DNA of 64,000 nucleotides. Source: Gyrodactylus bullatarudis. Lineage: Eukaryota > Platyhelminthes > Monogenea > Gyrodactylidea > Gyrodactylidae. The notes below the pieces were generated by a model. That model ran no database searches and had not been told where the DNA came from. It saw only the letters and a program-made list of their open reading frames with translations. The position numbers were made by a program, and so were the translations under genes. The DNA is taken from positions 300,236-364,235 of the forward strand of contig SSNU01000132.1 of the NCBI GenBank assembly GCA_012064415.1, written 5' to 3'. Below, in pieces: positions 1 through 64,000 of this stretch (the first letter of the stretch is position 1; each line of letters opens with the position of its first letter).

Positions 1-1006
1 ATTGAAAAAATAATACATTATAAGATGCTATAACTCTGGACTCTAGGGTCCAAAGGAAAATCTGAAAAGCCCAACTTGATTTTCAGAGCCGAGAAAAGCT
101 CTGGTTAAAATATGATTTTTAAGACATTTTGAGGCCCTAATTATGACTATTCAAAATCAAAGTTTAAATTTTCGACCAAAGTTGTTTAAATAAAATTATT
201 ATACTTCTCTTAGTCTTCTTGTTTATGACGAAACCAACAGAGGAACTTAAACAGGAAATAGAATAACTGAGAATTAGTTTTTCACATATTCTATGCTAAA
301 TCCTAATTTACTATCTAAAATAATGAATAAACCAAGCATAATGTATTTGTTTATCAGTGATAAATGGAGAGAATAGTCAAGCATTAATGTTGTTACCATA
401 TGATAACCTTCTTTTCTCTTACAAAACACTATCAACATTACTAAAGTCTTTGTGCCACAGAAGTACACCCATGATAAATTGATTTTAATATGAAAATCTT
501 GTGATAATATAGAAATGTTCATTTAATGATCAAGTTTTTCATTTGTTAAATTTATTCAAACTAATTTATAATCGTTACACAACAGTATTCATTTCAGAAA
601 ATTAAATTGAATAATACTAAGAGATAGATTAAAAGTGATTGAAATCATCACAAAATGACCAGAGTAGTCCTGATATGTTTTTGTGTTTCTTTCCAAAAAA
701 ATCGAATTTCATGCAAAAATAAACTGAAATCGAATTCAGCCAAAGTCTATGATTCAAAGGTTTTCAAGACTGGGAATTCAAAATTAAGATTGATTAATCG
801 TAAATAATGTAAAAAAACTGCAGTATAATTTTAGAAAAATTAAATTATGAGATAAAATCATATTGATGAAATTGTCTTAAAATTTTTTTAGAGTATCATT
901 TTATATTCTCTAATATAAAAAATTCATTTTGCCTCTAAATTATGTTGGGATATTGGTTTTGTCAAGCCAAAGTAAATGTGCAATAATGTATTATTTTTGT
1001 TTGTAG
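1..1006. other. Non-coding left edge, probably intron
   Basis: A+T-rich DNA with no convincing exon on either strand. It precedes a splice acceptor at 1005-1006 and is most simply the intron upstream of the prickle-like exon. A short GAGGCCCTAA stretch near 130 resembles the end of the GGGCCTCAA MITE described at 60297-60795. Nothing else supportable was seen. Confidence 0.5.
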
Positions 1007-4000
1007 AAGCGGGCGTAGTCAATTATCAGATTCCAATAGTGATATTAACGGAATCGAATTCAAGTCAAACTCCCCAAATTTTATAAATAAAAAGGCCAAC
1101 GTCCAGGTTAGAGACGACCCACATCAGAAAGTTTTATCAAGAGTCATAAAAATGGATAATTTCAAGCAACTGCCAAACCAGTCATCTCCCATTTCCACTA
1201 AAGTAAGTGACTTTCTTCTTTCAAAGTTGGTTTTGAAATGCTTAAAATTTTGCCAAATTGGAATATTTTTTTTTTCATAGAAAAACTCTCAATCTTAATC
1301 TTGTGACCAGTTTTGATCTTTATATGATATTATCCATTGGGGCCTCAAGAAATATGACCTAAAAATTCATTTGTAGGCGCCTATAATATGCTCTAACGAT
1401 TTTTTCCTAAATATCATATACAGTCAAACCATCGATTGAGCGGGAGGATTTTATCCCTTACACATTTTTATGAATAATTTTTCATTTCAACTGTGAAAAC
1501 TAATTCAGATTCAGAGTTATTTTCGTTGCTTAATTTTTATCGCTGAACGAATATTTTCTGTTTTAGTTTAGGCGTGAAAAGGGCTTGATTGGAACTCTAG
1601 TTATCACACCAGCTGTTGTATTATTTCTCTATTTACAAAAATTACATTAAGGCTTAAAAATTCTCCATTTTTCGTCGTACACATGTGAGACATGGCTCAA
1701 TCTTTTTAAAATTGTATAACCTATATTTTGATACCAAGTTTGAGATAATTACGATGAATTTCAATTTTCTCGCGTTCTGATTGGCCAATCATAAAAAATG
1801 TGCAAGGGATAAAACCCTCCCGCTCAATCGATGCTTTGACTGGTACTTATTTTAAGTTTTGTTCCCAAAGATCGATTTTCATCATCTAATTTTTCGATAA
1901 TTCATATACATGTACTACTTTTGTAAAATATTATTCTTCTTCTGAAACAATATTTATAATTTTCAAAATTGGGTGGCGTGGGTCATATGATTATCATGTA
2001 GTATAACGTGATTATCTTTGTGAGAACGTTTCTCATAGATCAGTCCAACTCAAATTGTATGGATAAGCGAAATATTACCTATATATTAGGGATAGATTTT
2101 TCAATTCTAATATATATTAGAACATATATGTTATATGGGTGAAAATGGGATTCAGAATGAATTTTTAGTTCGAATTATATAAACTTTTCTGTAAAATAAT
2201 ATTTTATTAAAGTGGTAGTGATAGTGTCCAAGTTTCATTTTTTTCATAAATCTCTCAAATTTGATCTTATTAATTTCAAGTAGTCATCGAAGATTTAAAG
2301 CTTTTGATAGAAATAGTTGACCCATAAGACCTATTTCACTTAAAACTATATTGATAATAACTTGGAGAAATATATTTTAGCTTCTGTCATGAGGAAAATG
2401 GCCGAAATTTAAATCAGTAAATTTTGGGTTATTCACCAAGTTAGTATCAATTTTTTCATTATTTTCACCAATAGTATAATAGACCGGTAATATTTTCCAA
2501 AGTAGTATCATATTTTTTTAAAATTTTCTATTATAGTATCAATACTTGAAAATATTTCAAAAACAGTATGATATACCAATATATATTTTCAGAATTAGTA
2601 TTAGCTTGAGGAAAAATAACTATAATCAGATCAATTTGAAAAATTTATTTGAAGATTTTTCGGAGAGCTTTTTGAGTTGAAGAGCATTGCAAAATCCTGG
2701 AACTTTCACTGATATACTGAAATCGAGGGTTGAACAAGATTTGGCATTCATAAAGGCATTCTTAAAGGTTTGCCAATAATTGCTCTAGATAGCTGTTATT
2801 TTACAAAAACCCTTGAATATTCATGAATATCTATCAAAAATAGACAATGTGATAAATTTTTAGATGTTCCCCAACACAAAGAGAGAGCCAATCAGATTAA
2901 CTTATATTTTTCTTTGTATTTTACTATATATTTGGCATGTAAGAGGCTGATGAGTATGCCTGAAATAAAGCGCTTATTCCTCCCATTTTCGGCATCCTTT
3001 TTTACTTTCTAAAAATGAAAAAATTGATACTAACTTGGTGAATAACCCGTAAATTTTTCATCACGTTAATTTTAATACAAAATCATTGTTTCCACTGCAA
3101 CCAGTTTATAAATAGATTTCGGACCATAGGTTTTATACATCAATCGAATTCTCTTGAAGAACCTATTCAGATTCTAACCCAGGCTAGAAATCGAAAATTT
3201 GCTAAGTCTATCTCTACTATAGATGCCCTTTTAATATATGACATCAATATGCACTAAAAACATTTTAACTCTTACTTTTACAATTATTTTACTTTTACCA
3301 TTGTGTTTGTTTTGAGAAATAGACCTTTCATCATGATCATTGATTACAATCATATATATGAAATCATCAGTAATTTTATATGACTTAAATTATAAAGTCG
3401 ATAGCAAAAGTGATACACACAGAAGATATTCCTGCTTTGGTCTAGACTATAGTTCCTTTGTCTGAATTTTTCTACTTCTTAAATTTATTGAATTATTTAT
3501 TTGCTTGACACAATAATGTACAAACTGTGTATTGTATTACACTATAAGTAAGCATCTATCTATCTAAATCCCTTTTGATTAAGAAAAATTAATTTTACAA
3601 CTTAATCACAGCAAATCAGTCAATCTTTTCCCACACTAGAAGTTATATTGAAACTTGTTAAATTTCTCCTAGATGTTAAACTTACCGACTTGAATTTTTG
3701 TTCCTAATACATATTTCCATGTTTTTCTAGTTCAAGATAAACTTAATTGATATGAAAATGGGGACTTACGATTTTTACAAAATTCGCTTTAAGTAATCAA
3801 AATTAGACAAGATATAATTTTAAATTTTCGATCGACTCACTATTTTCAAAGGAATTTGAATTATCAAAAACTGACTCTTACACGATTAAATTAAAACATG
3901 ATACAAATCTCACGTGTAGCAGAGAAAAGTATAACCTCAACACTCATCAGAGGAGTTACTCGTCGTTCAGAATATAAACAAAAAAGCTTCTCAAAACTTG

Positions 4001-7000
4001 ATTTTTTTTCAAGCATACCTTGCTAGTTTGATTAGGATTAATTAATACAGAAAGCTTAAGGATTATGCTCTATAAGATGTTTCTATGCTAATCACCTTTT
4101 AAGAAATTTATTCACATGGATTAATACACAGCACACGTCTATTATAAAAGAAATATGTATGTATTCAAGATAAGAAATACAACATTTATTCCTTGAGTCT
4201 AGTCTACAATCTTTACTGACTTAGATTAAATGTGATACATTCTTTTACCTCAAGAATTATCGATCAAAAATTGGGTTATTTTTTTAGCTTTAGCAGATAA
4301 AGTTTAGGCGATTGCACATTTGAACTCTGAGGGTTATCTAGTACTCTGGAAAATACAACTATTCTCAATGAATTAAGGGGGTTAATGATTTATAAAAAAA
4401 TCTCATTTTTTCATCAAAAATTTTCTGAGGATTCAAAGAGAAAAAAAAATTGTAAAAATTAGGAGAAATTTTTTGTTAATTTCGAGGCGTGATAGGAGTC
4501 AGACGTTTTTCTCTGGATCACCAATAGACAAGTTGATCAAAAATGGACATAGAGAATTTAGAAAACACTCCATTTACGTGCGAATTTCTATTTCCTATTT
4601 TTCGATCTTTTTCACTGCTTGGAAATTGATAAATTAGGATGATCCAAGATTTTTTTCAAAAAAATATATATTAATAATTATTTTCTTTGTCTATTGGTGA
4701 TCCAGATAAAAATTTTGAATCGATTACCATAAAAATCCAATGTTTCAAAATTTTCTGACTATTTTTTATCACTAAAATAAGAATCATGATATTTTGAACA
4801 CATTAGATAGGATAAGTAGACCTCCAAATCGAGATTTTTGAATTTTATCGTTTCTTGTGAGCAAAAAAGAGGCAAATTTCCTACATTTCGATTAGGACCA
4901 TTAATCTTGAAATATATATTAATTTTTTATTGATTTCATTAATTCTGTTTTTTTGGCTGAAAAGATTTTGTATTTTTGAGTCAAATGATGAAAAAATACT
5001 GTCATTACAGTTATTTTTACTCGAAGACGCCTTATATGGAAATATCAACTATTTCAAATTAAATTCAAGATAACCATGAGAATATTGAAATAATAATTTT
5101 TATACCTATATAAAAATTTTCCCAAACCCTTTCCTCTAATAAATGTAAACCTATGAATTGAGAATATTAAAAGAAATGTAAACAACATCCATTTACATAT
5201 TCTTTAACTGTAGTTTTAATTGATGAAAATAATATTGAATTTTTTTCAAATTAAAATATGTACATATTCGATTGCTTTATGTATATTTATTTTATTTCAG
5301 CTAACTTCTAAAAATTTCTTAAAATTATAACAGATCACTAGATGTTCTGGATTTGAACTGAGAACTTCTAACTCCTGTATCTATTTCTATTTCCAAACTT
5401 GTGGAATAAATGTAAAATTGAGTTATCGAGCAGTACGAGGAACAACATAGACTCCATGACATAGAGTTTCAATACAAGATCATATCTGCATCTGTTATTT
5501 ATATAGAGATATGCAAATCTAACTAATGGAAGTAACATGAAATTCCAAGGTATATTTATTAAGCAAAGTCTACATTATTTTTAGACTAAAGTTTTGATCT
5601 GAGACTGATTTTATTGCTTCTTGATCGAATATGTCATGAGAGATTTGGTTTTAATCAATTTTGGAATAATATTAATGGTCCTCAACCTGAGAATGGCAAG
5701 TATCAATATTTGCTTATGGAAGTTTTAATATAAATGCGGGGTGAAAGAGATCCCCTAATACCATTGTAGGGTTGATAGATAATCTTAACCCTTAAAGTCC
5801 CCCACCTAATCATCTAAGCTTCAGAAAATGTTTTTTTACCACCAATTCGATAGGAAATCTATTAATCCCCTAAAATTAATAAGGATCTCGGCTGTATCAA
5901 TCATCTATATATTTGTGCTATATTTGTTCAAAGAAAAGTGATTTTTTTCAAAAGATACTTTCGTTTAAAATGTTTATTTTCGACGAATTTGGGAATTCAT
6001 GACTTTAACAAAAATCTCATTTTCCACCAACGTTTCAAAATATTTTGACTATTTTTTCGAGTACTATATTATTTTAAGCTTAAATATAAATAGCTTTTTG
6101 TGTCCAACTCATAAGTTATGAGTCATAACTCATTTATAATGAGACATTACATTATAAATTATCTGATTGATTCTGGTCCCTCTTAATATTCCGCTCATCT
6201 TTTATGAGTGCATTTTACAATTTGTTAGTGTATCTTAGAATAAAGCGGAGTTCTTATGTTTTTGGTGTAAAGACCTCTACTATACGTATTAGACTTGGAC
6301 GAAATTCTCCAAAATTATTAAAACACACATTGATGTTATAAAATTAATCTTTAAGAATTGTAACATCATACAACCAAGTTTCGCTCCAAAGTATCTTTTC
6401 ATGCTTCTGTAAAAAGATAAGAAAAACTATAAAAATTTTCAAAAATAAAACCTTTATTGACGGATCAGAATTGTTATATCAATGAAAAATAACAGAATTT
6501 TCACTTTTTAAACTTAGTTGGAAGAAATAATGTGAACTCAAGTTAAAATCATGAAAATAAAACATTATAAAACGTTTTCTATTTGAAAATTTTCATAATT
6601 TTTGTTTATCTTGTTACAGAATCATAAAATATTGATTTTATCAGATTAATAGGCAAATTTGACAATTTTGAGAAAAAATTCGTCCAAGTCTAACACTCAT
6701 AGTTTAAAATTTTTGAAAACCAAGTGTGCATGTTCCGGTGCCAAGACTATTGTAAAATTTTGTTTGATAAAATCCAAAATTATTAAATTATATGGCCAAA
6801 AATATTACCAAGTTCACTTTAATCGATACATAACTAATATAGATTTATAAAGGTTCGAAAATATTGAAAAATGAACATATATCTCCACTGAAAGGGTTAA
6901 ATACATTCTGAGTCACTTGAATAATTTCTGAAAATCCTTCTACTCATCATTATTTTGCTTTTCTAGCTTACTACTGTATTACTGGAATTTAGACAAAAAA

Positions 7001-9324
7001 ATTATTTTTTCACTTGAGACATTGAGGAATCCTTGTTCAACCTACTAGCCAATTGTAGTGACAGGTGTCTACATATGAAAAGCTGGTTTATTATAGTTTA
7101 CCAAAAATCACAAATTTTTTCATTGGATATAATTTTTCATAGATGCTTAAATCATTGAATGTTTGAGGATGAAATTCCAAACTTTTACGATAAGCAAAAA
7201 TTTTCTCTTTCAAGTCTCTGATTCTCTAACAAAATTCTTGATCTATTTCATTTACAGTCATAAATCTCGTAGTGACTGAGAGATAGCCAAGTTGAGAAAT
7301 ATTTCTCTATTCAAGACTCTACCAACGATCGTTTTTCATTTTGTTTACTTCAGAAGAAGAGAAATTATTTATACAAATTCATAATCAATACCTCAATTTA
7401 TGTGAAGAAAACAATGGTACTTTTATCGAGATTTATATTACATTTAAAAAATTTGAAATTTCTCTATTCAAAATCAATTGAAACAGTGGTTGAAATAAAA
7501 CTCATGATTCACGATTGATGAATTTTATTTTTAGCTTCATATTTATATATTAGCTTTGTCAGAATAATTACTTTTTTTACCCTCAGCTCTAAAAATATTT
7601 TTCCACAATTCCTTGACTCTTGATGAGCATTTAAATTAAATTAAAATCGATTTTCAACGTTTAATTTATAGATTTACTACTAAAAATATATAAAATTAAT
7701 AAATAATTATGTATGCATGTTTCTAAATTGTAAATTAAATTCTAGTTCTATTAGAACTGACATTAATATTTCATATTGACAATCATTTTATTGGAAATCA
7801 TTCCAAATATTCAGTTATTCATGAAGCAACAGAATTAATTTTTGAATAATCACAATGTAGCAATTACGGTGTTTTTAGACATTAAACTCACTAGCAAAGT
7901 CTGGTCACAGGTAATTACTATATCCTACTGAAGTCTTACTTGATGGAAATTGTCTTCTTACATTTAGATGTTAGAAATCGGATAAGCGAGTGTTAATTCA
8001 ACTCTCGGGCTCGAATCCTGACTATGGTTTACTGAGGAATCCTATTAAGGACGAATCGCATCATGAGTTGAATATTATACGACTCTTTTATAGAATTGAC
8101 ACTTGCTCATCCGATTTTTAACAGCTAGGTGCAAGCAATGAATTTTTTGCAGATACATGACTGGAATTGGCCCATGTCAAAATAAAATCTCAGTATAACC
8201 AGGCTTTAGATATTGAGTATTCGAAAGAGCATCTATTTAAATGAATTTATGATCGACTGAGGATAAAATATTTGGTATCCATTAATGTCATTTTATTCCT
8301 TGTTGTATAAATTAATTATCATAATTCATTTTCATTATTCTTTCTTCTCTTATAGTCACCTAAGAGAGCAAGTCAATCGATTGAAGAAGCCCAAGAGGTT
8401 ATTGATAGCATGGAGGCCGATGATATTCCTTCATTTGATGCTGAACATAGAAACTCTCTTCAGGAGAAATCATTCAAATCCTTCACTCAAAAAAGTAAGT
8501 TCTCTCCGAGTTGAAATTTAATTGTGATTTGAATTAGTAGTTTATAAAACATGAAGCTAACAAAAATCAGAATATTTCATACTCAATAGTACTTTCCAGT
8601 TTTATAGGGAATTTCAGATATGTCTATCTTGAAAAATTCTACAATAGAGAAACTTGCAGGGCTTTGCCTTTCTTTGCAGAAAACCATGAACGAGATAGAA
8701 AAACAAAAATGACATCATTTTGTTTAAGATTAAATTCTTAAGAAAAAAGTAGGAAAATAATCTACCCCGATTCAAATGCAGTAGACCTTCAAGTATCTCA
8801 AGCGAAATAAACCTTTAAGAAATGATGTCCCTGTACAATATTTTCATTGATGAATCTCTATTTCAAACATTAAAAAATCATAAAAAAGATAACAGTCGCA
8901 GTTTATTCATTCTACAAATCAGATTTGAGTAAATTAAGGTTCAATGAAAAAACACTCTAGTATAAAGTTTATAAACTTCGAAACATTCATAAGATAAATC
9001 AATAAATAGAACATTAGATTTATCATCAGACTTGCTCTAGAAACTTGAACATTTCCTGTTGACCTATTTACTTAATTTTTAATTTACTGTACTTTGTAGA
9101 AATGCACCAAGTTGATATAGAACTAAAAAAGGTGTAGTTCTCAAAAGAGAATAGCGAATTTGTAGTTATTTTATCCCATTTTAAAGTTAAAATATCAACA
9201 TTTTCTAGAGAAACTTTCATGTCCCAGTTCTGGTGAAGGACCAATCGACAATTTTCCAAAGCATATTCCTCATCATGAATCCTATAATAATCAGACAGAT
9301 AAAAATAATTGTATTATTTCCTGA
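1007..9324 (+). CDS. pk: Prickle-like protein, last three exons (5' part outside window)
   Basis: Three exons join in phase: 1007-1202, 8356-8494 and 9209-9324. They are bounded by ttgtag/gtaagt, cttatag/gtaagt and ttctag, and end in TGA at 9322-9324. They encode about 149 residues of Ser/Asn/Lys-rich, probably disordered tail ending KNNCIIS. A C-terminal CIIS is a prenylation (CAAX) signal, and vertebrate Prickle planar-polarity proteins end in this motif. The LIM and PET domains that define Prickle would lie left of the window, so the name rests on the CAAX box and the long disordered tail. Prickle acts at the membrane in Wnt/planar-cell-polarity signalling. The gene is convergent with the wnt gene. 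Another CAAX protein is possible. The exon structure is well supported; the name is moderate. Confidence 0.55.
1421..1842. mobile_element. Short TIR element (Tc1/mariner-like MITE)
   Basis: The left end CAGTCAAACCATCGATTGAG is mirrored at the right end by CTCAATCGATGCTTTGACTG. The inverted repeats continue inward for about 45 bp (GCGGGAGG..TTTTATCCCT). The left side is preceded by TA, and TA occurs one base beyond the right end, which suits a TA target duplication as in Tc1/mariner elements. It interrupts the older repeat where the 60.7-kb copy is uninterrupted. There is no coding capacity. Confidence 0.6.
2426..3048. mobile_element. MITE with 35-bp TIRs and 9-bp target duplication
   Basis: Both ends read GGGTTATTCACCAAGTTAGT inward, and the identity extends to 35 bp. 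The element is flanked on both sides by the perfect 9-bp duplication GTAAATTTT (2417-2425 and 3049-3057). A 9-bp duplication is typical of Mutator-like elements. At 623 bp it has no transposase frame, so it would be non-autonomous. The identical TIRs and duplication suggest a fairly recent insertion. Confidence 0.75.
5785..6900. mobile_element. Candidate piggyBac-like element with TTAACCCTT ends
   Basis: The left end is TTAACCCTTAAAGTCCC at 5785; the right end is CACTGAAAGGGTTAA, ending at 6900. Both end exactly in TTAA, the piggyBac target site, followed by CCCTT. Inner terminal bases agree only partly (AAAGT against TCAGT). The roughly 1.1-kb interior has no transposase-like frame, so this is a relic, or two half-elements sitting near each other. 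Confidence 0.35.
7970..8122. repeat. Inverted-repeat element with a tRNA-like T-arm
   Basis: Two 30-nt arms, 7970-7999 and 8093-8122, are near-complementary (GTTAGAAATCGGATAAGCGA against its complement with a few changes). Next to the left arm, TCGGG-CTCGAAT-CCTGA folds as a tRNA-like T-stem and loop, with a B-box-like GGGCTCGAATCC. No acceptor stem or anticodon arm can be built, so it is not a tRNA gene. A tRNA-derived SINE or MITE fragment is likely. Confidence 0.35.
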
Positions 9325-10956
9325 AGAAAAAACCGGATTTTGTAAAAGAACCAAAAATATCTTTGTACTTGCAAGTATTTTTAACTCGCTCTCTCAATAT
9401 TTAGCTAAAAAGTTGTAATTATATATACTCCATGTATGTTTGATTTTTATTTATTTTGAGTAAAGAAGAACCACCTAGAATTCTTATCCTACTAACAGAT
9501 TCATATTTAGAGATTACATTTAATTGTGTCATATTATCATAATTATCCTCACTATTCTATTCTCAATGTTAAACAGCCAAAACCAAATAATAGTACAAAA
9601 TGCTAAACACCTAACTCAAAAACCAATACTCTCAGCAGCCTTTTTTCAGATGTACCTGCATCCACCCAAAAATAATATCATGGGTTATATTATATCAGGA
9701 TGAATGTAACATGTTCATTCAAAACTTCATGAACAGATTATTATTGCACAGAAGAAAGCAAACTGTAAAATTTATCATTAATCCATATGTATTCGCTAAC
9801 AAACTGAAATTCGATTGAAACTATGAAAAGGGTAACTCGAGTAACAATTTTAATTTCACTTTAATTCATTTTCTTTCGAAATCAAATTGGACGAAAATTT
9901 TAATAATTAATAAAAAGAAATGTTATTAGAATCAATTGTAACCGACTCCTATTTGAAACTTCTTCTCTTTTAATTTATTCAAGCCAGCTCTTCATGTTCC
10001 ATTGTTCCTGCAGAGGATTAGAGGATAACAGAGAAAATACTTGTTAGTCATTTTTGAAAATCCTGAATTATTAAAATCGCCGCATTATCAATGAATTCTA
10101 GTTGACCCGTTGAATCCGGAACACCTTGGACATTAAATGAGTTTCCAAAAATCATTTTTTTACTATAATTTTAGTACCTACTTTCTTGAGTTGTTCAGAG
10201 GGAAAAAATTTAACCCTTCCGTAGTATTTACTGTACTCACCAAAGTTACTTAAAAAGGTTTTTTTTTGAAATACAATGAAATTTTTCGTTTTTTTGAAAT
10301 CTTATTTCATAGGAAAAAAGGATACAACTTTCCATCGTAAAAAATTAATTTTCGAATCAGCGTAATTATTTTGGTAATAAAAAGAAAATAATTCGAGACA
10401 GGAAGGGTCAGAATCAGGGTCTTGACCAACGTTTAGTGGTGATCACCACTGATTAACCTTAAGTAGTGATTCTGGATATTCAAGATTGAGAAATTATTCC
10501 TTGACTCATTTAAAATTTTAGTACGGTTTCTTCATTCAGCAAATATAGTCAAAAGGATAGCGAACCTGTTATTGCTCAATCTTCTCCCAAGAACTTTCTT
10601 AAAGTTTTTCTTGTTCCAAGTTACGTTTCTTTATCCTACTTAAAGTAAGCATTTTACCGCTTTCTAAAACAATTAAAATTTAAAAATCTATATCAAATAT
10701 TTTCGGAAATTTCAACTAGATTTTTACTACTATCATCAAACTGATTCAGGATGTTTTATTATCAGGATGTGACATTAATTTTATTATTTTGTCAGTCTCA
10801 GTCTTTAAATTTTTCATGTTCTATAAATAAAATTTATTTAATAAATTAACATCAATTTTGTTTTGTAAGGATGAGAAGCGTTGCTTTTAATATTCCCGAT
10901 TATGTGTCCATGGAATTTTTGCAACTATGATAAAAAATTCTTTTGGTGTTTTTTTT
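9325..10956. other. Intergenic region between convergent prickle-like and wnt genes
   Basis: 3' flanks of two convergent genes. It contains a possible small MITE at 10210-10410, with TTAACCCTTCCGTAG at the left and GGAAGGGT at the right. A TTTATT motif at 10833-10838 would be an AATAAA poly(A) signal for the minus-strand wnt gene, about 120 nt after its stop. No exon-like sequence was seen. Confidence 0.5.
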
Positions 10957-13900
10957 TTAATAACAGAAATGATCTATCCTTGTTTTTTCGCATTGTTCAC
11001 AAATAATCCTCAAGGAAACATCAGCTCTGCATTGGCATTGATCTGTATACCTGACAGTTTCGTTATAAAATCCTCGACCGCAACACATATTGTTACAATT
11101 AAATGTTCCAGATGATACCAAATTGCAAAGTCTAAAATATTTTATAATTTATTATAATTTTTGATATTTTGGAAAAGCTTAACCCTCTCGAATCTAGGAT
11201 TCATACATTCAAATCAATTTTTTCAATGATTTTAAACGTTTCTGTAAATGTATGATTTTTATAAGAATCTCTACTTTTTCTACTGTTGGAGTTTTTTAAA
11301 AGATCTTTGAATATCATTGATGAATTAAAAATTTTTTTTTCAAAAGAGAAAAATCACGATCATTTTTGAATGAAATTTTTGAGCTTATAGCCAACAAGAG
11401 ATGACAAAATCCGTGCTCATCAAGAGTCTTATTTTACAAATATTAAACGAAAGTCCCCTTTTAATCACTTGGAAAGAAAATTGGAATTTCGGTATAATTT
11501 AGACCCTGTTGAAGATAAAAACTCACCGACCGGTAGTTCCAATTGAACCTCGCATTGGCTCATAATTACAATAATCCGGCGAGGATTCACTAAATATAAT
11601 TTCGTCCTCTTTCAACTCTTTCTCCTGGCTACCAAATGAGAGGGCAATGAACTTGTTATTCTGATGAATGGCTGACATTTTTGCTGACTTGAAAAATAAT
11701 AATTTTTTAAGTTTTATTAGAAGATAAAACAAAAGAATTCATGCTTCTAGATAAATTTTTCTATATTACCCATAAGAACAATGAAATCGGGATAGGAATT
11801 TAGTATTTTCGCAAAAATTCATTGATTAATTAATAGCTATACTCTAATTTATTCGAACTGGGATGGTCATTAGCCAATAAGTTTCAAAATTTTTTAAACC
11901 TAATAATTGAAAGAAGAGACCATGGTAACTATTGATCTAATAGGCAAACTCACTAGATACAACTTTTTTAATTCTTCAATTATTTTAATATCGTCAATAC
12001 GTAAGAGTTTTTTGAAGCAAATTTTTTGTATGCATGAAGTACTCATTCCAATACATTTGCACAAACTTTTTTGATTGCGTTCCATCAGCTGAAATTGAAA
12101 GAAAAGTTCGACATTTTTAGAAAAAATGTATGAAAGTTACTTAATAGTAGTTATGTGTTTTAAATTAAATAAAAATAATGAATTTAGATAGTTAAAATAT
12201 CTGATGACCATCTTCGAAGTAAAATATAACAGTGAGTCATTGTTAACGACCTCCTCACTATTAGTTCAGCAATAACCTTTGTTTTGGAATGATCATCTAA
12301 CTAACTTTAATTTTAAAATGTTATCAGAATTTAATGTAAAAAAAGCTATTAATTGTATTTGATGATTATTTGTTCAAAATGGACGCGATGAACGACAGTT
12401 TCGAACCGGCACGTTTTTGAATAAACTACTTTATGTACTCTGACCATTTCTTCTCGTGTTCTGAATCTGAATACGTATCTGAATCTGAATCTGAGTCTGT
12501 TGTTGACCCTCAGTCGAATGCGGTACAAAACATGGTGTCATGGAAAAAAGACCTCGTGGTTCCGAAGGAGAGAGAAAAGTTGCTGGTTATGTTCAGACAA
12601 TTTAATCTTTCTGCTAAGCTGGCTCGTATAAAGAGGAGTGATTTGGCTGCCCACTTTTTAACCAGTATCAAGTCTGAGGATTATTCTAAGATAGAACATT
12701 TAATGGCCCCAAAGGATCCAACGGAGGCCACTCTGGAGGAGATTGAAAAAGCTCTGGTAGAAAGATACACGGATGGCAAGTCAGATGTGGTCAATATGAT
12801 TGAGCTGTTCGAGTGGAAAAGAAACGTGGGTGAAGATATAGAAGATTTTGCGGAGAGAGTATCGGACCGCATTAAGAAGGCCAGCTGGCCACAAGAAGTG
12901 CGAGATAATCTAGCATGCTGCTTTGTCATTAATGGGATAAAAGACATGAAGCTTAAGAATAGAATATTGGACAAAAGAAAGGACTTCGACCTCGGCAAAC
13001 TTATAAAACTGGTCAAGAGCTACGAAGCATCACAAGGCAGAGAGGCTGTCCCGAAAGTCATGGCTATCAGCAACAACTGTTTCAGGTGTTTGGGAAATCA
13101 TGCTCCAGACAGCTGCTATTTTAAGGACAAAGAGTGCAGGTATTGCAAGGAGATTGGCCACATCGTCAAGGCATGTCCGAAGAAAGCGGCCAAAGTGAAT
13201 CTTGTAAATAAGGTTAATAAAAATGTTGAATCCTGCTTGTCGTGTTATTCTGATTCTAACAGCACAGGTTTTATAAGGGTTGCAACCAGTGTCAATGGGC
13301 AAAAGTTAGATATGCTTGTGGACACTGGTGCATCCTGTACAATACTACCCTATGATTTCGCCAGAGCATCACAACTTGATCTGAGACCCTCTGCCAGGAA
13401 GTTGATTACATATGGTGCTGACCGGATCCTGAGCACTGATGAGACCGGAGTAAAAATAGAAACTTGTGGCAAAGGCATTGACCTCAACTGTCTGGTATCA
13501 AAGGAAGACGGGAGAGCTATTCTTGGACTGGATGCCCTGAAGAAGTTAGGCTTTAAGTTGGAGATAAATGGCGTAGTGGTTACTGATGAACATGTCAACG
13601 CAATCACCTTCTCGAAGGGATCTATCAAAACGGACCTAAAATTCAAGAAAGACTTTCATGAGCATCTAAGAGTTTATGCAGCGAGACCACTTCCGTTTGC
13701 GATGAAGCCGTTAGTGATTAAAGAGCTGGACCGATTAGAGGCCAATGGTATCATCAGCAAGACGAGCAACCCCGTTTGCGCAGCCCCCATGGTGATAGTT
13801 CCGAGGAAGGAAGGGGCCGAGAATCCTTTAAGACTGACAACTGATTATAGTCTCACGCTGAATAAGCTTATTGACCTGAATGCTTATAGTACACCAAGGT

Positions 13901-16900
13901 TTGAGGACATAGCCCATGAGTTCAGAGATGTTCAGTACTACAGTGTTATTGATCTTAAGGAAGCATACCTTCAGGTCGAGCTAGATGAAAGCTGCAAACA
14001 GTACACAACGATGTCAACCTGTAAGGGATATTATTACTTCAATTATTTGCAGTTTGGTCTGGCCGCTGCCCCGCAAATCTTCCAAGAGATCATGGACACG
14101 CTGCTGGAAGGATTACCCAGAGTAATAGCATATCAGGATGATATTCTAATTGGAGGGCTGGACATGGATGATCATGATCAAAAGTTCGAGGAAGTCAAGT
14201 CACGGCTGGCCATTCACAACTTTGAGATAAACATGAGCAAACTCCAGTATCGTTGTAAGAAAGTCAAATATCTTGGATTTGTGTTGTCTGATGGAAAGGT
14301 ATTACCGGATCCTGAGAGATTGGAGAACTTCCTGCGCATTTCGCCACCGTGTAACAAGAAAGAACTCCATAGTGTACTGGCCACACTGAGGTACTACAGC
14401 CGGTTTGTTCCAGATTTCGCCATCAAGGCAGCAGGACTTTACGACAAACAGAAGGATGATAAGTTCATCTGGAATGAGGAAGACTCCGGTACACTCAAGG
14501 ACCTTATAACTTCAATGGCAGCTCGATTTATTGTGGGATATGATCTGGAGAAGCCGGTGTTCTTAGCTACAGACGCATCAGACAAAGGAATCGCGTACCT
14601 AGTAGCTCATGACCGTGAATGCCTGCAGATAGTCGATGCCGGCAGCAGATTGTTGAGGGGATCGGAGCGGAATTATTCAGTCATTGAAAAGGAAGCCCTG
14701 GCGGTGGTAGAAGGTGTCAAATATTTCAACAGGTACCTGGCTGGTAAGAAGTTCTCGGTTCTGACGGATCATCGATCACTCACATTTATTTTGTCCAACT
14801 TGGACTCTTCTGGTACGAGATCCTACAGGTTGCAAAGATGGGCGTTCATCCTGAGCAATTATGACTTTGAAGTTACGCATGTTAAGGGTGTAACTGTACG
14901 TTGGCCAGACCTTCTATCAAGATTGACGCAATCAGAGGCAGAACCGCTGGCGGAAGAGCTCCCACCCGTGAATGAAGAGGTTTGCCTTGTGAATGACTTT
15001 TTAGAGGATCCCACTTTATTGGATCGAATTGCTGCCTGCGGGGATGAGGAGTACGCCAAACTGAGGAAATATATATCCCAAGGCTGGCCTGTGAGAACCC
15101 CTAAGAAGTTGTTGCCATATAGTTCATGCCAATACGAGTTGACTCTCAAGGACGGTGTGGTGTTTCGGCAGAACCAGGCAGTTGTCCCACACTCACTCCG
15201 CCAGCATGCCTTGACTTTGGTCCATGGACAACAGACACATTTGGGACATGTCAAAATGAAACTCAAGATGAGGCTGTATTTTTGGTGGCCTAAGATCAAT
15301 CAGGACATAAGTGTGTTCATAACCAAGTGTCGGGTATGTCAGCTAAATGCCAGAAGAAGGGGAGCTTCCTACCTCAAGTCATGGTCAGATACCGAAGAGC
15401 CGTTCGACAGAGTGCATGTAGATGTGGCGACGATTGATGGACAACATTATCTTGTGTATGTGGATGCCCATTCAAACTGGGTAGATGTGCAAAAGTTGAA
15501 GGGACTTACTCCGACGGCGGCAATCCACTGCCTCAAGACCATATTCAAATATATGGGCCCTCCAGGTTTGTTAGTATCAGACAATGGTACCAACTTCACG
15601 TCAAGAGAATTCGCAGATTTCCTGAAAGATAGAAGAGTGTCGCATCGACTGACCCCACCTGGGCACCATGAATCTAATGGGCTGGCAGAAGTCTTCGTGG
15701 GAGATCTGAAGGCATTTATGGCCAAGAACAATGGCGATGCTAGGCTTTTGGATGTATACGTATCTGAGCATAATTCCTCCCCAAATTCGAGAGGAGCCAT
15801 TCCCAACACGCTCATCTTCCTGACACTTCCCAGGTCAAAGTCAGAGTTTGATTTAACGGTGCGAAAAGGGTCAGCTTGTCCGGTGGACGCATTCGTCGCT
15901 AAGGAAAATAAAGGCAAAACTGAGGGCCAAGCTAATGAGTGCGCAGGCTCAAATGTCATAGCAGATGAGTTAGGACGGCTGGTACATGTGTCTGACGTCT
16001 TCCCGAGGAATCTATCAGAAGTCAGTGAGGACCCGACTGAGGTTCTAATGTCCAACGATGATAGTGAAGAGCCAGAGGTAACCAATGCATTGGACCCACT
16101 CGATCCCACTCCGGCATCAAGGCCTGTGAGGCATCGCAAAGTCAAACATTGCAATTGTTGGGGAGAGAGTGATGTTTTGGAATGATCATCTAACTAACTT
16201 TAATTTTAAAATGTTATCAGAATTTAATGTAAAAAAAGCTATTAATTGTATTTGATGATTATTTGTTCAAAATGGACGCGATGAACGACAGTTTCGAACC
16301 GGCACGTTTTTGAATAAACTACTTTATGTACTCTGACCATTTCTTCTCGTGTTCTGAATCTGAATCTGAGTCTGTTTTTGTCCCTCAGTCGAATGCGGTA
16401 CAAAACAACCTTCATCCCGAGGTCACAAATTCACAACAGTATATTTCGACAACAAGTCGAAAAATTGTGAATATTTTTTCCAAAGTTTTTAGTCTGTCTG
16501 AATACTTATACAAAATTTTTAAACTTTTAATTGCACTTACCTCAATACCAGCGAGGTAATTGTGAACATTCATTTTCCTAATGAATAATCGATCATCCTT
16601 TGTATACTTCTCCGATTGATCCTTTGGCATAGATTGTCGGTACCAGAGAGGATTTTCTTGATCTCTAGGACGTCTTATCTGGAAAGTGAAGAATTCATTC
16701 AAAATACTTTTATATCATACAGTTTTCAAATGAAAAATTCATGATTCATATGTTGAATTGAATAGATAAGAATTGAGTCCGTAACTCTTGGCTCAGGAAC
16801 TTCTCGCCAATGCCAAACTCATTCCAATCGTATTTACCATCATTCTTTTCGACAAGCTCCCGACATCGGCCTTACACAACTCAATCTTCGATATTCCATG

Positions 16901-19396
16901 GGCTTTACAACCCTCCTCACGTACTTGAACACAAATCAGATATTGAAAAGAACCTCTTTGATAAGCGGGCAATGTAGAAACTATAAAAGCAGCGTATACG
17001 TTGATTATAACTATGTTATCTACTGGCTTGTAATACAAGCCGCTTGTATTGATCTATCTGTAGAAAATAGGAAGGGACGAAGTGGGTGTACTACACCATG
17101 TGTAGTATTTCTTCCCATCTACTGGTGAGTAATTTAGAGTGAAACTTTGCCAATGAAGGGATTTATTTGAAAGTTAATTGTTTCGAAGACTCAATTGATG
17201 TCAAAAAGAATATATTCTAAATTTCATTCGATCTTATTACAAAATAAGCTAGATATTGAAAATCTAAGGTAAAAATGGGGTTGAAAATTGCCCCATTTTC
17301 ACGAGCCTATTGATGGAACTGCTAAATGATTTCATGCATAAAAATATACCTTTTTTTGGATTAACTATTTAGCTTCTACGGAAATTAATCTTATTATCTC
17401 TGAACATTGATAACTTTAATAATTTCGATCAAAAAGAATCATGAATTAAGGAATTCTACTTCCTTCGGTAAAAGTTCAAATATCTATGGCATTCTTATGC
17501 CTGGCTAGCAAAAATATAGCATAATAGCAAACTAAGATAGTTTGTGATATACTATCAAAAAATAATTATGAAAAAATGTTTCAAAATCATTGGAAAAAGT
17601 CAGTTTGAACATAGAGGTCATATATGACTTCTGGTATCGAAAGGGTTAAGAATAAGGATTTCATTTCCATCAGTTGAAGAAAAATTAGGATTAGGATAAA
17701 AAACATTTTGATACTGGTAAAAATTACATGGTAGCAAGTGAATAACATTGTGGTTAATCTTAACAGAACATTGAATCCAGTTAATAATGATCTAGACACG
17801 CCAAGAAGGTCAGTGAATCTTGATAACCTTAAGCAAGAATATTTTATTTGCTATCAGTGATAGCTTATCACACGGAAATGATGACATCTAGAATTCCACA
17901 AAAATAACAGTAAATTTTTTTCATATTTGCAGCTGAATATCTTTAATTTTTTTATATAACTTTGGTAACATTTTAATACCCTTTGGCAATTGTTTATTAT
18001 AATTAATTCCTCATAAGGGAAATTTTGGCGTAAAAAACCCAAGATGATGAAAAAGCCTTTTACTTACTGTATATATACTAGATTTTTTATTTGAAAAAAT
18101 TATAAAAATAGTTGTGGTTATCTGGTACATAGGACAATAAATAAATACAAATGTATGAAATCTTCTTGTTCTTAAAAGTAGAAAAGTCAATCTTGAATCT
18201 GATACGGAGTGGGAGCAGAATATTGAGAAGAATTGAGTATCCCCGGCGTGATCTTAAGTTGTAATGACAACATGTATACTTTTAAATCCTAAAAAGATAC
18301 TCTCACTGAATCACGGTAGCATATGCTCGAGTGGATTTCATAGAATATGTAATCAAAAGCTCAATCTCTTGCAAACGAGAGGTTTTACAAAATTAGTTCT
18401 TATCATTAGTATGTGCTGTGCCATGAACCAAATGGAAAGTTACGCCGTTTAGGAAAATTTTTAATTGGTTACATGTTATTTTTTAATTATGGAAAACAAG
18501 TTTGTTTAAATCCAGTCAAAATTTAAAAGTAGGTCATCAAAAGATTATTGGTGCATTTTTTTCAGAGACCCAGAGAAAATTTATTTACTCACCTTTCTCT
18601 GGTCTGTCCATTTCAAGAGGCTTCTCCTTGGTCGACGAATTCTTCTTCGATAACGTTGTTCATCTCCAAACGCAGAAAATCCTAGGAATCGACTCAGAAA
18701 TTGCTTAGCCATTCTTATATTGTCTGAACAACCAGCTTGGTAGTATTGATGTTTTTTCTGCTCAAGCAGGGCAGAGTTTCTTGAAAATCTATCTAGATCA
18801 TAGTCAGATGAGGGTAGACCACATGAACACTTTTTAATGATATTTTCTGAGCAAAGTCGACCAAATTCATAAATTAATGAAGCTGCAGAGTAGGCATGAA
18901 TTATTGCCTGTTCTCGAGTGCTTCTTTTCAACTCTGGGGAAAGTTCTGGTAGTTGAGTTACAGAAGAACAATTCCACCGGCGATCGGAAAAGGCTTTTGG
19001 ACAATTTTCAATCAAGTTCTTTGCAGCCCGATAAACACCAAACATTGCATGACTTTCACGCTCTTTATGACAGAATGCAGCCTGTCCTCTTCGCAATCCG
19101 AGCCTGTTTTGACTAAATATACAATCATAATGACTAAACGGAGTTGCTGTTCCATTCCATATTCTCATATCCTTTGGGAGTTTATGCAGTCCCCTTTTTA
19201 TTTCAATAAGTAAAACTTGACTTACAACCACGATATTCCATAGCAATTTAAACTGAGTATTGAGAAGATAAACTGTACTGTATAGATATCCATCAATGAG
19301 CCATGCATTACATTCTACAATTGGTTTTAGGAGAATGAGAATAAACTTGAATAATTTTATTTTTGTGGTTTTTATCAACCAATAATCTAAGACCAA
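10957..19396 (-). CDS. wnt11-like: Divergent Wnt11-like secreted ligand (5' end unresolved)
   Basis: Five in-phase minus-strand exons: 18593 to about 19200-19396, 16541-16678, 11954-12088, 11527-11687 and 10957-11131 (stop TAA 10957-10959). Wnt landmarks in order are RRWNCSS, AGCSDNI, CKCIGMSTSC (Wnt CKCHGxSGSC; the lipidated Ser is kept, His becomes Ile), SSPDYC, GSIGTTGRLCN and CCGRG, ending CEKTRIDHFCY. RRWNCSS followed by Leu/Pro-rich sequence, CSCG, and the CEKT..FC end look most like Wnt11. The frame stays open to 19396 but the first codon there is TTG and the first ATG is at 19166-19168. The upstream stretch FKFILILLKPIVECNA resembles a signal peptide, but the true start is not placed. 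The usual FHWCC near the C-terminus is replaced by ADVSL, losing two cysteines. An LTR retrotransposon lies in the third intron. Confidence 0.85.
12280..12532 (+). repeat. 5' LTR
   Basis: 253 bp, TG...CA. Contains AATAAA at 12420-12425, a candidate poly(A) signal, 7 bp before the ATG of the gag-pol frame. The coding frame therefore starts inside the LTR. Compared with the 3' copy it carries an extra 18 bp in the GAATCTGAATCT repeat. Confidence 0.92.
12433..16185 (+). CDS. Gag-Pol polyprotein of the LTR retrotransposon
   Basis: One uninterrupted frame of 1250 codons. In order: a Gag region (about residues 35-215); two zinc knuckles, CX2CX3HX4C (CFRCLGNHAPDSC) and CX2CX4HX4C (CRYCKEIGHIVKAC), near residues 217-250; an aspartic protease with VDTGAS near 298; a reverse transcriptase with YQDD near 565; RNase H with ATDAS and TDHRS; and an integrase with an HX3H..CX2C zinc-binding region and a DDE core (DVATIDG, SDNGT, then Glu in GLAE). 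The order PR-RT-RH-IN is that of Ty3/gypsy elements. The first 33 codons lie in the 5' LTR and the last four in the 3' LTR. A second ATG at 12532 sits exactly at the LTR edge and could be the true start. No frameshift or stop was seen, so the copy may still be able to encode its proteins. Confidence 0.93.
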   Translation: MYSDHFFSCSESEYVSESESESVVDPQSNAVQNMVSWKKDLVVPKEREKLLVMFRQFNLSAKLARIKRSDLAAHFLTSIKSEDYSKIEHLMAPKDPTEATLEEIEKALVERYTDGKSDVVNMIELFEWKRNVGEDIEDFAERVSDRIKKASWPQEVRDNLACCFVINGIKDMKLKNRILDKRKDFDLGKLIKLVKSYEASQGREAVPKVMAISNNCFRCLGNHAPDSCYFKDKECRYCKEIGHIVKACPKKAAKVNLVNKVNKNVESCLSCYSDSNSTGFIRVATSVNGQKLDMLVDTGASCTILPYDFARASQLDLRPSARKLITYGADRILSTDETGVKIETCGKGIDLNCLVSKEDGRAILGLDALKKLGFKLEINGVVVTDEHVNAITFSKGSIKTDLKFKKDFHEHLRVYAARPLPFAMKPLVIKELDRLEANGIISKTSNPVCAAPMVIVPRKEGAENPLRLTTDYSLTLNKLIDLNAYSTPRFEDIAHEFRDVQYYSVIDLKEAYLQVELDESCKQYTTMSTCKGYYYFNYLQFGLAAAPQIFQEIMDTLLEGLPRVIAYQDDILIGGLDMDDHDQKFEEVKSRLAIHNFEINMSKLQYRCKKVKYLGFVLSDGKVLPDPERLENFLRISPPCNKKELHSVLATLRYYSRFVPDFAIKAAGLYDKQKDDKFIWNEEDSGTLKDLITSMAARFIVGYDLEKPVFLATDASDKGIAYLVAHDRECLQIVDAGSRLLRGSERNYSVIEKEALAVVEGVKYFNRYLAGKKFSVLTDHRSLTFILSNLDSSGTRSYRLQRWAFILSNYDFEVTHVKGVTVRWPDLLSRLTQSEAEPLAEELPPVNEEVCLVNDFLEDPTLLDRIAACGDEEYAKLRKYISQGWPVRTPKKLLPYSSCQYELTLKDGVVFRQNQAVVPHSLRQHALTLVHGQQTHLGHVKMKLKMRLYFWWPKINQDISVFITKCRVCQLNARRRGASYLKSWSDTEEPFDRVHVDVATIDGQHYLVYVDAHSNWVDVQKLKGLTPTAAIHCLKTIFKYMGPPGLLVSDNGTNFTSREFADFLKDRRVSHRLTPPGHHESNGLAEVFVGDLKAFMAKNNGDARLLDVYVSEHNSSPNSRGAIPNTLIFLTLPRSKSEFDLTVRKGSACPVDAFVAKENKGKTEGQANECAGSNVIADELGRLVHVSDVFPRNLSEVSEDPTEVLMSNDDSEEPEVTNALDPLDPTPASRPVRHRKVKHCNCWGESDVLE
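12533..12550 (+). promoter_or_regulatory. Primer-binding site
   Basis: TGGTGTCATGGAAAAAAG starts at the first base after the 5' LTR. The leading TGG pairs with the CCA end of a tRNA, as expected for minus-strand priming. I could not assign the tRNA. Confidence 0.6.
16160..16172 (+). promoter_or_regulatory. Polypurine tract
   Basis: GGGGAGAGAGTGA, nearly all purine, directly abuts the TG of the 3' LTR, as expected for plus-strand priming. It also codes for GESD near the C-terminus of the polyprotein, so coding and priming functions overlap. Confidence 0.75.
16173..16407 (+). repeat. 3' LTR
   Basis: 235 bp, TG...CA, nearly identical to the 5' copy apart from an 18-bp deletion and two substitutions. 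Contains AATAAA at 16313-16318. The polyprotein stop codon (16183-16185) lies inside it. Confidence 0.92.
17117..17649. mobile_element. Truncated copy of the TTAACCCTTTCGATAC MITE
   Basis: About 533 bp, almost identical base for base to 26748-27280. It ends in the same TATCGAAAGGGTTAA terminus (one visible change, CTGGTATC against CTTGTATC). The left 163 bp of the family, including the left terminus, is missing and replaced by unrelated sequence. It lies in the wnt intron 16679-18592. Confidence 0.85.
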
Positions 19397-19885
19397 CCAA
19401 AATTTAGGAGAAATGTGTAACGACCATTTATTACATAATACGTTTCAAAATACGCATTCTATGTCAAAAGAAGTATATAGAGAAAAGAAGCGTGTATGTA
19501 AACATGAGAGAAATAAATGTGAAAGAAACACGATGGGAAAAATAAATCAAAATGCAGTTGTTTCACTGGTGGGCTATAATTCTTACCTGACATTTCAGCC
19601 GACTCTTGTTCCCTAGGCAGGGCAATAAAAATTGTGTATTTTTATTAGGTAACTAATAAATTATGAATTTCCAGTTAACCAAAAATAGCTCTCATGTTGT
19701 TATTCAACCCTATTTCTCTTGATGGTTTAAAACGTTTTTAATTTATTTTATTAAATTTTGAAGATGATAACATTTAAAAATAGACATTCTAAATTAAAAT
19801 AAGCTATAACTTCAATATATTTCTGATTTTCAATAAATTTCAGTTTGTTAAAATCAAGAACAAACTTGACTTAAGCAAATTTTAA
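19397..19885. promoter_or_regulatory. Head-to-head interval between wnt and NAA40
   Basis: About 490 bp between the open upper end of the wnt frame (-) and the NAA40 ATG (+). It probably contains promoter sequence for one or both, plus any missing wnt 5' exon. No core-promoter motif can be named. A short plus-strand frame here (19413-19616) lacks family features. Confidence 0.3.
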
Positions 19886-20512
19886 ATGCATTGCAGAAGT
19901 AAAGTAAATGATAGTCATTCAAAATCCTTCCGTAAATTCAAAGAAAAACAGACAATCGATAACAAATATTCATTGCTTGATTCCCTTCGAGATTCGTGTG
20001 ATAAATTTCAGTTAGAGAATTCTAACTATCACGTAAAGTATCAAACTGCTTCCAAAATTACTAATGATCAAAAGGACATTATATTTTCTATTTTCGTAAA
20101 TAATATGCAAGCATATTATCAAAATTCATCTTGGGGATTTCATCCAACATCCAAGAAACTCGAGCTATTTTCAGATAAAGCATTCTACATGATATGTTCA
20201 AATGACAAAGAAGTGGCTGGATTTCTACACATGAGACCATGCTACGACAATGAAGATTTGGTTTTATATTGTTATGAACTACAGATATCCTCTAATCACC
20301 AGAAAAAAGGATTAGGAATGAAGCTCATGCTTTTGTTGGAAGACATTGCAGCTAAATTATTGGAAATTAAGACCATTCGTCTAACAACATTCTATGAGAA
20401 TAATATAGCATTAAAATTTTATAAAAAGTTGGGATATACCAAGTATAAAATGGATCCATCAAACTATGGCCAAGAAACAGATTATATTATATTAAATAAA
20501 AGTTTGATGTAA
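19886..20512 (+). CDS. NAA40: N-alpha-acetyltransferase 40 (NatD)
   Basis: Single-exon frame of 208 codons starting at ATG 19886. It resembles NAA40, the GNAT-fold enzyme that acetylates the N-terminal serine of histones H4 and H2A. Family marks include NMQAYYQNSSWGF near residue 71, the substrate-side stretch LVLYCYELQ near 122, the acetyl-CoA loop QKKGLGMKL near 135, and a C-terminal GNAT strand with YENNIALKFYKKLGY. Length is close to the usual roughly 230 residues, but the Cys/His-rich tail of the human protein is absent. The N-terminus is basic, as in the family. Only 69 nt separate its stop from the first TPST exon, with no AATAAA between, suggesting a shared primary transcript. Confidence 0.85.
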   Translation: MHCRSKVNDSHSKSFRKFKEKQTIDNKYSLLDSLRDSCDKFQLENSNYHVKYQTASKITNDQKDIIFSIFVNNMQAYYQNSSWGFHPTSKKLELFSDKAFYMICSNDKEVAGFLHMRPCYDNEDLVLYCYELQISSNHQKKGLGMKLMLLLEDIAAKLLEIKTIRLTTFYENNIALKFYKKLGYTKYKMDPSNYGQETDYIILNKSLM

Positions 20513-20581
20513 TTATTAATATTTTTTCGATTCTTCTTTGATCGTTTTACCAATATCTAATGCTTTATTCCATTTTTACAG
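20513..20581 (+). promoter_or_regulatory. Short intercistronic region ending in a splice acceptor
   Basis: 69 nt between the NAA40 stop and TPST coding sequence. It is U-rich in the transcript (ATTTTTTCGATTCTTCTTTG, then CCATTTTTACAG) and ends in AG at 20580-20581. No poly(A) hexamer is present. It is suitable as a trans-splice acceptor, or as a cis acceptor if a TPST first exon lies upstream. Confidence 0.5.
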
Positions 20582-23500
20582 TTAACCAAATTAGTACAAC
20601 GTTCAGCTATTCTGATATTCATTTGTCTGTTGACTTTATTCCTGCTATTCCAGTCTAATCTAACCAAAAATGGTTTAGGCTGTGTTGTCAATTGTTCAGA
20701 TAGTACCTATGAAGAAAAAGATTATATTTTTATCGGAGGATTTCCCCGTAGTGGAACAACTCTAATGAGGGTTCTCATGGACATTCATCCAGACATTCGT
20801 TGTGGCCCAGAGTCTAGAATATTACCCAATTTTGCAAAATACGGAGACAGGATATTCTCATCAAATGAAAAACACAAATTAGCCTCTATCGGATTATACC
20901 CAACCGTCTATAAAGATGCAATGCGAACATTCTTTGGTAAACTGATTGATGGTGCTGGAGAACCGGCAAAACGTCTATGTGATAAAGATCCCTATATTTT
21001 ATTTGGCCTAGAATTTCTTGCTGATCTCTTTCCTTATTCTCAGTTCATTTTCATGGTTCGTGATGGTAGAGCTGTCGTCAATTCGATTATTAAGTAAGTT
21101 CCTTCATCTATTATAAAGCTAAATGAATCATCTTCTCAACAAATCTTAACTTTTGATTGAAAGATTGAGTCAAAAATTTGTGCTAAAATTATTTTTCATA
21201 CTCTCAATGTTTTCTAGACATTTTAGTAACCTTGAATTCACACAAGATAATTAATTTCAATGCTAGTTACCAAATACACTCTTCATTTTCATGCTCTTGT
21301 GGGATTTTTTATCATCGATTCAATCTTTTATTTGTTTCGGATTATTATAAGTTTAGTCATATTTCATTTAAATTTCCTCAAACGAATAAAAATAAATTAC
21401 AAATTTACCTTTTGATTTAATTACATTTTATTTCTCACATAATTTTGACTTTTCAAACAATAATAATAGTCTAATTATTAATTTGATCTGATCTGATTCG
21501 AAGAGAGAAGCCTGTCTTTAAAATAAATTGATGATATCAAATTTCTAACTGGATTATGTTCATTAAATTATGCTCTATTCGAAATGTAATAGCTTTTATT
21601 TTGGTAATGATTTCAGCAGAATAATCTAAATTTCCCCAAATTAGGCTGAAATTTTGTGAAAAACTCTGCAAGACATTTCTTTTTTTAGACTCGGATGATT
21701 TTATAAAGAATTTCAGTTTTCTTTTTTTAATTCTTCTAATTGTTTTACATCTATGATATATAATTATTGATAAAAAACACGTTTTTCCTCCGATAAAAAC
21801 ATTTAATTGTTATAAAATAATTTAAAATACTCTTAAAAGCCTTAATTTAGGCTTAATAACGTCTTTTATTTGTACAATATTAAAATACTAGAATTATTAA
21901 ATCGCATTATAATCCAAAGCTTATCTTCAAAAAATGTCTTTCAATTATTTTCAGGATAATTCCATGTCTAGACAATTTTGCACTTTTTCACAACAAATAT
22001 TTAGTTGTTTAGAGAGTTTTATAGAGAATAATGTATAAATTATTTTACAGATAAGACAAGATTTATTGGTATTTATAGAGCTTGGATTTTTCCCGATTAA
22101 ACTAAGCATTCGAATGATGCAAGAAAAAATTATTTATGACAACGGAAGCTAATAATTATGGCTGAAAAAATGGCTAATTCATTTTTTCAATTCCATATAT
22201 TTCTATAATAATGTTTAGTTTAAGATTCAATAAAAAATTAGTTTTATTAAAGCTTATGTCAACATGATTAGAACACCTAAATTTTTAATTTAACTTTTTA
22301 TAAAATGCGAAATCCCTAGTGTGATAATAAAGTAAATAAAATTCGATCTTGTCAGATAAATAACAAGAATTGAGAAAATTATAGAATTTTAAATTTCAAT
22401 TTTTATTAACCTTTTAGTAGCAAGTAGTTTCATGATTTATTTTTGAATCTTTTTTAACGAACTCCATAAAACAGATATAAATCAATTGATAATTATAAAT
22501 GATAGATAACTATTTATAGTACATTATTTTACAGACGAAATGTCAACATCCGTAATATTGATATAACAAACCCATACCATATACTAGACCATTGGGATAA
22601 ATTCAATAACAAATCCCTTATTCAATGTGAGGCTGTCGGTCCAAAGAGATGTCTTACTGTCAAGTATGAAGAGTTGGCCTTACAACCCAAAAGAATCCTT
22701 AAAATGATTACAGGTGAGTATTAATGTAAAAAATAAATAATTAAATCTACAAAAAATACTCATAATATAGAAATATGATTAAATTTCCCGAATATGATCC
22801 ATTATCGTCCTAAATTTGGTTGATTATAAGAGAACTTTTGGGTGAAATAAAAGAGAATTTCATGCCATTTTTTTGGTTCTGAGTGTATGTTTAAAGCATT
22901 ATAAAACGAGGATCGAAACGTAAAAGGTGCCTGTTCAGTCACTATTGGATTCCTTTCTTACAAAAAAACTTGTTCGTATGGGTAAATTTATCAGAGTATT
23001 TATCAGATTAACTTCTTTAGCTTAACTCAAACTTTGAATCTGATAAACCAGTCAGATAATTCGAAATATCAAGCCGATAGAAGAGTTTAACGAAATATGT
23101 TAAAGTAAAGACTCATTGTTATAATAGTAATATTATTAAAAGTAAGGGTAAATTCGTTCGATTATTGCTCTAGTTCAATAATACTAAGTTCCTATGAATT
23201 AAATTAAATTTTGTTTCAAGTGCACGAAAGGAATTCTTAGACATTCGTGTGTGTCTAAACTATCAAAAAATAAATTTACTAATGCTTGATTTTTCAAATT
23301 TGATTTGTCATTTTTCCTTGAAATAAGGTGCTTGTTAAAATGTTTTAGACAATGAAAAAAGATAATCCTGTCAAGTTTGATATTGTATTCTTTATTTTTT
23401 AAGAAAGTACTGACCACAAGAATCACACTAAAGGTAGATATTTACAAGGCATTTAAATGATAGAAATAATCAATAAAGGTTCAGTATCATTCTTTTCTTC

Positions 23501-26500
23501 TTTCCTTCTGACAGAATTTTTCGGTCATGAGATAACAGAATATGTACAATATACATTAAAACTCTTTATAGTTGCTGTAAATTTGGAAGAATACAGATTT
23601 CTTGTAATTTCCCACATAAACAAAAGAAAGGATCACCTAATCTCGTCAGACTCTTATGGGCTTGTTTTTTCATTGAAATTTACAGTAGTTAGAATCGAAT
23701 TTATCTAAACTACCAATAGTTTTAATTATCTGAAAATGTCATTAATCTAATCAAAGGTTGAGATTCTGTTCTCTGCTCTTAGTGTTGAATTTTTTTCTGT
23801 ATCTAGAGGTATTTTATTACTACAACTCAAAATTACCGTCTATTGCCATTCATGATACGTAACTGAATAAAATTTCTTTATGAATCTAATTTTCAAGAAA
23901 TTTTATTCTTGGCTGGTAATGTAGATTAATTAATAAACTTCTTCCATAGTAGAAATAGACAAGGCTTCCATTTTTGGAACATAAATATTAACCCTTGAAT
24001 CTTATTTTGGTCAATGTACTTTCCTAATATGAATTCCTAGCTCTAGAAATAATTGGCTCCAAATAAAAATAATTAAAACCATATTAATCTTCATGTCTCT
24101 AGATTTCATGTCCGTTTGTTTTTTAAATCAATGTAGAAGAAATTTTGTCAGAGAATTTTTATTCCATAATACTGGTACTAAGAATCGAACTCGAAGGTCC
24201 TAATCTTTATTCGCTAATTAGTAGGAGTGGTTTTCAGAAGCAAATTTACGAAGACACTGATATGTTTTATCATTAATTAAAATATGCTTTACACGATAAA
24301 CTAATTTTCATCAAATTAGGATTTTTTGAAAATCAAAGACTTAAAAAATGATACTACTTGTTAGTATTTCGCAAGAAAAATTTCAAAGGGTTAAAAGATG
24401 TGATCTCGCAACGTGTAGGTATTATTCCAACTATGACAAAAACTCAACGAGTTTTCTATTAGTACATATCTACGGTTTCATATTTGTCAGAAATCATTTA
24501 GAATTTCGCATTAGCTAGCCTGATTTCTTATTGAAAACCAGCTCTCTATTGATTTTTCTATAATATCTAGAGATGGAAATATTGGACAAGTACGAGCAAA
24601 TTAATAAAGTAATAACGCTTTTTTATGTTTCGGTGGATCTCTTCAATCAAAGCAAAGATTTAAAGAGGAATATTATTGAATTTTGGCAATTTATTCGTAA
24701 CAAAATAGCAATTCATCGAAGAATTGCTGGTACTTCGAGTATACTTATAATAGTTGAATCATAAAAACAATTATCATTTCGTATCTTTTGCCTGGTATAA
24801 AAAGTTACCACCTGTTGATAGTATACCTCCTGGCTCGATGTAGGCCTAATTTACTAGTATTAGTTAAGAGAAGAATTATGATTAATAAAAAATCTCAATT
24901 TTTCCATCGTCTTCTCAAAAAGTTTTTATGAATCCTTTTTTTCTATAAACTATGAAGACATAATTAATTATTTAAAATTGGAAAGTAATCTCTCTCGTTT
25001 CCTCTTGATTCTTCGTTACATCTGACTTTCTTTCGACATTTCTAATTCAGATTAAACTTAAATGATTCTTTACTTTCTGTACATCTTCTTATGATTGGCT
25101 AAACAAGAAAATGCCACATCTACCCCTTAAACATCCATCTGAGTGAATTTCAACATTCTTAAGAATCAGATTATGCCTCTTCGCTCATAAGGGCTTTCCA
25201 GACAAAATAAAGAAACGAAGTAAAAAGATACTGGATAAAACATGAATCATTTTTAATCAAATGATAGTTTAGGGATTCAACTGTGTACGTCTACATTTAA
25301 AGTTTTAATTTTGTCCTTTTTTTATTTTTTATGCGTAACCATTTAAAACAGGCTCTATTCATTCGTATCCAAAGATTTAACCTTAAACTTTAACTTGAAT
25401 TACGATTTTTAGGACAAAGTCTACTTTCATTGAAATCCTATCCAACTTATCTTTACTGAGGAAAAAAAACCATAAGATTAATTTTTATTTTTTAGTGAAT
25501 TTTTCAAAAAATACAATCATCTTTTTATTTTGACAACAATCCAACTCCTGTATTCTCTCTAAGCCTATGCAATTGATAGCATGAAAAATCTGCATAGAAT
25601 AAAGTGTGAAGAAATCATGAATTCTCTAACCTCAATTTACCCTCTAATTATAATTTATTATAATCATTTCTAGACTATATTTCTTACAAATTTATGCTAT
25701 GGGTGATCTTCTTTCGAGTTTCTTCGTAAAATCTTATAAATCCTCAAAGATTCTCGATAATATATAATAATCCGAATTTGCAAGGATATTTTTAGTTACT
25801 TACTTACATCCCTGACTTTTTAAAAATAAGTAATACTCTAATTCACTTACATTGTAAATTAACATAAGTTTTTAATGCATAAGTTACATAGTTAAATTTA
25901 TTTTTAGAACATTAAATTTATGTTATAACTTATGATTAGGGCCACAAATTTACATATTTTACATACTCCGAATTTTAACTCAGTTACTTCTAAAACGTAA
26001 AGCTAATTAATATGAAGATGGGAATTTATGATTTTTTCAAAGTTTTTTCATCAAGAAACCGAATTTGATAAAGATTTTTTGGAATCTAGATCATGAGGCC
26101 CTTTTTCACGATACGGAGAAAAAAAATTTGGAAAATATCAATTTTTAAGGGAAATACGGCAAATTTGAAATCTTTAAGTAGCGCCAAATTACCATTTTTT
26201 TGAACTATGAGTTGAAATTTTTTGTTGATTTCAATGTGAGAGAGTGATCAAAAGTTGATTTTTAGGATCACAATAAGACAAAGAAATTGAATATGCTGAA
26301 TCTGGTTTTAAGAATTACTCCATAATCGTGTCAAAATCAAATTTTGATTTTTTCATCATTTTCCCTACTTGAAAGTAAATGAAATTTGATATTTCAAGAT
26401 CCCATCTCTATAATTCTGTTTAAAAATGTTCGATTTCAAAAAAAAGAAAAAAATATTCAAATTATGTTTCAAGTATGTCAAAATTTTTAGAAAAAAATTC

Positions 26501-29500
26501 TTACATAAGAATACACGTTTAAATACATATTTTGAGAAGTTTTTTGTACATATTTTTGTGGTCCTACTTATAATATACAAAGTTTTAACCCTTTCGATAC
26601 CATAGCTAAACGGAGTAAGCTTCAGGCTTAATTTTCTCTCAGAATCACCTAAAATGTGATGATAAATAACATTTACTAGGACAAAATTTTATGAAAATTT
26701 TTTCTTACATATAATTTCATCAGGGTCTGGTTTATATTGAAATTCCAATCTACTGGTGAGTAATTTAGAGTGAAACTTTGCCAATGAAGGGATTTATTTG
26801 AAAGTTAATTGTTTCGAAGACTCAATTGATGTCAAAAAGAATATATTCTAAATTTCATTCGATCTTATTACAAAATAAGCTAGATATTGAAAATCTAAGG
26901 TAAAAATGGGGTTGAAAATTGCCCCATTTTCACGAGCCTATTGATGGAACTGCTAAATGATTTCATGCATAAAAATATACCTTTTTTTGGATTAACTATT
27001 TAGCTTCTACGGAAATTAATCTTATTATCTCTGAACATTGATAACTTTAATAATTTCGATCAAAAAGAATCATGAATTAAGGAATTCTACTTCCTTCGGT
27101 AAAAGTTCAAATATCTATGGCATTCTTATGCCTGGCTAGCAAAAATATAGCATAATAGCAAACTAAGATAGTTTGTGATATACTATCAAAAAATAATTAT
27201 GAAAAAATGTTTCAAAATCATTGGAAAAAGTCAGTTTGAACATAGAGGTCATATATGACTTCTTGTATCGAAAGGGTTAATTTTGGGTTAATCTCAAAAG
27301 TAGCTCCAAAATTTTCATAAATTCCAAAAGTAGCCCCAAATTTTTCCAAAATAAACCCCATCGTAATTCAGTTTATCGAATTCCGAAAATTTAAACTTTT
27401 TTGAAATATTTGTCTTAAAGTATTCTCAACTGAATGCATCGTTTATAAAGATAGAATGTTTATGAATTAGAAAATAATGTGTTAATTACCACTCTGAATA
27501 ATTATAATTATATTTTTTATAAATCTTTTTTTTTAACGATGGATATGAATGGTTCTATGTTTTCTCGGAAAAATGAATAGTTTCTTGGTTTCGGCATATG
27601 CGAACAGAACGACTTTAGAGTATACATGATTTGATTTATAAATAATTAATATTACTTTTGGAAACTTTTCGAAAAGATTTGGGGCTACTTTTGAGATTAA
27701 CCCTTAAATTTTCAATAATTTTTCTTGTTTTAAATTATTTAAAACACGCAAATTTTACATGTATATTTTTTATTTCGAGAATCTTGAATTTAGTTTTCGG
27801 AATACCGCGTTTTGCATTACTTGATTCAAGTTTACAAGTAGCATTCAAGAATGAGTTCTTTACAAAAATTTTAATCCAATAATTTGATACAAAAACTATA
27901 TCTCTTGATTAATTTCAGTATTATTCTCTGCATTTTATTAAACTATTCAATCAATTATTTTCGAGTACAGTGTCCCCCACCATCTATTTGCATTCTATAA
28001 ATTCATGGTTCTGATTCCTTCTCCAATTATTTTCTTCTTGTAATTTGATTTTTATAATTTACCTTTTTCTTGGAAATAATCGATTATATAAACTACTTCT
28101 CTTGGCTTTCTATAAATTAACCCTTTAAAAGAGTTTTTTCTCAATAGTCATTGTTAAGATTGATAATTCTATATGATTTAAGAATACACTGATAGCGGAT
28201 ATGTATTTTTTTAAAACCTACTTTTATTTCAGGAGATTTGCTGGAAAAATTACTATTTTTGGCCAAAAATAGGCTTACTTAATTATCTTGAGATATGATG
28301 TCTAGCTGATCACATATTTGAGTTATTAAGGGTATAGTGTCTTCGTTTCTTTTCCATCATCTTTGCTAAAGGGTTTTTTTAAATATACGTTTATAATATT
28401 TTCTTTGAAATTTTTTCAAAAAAAAGTAATCTTTAAATTATCGTAGCTCCTTAATAATTTATTTTTGCTAAATTATTCATTCAAAAGATTAATAGTTTTT
28501 CTTTCATCAAATTCTTTAAAATAGAATAATGGATGACAAAGGGTACAATGGCTATGGAAGGGTTAAAATAAGATTCGTCAACTTCTTATAAATACCATAA
28601 TAGTTGTGATAAATCTTTAATTCACAATACAAGCCCATTTATTATCCTTTGATGAGAGATTGATTCTCTATTTTTTAATCATCCATAAATTATAGTTCAT
28701 TTAGATCAGATTTTTAATCTATTCTCGAAAAGCTCAATCTTTATTTATCTTCTTCTTCAAGAAATAAACTAATTTCTCTGTACTTTAGCTTCTAATTTTC
28801 AATATTTAATTTTTGCATTAAAATTTTTTTGAAAAATTGCATATAAATAATTTAAAATTAATAAATAATGAATTTTCCATCAGCTTCATTACTTTAAAAA
28901 TGAATATACAGTTGAGAGATAAAACTGTTCTTTGCCTTAATTTAAAATATTCATCTCCAATAATTATTACAATTAAATCTAAATTTTTTATCAAAAAATT
29001 ATATTTATTTATCCTAAAAAGAAACTAGCCGAAAGAGAATCTATTCGATTTTCAGATCATATAACCCTTTTGAGTTAAGGCACATTTCCATTTACCTTCT
29101 CTGTAATGATTCATGGCTGTTTGAAAAAAGGTTTCAATTTTCCTATTGTTTCATATTTCATAAAGCCCTCTCTCCTCCCTACAATTACAATGGATTTTGA
29201 TAATGGCTATACTGATTAATACTTGCGCGTGGGTGTTTTCCTTACACCAAGATGGATAAGAAATAACATTGGTTGGGATTAGAACAAATATTCATTAGGC
29301 ATGATTCATTCATCCAGTTGGCGGGTTCACTTTTGTCAAATATTGATTTTCACCATTTGAAATAACAAAATATAAACCCTCTTTTCACCATATTTATTCA
29401 ACTAATGTTATCTAATCAAGTTCAAATTTATTTTTGATTCCATATCATACTAATCCTTTATCCTATATAAGGAAACCGTTTATCTATTATAATATGTTAA

Positions 29501-32500
29501 GGATTTTTTTGGTCTTCATTTATGATGAAAAATAAAAAAAGAAATCACAAGTCACACACGATAATGATTTGTTCAATTTAAGCAATATATCTTTACATCT
29601 CTTGTTTTAGACAATAAATGATACACAGAAGCAAATCTGAAATCATCTCCCCTTGAGTAATCGTTCTACATTTCTAGCTAGGTTTCTCACCACTATCTTG
29701 CTGCGTCCGGGTTTATCCTTTTCTTTGCCTGCACCTACAGACCCATTTAAACCGGTCATTGAAGCTTTCTCAATTCTGAGATAGAAATAGTGTGGACTAG
29801 CCTGTCAGTTTCGTTTCTCCAATTTTCACTGAACCTTTATCTCTCCGCACCGAGACATCGATGGCTCTTTCTCCATTTAGTACTCACTCACATCCCATGA
29901 AAATTTTAACTGGTACTGTGCCTTTATTTCCTAGCTTCCAATTATGATGTCATGCCTTCTTCTACCGAGTTCTTGCTCTTTCTTACCGTTAATAAATGTC
30001 ACCAAATATGTGGATGGGCCTTGAACTGCCAACTTTCTTCATTAGAGCCACCATCGGAGTCGCCATAATTCGATATATCAACCCCTGCTCATCATTTAAT
30101 ACGGAAATGAGCACAGCCATAACAATCAACCCGAAATCTATTGAAAATCTCTTTAAAAGATTCTTCTTGGTAGCTGGAGTTTCTTTCTGGCTATGATAAG
30201 AGTGAGTTCATGGCCTTCGTAAAATTTGCTATCGTTAACAAATCCAACGTGCTCGTTAACAAGTCTCGTCACAATCCTATCCATCTTTTCTAACATCTTA
30301 TTTCAATTGTGTTACATAAACCATCTGAATGTCATTCCTCACTTAGTATTCATCGACCTACTACCTTTTCTAGGTTTCACTCTACTACTTTAGTCTGCCT
30401 GATGTCTTTTAACATCTCGGCTAAAAACTCAATCTTCTTGCTGCTCGAAAGTCCCTAAACTTATCCAAGAAGCTATTGACAAGCCACATGATTCGCTGGC
30501 CAAGACTTCCATCCTCCTATTCACTCAGTCATAATTAGCACAAGAAATCACACTTCGGACATAAAACACGACTATGATTTATATAATTGACCAACGAGGC
30601 ACTAAAAAATTAACCATTTCATCATTAATTTTATGTAATTTTTACTTTTTGGCAAAGTATTTCTTGAGTGTTTACAAGTGGTTGATAAGAGAAAACTTTT
30701 TGAAATATTGTAGAAGAAGTGCTTGTATTTTTATTGATTCAGAAAATGGTTAACCAATTAAAAACAAATTTTGACAAATCACCCCCTTACCTTAAGTTCA
30801 AAAATTTCCCCTAAAAATATTTTTTAATGTGTTAAAGTAGGCCTCATACTCTGATTTTCAGAAAATCTTGAGTTATTCATTTTTATGAAAATCACAGATT
30901 TTCAATCTTATGAATCTTATCAATTAATCTTATGAATTTTATTAATTGATTAAAATACAGTCAATAACCAAGAGAATAACAAGAGTAGTGGAATCATATG
31001 GCGTATTCGAAGGTATATAAGGCAATTTCATACCCTTACACACATCCATGTGTTGGACTCAGAATCCTAACATTGAAGTATAGAAAGGGTAATTAAGTCG
31101 TATGCAATGAAACCAGTAATTATTGATTAGCAATTGAAGTTAATTTTTGAACATTACAAAGCAGAAAACAAGAAAGTTTACATGTTTTTCAATTTTTATG
31201 AGTCAAATCTTATATTTTATTATTTTGTGTAAAATTGATAGAGTACTTTTTCCCATCTTCGATCTATTGGTCAGGATGAAAAAATTTTCTTCTTGGTCGA
31301 TGACATGAGTAAGGGTCGATTTTTACTTCGTTGATTAAACTTTCTGAGAAAGATAAAGAACCCCTGTTTGTATCAACGTTATTGAGATCTGATCTTGATC
31401 AAAAAAAGTTTTTCTTCCTAAATTGATCTACTTTCGAAGAGAAATTTCGTGTTGTCACTCTAAAACATAGGGTATACTTGTGTAAACTAAAAATTTATTA
31501 TTGATGAATATAAAACTCTGGAAAAAGTTCTCCCCTTAGATTTAACGTTAATTTTTGTTGCAAACCAATAAAGGATATCTTGAAAACAGCAACAGATGTA
31601 AATCAATTTGGGAAGAAAAACTTTTTTTGATCAAGATCAGATCTCAATAACGTTGATACAAACAGGGGTTCTTTATCTTTCTCAGAAAGTTTAATCAACG
31701 AAGTAAAAATCGACCCTTACTCATGTCATCGACCAAGAAGAAAATTTTTTCATCCTGACCAGTAGATCGAAGATGGGAAAAAGTACTCTATCAATTTTAC
31801 ACAAAATAATAAAATATAAGATTTGACTCATAAAAATTGAAAAACATGTAAACTTTCTTGTTTTCTGCTTTGTAATGTTCAAAAATTAACTTCAATTGCT
31901 AATCAATAATTACTGGTTTCATTATTATTTTATGATATTTCAATTTTAAAACTTCATTTTAAAGTTCATATTTTGTCCTATTTCTAGTTAAAATAAATCA
32001 TAATTGGTTTTATGATTTTTATAAAAAGTGAGATCACGATTTCATGAAGGATCTCCTGTTGTATTTCTGAATCAAAATTTATCAGCAACAAAAATATTCT
32101 AGCTAACTCAAGAAGAAAAATAGAATAAATAACTAAGCTCTATTTTTTTAACAAAGACTATGAAGAAATATAAACATTGCAGTAGTATCTTCAAACTTTT
32201 TCTGAATTGCCTCTTATTTTCAGATTTCCTCCATATTGAACTAGTCCCAGAAATGCTAAATCATTCTGAGGCCATGAACAAGACTCTTTTGTCTTTGTAA
32301 GTTTTATCTTTTCAAATGGAAACTTTTTCCTCTTCAGTCTAAATCTCCAAAATTGCATCTTAGATTCGAGAAAAGTACAGACCAAGTTGTACACCCTATT
32401 CATTTGGAAGCATTGAGTTCTTGGGCTGGAAATAATACAAGGTTATCTGAAGGATTTATAAAAACTTCAACCTCTCCAATGTTGGAGTATTTCGGATATA

Positions 32501-32607
32501 ATCCTGGATTAATCCCTCCCTACTATGGCGAGCCTGAAAAGGAACAAATTGAAAAGACAGCTGAACTAAGAGACAGCCCTGAATTTCAAAAAGTATTTAT
32601 GAATTAA
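20582..32607 (+). CDS. TPST: Tyrosylprotein sulfotransferase (no genomic start ATG found)
   Basis: Four in-phase exons: 20582-21093, 22535-22713, 32224-32296 and 32364-32607 (TAA), giving 335 codons. TPSTs are Golgi type II membrane enzymes that sulfate tyrosines of secreted proteins using PAPS. Seen here: a short basic tail LTKLVQRS; a membrane anchor AILIFICLLTLFLLF; the 5'-phosphosulfate loop GFPRSGTTL; CGPESRILP with the likely catalytic Glu; the 3'-phosphate site MVRDGRAVVNSI; and KSTDQVVHPI near the end. The first exon begins in phase 0 at a splice acceptor, has an in-frame stop just upstream, and has no ATG before the anchor. Adding only a Met gives an N-terminus of normal TPST length. 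A weak alternative first exon reads MGKINQNAVVSL near 19534. The second intron is 9.5 kb and full of repeats; the third is 67 bp. Confidence 0.88.
21094..22534 (+). other. TPST intron 1
   Basis: A+T-rich intron with a gtaagt donor and a ttttacag acceptor. No internal gene or clear repeat was recognised. Confidence 0.6.
26008..26400. repeat. Dispersed foldback-type repeat copy
   Basis: Begins ATATGAAGATGGGAATTTAT, followed by TTTTTTGGAATCTAGATCATG. An inner block has GCGCCAAATTACCATTTTTT and GGATCACAATAAGACAAAG. The same ordered blocks recur at 44489-45065, 57197-57481 and 59371, and as a reverse copy near 34440-34740. Non-coding; boundaries approximate. Confidence 0.5.
26585..27280. mobile_element. 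Complete piggyBac-like MITE (TTAACCCTTTCGATAC ends)
   Basis: A 696-bp element starting TTAACCCTTTCGATAC and ending GTATCGAAAGGGTTAA, a perfect 16-bp inverted terminus that includes the TTAA target. TTAA duplication and CCCTT-type ends characterise piggyBac elements. No transposase frame. Its right 533 bp is almost identical to 17117-17649, showing recent amplification. It sits in TPST intron 2. Confidence 0.85.
27285..27703. mobile_element. TIR element (GGGTTAATCTCAAAAGTAGC)
   Basis: The left end GGGTTAATCTCAAAAGTAGC is mirrored by GCTACTTTTGAGATTAACCC at the right end (27684-27703), with similarity extending about 10 bp further inward. Flanks GTTAATTTT and TTAAATTTT resemble an eroded 9-bp duplication. 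It starts 4 bp after the piggyBac-like MITE. No coding frame. Confidence 0.65.
28117..28566. mobile_element. piggyBac-like MITE (second family)
   Basis: Starts TTAACCCTTTAAAAGAG and ends GCTATGGAAGGGTTAA, with TTAA at both ends; 450 bp. Read in reverse, its right end matches 45864-45950 (TTAACCCTTCCATAGCCA, then TGTACCC and CATCCATTATTCT), confirming a repeated family. Confidence 0.55.
29540..30590 (-). other. Decayed, less A+T-rich repeat of unknown class
   Basis: Visibly richer in G+C than the surrounding intron. Minus-strand reading shows short open segments broken by stops, for example RLVNEHVGFVNDSKFYEGHE near 30230 and IYRIMATPMVALMKKVGSSR near 30060. Its two ends share a degenerate direct repeat (GAAATCACA, then CACGATAATGATTT or CACGACTATGATTT, then AATT). 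It could be an ancient retroelement. No protein family was recognised. Confidence 0.3.
31106..31923. repeat. Near-perfect long inverted repeat (326-bp arms)
   Basis: Arms 31106-31431 and 31598-31923 are reverse complements over 326 bp with only a few mismatches seen (for example GATCTATTGGTCAG against GATCTACTGGTCAG), separated by 166 bp. The outermost bases read AATGAAACCAGTAATTATTG. No protein frame, TSD or TTAA end was found. In the TPST pre-mRNA this would fold into a long hairpin. Confidence 0.9.
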
Positions 32608-35600
32608 ATTGCTTCATCTCCCTATATCCGATCCCGATCCGATACAATTGTAAATTATTGTAACATCAAGACATATCTTTTTGAATCCTATTTTTCATAT
32701 ATTCTTTTTTCTAATGTATTTATACTCAAGATTCGGGTGAAAGAGTCAAAAGATATCAAAGATACTGAATACTTGAAATAATTGTGCGGTATTTCAAAAT
32801 TGACTCATAATATTGATTTTTAATTTCATGCTGAAATCGATTTCATGTAAAAAGCTTGTTTGAATTTATTTTCATTGTATTATTCTTGCTTCTTGTTGGA
32901 AGCCGACATGTTAATTTGAATATTTCAAACTTGCATGTTTAAGAAACCCTCACTTTTACAATAAATTCTTTTTCGAATCTTCCATCTTTAGATCTAAAGC
33001 TGACTTTTACACCAGAATTAACCAAAGAAAAAGTTAAGTTTTTAAATTTTTCAAACTTTACCAAAGCCTTCTTTAATAAACTTTGATTACGATCTGGTCA
33101 CTAGTATAGATTTATCAATGCTCATAATGGGTGAGCAAGGTAGTTTCAAAAAGAGATACAAAGTATCTAAGGTGATCCTTAACAATAAAGACTTAGAAAG
33201 AAAGAAACATTTCGTTACAACATAGATTTTAATAATTTGAATTGAATAAACGCAATAAAAACGTGCTAATATAACCCTTCATGTCCCAAATTATTTTTTT
33301 CATCACACAAATAAGAAAAATTGCAACCTTATCAAAATAATTACGCTGATTCTGAATCTAAACTCCTTTTTGAAAGCCGACTTATCCTTTCAAAGATAAG
33401 AGTTTAAAATAGGCATTTTTGGCTCTAAAACTAGTTATCTTCTAAACTATAAGAAATATCGAGCAGGAAATGAGGGGTGAAAAAAGTATTTTAAGAACCT
33501 TTCAGTTCAAATTACCATTCAAACTGGTGGATCAACGGGACATGAAGGGATAAATATAGATTTCCTTAATTCTTTTATCTGAAAATGAACTTTCAGTAGC
33601 CCATGTAAATATCAAGATTCCAAGAATTCTGATTATTATCTGTGAAGGATTTTATTGTCAATATAAAATTTATATTAATATAATGATAAAAGGGAAATTC
33701 GGCACGAGAATCAAAATTATATTATATCTTGGTTTAAAAAAATGATGCAATTTAATCAAATTCGAATTTATTTAATATGAAGAATACGAAAATCCTTTAA
33801 TAAAATTTTCTTTAATTAAATCCTTCAGCTCCCAACTCTATTCAATTCTGTAAATAAGAGCTACTTTATTTTCAAAATCTTGATCATAAGTATTAATGTT
33901 AAGTGAGGAACTGGTTTGAAAATATTAATTATAATATTACCTATCTACTTAAAAGTATATACACAATATATTCTCTTCTCAATGATCCACTATTTACCAT
34001 AAAATTAATTTATTCATAAATCTGTTTTTCACACAAAATCAATTAGTGAGACATAAACTGAATGTTTGAATTTGAATTAAATTCTCATAATTTCTTAGAA
34101 AGATCTTAAATTTTATGATAGACAAAGCTTTCTAAGACGAATCTCTATTTGATTCTCTATTGAATTTCATGAGATAAAAACGATTTCTAGATCTCAACGG
34201 AAAATTCGATAAACCATAGTTAGAAAAAATCTAAAATTAACTTTAGAAAACATGTCAATTAATCGATTCTTGAGGTCTATCCTCAAGATAACATTTGGTA
34301 TCAGGTAAGCATATTTTTTAAAAATCCTTCATCAAAGAAACATCTGGGTTCCTGCTACGATTTTTTTTGTATTTCATTCTCCATTTAAATGAATTTGAAA
34401 TGAATTTTTATTAAAATATTTTCAAATTTTGAATTAAGAGGTTTTTAGGATCAAGATTAGACAAGAAGAACAAATATGCCAAATCTGATCTGATTTTTTA
34501 CCTCATTATCGTTTGGGAGTTTCAATAAAATATTTCAACTCGAAATTCAAAAACATAGGAATTTAGCGACAATTGTAATTTGAAAAATGACAATATTTAA
34601 GTTGAAAATAATTTTTTCAGTTATTTTTAAATGGTAAAAGGAACCAAAATGATCTGAAATCCAAAAAATGCTCATTATATTCGATTTCTTGATGAAAAAC
34701 TTCATAGTAACTAACTTTACATCTTAAGCATCTTTAATTGATGGATTTTCTCATGGTCTATCATGTCTCTGTGAAATTCAGAAAAGTTCTCATTAAGATT
34801 AATGATATTTTCATCATAGACTGGCATTGCATAATATGGAATTTGTAGATAATATCATATTAAAAAAATTATTCTTCTTCAATCAATTATAAATTACCTT
34901 TTCAAGATAATTATCCAATCAAACTTCAACGTATTTTTTTTACCAATGATAAGCGTTAAATATATTCTAATTAAATAAGATTTTTAGTCTCTGCCTAGAT
35001 TTCAAATTATGAAATTATCTTTTCATTATTTCTCTAGTGAATAAACCAGTTGTCAAATTTAGTCAGGGCTGAGTTAGAAACTATTAGTAGAGAATTGCTA
35101 GTATTACAGGTTGGAGATTAGCAAAAGAATTTCACAATAATTGATTGAAGCATTCAGGTATTGAAGGGTTTATGAATTTCAGATAAAGCTTAATCATATT
35201 TATCTTTTCTCTTAGACATGGGAGGCCTTTGAGCAATAATAATTTAATAAAGGTAGCTTTAATAGGTTCATTTTCTCATATTAGTATCTTGTCTGTGAAA
35301 TAAATTATTTTTTTTATATTACCTAATGTAATCGGATTTCTGTCAAGGTGCAATTTGATGAACCCACAAATCTAACGAATCAGCAATATTTCTTGTTTTT
35401 TGCAGACAATTATTATCTAACAAAGCCCTGAATAGGATTGGTTATGGCAAGGATATGCAGATATTTCTCAATCCTTGATTATACTCAAAGGATTGATAGT
35501 AAACTACTCAACCATATATATCTATGTTGCGATACTGATAAAATTCATTATTGAAAGAAATTTTCATACATAACCTTCATTTCCTTGCTGACTACAAGAT

Positions 35601-35610
35601 TATAACACAA
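32608..35610. other. Intergenic region, TPST to first giant TAL gene
   Basis: Holds the TPST 3' UTR (AATAAA in TTACAATAAATTC near 32960), a small MITE at 33275-33549, and a reverse copy of the foldback repeat around 34440-34740. The promoter of the giant TAL gene should lie near its right end. No further exon was seen. Confidence 0.5.
33275..33549. mobile_element. Small MITE with CCCTTCATGTCCC ends
   Basis: Left end CCCTTCATGTCCC and right end GGGACATGAAGGG form a perfect 13-bp TIR. Each is flanked by ATAA, which may be a variant of the piggyBac TTAA target. The interior AAAATAATTACGCTGATTC recurs in reverse near 10360, so it is a repeated family. 275 bp, non-coding. Confidence 0.65.
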
Positions 35611-38600
35611 ATGACGTGAGTCTTCTTTTCAATGTTCATATCAAATGTTCAATTTTTATGCTTAAACATTTTATGATTAATAAGTTATTTTGTCTCAAAG
35701 ACATGTTGGGCAATCAAAAATATTTTTAATCATTTATACAAAATATTAATACTAAAAATATTCAAAATATTACATGAATAATTTAAATGATTTTATAGGA
35801 CTCCAAAAAATTCTCCAAGTCTTCCAAGAAGGAAGTCAAACAGAAAGGCTGAATCAATGGTCTATTACTTTGAAGATGACCAACTAACTTTGAATGGAAA
35901 ACCCCTAGGTAAAATAAACGATCTGTTAAAGAGCAAAAAACTACGATATGATGACTCAAATGACTTGCTTACCTACGATACTCTTCCAATTGGTTACATT
36001 TCACCAGATTTCAAATTCACCCGTGTACAAATTGATGAAGAGACTGGCAAATGTGAAATTGACGGCTTCAATGCGGGAACATTGATGAATTTATTCGAAA
36101 TGAATGTGCTGCAATTCGGTAAACCAAAGTACTCCATTCTACTGCCAGTGAAATATAGTAAGGTTTTCAATCAATTACTAATTAAAAATCGAATTGTCGG
36201 AGACATTGATGCATTAAATGAACATGGTTTCCTACGATTAAAGACAGATGATCCACGTAACAATGGCATATACTACAATGATATAAAAATAGGATATTTT
36301 AATGAAAGTAGTGATATTGAGAAACTAATTGAAAAAGAAAAACTGAGCAGTCTCATTACGCAAGGAAAAATTATAATTGATGAGCCTGGTTTTGTCGAGG
36401 GAGTCGGAATCGTTGATGTTGACAAAGAAACAGCGATGTTATCCGTAAACTCAAATGAAGTGGGTACAATCGGAGATTTGTGGAAGAACAATAACATTTC
36501 TGTTTCGAACAAAAGAGAAATTCATTACAATGGTAAAGTTATTGGCTATTTTGACGATGGCTTACCTGCAGGCAAAATAACTTTTAATGAAAATGATAAT
36601 AAGGTATACTCAGATGCCATACCGATTGGAGAAATTGACAACTTATTGGAACAAAATCAAATATACATGTATGGATATGAGAAAGGGTATCCTAATCTTT
36701 ATCTAATTGGAGAATTATTGTATATGGATCGATATCCGGTGGGTAATTTCAAAAAACTCTTAAAGGAGAAGAAAATAACAATTACGAAAAAGACTCTGAG
36801 GATCGGTGATGTTGATGTAGCTAATCTCCCAGGTTACATTGAACAATTTAACCTGGATATTAAAGATGGAGTTTTATCGGAAAAAACCTCAATCGAAGAT
36901 TTCATTAATTTCTACAAGTATTGTCCACAAGAAAAGTATCATACAAGAAGTAACGCATCAAGATTCTTTATTGATAATAATAACCAAGTTTTATTGGATG
37001 GAAATAATATTGGTAGTCTGGAGAAGCTACTGAAAGATAAAAAAATTCGCATTGATGAGCTCAACCAGTTGATAATTTACAATTCAATGGTTTTGTGCGA
37101 ATTACCAACCGACATAGTGAGACCTGGTGAGGGCCAACTAATTTCAGAAAATCCTTCAGTCTTTAAAGAATTATATGATTCATGCATTGCAACGAGAATA
37201 AAAGAAAATGGAGATGTTTTCCAGAATGGTGTTTTTGTATTCCGTGCAACTGAAGGTATTTCCAATGGATCCCTAGTTTATGATAATAAAACTAGCATTA
37301 TCTCATTGAAAGATGATCCAATAGCTTACTTGACAAAAGAGACCAAGCCAAGTAAAGTGTTTTTCGACAAAACAATAGCTCAAGTAAGATTGGGTGATGG
37401 AACCATTGGATTCATGGAAGATTTTATGAAAGAAAATAAAATTCGTCCTATTTATAATTATAGGAAAACATATTTAAACGTACCGGAAGATAAAATTATA
37501 ACAGATTCGAATACAGAAGAAATTCAAACAGCAATAAATAACAAGAAATTCAAGATAGACCCAAAAAATAGAACGATTTGGTACGGGTCATCTTATTTAG
37601 GATGGATACCGGAAACTTATGATATTAACACGTTGGCTGGACCAACAGGAGATTTAAAAATTACTGACAAAAATGAATTTATCAAGCTTTACAATAATTT
37701 GAAATATAATCTTACTGTAGATACCAAGGAGGTGACAAAGAAAACTGCTTTGAAACTTCCCAGCACTGTTAAAGGAAAGAGCTCTACAAACAGTTCTACT
37801 AATTCACCATCAGTATCGAGAATACCAACACCGAAATCCGGTAGTAGAGTTGATTTGAATAAAATAGCGGATGAACCCAAAAAGAATTCATTAACAAAGA
37901 CAGAACTGACCTCATCACAATCCAAGTTAAAATCACCATCGACTATGAGTAGAACCAATAGTACTAAGCAATCTAGTGGAAGTGAAAGCAACCTAGTTAT
38001 AAATACGACAGAGGCACAAGCAGTAAATTCAGGAACAGAAATTTTAAAAATCGAGGGTGGAATTGAAACACAAGCTGAAACATCAGAAGTCAAAGAAGCA
38101 AATGTTTCAAAGATTAGCGTATTGGAAGAAAAAGTTGTAACTGGAATACCTTCATTGAAAAAGAGTGAAACTTCATCTATACCTACCGTCGGTGCTAAGG
38201 AGGTTGTATCCGAAACAACGAAAATAGCCAAAACAGTTAAGACTGATGCTGAGTCCAAAGTCAAGGAAGGCCTTGATTGGCTGTCTGGCAAAGATGAGTC
38301 CGTTAAAACTTCAGTCGAAGCCAAAACTGTTACCACTTCATCCATACCTACCGTCGGTGCTAAGGAGGTTGTATCCGAAACAACGAAAATAGCCAAAACA
38401 GTTAAGACTGATGCTGAGTCAAAGATCAAAGAACCTGTTAACACGACAACAGTCGAGAGCAAAACTGTTACCACTTCATCCATACCTACCGTCGGTGCTA
38501 AGGAGGTTGTATCCGAAACAACGAAAATAGCCAAAACAGTTAAGACTGGTGTCGAGTCCAAAGTCAAGGAAGGCCTTGATTGGTTGTCTGGCAAAGATGA

Positions 38601-41600
38601 GTCCGTTAAAACTTCAGTCGAAGCCAAAACTGTTACCACTTCATCCATACCTACCGTCGGTGCTAAGGAGGTTGTATCCGAAACAACGAAAATAGCCAAA
38701 ACAGTTAAGACTGATGCTGAGTCAAAGATCAAAGAACCTGTTACCACGACAGCAGTCGAGAGCAAAACTGTTACCACTTCATCCATACCTACCGTCGGTG
38801 CTAAGGAGGTTGTATCCGAAACAACGAAAATAGCCAAAACAGTTAAGACTGATGCTGAGTCCAAAGTCAAGGAAGGCCTTGATTGGCTGTCTGGCAAAGA
38901 TGAGCCTTCTTCTACTGTTAAAGATAAAGTTGAAATCACAAACGAAGCTGAAGTTTCTTCAAAATTAGAATCATCTACAATCTCTAAAGTCAATTATGGC
39001 GAGAAGAAAAAGATTTCTATAGGATCTGTGAGTACTGGTTTCGATTCAAAGCTTGTATTTTCGGAAAATGTTCTTATTGACGAAGAAGAGGACATTTCCC
39101 AAATCCCTATTCGAACAATTTCAACTACCACACGTCCAGATTTTTCATTTAAAGAATTCGAGACTTTGTCATCTAGTCAGAAAAACAAGATTGAAGAATT
39201 TGTTGATGAGACAATCATTGGAGCACAAGAAAACGCTAAGAATGATAATCAAGGAATGTTTGTGATGAGAACATTTGAGGAAGGGGAAAGAAAATCTACC
39301 TTATTAAATGATGCGAAAACAGCATTCAAGACTGAGGTGAAAGCTGACGCCACAAAGGCTGCCACCGCTATGGACGCAATAAAGACTGAGGTGAAAGCTG
39401 ATGCCACAAAGGCTGCTACCACTGCGGACGCGATAAAGACTGAGGTGAAAGCTGACGCCACAAAGGCTGCCACCACTGCGGACGCAATAAAGTCTGAGGT
39501 GAAAGCTGACGCCACAAAGGCTGCCACCGCTATGGACGCAATAAAGACTGAGGTGAAAGCTGATGCCACAAAGGTTGCCACCACTGCGGACGCGATAAAG
39601 ACTGAGGTGAAAGCTGACGCCACAAAGGCTGCCACCACTGTGGACGCAATAAAGACTGAGGTCAAAGCTGACGCCACAAAGGCTTCAAATGATGATTTAA
39701 TCGAAGCTAATGACAAGAAAGAGTCAGGGGGTTTGATTTCTTCAACTTGGAAATGGTTGAAAGGATCTGGTGACAAGAAAGAAGTTGAACAAACTAATTT
39801 GGAAAAAGGAAATGTAGCAAAGTCTGAGGTGAAAGGAGACGCCGCTAAAGTAGTATCCGTTGTTGACGCAGCCAAGACCGAAATCAAAGCAGACGCTGCC
39901 AAAGTAGCAACTGTTGTCGATGCAGCCAAAACTGAAGTCAAAGCAGACGCTGCCAAAGTAGCAACCGTTGTCGATGCAGCCAAGACCGAAGTCAAAGCGG
40001 AAGCCACCAAGTTGGCTTCATCTGTCGACGCAGCCAAAACTGAAGTCAAAGCAGACGCTGCCAAAGTAGCAACCGTTGTCGACGCAGCCAAGTCCGAAGT
40101 CAAAGCGGAAGCGAACAAACTGGCTTCAGTTGTCGACGCAGCCAAAACTGAAATCAAAGCAGATGCTGCTAAAGTAGCAACCGTTGTCGACGCAGCCAAG
40201 TCCGAAGTCAAAGCGGAAGCGAACAAACTGGCTTCAGTTGTCGACGCAGCCAAAACTGAAATCAAAGCAGATGCTGCTAAAGTAGCAACCGTTGTTGACG
40301 CAGCCAAGACCGAAATCAAAGCAGACGCTGCCAAAGTAGCAACTGTTGTCGATGCAGCCAAAACTGAAGTCAAAGCAGACGCTGCCAAAGTAGCAACCGT
40401 TGTCGATGCAGCCAAGACCGAAGTCAAAGCGGAAGCCACCAAGTTGGCTTCATCTGTCGACGCAGCCAAAACTGAAGTCAAAGCAGACGCTGCCAAAGTA
40501 GCAACCGTTGTCGACGCAGCCAAGTCCGAAGTCAAAGCGGAAGCGAACAAACTGGCTTCAGTTGTCGACGCAGCCAAAACTGAAATCAAAGCAGATGCTG
40601 CTAAAGTAGCAACCGTTGTCGATGCAGCCAAAACTGAAGCTGATGCAACTATTTCTGTTACCACCGATGATGTTCAAATAAACGTTGTAGAAGTGAACAA
40701 AGTAAATTCTGGCATTCCAGATCTTGGTGAACTTACTGAGAACAATGTTGAATCACTTCTCGAGGACCCTTCAATTCTTCAAGAAGATCCAGAAGCTTCG
40801 ATTTGTGATGAAATACATATAACTAACGAACCCACTTCTTATGCACAAAATGCTTTCTCCGAAATGACAGATTGCAAGTCTTACGCATATCATCCTAAAA
40901 AATTCACTTTCGATGTAAAGACAAAAAATTTGGTCGAGTCTGGCCAGACTGTTGGTAAAATTGATGACCTTCTCAAGGAGGAACGAATCAAAATGAATAA
41001 AAAGAGGAAAATTATTCTTATCGATAACGAAATTATTGGAGAATTACCAACGAATTATTTCGAACTCACTCAAGACACTGAAATCAATAAAGAAAATGTT
41101 TCTAAACTGCTGACAGCCTTGACAATTAATAAAATTGATAATTGCATCTATGAAGGTAAAAACAAGTTAATCTCTCTTGACGAAGCTGTTAAACAGGGGA
41201 AAATCAATTATGATCCTAAAGATGAAACTTTCAAGTATGATGGAAGGTTTTTAGCAAGAGTTCCATGTGAAATGAAAAATATCAATGTTGAAATAGAAGA
41301 CAAAACTGGTAAAGTCAAAGAGACAAATAAGGATTTCACAAAATTCCTGATAAGTTCCACTTCCTCAAAGCCCATCTTTCCCAGAGAGCTCGCTACAGTA
41401 TTCATGGTTACTCTCAAAGGCGATGATGTTTACAATAAAGATGGAAAAAAATTGGGCACAATTGAAGAGCTTATCAAGGGAAGCAAGGTTACAGCTGATA
41501 CTGAATCAAAATTGATTATGATCGACAATGAATCTATCGCTAATTTACCCCATGAGTTCGATCATATGAAATTCAATGAGAAGAATGTCCTTGAAGATGT

Positions 41601-43383
41601 GAAAGAATCTGGGAAAATTGCAGAAATTCTAAATCGTAATATCAAATCTATGTTTATTATACGCGGAGAATCACTCTATAATAACAATAAGAAAATAGGA
41701 AACCTTGATGAACTCTTGAAGAAGAATGTCGTTAAAGCAAACTTAGCTTTGGGAACGATAAGTTATGAAAACGAAATAATCGGTAATTTACCTTCAAAGT
41801 ATGACAACTATAAAATTAGCATAGATGAAAAGACCGGAGCAGTGACAGAGAAGGAATGTGGAGCCTTGAGGAAGTTATTAACCATGGGTAGTGAAGAGAA
41901 ATTTGGTACTGGATATAGCGTGGATTATGCCACAGGTATGGTAATGTTCTTTGGAAAACCAATTGGAACGATAACTGAGCTATTGTCACAAGGAAAATTC
42001 ACTGTTGATAAAAAATCAAGGAAGATATCCCTTAATGGTTTCTACTTTTGCTCCATGCCAATCATAAGAAAGATGGTTGGCTTAGAGATTGATCCTCTAT
42101 CGAATAGTGTTAGCGCTAATTCAGCAGATGCTCTACATTGCATTCACTACATGCAGAATGTGAGCAGAAATCCACCCAGCGAGGTTAACGAATTCCATAG
42201 AATCGATTCAACAAAGAAGGCAATCTATATTGATCAAAAGGATCCAGCTCAAACAATTGATGAACTATTAAAGAAGAAAGCATTGAAAGTTGATCAGAAT
42301 AAAAGTGAAATTCTTTGCAATGATAAATGGCTTTGTCATGCCTCTTCAAAGCCAGAAGATGATGGTTATTCTATTGGTGGTGAAAATGTGATCGCTGTCA
42401 ATGACGTTGAAAAGTTTACAAGTTTTCTCAACAACGAGGCAATAAGTGCTAGACTTCTCAAGGAATCTGCTTCATACTGTTATCAACCTGCTACATATGA
42501 TATCAAGAGTTCAACATTCATGATATGCGATAAAAAGGTTGGCAAATTCAGTGATCTCTGTAAGCAGCAACGTCTCTGGTATAATCCTGAAAGGGAAGTG
42601 ATAACTCTGGATGGTCATTTCTTCAAGAATGTTTGTCAGGATCATCTTAAGGAATTTGATTTAGTGATTGATCCCAAATACGGCTTTATCAAAGAATCCG
42701 AAGAAAAGTTTAACAAACTATTGGAAGATCTTGAGACACATCATCACCACGAGGATCATGAAAAAGAGACATTAGACTCTTGTGATACAGTAACTAGCCT
42801 GATCTCAAATCCCAAGAATTTAAATTTATTGGCCAACGATAAACGTATTAAAGTTGAAGCCTACTTGGGTATCTTATACTTGGATGATGTACGTATTGGA
42901 CAAATTTCCGATAAATATTCCGGCAATAAGACTTTGGATAAGTCAAATATTTTGGTTGATGGTAAAACTGTTGGTTCATTGAATGATTTATACAAGTCTG
43001 GTGATATCATATTAGAACAAGATCTAGCTGGCCCATCTGTTTACTTTAATTCGATGAAAAAGTTGAAGCCAATCGTTGATATTAAGAAGTTTGACATTGG
43101 CAAAGCAGATAAGGAGCTGATCAAAGATTTCGATATTGATAGTAGTTTTATTGTTGAAGATACTTTCATGACAAGTTTGTTGAAAATTATCAAAGAAAAT
43201 AAAGAAGAAAACTTGAGCAAAAAAGCTAAAATGATAAAGATTGAGTTGGAGAAGAAATTTGGTCCAGTATGGGAGGTTGTTGTATCAAATTCAAATATTT
43301 CTTGTCGAGTTAATCATGAGGAGAAAATGTTTGCCAATGTTCGTCACCAAGATCGTCAGTATCTCGTCTGGAAATGTCCTTAA
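35611..43383 (+). CDS. Giant TAL-like protein 1: unknown repeat modules plus dynein-light-chain domain
   Basis: Exon 1 contributes only ATGAC (35611-35615, donor gtgagt). Exon 2 (35799-43383) continues in phase, giving about 2529 residues. The N-terminus is a basic TPKNSPSLPRRKSNRK stretch. About eight modules follow to 37700, each with a core like LNGKPLGKINDLLKSKKLR followed by IGYISPDF or a similar Gly-x-Leu-Pro turn. A Ser/Thr/Lys/Ala-rich repeat region runs 37730-40660, then eight more modules (40860-43080), a His-rich HHHHEDHE loop (about 42737-42765), and a C-terminal DLC-like domain (about 43190-43383: GPVWEVVVSNSNISCRVNHE...YLVWKCP). Flatworm TAL proteins end in such a domain but are normally about 200 residues with EF-hands; no EF-hand is seen here. 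A scaffold or cytoskeletal role is inference only. AATAAA lies at 43459. Confidence 0.9.
38170..38907 (+). repeat. Higher-order coding repeat, 165+138 bp units
   Basis: Five copies of TSSIPTVGAKEVVSETTKIA, starting at 38170, 38335, 38473, 38638 and 38776. Spacings alternate 165, 138, 165, 138 bp, a 303-bp higher-order unit. The long form carries KEGLDWLSGKDES; the short form carries KIKEPV. Near-identity of copies implies recent expansion or conversion. Confidence 0.92.
39331..39687 (+). repeat. 54-bp coding tandem repeat, about 6.6 copies
   Basis: Consensus TEVKADATKAATTADAIK, 18 residues, starting at 39331 and repeating every 54 bp. Ala/Lys/Thr-rich and strongly helix-forming. Followed by a unique linker with STWKWLKGSGDKKE. 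Confidence 0.92.
39820..40629 (+). repeat. 54-bp coding tandem repeat, 15 copies
   Basis: Fifteen units of 18 residues, variants of TEVKADAAKVATVVDAAK, SEVKAEANKLASVVDAAK and TEVKAEATKLASSVDAAK. Variants recur in blocks, so larger duplications have copied groups of units. Eighteen residues is five turns of an alpha helix, so charged and Ala/Val faces stay in register. Confidence 0.93.
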
Positions 43384-43880
43384 TTTCAAAAAAGTGAATA
43401 ACCCTTTTATTATGAAAAAATAGATTTATAGAAATTATCCTTATTTTAAGATTTAACAAATAAAAGTGGAGTCTGTTTTTTTTTTAATTTTCAAAATTAT
43501 AGAATGAATAAAAATTAATTTTCGAATCTGAAATACATTCTAAATATGTCAAAGCTTCTTCTTTATTTTTATTCATTCAACTAAAAATGAACGAATCTGT
43601 GAGAACTCACTACTAGTCAGAGACTAGCATGTTAACGCTGATGAGCACCATTGGATGTTAGACATTACTTTTAATAATGGTTTATTGATTACCGATAGTT
43701 TAAGTTGGAATTTACAGATGGACTGAGAGAGAATTGTGATAATTTATTATCTCACATCTGTCACATATGACATTAACAAAAGACGGAATTGAAACCGGGA
43801 TCAACTCAAAGAAACGAGGACGAATAAATATTAGATAACTGCTCAAATCCTTAACTTATTTAACGGGATATAAAAACATT

Positions 43881-44380
43881 TTAACCCTTAAAGTCCCAGA
43901 GAATTTTTTTTCATGACTCGCATTCAATCTTTTGTCTATCCTATGGTTTGTGAATACGCTGATTACGAATCTACAATTATTTCTGGTTCAGATGTTATCG
44001 ATTAAAAAAGGACCCATATTTTGTTCCAAAAACAGGCTATCTTTGTAGATTTAGCAGATAGAATTCAGGCAATTGCATATTTGAATTCTAGAGGTATGAT
44101 TCCTCGATAAAAGTTATCTTACTTTTTGTCTATGACCCTGGGAAGTAGGTTTTCAAAAAACGTTTTAAACAAAAATTTATTTTTCGAAAAAAAATCAACT
44201 CTCTTTAAATTAGTATAGCGCGAGTTTGACGAATGATAGAGCCAAAATTTTTGCGTATGCAAGGAGATTAATAAACTTCCTATCAAATGGCTGGTAAACG
44301 AAGTATTTTCTGATGCTTGAATGAATAATAATGAGTTGCTAAAATGACTTTTGATAGAACTGTCACTGTGGGACTTTAAT
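43881..44380. mobile_element. piggyBac-like MITE, right end eroded
   Basis: The left end TTAACCCTTAAAGTCCC is mirrored near 44369-44379 by GTGGGACTTTAAT. The outermost CCCTT of the right end is lost. The left end matches the one at 5785, and the interior contains the CGCTGATTACGAATC block of the 33275 family. Confidence 0.45.
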
Positions 44381-44488
44381 AAACATTAATAAAATCCTCT
44401 GTGTCTGATCTATCTCAGAACAATTTTAGTGTTTATTGTTTTAAAAATTAAGCTGTTCTCTAATAAAAACATTTGGTAAATAGTTAAT

Positions 44489-45065
44489 GTGAAGATGGGA
44501 ATTTATGGTTTGTACAAAATTCTCGATTTTTTCGTCAAGAATTCGAGTTTGATCGAGATTTTTTGGAATCTGGATCATCATTTGAAGATAAAATTTTTTG
44601 AAATCAAATTTCAAGGAAATTATCAAATCCCGAGTTAGCGCCAAACTTCCATCTTTTGAACTTTGAGTCGAATAATTTTGCTAATATCAATGTCAAAGAG
44701 TACAAAATTGGAATTTTTAGGATGACAATAAGGCAAGAAAACTGATTATCACCATAAAACTCCAGATAAATTCTTCTTACTAAGAAGTTCTTAGAGATCC
44801 TGAATCATCAAATTTTCATCGATTTTCAAGCAGGGAAAATGATCTAAGAATCAAAATTATGTTTTTTTCACGATGATGGAGTGATTCGCAAAATTCAATT
44901 CAGCATATTAAATTTCTTTGACTAATCTTGATCTTAAAAATCGACTTTTGATCACTTTCTTACTTTGAAACAGCAAAATTTTTTAACTCAAAGTTCGAAA
45001 AAATGGGAATTTAATGCTATTTTGCGATTTGAAGTATGCCATAATTTCCTTGAAATGACCAAAAA
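44489..45065. repeat. Composite foldback repeat beside the orphan DLC exon
   Basis: The left half begins GTGAAGATGGGAATTTATGG and carries GGAATCTGGATCATC and GCGCCAAACTTCCATCTTTT. The right half (about 44910-45060) is an imperfect reverse complement of that inner part (ACTCAAAGTTCGAAAAAATG). The result is a long imperfect palindrome ending a few bases before the DLC frame. Confidence 0.5.
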
Positions 45066-45068
45066 GAT

Positions 45069-45335
45069 TTGATCATTAAAAGACGTTTTCATGATGAGGC
45101 AGTCAAAATAAAGCTCATGAATGTTCTAGGAAAAATTTACAGAAAAAGCTTCGATGAACAAGCGAGGATAATAAAATATGAGTTGGAACTCAATTTTGGC
45201 AGCGTATGGCATGCTGTTCTATTACCTTGCAATATTTCCTACTCAGTTCAACGTTGTGAAGGTTCATTGATCCATCTTCTTTACAAAAATTGCTGGTATC
45301 TTGTTTGGAGATTCCCGGCAGAAAAATTTTCCTAA
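45069..45335 (+). pseudogene. Orphan TAL-type dynein-light-chain exon
   Basis: An open frame to TAA (45333-45335) encodes a DLC domain: DEQARIIKYELELNFGSVWH, then AVLLPCNISYSV, then YLVWRFP. It lines up with the C-termini of both giant TAL proteins (KMIKIELEKKFGPVWEVVVS and IAQKIKTYLEKKRGKIWQIV). There is no in-frame ATG at the 5' side and no EF-hands or modules upstream. A weak acceptor (ATGATGAGGCAG) precedes TCAAAATAAAG. It abuts the foldback repeat, so a third TAL gene truncated by that insertion is the simplest reading. It could instead be the last exon of an unseen short TAL gene; AATAAA lies near 45518. Confidence 0.7.
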
Positions 45336-46928
45336 AGACCCTGGTCTCCGACAAATTATGATATGGATGAATATTTTGACGCAAAATTCATCATTAAAAA
45401 TTCCTTTATGCAACGATACCTCAAAGAAAAATGTAGATCAAACTTAATTAGAAAACCGAAAAAGTTCTAAATTCCCATCTTATCGTGATCCCATTCTTTA
45501 TCAGTACATTTTATTTTTTAATAAACCGGTACTACTTATAAGTAGAGTCACAATTAATTTCTGTAATATGAATCATAATTTATAAATTTTTCAAGACTCT
45601 GATTTCGATCTCGAAACACACACTGTAAGAAAATCAGAAAGAATAGTGCAATATCTAAACGCTTTTTTTGCTTCACTGTATAATATGTTTAAATATAATT
45701 CAAAATTTTAGATTACTCTACTTTTATTGAATATTTTTTCTGGAAAAGCAACCAAATTACGATTTTTTTCTTTTACAAATATGCATAAGGATAGAACTTT
45801 AGAGTCAATCTAAAATCTTTCGACTGATGTTAATTTTTATCAGATTAATATGCGTTCAACCTGTTAAACCCTTCCGTAGCCAGTGTACCCTGTAGGGGAC
45901 ATTGTCTTTTTCTCATCCATGATTCTGTTTTAAAGAATCTAAAAATAGTTTATTGACCACTTTTCTGAAAGTAGAACTAATAGTTCAATACTAATTAGTT
46001 ATAACCTAGCAGTATCATTCCTTCCTCCGTTTTAGTAGGAGAAGAAATTTTGCTATTAAAACATGTCATATTACTTTCTTTGCTAACACATTAACAAAGT
46101 TGATATCAGATAAATTTTTACATAAAAGCCTTAGGTTTTATTGGTGGATTTATTCTTGGTTTTTTTCACCTCAGGTCTACATGAGTTAATGTCCTAATAC
46201 ATTAAGATTTTATTTATTCACTTTTCAGTACGTTTGAAATTAGCTGATGCAATAAAAATACATATTGTTACAGTTAAATCAGGTAATAACCATATTGATT
46301 AAGATAAGCCGAACCGAAACTCAATGGCCGTTCTTCGTTAAAAATATATTGAATTTATTTATAATAAATTTATCACTTCAACTCTTAGTACAGGTAATCT
46401 TAATTTTGGTACAAGATAATTTGATTAGCCTTGGTTAAAAATCTATTTAAAATCGTAAGATTCACTTAAGATTCCAAAATTATTTCAATATAAAACTATT
46501 TTTCATTGATTTCTTTAGTCCATCAGATGAAAAGATCATGTATTTAAAAGATTTGATGATATACTGGTAACAAACAGTCGAGGATTGTATAAAGTACATA
46601 TACACATAATCTAAAAGAGATTATAGGATATAAGAACATTGTAGGTCTTCTTATTAATCAAACAAATTTAAAAGAAGAAATGATGTAATTTTTCTCTTCT
46701 CGTTTATACAACTCATATACTCGAGATCAGATTAGTTTTAATCTATCTTGTAAGAAAACCTTTAGACTACTACAAGAAAAGAAAGAATTCTGTGTGTATG
46801 CAAAGACAATCAACATTCTCCTTTGAGTATAAATTAACTACATACAACCTTTTTAAAACAAATTGTAAATAAAAAAGAAAATTATCAATTTTTTTACAAA
46901 TTATTTTTCTTGAACATAGTGAAAAGCA

Positions 46929-49900
46929 ATGAATGAAGATTTGAAGCATTTCCTCGAGGCCGACACTGATTACTCTGGCTATTTGACAATTGTTGAGTTG
47001 ATTTCTTATTCAAAAAAAATTAAAGATAACGAATTTTCCACAGTACGTTTCCTGTTCTTTTCATTGTTTTCTTTTCCTTCAAGAATTTCACAAAAAAATA
47101 TGACCTAAGAAACAAGGGATACATCTCCATCGATGATTTGAGCGAAGTTCTCAAATTTGATGCTCGCAGCCTCTTAAAGTGAGTTGAAAATTTCTTATCT
47201 ACATCCTGAAAAAAAAATTTGCAATTTTATAAAAGATTTAAAATTTTAAAATAATTCTTTGAGCATTCAGAATCCTTTCTAAAATTTCATGTTAACTTTT
47301 TTGTTTGAAATGTTACAATTTCATGAAGCAAATCTATGTTAAATTTATGTTTAATGAACAGAGAGAATCAATTCATTCATCAACTATGACTGGGCTAGTT
47401 ATTTCTTGACAAAGGAAGATAATTATAATTAGATAAGAGCAGAAAGAAAACAATTCAAGCTTAATTTTTACCTTTGTATATTATTGGTGAGAGAATTAGG
47501 TATCATAAGATTAAAAAAGTACATCTTTCAGATCCTAAGGTGTAAGAAAAAAAAACTTCAAAGAATTCAATGATCAATAAATTCATTGAGAATTGTTTGT
47601 GTTCCAGTTTACAATCATGATTCAATATTTACTACGAAATGTATTAGTAAATCTACAACTCAAATATATCATACTGTAACAGATTCATTTTATCATTTGC
47701 AGAGATTATGCCGGTGTGAATCAATATTTAAATTTTTCTCTACTCACGTGCTTCAAAACCATCATTTTCTCTCAAATGATCAAAACTTTATCTCTAGAAA
47801 ATGTTTATTCAGTTCCTTTCGACTAAAGTTCACTTGAAACTTTTTCTCAAAATCATTGTATCGGAACATACAATGAAAAGACTAATATTTTTTGCTAGGT
47901 GATAAAATTTAAGATATTATTGCCTGAAATCTCCGCATCTCACAGTAACTGGCAGAGAATAAATCAACTTGGTGTTAAACCATACCACACTTGAATTGAG
48001 GGTATACTTAAAAATCTTCTCTTATCTCATCACCACTTCAAGGATGCATGACCGATAGTTGTCATGAGAAATATAAGCTCTTATATTTTCGTATGTGAAA
48101 ACAAGATAATATTGAATTGATCTTAAAGAAACTGGACGAATAGCTTTGTCTTTCATTTAAAGGCGGTTCCAATAATATGATATTCTTGGTGTTTCATTAT
48201 CACATCAATAGGATTTGAATGGTCCAATAGGTCTTTATCAAAATTCAGGCATTTATATTGTTTATTTTCTTTTACAGAAGTTTCAAGTTGGCCCCCTAAG
48301 TTTATCCACTTTTTAATATGCTCACAAAGTGTCCTAAAGTGTCGTGATGAAAATCTTTTATTTTTTATAAAATAGCGAATAATTCCTATTTATAAAGTGA
48401 ATTTTATCCACTTTTTAACATGCTCTAGGGGTGTCAACAAAGAGTCTTATTTATGTTAAGAGATTTTTATAATAAACTGTTGACGGCATAAATGTAAAAA
48501 TAAGTAAGCATACTTACCGTAAATATGCTATCTGGGGATAGAAATATTCGAAAAACGTAAAAGTACTAGGTGAGGGCTTTTTCGGAAAAAACGTAACTAT
48601 GCTTATCTACGTTAGTAAGCATAATCACGGCGGTATATACATATGTTCAAAAATTCTATCAAAATACGATGAAAGTCGAATATGGTGGAAAAACTGTAAA
48701 ATCTTAAAAAAACTAGAACAACTTGGAAGAAAAGCCTCTCCTATTGAGGAATTTTCTCGCTACTTATAATTAAAATTTTGTAATTTGTATTAGACCTATT
48801 TGCTAGAGTCAATATAAAAGACTAAAATCTTTTTTTTATTACAGAGAAATGATCACCAAACAGGAAGAAGAGAAAAGGGATTTGCGCCTTCAATTTATGA
48901 AAAAGCTGGCAAATCAAATGGAAGAAACATCTGCATATTCCATTGATACCGCGAAAAAGGAGCTTCTCAAGGATAACAAGTCAGTTGGAAAGGTTACAGA
49001 TCTTGTCAAGAGTAAAAAACTCCGTTTAAATGATAAATGCGATACACTGTATTATGATAATGAAAAAATTGGCTATGTCTCTAGTGACTTTACATTTACA
49101 AGAATTCGTCATGACACGGAAAGTGACCAGGTTTATGTCGACGGTTTCCCTTGTGGGGATTTGTGTGATATGTATCAATATAATGCCCTTCAATTTGGAG
49201 AGTCCCGCTTGGATGTTGATTTGACAACAAACTATAGTGAAAAATTCAAGCAAATATTCGCTCAAGGTCGATCACTCGGTGATATTGATAGACTTTACGA
49301 GTTGGGCTTTGTATCTTTGGTAAGAGACAAGGAAGAGGAAGAAAATGGAGTTTACTATTACGATATTAAATTGGGCAAGATCAATAAGACTGCTGCAATT
49401 GTAGATGAAGATCCTCCAAAACTCAAGTTTGATGGCAAGGGTGAAAAGAAAATTCCCCTCTCAGAACATATATCAAATGGAAGCATTGAAATGTTCAAGC
49501 CAGGTACACTTAGGAACATGGACAAATTCAGTGTTGATCGTTCAACTGGAGAAATGTTTGTTAACGGAGCGTCAGTGGGTAGTTTTGGCGAGAATTGGGC
49601 AAGTGGTAAAATCAAAGTGGATGAAAAACGAGATATATTTTATAATGATGAAAGGGTTGGTTATTTCGATGATCAACTTCCTCCAGGAAAATTAGTCTAC
49701 AATGCTGCTGAGAAAAAGGTCTTTGCAGGCGATATTTGTCTTGGGGAAATAGACAATCTTCTTGAACAGAAATCAATTTACATGAAAGGTCTCGACTGTT
49801 ATTTCCCCAAATTATTCCTAAATAATAATAACTTGTATTTGGATCGTTTCTTCGTCTCCTCATACAAGGATGCCTTATCAAAGAAACTCATCAAGGTCGA

Positions 49901-52900
49901 TAAATCATCAAATCGAGTATTGATAGGAGATGTTGAAATTTCAAAAATACCTGATAAACTGGATCCTTTCAATCTTGATATTTCTCCAGATGGAAGTCTT
50001 ACAAAGAATAATAGTGTTGAGTCTTTTGTCAATTTCTACAAGTACTGTCCAATGGACATGTTATCTACCCGGTCGAATGCATCAAGAGTTTTTATTAACG
50101 AAACAACCCAAGAGTTGAGCCTAGATGGACGTCCTATTGGTAAACTGGAAAATCTTATCAAAGAAGGCCGTCTAAGAATTGATGAGCTTAATGAAATCAT
50201 AACCCTTGATGGAATGTTGTTGGCTAATTTGCCTGAGCACATTTTGGAGCGTGGGGAAGGCACAAAATATGATAAAAGTCCTATATCTTTCATTGAAGTT
50301 TATCGTGCAGCAACCTCCACTAGAATTTGTCCAGCTGATGGAGATCTTTATCAGAATGGTGCCTTTATTGGAAAGATTTCTGAAAGCGTTTCCAATGGTG
50401 ATATCTTTTATGATCAAAGCAGTGGAATAATTAGTCTCAAGGATGATCCAGTTGCATTTATTCCAAATGAACTCAAACCAGCTAAAGCTTCTTTGAATAG
50501 AACTACTTGCGAAATGAAACTAGATGATGGCTCGAAGGGAAGCATTGAAAGTTTAATTGAGAAAAAGAAAATTCTACCCATTCCGAATTATCGTTCAGCC
50601 TACATCAATGAGCCATTAAGGAATATTTATATTTTTGATAAGAATGTAGGTACAATTGATACATTCTTGCAGCAAAAGAAAGTTTCAATTGATTTATTAA
50701 CACGGTCAATATGGTGTGATTCAGTTTATCTCGGTACCCTGCCAAAAGATTATGATATCAATTCATTAGTTGATGTGAAGACTGGCATTGTCAAGACAAC
50801 TGATCCAAAGGTTTTCCTCAAGGCTTACCGAGAAACTGATTATTATTTAAATAGCCTCTTGGAAGGTCCTAACAAGCCAACTTATATAAAATATAATCCT
50901 GCAATATCTGGAGATACAGGTTCCAAACTTGCAAACTTGAGTATTTTCAGTACGGAAGGTTCAGGTGCTGCAAAAACTACAGGACCCACTTCAACAACAG
51001 CAAATAACCAACCTGTTACGAACTTGCCAGGTACATTACCAGGCACAACAACGACAACAGCAAATAACCAACCTGTTACGAACTTGCCAGGTACATTACC
51101 AGGCACAACAACGACAACAGTAAATGGCCAACCTGTTACGAACTTGCCAGGTACATTACCAGGCACAACAACGACAACAGCAAATAACCAACCTGTTACG
51201 AACTTGCCAGGTACATTACCAGGCACAACAACGACAACGCCAGGAGCAACAACAAATATTTCTGGGTCTACAGCTCCAAGCACAGACATAACTGCATCTC
51301 AAATAAAATTCAATTATTCTCAACCATTGAAGGATTCCTATGGAAAAACATATCCCAATTCTATTGTGGTTATCGATGATAAGGCTCAAATAATTACAGA
51401 CTCAGCCAAGAATCCTGTGGTTGGAACAACTGTCAAGGTTGATGACAAGAAAAACATAATTTACGATTCAAATAAAAATCCAATCTACAATTATGGTCTA
51501 CTTTTGGATCAGAATCTCAAGCCAATTCTTGATGCAAAATCTAATAAAATCTATGGTCAAGCAGTGTACCTCGATGGTAGCGGCAAGGTAGTTCTTGATG
51601 CAAACAACCAACTCAAAACAGTAACTAAAATAACAACTGATGCTAATGGAAAACCGATTGTATCTGATGTTCCAAAGTCTGTTAACTCTAGTGTTCCTCA
51701 AGTATTATTGACAAATCCTGATGGAGTAACCAAGACTGAGACAAGTAATTCACTTCCAAAGACACCAGCAACAACAAGTCAACCTGGTACGAATGATAAT
51801 AAAATTACCGCTACTAAAAATACAGATCAAAAATCATCGAATGATATCAACATTTTATCTGGTAAAGATTCAAGTCTTCCAACCAAGACTTTAGCTAAAC
51901 AAAAGGTTGCTTTTGACATGAGTGACCCTCTTGTCGCATTGAAAATAGATGGAAACAAAGTTGGAACCATTAAGAGTCTGGTTGATGAAAACAAGGTCAT
52001 TTTAAATCCGTCAAATAAACTTTTCTATTATCAAGAAACTCCAATCAAAGTTTTACCACCCAATTATTCATTCATGGGTCTAAATTATGATCGTGATTCA
52101 AACTCGATAAAATCCACTAATCAGGATGCCTGGAAGAGCGTTTTTAATCCTTATGTTGTCTCTGATTTTAATGAAGCGATTTATCAGAATTCCCAAAGGG
52201 TCGACTCAATAAATGATGCCATCAAATCAGGAAATCTTGCCCTAGACAAGAGTACAGGCAACATAATGTACCAGAATCAATTCTTAGCTCCTCTAAATGT
52301 TAATCCAGAGATGGTTGGAATTAAAGTAGATCCAGCTACAAGTAAAATAACTGAAATTAGTCCTGATGGTCTTAAATACATGCATGATACAACTGATGCT
52401 CCAGCAGTATTCCCGTTCATACCATCAAAAATATTTGATTATACTCTGAAAGATGGAAAGGTCTATGACTTGCAGAAAAAAGAAATTGGTAAGATTGACA
52501 AATTACTGGCTGATGGTCGTTTCAGCATAGATAAGGATGACCAAGTTGTCACCTTGGATGGTAAAGCTTTCACAGCCCTACCTTATCACTATTTTGAGAA
52601 GAGCGAATGGAAATATGATAAGGAGAACCTTGTACTCGACAAGACTATGAACCCTCAAGTTCTTCAAGAGGCTTATGCATCTCTCAATGTTGATATGCTG
52701 GTTAATAAGGATAATGTTCTTTACAAGAATGATCAGAAAGTAGATCAAATTGCAACTTTAATCAAAGACGGCAAGATAAAAGCTGATTTAAAGACTGGTC
52801 AATTAATGTATCAAGATAGTGTTCTTGGACCATTGCCAGCTGATTACGAGAAACTTGGTATCATGATTGATCCGAAATCAGGAAAAATTACTGAGAATAA

Positions 52901-54512
52901 ACCGTTTGCCTTTGATTCTCTAATGCTTCAAGGCAATAAAGAACGATTTGGCAATCGATATTCCGTCGACTATGCTAGCAAGGAAGTATTTCTCAACGAT
53001 AAGCCCCTTGGAACTATTGGAAAATTGGCAACTAGAGGCAGATTCTTTTTGGATAAAACAAGTCATAATATTCTCTTGGATGGAGCCTACTTCTGTTCTC
53101 TTCCAACAAATATGGATACCATTTTGCTTAGCACAGAAAAGGATAACGATACCATTACAAAGAGTTCAGCTGACTCACTCTATGTTTTGCATTATATTGA
53201 AAGTGTTTCGAAGAATCCACCTCAGCAAGTTAACATGTACCACCGAGTAGACGCTTCCAAAAAGACTATCTATATTGATCAAAAGGAACCTGCAAAATCT
53301 ATTGAAGAACTTGCTAAAAACAAAGCTTTCAAGGTTGACCCAAGCAAAAATGTCATTCTCTGCGAAGGTATCAGCTGTGGTTTTAATCCAGCCGATGCTG
53401 GATCAAAAGGATTCTCTGTTGGTGGTGATGGAACTATTACTGTCACTGATGCAGGAAAGTTTACAGAATTCCTCAAGAATCAATCGATTCTCTCTCGACG
53501 CTTGAAAGAATCAGGTGCTTACTTCTACCATTCGGCCGTATACGATCCAAAGACATCATCGTTCAAGATTGAAGATAAGGACATCGGTAAACTAGAAGAT
53601 CTTTGCAAGCAAAAGCGTCTCTGGTACAATCCATTGAAGGAAGAGTTGACTTTAGATGGCCATTACTTCAAGGACATGTGCCAAGAGCATGTTAAGGAAT
53701 ATGACATAAAAATTGATCCAACTTATGGTTACCTCACACAAGCGGAACCAGCCAAATTCAACAAGCTCCTTGAAGAGCTTGAGACTCATGATCATGATCA
53801 TGAGGACGACAGTGAAGGAGAAGCTGATCGCCACCATGATCACGATGATGGAGTGAATGTTTTGAATTTGTTGACAAACCCAGATAACTTGAATCACTTG
53901 GCCGAGGAGAATAAATTAAGAGTTGAAAGTAACTTGCGCATCTTGTATGCTTTCAACCAACGTGTTGGCCAGTTCTCCGAAGCTCAACCAGGTAAATTCG
54001 AGATAAAGAATAAAAATGTTCTCATTGATGGAAAAGAAGTCGGCACAATCCATGATCTATTCAAGAGTGGACAACTTCAATTCAACTTTGAAGATGTTGA
54101 AGCCTCAAAGGCATACATCGATGATATCCAGTGTCAGACAATAAACGATTGTCATGAAGCCTTTTATCATGAGAATAAGGAGCTCCACAAAGTGGAACCT
54201 TTTGACAAGACTAAATTGTCAGAGGAAGATAAAAAAGACTTTTCCTTTGACACTCTGTCAACTGAGATTCCCAAATCAATCATGGATGATATTATGACAA
54301 TTGTTAAGAAGAGTTATAGTGAAACTGGAGAAGAACGTGTCATTGCTCAAAAGATCAAGACCTATCTGGAGAAGAAACGGGGAAAGATATGGCAAATTGT
54401 TATATCAAAACAGAATCTTGGCTGTAAAGTATCACACTCGGAGGACATGTTTGCCAATTTCAATTATAAAAATTTAACTTATATCATCTGGAAGACACCA
54501 AGATCAATGTGA
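46929..54512 (+). CDS. Giant TAL-like protein 2: EF-hands, unknown repeat modules, dynein-light-chain domain
   Basis: Three in-phase exons: 46929-47042, 47084-47178 and 48845-54512, about 1958 residues. Exon 1 carries EF-hand loop DTDYSGYLTIVEL; exon 2 a degenerate second one, YDLRNKGYISIDDL. A charged helix (KQEEEKRDLRLQFMKK) follows, then eight modules (about 48920-50830; LKDNKSVGKVTDLVKSKKLR is the first), a Thr/Pro/Asn-rich centre (50880-51900), eight more modules (51900-54130), and an Asp/His loop (HDHDHEDDSEGEADRHHDHD, 53788-53847). It ends in a DLC domain (KIWQIVISKQNLGCKVSHSE...YIIWKTPRSM). EF-hands plus DLC is the layout of schistosome TAL proteins such as Sm22.6, about 190 residues. 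Here about 1,600 residues are inserted between the two parts. It is collinear with giant TAL 1 outside the centre. AATAAA lies at 54546-54551. Confidence 0.92.
47179..48844 (+). other. Intron 2 of giant TAL 2
   Basis: Donor gtgagt, acceptor ttattacag. Contains a direct repeat of TTTATCCACTTTTTAA followed by ATGCTC (about 48299 and 48407) and a hairpin-like TAAGCATA region near 48510-48625. No exon-like frame is convincing; the open stretch 47586-47837 has no family features. Confidence 0.5.
51001..51238 (+). repeat. 60-bp coding minisatellite, four copies
   Basis: Four nearly identical 60-bp units coding ANNQPVTNLPGTLPGTTTTT, 20 residues (VNGQ in the third copy). Thr/Pro-rich and mucin-like in composition. 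It lies in the centre of giant TAL 2, where giant TAL 1 has its Lys/Ala repeats. Confidence 0.95.
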
Positions 54513-54624
54513 ATGTGAAAATGAATCAATTAATAATGAACATGAAATAAATCAAATCTTTTATGAATTATATGTTATACTCACTGACTACTTCAAAGTA
54601 CATTCACAAAAACATTCATTCAGT

Positions 54625-56914
54625 AGTGACACATAAATAATAATAAAAGTTTTAAATTCATTGAAAATAATATTTTACAAATTTTGAGCTGAAAAAACAC
54701 CAAAACTCTTCAATAAATAGCAACAGTGGAGAGAAAAGTGAAAAAGCTCACATAGGCCAGGGTAATTGAAGATTATAAGAGTAATTTTTCTGAACACACA
54801 GGTTTGGTTTAAAGTGATTGATGAAGAATTTCTCCTTCACCCACAATTCTGTGCTGTCATCATTTTTATACAAAATTGAGACAAAGCGGCTTTCGAACGC
54901 CTGATGTATGAACTTGGTCTCACTAAGAACCTCAAAGACAATGCAAACACAGAGAAGTTTAAATCATATCTTTTAACTATATATAGAAGTTTTGATCGAA
55001 AACCTTTAAGATCTAGTTTATTAACTAAAAAACATTTTGAGGCATTGAAAGAACTAAAATCTAATGAGAACATTTTCCTTACTAAACCTGATAAGGGTAA
55101 AGGGATAGTTATAATGTATAAGGAGGATTATTATAGACCAGGTTTAGATTTTCTTTCTGATGAAAGTAAATTTGTTAACACAGGGCAAGATAGATCAGCT
55201 TATTATAAGGAAATGGAATCCATGGAACGTTCCATGTATAAGATATCAAAAGGGTTATTCGATAGGAATTTAATTTCTGATAAAACCAGAAGTTTTATAG
55301 CAAAGAAACATAGAGGATTTCTAGATTATATCTACATCCTAAGACACATAAGTTAGTAGATAATATCGTTCCTGAGGTTTTTCCTATACGGCCGATCTTG
55401 GATATGTCGTCATGTCCGCAACATAATTTAGCCAAGTGGTTAATCGACGTATTGAAACCAATACATACTTATCATGCTAAACATGTTGTTAAAGATACTT
55501 TTTCTTTTGTCGATAAGGTTAAGGATTTAAATATTGGTTTAAATGAAATGGTTTCATTAGATGCTAGCTCTTTGTTTCCTAATGTTCCTATTGAGGATAC
55601 CCTTGATGTTATTAAATCTTTTATTGGTGAAGATGATCGTTTTGAACTACAGAGTAATGAGATAGCAGATCTTGTTAGGATTTGCTGTACTAATGTTCCT
55701 TTGTCTTTTTAAAACAAGGTTTTTATTCAAAAAGATGGTATAGCTATGGGATCACCTCTAAGTCCTCTTTTAGCAGATATCTTCTTAGGTTGGTTAGAAA
55801 TAAATAAAATGTCTGATACTATCAATACTTTCACTGATTTATACATCAGATATGTTGATGACACTTTTATTTTGATGAAGCCAAATGTTTCAGTAGACGA
55901 TTTTTTCTTAAAGATGAATTCGTTTCATCCTAATATTAAATTTACTATGGAAAAAGAGTCTAATGAGAGTTTGAGTTTCTTAGATGTCAAACTAACTAGG
56001 AAGGAGGATGGGTCAATACTAAGAAATGTCTACAAGAAGAAGACTGATAATGGAAAATATCTTCATTATGCCAGTTTCAGTCCTCTATCTCATAAGGTTG
56101 GCTTAGTAATTGGTCTAGGAAAGAGGATAAGAAGAATTGCTAGTCCAGAGGAATGGCCAAAAGAAATAGAAGAGTCAAAGTTACGTTTAAATGAAAATGG
56201 TTATCCCAACAGATTTGTTGACAAATTCATCAATATGTCTGATGATGTAGATGAAAGGGTCGACAGAGATGAAGGAGAGAAGACAACCATCTTCATGAAA
56301 CTTAATTTTAAAGGTGACGGTTTCAGTAATGATGTAAGAAGACGACTGGTTAATCTTATTGATCAACAATATGATAATATACAATTGAAAATTGTATTTA
56401 AAACCCAAAGATTATTCAGTTTGATTCATAAGGATTTACTAAAGCCTGAAGTAAAGACTCTTTTGATTTACAAATTCCGATGTGAATGTGGAGCTTCTTA
56501 TATAGGACGTACGATTAGGAAATTGTCAACTAGGTAAAATGATCATCTAAAGAAGGATACAGCAGTGACAAGACACATCAAGCAGGAAAATCATGAGGCT
56601 TCGATTTCTAATTTCTCAATTTTGTATAAAAATGATGACAGCACAGAATTGTGGGTGAAGGAGAAATTCTTCATCAATCACTTTAAACCAAACCTGTGTG
56701 TTCAGAAAAATTACTCTTATAATCTTCAATTACCCTGGCCTATGTGAGCTTTTTCACTTTTCTCTCCACTGTTGCTATTTATTGAAGAGTTTTGGTGTTT
56801 TTTCAGCTCACATTATTTTCTTATATTTTTCAACTTTTACTATACTTCTTTCAAAATTTGTAAAATATTATTTTCAATGAATTTAAAACTTTTATTATTA
56901 TTTATGTGTCACTT
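54625..56914 (+). mobile_element. Penelope-like retroelement with inverted terminal repeats
   Basis: The right arm 56614-56914 (301 bp) is the reverse complement of the left arm 54625-54881 (257 bp). The left arm is the same sequence with a 44-bp internal deletion. Between them lies a broken RT plus GIY-YIG frame. Inverted terminal duplications of the 3' end are known for Penelope-like elements. It starts only 112 bp after the stop of giant TAL 2, just beyond its AATAAA. Confidence 0.88.
54904..56747 (+). pseudogene. Broken RT-endonuclease of the Penelope-like element
   Basis: Reverse-transcriptase parts are clear: TKPDKGKGIVIMYKEDYY, HPKTHKLVDNIVPEVFPIRP (the LPKTHK region of Penelope RTs), VSLDASSLFPNVP, GIAMGSPLSPLLADIF and the catalytic IRYVDDTFIL. 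A GIY-YIG nuclease follows (CECGASYIGRTIRK). The frame is disrupted by a frameshift near 55305-55330, an in-frame TAA at 55710-55712 and another TAA at 56535-56537. The N-terminus is cut off by the left inverted repeat. Inactive as it stands. Confidence 0.88.
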
Positions 56915-57147
56915 GTGATGAACCATAAAGAAATGTACATTTAGTGAATAAAACTTTTTCTTCTATAACTACAAATACATTTATGATCAGCTTACTTATT
57001 TTTTTTACATGAATCATATCAACGCCAAAATCATAAAATAGAAAAAACGAATCCCAAAAAATTCTAGGGTATTTGAAATATCAAGTAATAGAACAAGGAA
57101 GGTAATGTTGGAAATCGGATGAATGTAAACGATGATGAAAATTATAA

Positions 57148-57935
57148 TAATATGTAAGCTGAAAAAATACACTAAAACTTTTCAATAAGTAAAGCTGGTT
57201 GATATGAAGTTGGGAATCTATGAAAACCTCGACTTTTTTATTGAAAACTCTTATTCTGATCCTGAAAATCAACGTTTGATCACTCTCTCACTTTGAAATC
57301 GATTAAAAATTAAAGTTCGAAAAATTGGGATTTTGGCGCCAAATCGAAATTTAAAAAATATTTTTCATAAAAAAATTTTTTTCTTCAAATCGTAAAATTG
57401 GGCAACATGAGTAGGATTCTAAAAAATTTTTAACATGAAAAAATTGAGGTTTTCGTAAAAATCATAGAAAAAGCTCATATTTGTAGTTGAAATGTTATAC
57501 AAATGAATAGTTTTTTCAACACACAGATTGGGTTTGAGAATAAAAGATAAAGAATCTTTTTTCAACTCATACATCTATACTGTCATCACCCAGAATTTTG
57601 TATATTTTTTAGATATTTTCTACAAAAAATATATTTAAAGTCCCTCCGGAATTTTCAATGTTTCAAAATCTTCATAAAGGTCTACTACCAGTGACTTCAG
57701 TGATCATTTGAACTTGTAGGCAACTTCCCAGCCGTTTTATATTAAAAGCACAACTGTCACATTGGAACTTGTAATTTAAAAATTCTTCTCCTTCGGCTTG
57801 AGTGAATCTTTATGAATCAAACTAAACAGTCTTTGTGTTTTAAATACAATTTTCAATTGTATATTTTAGTTGAGTCTTCTTCAAATGAAATTGTCTTATG
57901 CATTGTTTTTTTCCTATGCATTTTATTATAAGATT
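57148..57935 (-). pseudogene. Older, inverted Penelope-like relic
   Basis: On the minus strand, 57830-57900 reads QLKIVFKTQRLFSLIHKD, matching the element at 54625-56914, followed by a decayed GIY-YIG start and then its 3' end (57490-57600, matching 54790-54880). The terminal part (57148-57195, AAGCTGAAAAAATACACTAA) is split off by the foldback repeat at 57197. Many substitutions and stops. Confidence 0.7.
57197..57481. repeat. Foldback repeat inserted in the Penelope relic
   Basis: The left end GATATGAAGTTGGGAATCTA is loosely mirrored at the right end by ATCATAGAAAAAGCTCATAT. Within, GAAAACCTCG and TGAGGTTTTC are also complementary. It shares ordered blocks with 26008, 44489 and 59371. Its position separates two adjacent parts of the Penelope relic, so it inserted later. 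Confidence 0.6.
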
Positions 57936-58189
57936 CTTATACACAGTATTATCTATCTTTAGAACGGTTAAAGTTGTTTGAATTCTAAGAAAAGATTTTG
58001 AATTCGTACAAATGGTATAGTTTACCGTGGAAATTAGAAAACTTTATCCATATGAAAATTGGCATAATTTGAATGAATGTCCAGATTTTAATTTTCGATT
58101 AAAGAAATAAATTTATTGATAATCTTGGTTTGAATAAATACGAGAATTTCTTTTAACATTGCTTATTTTTTATCACATATTTCTGTGGA

Positions 58190-58195
58190 TTTATT
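58190..58195 (-). terminator. Poly(A) signal of the BAIAP3/Munc13-4-like gene
   Basis: TTTATT on the plus strand (AATAAA in the transcript), about 50 nt after the stop codon. Assigned by position only. Confidence 0.4.
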
Positions 58196-58243
58196 TTCTC
58201 TAGAAGCAAAATTGTCAAATACGATTGATTTTTCTCAAGAATT

Positions 58244-61200
58244 TTATACTTCCAATGCACGCCATCTCTTGTAAACTTCTTGGGCATACTGATCCATTGT
58301 CCGTAAGCCAAGTATTGATAAAGCTTTCCTTTCTAAAGTAAAAAGAAAATACAGGTACTGCTCGAATAATTTGTTTCTATTACAATAGTAAATAGGCTAT
58401 TACTACTCGAGTTGAGAATAATGTGGCAGTAACAAATCACTAAGCCGACTTTAACTAATGTTGGTTGATTGGCAAATTTATCAACGAATTCATCAATATA
58501 AATTGAATCAAAATTGTAGAAAAATTCAGATTTTTATCAACATACTTGTAAGTTTACTGATGTTTACTGGCATTTTTTACGTTGAAAAACTTCTTAAATT
58601 TCAGCATTTTCCTTGATTCAAATTGGGTAATCTCTAGAACATTTGCCCCTTCTTGTTTTGAAGTAATTTTTCTGAGTGTCAAAGAGACTATGGGCTTTTA
58701 AACATCGATGAAATGAAAAAGAATCCCTTGCGGTGAGTTTTCATGTCATCGATAATAAAAAGACCAATAGGATTCAACGTAAACTTAGAGAAAAATAAGA
58801 GGGGGCAAATGCTCTCTAATTTAAACCATGTTTTTCTATTACACTTACCTGAATGTTTAATTTGGATTAAATTCACTGTAATCTGTTGTGGACTGGTTTT
58901 CCTTGAAAATGTATCCCGTAAAGATATAAAGGCTAGACCCTCAAGATCATCAGTGGTAATGAAATCTTTATCGTAAACCACAAGACACAAGCAGGCACAT
59001 TGATTATCAGTTAATTCGTTTAAATCAACTTCACTGAATAAATAAAATAAATGATAAATCATATTGCCTTAATTCTGAGTTATACATTTATTTTATAAAT
59101 CGAAAATTTATGTTAAAAGATAAATATGTTGAAACTAAATTTCTCAAAGGCAACCAAAAAATGCGATTATTTTCAAAAAAAGGCACTATAGTTTAAGCTA
59201 AAAAGCAAATTGTAAATTGATAACTTATCAATGATAAGGTAAACGAAAAGGAAATTGATAAAAATTCTTCAGTATTTTCATAGCAATTTATTATTCGAAG
59301 CTAGTAAGATTTCCAGCCATTTTTTCTCTAATCCATATCGTTTAAGAGATGCTCCCAGATTGCATCAGATATGAAGTTGAGAATCTATGAATTTTACAAA
59401 AACCTCAATATTTTTTCATCAAATATGTTAAAGATTTTCTGGAATCCTACTCATGTTGCCTACTTGTACGATTTGCCTTAACTTCGGTAACTTTGGTAGC
59501 TAAGGGCTTAAAAAACATGCTGGAGGCAGAAAAACAAGAAAGGGCAAAAAAGTCAAGTTTATCTTCTAGTTGAAGTTTGTTAAAGAATTTTTAAAGGTTT
59601 CTCATGATTCTGAATCTCCATACAAAAATGGCATTTGGTTGCCCTACTCATCAGTAATAATTAATAATTTAATCAGGATATGAAATTTTATAAATTCAAT
59701 AAAATAAGTCCATTGGATGTTAGAATTTAAAGAAATTTCCTATAAAATTCAACCTGATGAAAATTAGGCCATTTTTTCAACTCAAAATCATCTTTGATTT
59801 GGAAGATTTGCAGCGATATGTGATATTGAACTATTTTAATTTTTCAATTATCATGAAAAAAATTGAGCCAAATTCAAGAGGTTTAAGAGACTCACAATTC
59901 AAACTTTTCATAAAACTTTGGATCGAGGGTATTCCTCAATACTTTAGTTTTACACATTTTGATATTGACACAAGAATATATATGTTTTGGTTGCAATTCC
60001 ACATGCACAAACGGATCCGAAAGACCTAAAAGGGAAATTTTATTCTTTCGAGAGGAATAAGCTTAAGCCGATCAAATTGTTCAAAATATTATTTAGCAAG
60101 CAATAAAAAATAGGTTCATGTGATTACCATTTGAGTCAAGCGGGATCAGGTTTGTTGCTTCAACAACTTCCACGTGTAAAATTCCTTGGATATGAGCAAG
60201 TCTAATTGTTATTTGACCGAAATTTCCAATGTCCTTCTTGAGATCCTTTAAATGTTATGTTTTGTGAAAAAATGATTGATAAAGTTGTAATTACTAGGGC
60301 CTCAAAAAGTCATAAAAGTTATATTTTGTTTGATATGTCTATTTCTCTAAACAAACACAATGGTGTATTCAAAATCATTGTGGGCGCAAGGGTTAAAAAG
60401 TTGTTAGGGCATATATGTGTCATATATTAAAAGAGCATATATAATAGGTCATATTTCTCTTTTCAATACATTTTGACTTGAACTGACCAATCAGAATCGT
60501 TCTTACTCAGACAATCACGTCATACTACATGATATTCAAATTTACCACGCCACCTAAGGTTATTTCAAAATGTCAAATTATAAAAATCATATATTTTTGT
60601 AAATGTCTGATTAAGCGATTTATTAAAAAAATAGTAATGTTTTTAAAGTAGTATATGAATTATAAGAAAATTAGATAGTGAAAATCGATCTTTGGGGAAA
60701 AAACATACAAGTAGTATATGGTTTTCAAGAAAAAATCGTTAGAGCATATTATAGGCGCCTACAAATGAATTTTTAGGTCATATTTCTTGAGGCCCTACTA
60801 ATCTAAATATATCTTGTAGTGGCCGCTCATCATTGTTGGTTATAATTTTAATAAATGATATAAATAAATAGGTAAATAGAACAAGAGCATTAACTCACTT
60901 GTTCCCGAAGCTTTTCAATGAAATATTGTTCAACAACATCAAATGTAGACGATAGACTCAATTCGATAAGGTATTTGATATCCTTGAGATTTAAAGGAAA
61001 TTTCATGTTTATGATTACAATGCATATATATATAAATCAAAAAAATAAATACATAATAATAACAGTATATTTTTTATCCCGAAAAAATCTATAAAATAAA
61101 TGATTTAGAAATTAAGAGTAACTGTCCCAAATTTAAGCCCAAATTTGAGATGATAAGATTAATACGATTGCTTAATTTCTGAGTTCATGAGAGACTTTGA

Positions 61201-63850
61201 TGGGAGAGTGTCGGTAATAATTGCAATGCTGGTTTTAATAAATAGTTCGTATGATGAACGAGGTGTATTCGTTACATTCACAATGAATAAACAGGCATAA
61301 ATTCAAGATTGAAAGAAAATGATTTTGACAAAGAAATTTGGGTTAAAATTTTTTGTTGGTTTAGAAGATAATTTTCAGGATAAAATTTAGATATGTGAAT
61401 CAAACATGCATCTTAATAATATTAACTTTGATGCATAAATTTTGAAAAATAAAAAATTTCTTGGTGGCATTCGGTATAATTAAACTTCATTTTGACTAGC
61501 TCTTCATATTGAGCTTTTAGGCATTTGAATTTTCCTAAATATTTGAAATTAATCAATCTTATTCAAGACTTACTATGTACCATACATGGGTTTCAAGTTC
61601 GGATCTTGTCAACTCTGATTGGGAATTTGTCACAAAGAATAAAACGACCTGATTTAAAGCCTGCAGCGTCCTCAAAAGAATGCATCGAGATTTTAGAGTA
61701 CAGTCAACACCACCCTAGAAGGTTTTGATGATGATGATGGTTTGGCAAGAAATCCATAATTTAAAATCTACTTACATTCGATTCATTGATTTGTGGAGAA
61801 TTATTAATGTAGCTAACAGAATTGCTACTGTTAGAGAAGAATTTCATTGGTAAGATACCACCAGGCCCACCCTTACAAATCCCTTCATCAAGCTCTTTGA
61901 AAACCTGCTCTCGGAATTCGTCCATTGTTTCATTCCACAATACTTTGAGGAAAGTCTTTTGATTTGTCTTGAATAGTTCATGTGTTATAGTGCTGATGTT
62001 AATATCCAAATATCCGAATAATTCAGATAGGGCCTGAAATTTTTAAGATTTTTTGAAAATTTTATTTTGAACAAAAAAAATTCAAGCTAAAGTTGTGTTA
62101 AAATAATACTGTTCAACAATATTGAAGTCAAAATTTTGTATTTTCATAGCTAGATTTTGATTCGCTGATTTAGAAATCTCTACAGATACTGGATCTGATG
62201 TTTGGATTTGGGTTCATACGGCTTCAATAACTACTAGTTATGTCGATACATCGAACTTTTGATATTAAACTGGACTATCTCAAGAAATTATTTCTATCTA
62301 AATTTATTTCGTTCTATGTGCTTGGGACAATTAATATCATGAATTTACTTTTGGACATGGAATTGAGGTGGAAGCCCAGCTCAGATTGAAAACACTCTTG
62401 TGAATTTCTGGTCTCATCTAAAAAATAAAATTTTTATTTAATAAGATCCAGTGAAAATTTTTATTACCATCAAAAATCTAAATCAGCCTGATGAAATCAT
62501 CTGTTTTTTATTGATTCGATTAGATGAACAGGTTTACTAGAGATGAGTTATTAAAGATATTCTGGAAATAGTTTTGCATAAGCCAATACCAAAAAACTAT
62601 TTATTTTTGAGCGGAATTGAATCAATTTCTTCAAAGGGTAAAAATTGTCCTTATAATCCGGATTAGAGAAAATCATATTTTTTGTTTGATAAAAATTGAT
62701 ACCAACTTCATATGCCGTTCAAATCATATTTTTTCTATGATGAATTATTAAAGATATAGGATTGAAGAAGTTTAATAATCTAATAAGCATACCTTGGCAG
62801 ATACTCTCTGCATTATGTGAATTATTTTATTTCCAATCGAGCTCGTCTGCTCTGCATGTAATCGATATAGGGAAGGAATGATAACATCGGAAGCTGGGGT
62901 TTGTCTATTAAGGATGGGCGAGGAAGGATTCGAAATTATGTTCGATGGCTGTGTTGTACTGATTGAAGATTGATTTTGATTCAAAATCTTTGAGTGAATT
63001 TGATCCCAGTGTAAAGCTTGTGGGAGGCTTGTGACACGTGAAAGAACCAAATCCAAATTATTCAATGCAATACACAGCTCTGGAGTTATCTCAAAGGAAC
63101 TCTTTTCATCGCAAAAACCACTGAGGCGTAGCTTCTCTTGCAATCTCTCCGAGTAGATCAAACCAGATGCTGATATTCCCTTTAATAAAAAATGAATATT
63201 TCATTTTATAAAAAAATAATTTCACAAGGCAAAAAAGTTACATTTCGATAATTTTTTTCGACTATCCCAAAAATAAATAATAAACTGCAATGTTTAGCTC
63301 AGTTATGTCGATCAATGAATTTAATATGGAACTGTAAATAATAACTTTGGTAAAAGCTAGTTTTCCAAATATTTTTAATCTGTTAGATAAACTAATTATT
63401 CTAAACAAAAAAATAATTTTTCGTTAACTTTTATCACAAAAGTTTATTTTTAGATTTTCCATAAATAAAAAATGATAACCGAAAAAATCCCATTTAGAAG
63501 GAAATTAGATTGTAATTTATTAAAATAAAAGAATATTAATTCAACTATAAAATTTCTAGAAAAATACTAACCTTGCTAATTTTTATGGTGAAATCCAAGA
63601 TTGTTGAACGATCTGGCCATGAGACTAGATGCCAGGCATCAATGAGCCATTGCATATTATAGACAAACTGAATTACAGACCATGAACATCCTGGTATTGA
63701 TTTGAGAATAAACTGTTCCTCTTTAGATATGAGACTGTCGTCTTCTTCCTCGGAATAAGGCAAAAAATTTTCATCAAACATTTTAGGCTCATGCTGGCGT
63801 TCTCTCGTGAATGAGGTCGAGAATGGATCGGTTATTACGGAATTTTGAAA
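58244..63850 (-). CDS. BAIAP3/Munc13-4-like exocytosis factor, 3' part (5' end outside window)
   Basis: Eight in-phase minus-strand exons: 63572-63850, 62793-63179, 61776-62033, 60899-60982, 60128-60245, 59896-60025, 58849-59033 and 58244-58332 (TAA 58244-58246), 509 residues. The first four cover the end of the MUN region (SELFGYLDINISTITHELFK, then FLKVLWNETMDEF, then VVEQYFIEKLREQ). The next three form a C2 domain: GILHVEVVEATNLIPLDSNG, LSDPFVHVEL, NTLDPKFYEKFEF and VVYDKDFITTDDLEG. The last exon gives ALSILGLRTMDQYAQEVYKR, the usual C-terminal stretch of BAIAP3/UNC13D proteins. These proteins prime vesicles for SNARE-dependent exocytosis. Several acidic C2 loop residues are kept (LDSNG, NTLDP, YDKD), but calcium binding is not certain. 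BAIAP3 and UNC13D cannot be told apart from this part. Confidence 0.88.
59371..59470. repeat. Foldback repeat fragment
   Basis: ATATGAAGTTGAGAATCTAT, then TTTTACAAAAACCTCAATAT, then GGAATCCTACTCATGTTGCC: the outer arm of the dispersed foldback family, lying in an intron of the BAIAP3-like gene. Confidence 0.5.
60297..60795. mobile_element. MITE with GGGCCTCAA ends and TACTA duplication
   Basis: A 499-bp element starting GGGCCTCAAAAAGTCATAAA and ending GGTCATATTTCTTGAGGCCC. It is flanked by the perfect 5-bp duplication TACTA (60292-60296 and 60796-60800). It is the uninterrupted version of the repeat at 1340-3330, in opposite orientation. It sits in an intron of the BAIAP3-like gene. Confidence 0.75.
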
Positions 63851-64000
63851 CTAAAAGTACAATTAATTTTAAATAATAATAAAAAATTGAAAATCTAGCA
63901 AAATAATACCTTATTTTTTCCTAAACCTCAGTAGATTGATTGCTATTACAGATGGAAAACTAGAGCGCTGATTGTTTTTTTGGTTTTTTCTGGATCTAGG
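63851..64000 (-). other. Right edge, intron of the BAIAP3-like gene
   Basis: Upstream of the acceptor at 63851-63852. A possible donor (AATAAG then gtatta, read on the minus strand) occurs near 63910, but no coding frame could be confirmed before the window ends. Confidence 0.3.

Follow-up and report, generated by a model that had tools for sequence, protein, structure and literature searches.

Two giant genes lie next to each other on the plus strand of a 64-kb stretch of DNA (contig positions 300236–364235; hereafter the window), part of an assembly of 77.3 Mb in 471 contigs that was searched as a whole. Gene 1 consists of one giant exon (35799–43383, plus strand), a single open frame behind the phase-2 acceptor TTTTATAG, and of a putative first exon of five bases (35611–35615, plus strand; ATGAC followed by the donor GTGAGT), a weak call whose frame agrees with that of the next exon. 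The spliced model runs to 2529 codons (278 kDa) and contains no internal stop. Because the first exon holds only five coding bases, the start of gene 1 is unsure, and translation may begin instead at ATG 35857, downstream of a leader that is trans-spliced or of another kind. Gene 2 is assembled from two small exons (46929–47042 and 47084–47178, plus strand) and a giant exon (48845–54512, plus strand) that forms one open frame and is supported by its acceptor and phase; together they give 1958 codons (220 kDa), again with no internal stop. Its splice sites are of consensus type (donors GTACGT and GTGAGT, acceptors TTCAAG and TTACAG), and its exon borders were read by eye from the genomic sequence, as were those of the ordinary genes with which it is compared below. 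The giant exons of both genes begin behind a phase-2 acceptor. On base composition alone, at 30–38% GC, such frames would stay open by chance with a probability of about 10^-57 or less. An ATG lies in frame 4 bases past the acceptor of the gene 2 giant exon (ATG 48849). The same window holds a wnt exon on the minus strand (18581–19396), which marks the genome as that of an animal, and the ordinary EF-hand/DLC genes of the assembly suggest a parasitic flatworm.

Terminal domains of the two giant proteins

A TAL (tegument-allergen-like) protein, as described in PMC10212073, carries an EF-hand at its N-terminus and a dynein-light-chain (DLC) domain at its C-terminus, resembles known TALs and has no predicted signal peptide. 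The C-terminal DLC domain was found in both giants. Pfam family PF01221, with a cut-off of 29.1 bits, matches gene 1 at 43174–43377 (plus strand; 40.1 bits, E 4.8e-10) and gene 2 at 54258–54497 (plus strand; 49.5 bits, E 5.6e-13); in the Pfam search of both giants, no family besides DLC exceeded its cut-off. When gene 2 was compared with the PDB, 15 sequences matched at E ≤ 1, every one of them aligned to the DLC end. They comprise dynein light chains, 5fx0 and 5fwz (calcium-binding protein) and CaBP4 (9voa), with E values of 1.4e-5 for 5fx0 and 0.0011 for residues 106–190 of 9voa.

An isolated third DLC-like exon, absent from the initial annotation, lies between the two genes (frame 45054–45335, plus strand; DLC match at about 45096–45311). 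Its PF01221 score of 23.8 bits is under the cut-off, and the in-house DLC profile that also matches it included this exon in its training. By one possible reading it has a phase-2 acceptor.

An N-terminal EF-hand was found in gene 2, by way of the inferred splicing, and not in gene 1. Its first exon encodes a Pfam EF-hand with a canonical loop (46962–46997, DTDYSGYLTIVE; loop score 6 of 6) and is followed by a phase-0 intron. The second exon, followed by a phase-2 intron, encodes a Pfam EF-hand with a degenerate loop (47102–47137, DLRNKGYISIDD; loop score 4 of 6). On the spliced gene 2 peptide, EF-hand_1 scores 27.8 bits over two stretches, against a cut-off of 25.4. Since loop 1 is canonical and loop 2 has Arg and Lys at calcium-ligand positions, one calcium site is expected in the protein. 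Comparison of the EF piece with the PDB gave 24 chains at E ≤ 1, led by EFCAB6 (8.8e-4) and followed by calbindin, calcineurin B and calmodulin types; none of the 24 is named as a TAL or CaBP.

The window was also scanned with EF profiles run on stop-to-stop frames of at least 15 residues on both strands. Because these profiles had been trained with gene 2's own exons included, only absence elsewhere is informative, and in these frames no convincing EF exon was found outside 46.9–47.2 kb, hence none for gene 1. Concealed EF exons upstream of gene 1, considered as a candidate, were rejected on the same scan. A match at 51068–51184 (frame E 1.8e-5, best single stretch 0.064) was discarded as a repeat artefact, since it falls in another frame of the gene 2 tandem repeats.

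Modules and low-complexity middles

Between their ends, both proteins carry a module of about 71 residues, for which an iterated profile (i-E < 0.1) returned 18 gene 2 segments and 17 gene 1 segments, some of them partial or overlapping. The modules form two arrays that flank a low-complexity middle in each giant, at 35845–37740 and 40891–43143 in gene 1 and at 48921–50876 and 51897–54224 in gene 2 (all plus strand); every array supplies 7 modules to the alignment used for structure prediction, and the two C-terminal arrays contain partial ones besides. The middles differ. That of gene 1 (37741–40890, plus strand), rich in Ala, Lys, Thr and Val, consists of Ala/Lys-rich units of 46/101 residues (138/303 bases) and of 18 residues (54 bases) in tandem, whereas that of gene 2 (50877–51896, plus strand) is Thr/Asn-rich, with a 20-residue (60-base) repeat in about 4 copies at 50994–51238. 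Weak Pfam matches of the gene 1 middle, to suprabasin-type and other repeats, stay under their cut-offs. Its 18-residue repeat was considered as an amphipathic helix and rejected, the hydrophobic moment over 5 units being no higher than in shuffles.

The repetition was assessed with profiles whose segment borders were taken from the joint profile. One, built from 13 gene 2 segments, picked up 17 segments in gene 1, against none in 201 shuffled or reversed controls, a result that shows homology of the two giants as much as repetition. The test of repetition as such is a second profile, built from 16 C-terminal segments: it recovered 5 and 7 segments from the N-terminal arrays, against a single one in 402 controls. 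The proteins also align collinearly along both arrays, with 35% identity over 850 and 990 columns, so the module array, and with it the giant architecture, predates the duplication. The initial annotation had described two adjoining same-strand genes with a C-terminal DLC-like domain in common, two N-terminal EF-hands in one of them and a large modular region between the ends. This outline stands, down to the codon counts, which the consensus-site splice models reproduce exactly; gene 2 is the one with EF-hands, and the EF-hand plus DLC layout that it ascribed to flatworm TALs is the one given in PMC10212073.

For structure prediction, 28 of the 35 segments were aligned, each extended to 91 residues. 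AlphaFold2 modelled one module from its own copies with a pLDDT of 84.6 and a pTM of 0.70, as a b-b-b-a-b-b-b-b-b-a succession of strands and short helices. A three-module model (pLDDT 80.0, pTM 0.45) repeats this pattern thrice, incompletely in the middle module; at that pTM the packing of the modules, and hence any strut, is left open by the model. No significant PDB fold match was returned for either model (Foldseek, VIA), and the module fold may be new. A confidently modelled module of about 90 residues that matches no solved fold is a candidate for structure work.

With each giant as query, searches of the assembly gave no match at E ≤ 0.001 beyond the giants themselves (at least 15 and at least 16 candidates scored), and no other module gene. 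In a set of 5.8 billion proteins, limited to those 0.55–1.75 times the query length, no homologue at E ≤ 0.001 was found for the C-terminal block of gene 2 (7219 candidates) or for its N-terminal block (the best 7991 of more candidates). An ordinary TAL of this genome, used as a control against the same set, also found none (12 candidates); the set is seemingly poor in flatworm proteins, and these misses therefore say little about flatworms. By title or opening of the abstract, no giant TAL or EF-DLC protein is described in the literature searched, which subscription papers mostly lie outside.

Gene structure and the ancestry of the pair

Across the genome the Pfam DLC model has 41 matches, and we examined 10 regions, 9 of them around DLC matches. 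Eight ordinary EF/DLC genes were readable there: two near-identical copies at L009, two genes at L010, and one each at L013, L015, L016 and L017. Several further DLC frames in these loci have no EF exon. All eight genes have a phase-0 intron between EF1 and EF2. A phase-2 intron follows EF2 in six of the eight, counting L017, where a second donor in another phase is possible; both L010 genes read straight on. The phase-2 intron lies 10–11 residues past the EF2 loop in five ordinary genes and about 17 in L017. Gene 2 has the same phase-0 and phase-2 introns; the latter comes 13 residues after its EF2 loop. Its first EF loop begins at residue 12, compared with 11–13 in the ordinary genes. The introns of gene 2 thus follow the pattern of the TAL-type genes in this genome. 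We conclude that gene structure supports a TAL ancestry of the giants, as far as exon borders and phases can indicate it.

These observations bear on how gene 2 is to be read. The EF exons could instead be a separate small gene or a relic, with the giant exon forming its own message from ATG 48849, so that the giants would be DLC-ended module proteins lacking a calcium sensor. The in-frame ATG just past the 48845 acceptor would suit a trans-spliced message, gene 1 has no EF exon that we could find, and the stray DLC exon at 45054 indicates that partial genes occur here. Yet the giant exon matches the EF exons exactly in frame and phase, gene 2 retains the two intron phases seen in the ordinary genes, and downstream of the EF exons the giant's DLC exon is the only one found in the window. 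We consider separate messages unlikely, and infer that one transcript joins the EF exons of gene 2 to its giant exon.

Taken by itself, the DLC sequence does not place the giants among the TALs. A DLC tree was built from 21 rows, three from the window (the gene 1 and gene 2 domains, G1 and G2, and the 45054 exon) and 18 chosen from the examined loci. Six LC8-type rows form a clade (99/99) to which neither G1 nor G2 belongs. An 86/86 branch, which is not starred, sets 11 ordinary TAL-type rows apart from G1, G2, the 45054 exon, C413 and LC8. The relations among G1, G2, the 45054 exon and C413 are open in this tree, including the pairing of G1 with G2, as are 12 of the 18 inner branches. The alignment adds two characters. 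In the loop after the Trp, an LC8-type gap is present in all six LC8-clade rows and C413 and absent from G1, G2, the 45054 exon and all 11 TAL-type rows; the Trp of the C-terminal tail is found in G1, G2, the 45054 exon and 10 of the 11 TAL-type rows, and in none of the six LC8-clade rows. We read the DLC of the giants as a probable old, fast-evolving offshoot.

The tree could also be taken to mean that the giants arose as a family of their own, which acquired its DLC from an LC8-like gene, its likeness to TALs being convergent. G1 and G2 do fall on the LC8 side of the 86/86 branch; the identity of G2 is highest to G1 (37%) and next to one LC8 row (32%); and the EF piece has no TAL chain among its PDB matches. 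Against this, the phases of the EF exons and the spacing from start to loop are those of the ordinary genes, the loop length and tail Trp are of TAL type, and the LC8 genes form a 99/99 clade of their own that excludes the giants. An independent origin therefore seems to us very unlikely.

For similarity to TALs, a threshold of E below 1e-10 had been set, with one own-genome TAL and the PDB chains as the comparison. In single BLAST comparisons with that TAL, the DLC of gene 2 reached E 1e-7 and its full-length EF pairing 0.003, with 6e-4 for an off-register one. TALs are mostly of about 20–23 kDa, with a hinge of 10 residues in FhCaBP4; the giants are of 220 and 278 kDa, and about 1,800 residues separate the EF-hands from the DLC in gene 2. 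Because of this hinge length and size, we term the giants TAL-derived and do not call them TALs. The initial annotation had supposed that a TAL gene was enlarged roughly tenfold and then duplicated. The EF and DLC domains at the right ends of gene 2, the places and phases of its introns and an architecture older than the duplication all favour this idea, whereas the DLC tree without nesting, the EF piece without a TAL chain in the PDB and the lack of EF-hands in gene 1 do not. It is partly supported, and is the best-supported idea of those considered, with reserve as to a single transcript for gene 2 and as to membership of the TALs proper.

A proposed scaffold and its known counterparts

Our preferred reading, which we hold to be rather probable, is that the hinge of a TAL-type gene was turned into a modular strut, that the gene was then duplicated, and that its products are likely cytosolic, DLC-dimerised, calcium-responsive scaffolds. 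Gene 1 would have shed its EF exons and retained the phase-2 acceptor. Crude hydropathy detected no membrane segment or signal peptide in either giant, so both are presumably cytosolic. The DLC ends may pair two chains as a homodimer, by analogy with FhCaBP4, which dimerises through its DLC according to the account in PMC12347358, and the folded modules together with the low-complexity middle would form a putative long flexible strut. In gene 2, the single canonical EF-hand is predicted to make the free end calcium-responsive; gene 1, having no EF head, could act as a calcium-insensitive partner or competitor. Such proteins might cross-link or tether the cytoplasm of the body surface, a tissue assumed from the family. 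A bolder version is tentative: the giants would be a new class of giant cytosolic scaffold, in which a TAL hinge was enlarged by some 14–18 copies of an undescribed module of new fold, and calcium-gated, DLC-dimerised struts tens of nanometres long hold together the flatworm surface syncytium.

Work on TALs treats them as allergens and as drug or vaccine targets, yet their role inside the worm is little known (in part from PMC4300400). A relative enlarged ten-fold would point to the EF-DLC design having a structural role, as a tether, and offer a means to test this. The giants are also a clear case of internal repetition enlarging one coding exon.

Giant modular cytoskeletal cross-linkers with EF-hands are familiar from the alpha-actinin, spectrin and plectin type. 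The likeness of the giants to these would be one of working only, namely a calcium-sensor end, a long repeat strut and dimerisation; Pfam finds no spectrin, plectin or actin-binding domain in them at E ≤ 1, and we claim no shared ancestry. With the LC8 dynein light chain (DYNLL) the giants have PF01221 in common, but LC8 stands alone as a small protein, with frames of 96–100 residues here, and the giants fall outside its clade, with a loop of another length and a different tail. The closest layout is that of the TAL/CaBP proteins (SmTAL1–13, FhCaBP1–4), which, like gene 2, have an N-terminal EF-hand pair, a C-terminal DLC and no predicted signal peptide, and whose genes are present in this genome as well. 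The fusion of EF-hand and DLC is restricted to trematodes according to PMC12347358 and to parasitic flatworms according to the abstract of PMC4300400. These proteins are small, and 10 residues join the two domains of FhCaBP4 (same passages of PMC12347358), whereas the ends of gene 2 are about 1,800 residues apart and gene 1 has no EF-hands. In the Schistosoma haematobium table of PMC10212073, three of the four TAL rows have 176–190 residues and ShTAL3 has 488, so moderately long TALs may already have been annotated.

Linker patches and a third DLC-like exon

The same linker carries a patch rich in His, Asp and Glu in both giants, the tandem predicted genes that each end in a DLC-like domain. 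The patch reads HHHHEDHEKE in gene 1 (approximately 42739–42768 of the window) and HDHDHEDDSEGEADRHHDHDD in gene 2 (approximately 53787–53849); these patches are possible metal-binding stretches. Between the two genes lies a third DLC-like exon (45054–45335), near which a search for an EF-hand or a module found neither. This exon may be a relic, or else a gene with a DLC domain alone.

Retroelements in the window

A reverse-transcriptase remnant spread over several frames lies directly downstream of gene 2 (54880–56537); its match to Pfam RVT_1 reached only 16.5 bits, below the cut-off. We take it to be Penelope-like from its GIY-YIG-like tail. A Gypsy-type frame (12433–16185) is open over 1250 residues and includes protease, RT, RNase H and integrase, with a GC content of 40–47% versus 29–34% in both flanks.

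Ordinary DLC genes elsewhere in the genome

Ordinary DLC genes, some with EF-hands, cluster on both strands of C219:780001–795500 (L009 and L010), where an EF1/EF2 exon pair is duplicated in near-identical copies. The EF/DLC gene of L017 (C413:137500–143500) has an unusually long DLC exon frame of 190 residues. In the DLC tree, its DLC sits on a long branch and shares an unresolved group with the giants, and this gene is a possible intermediate.
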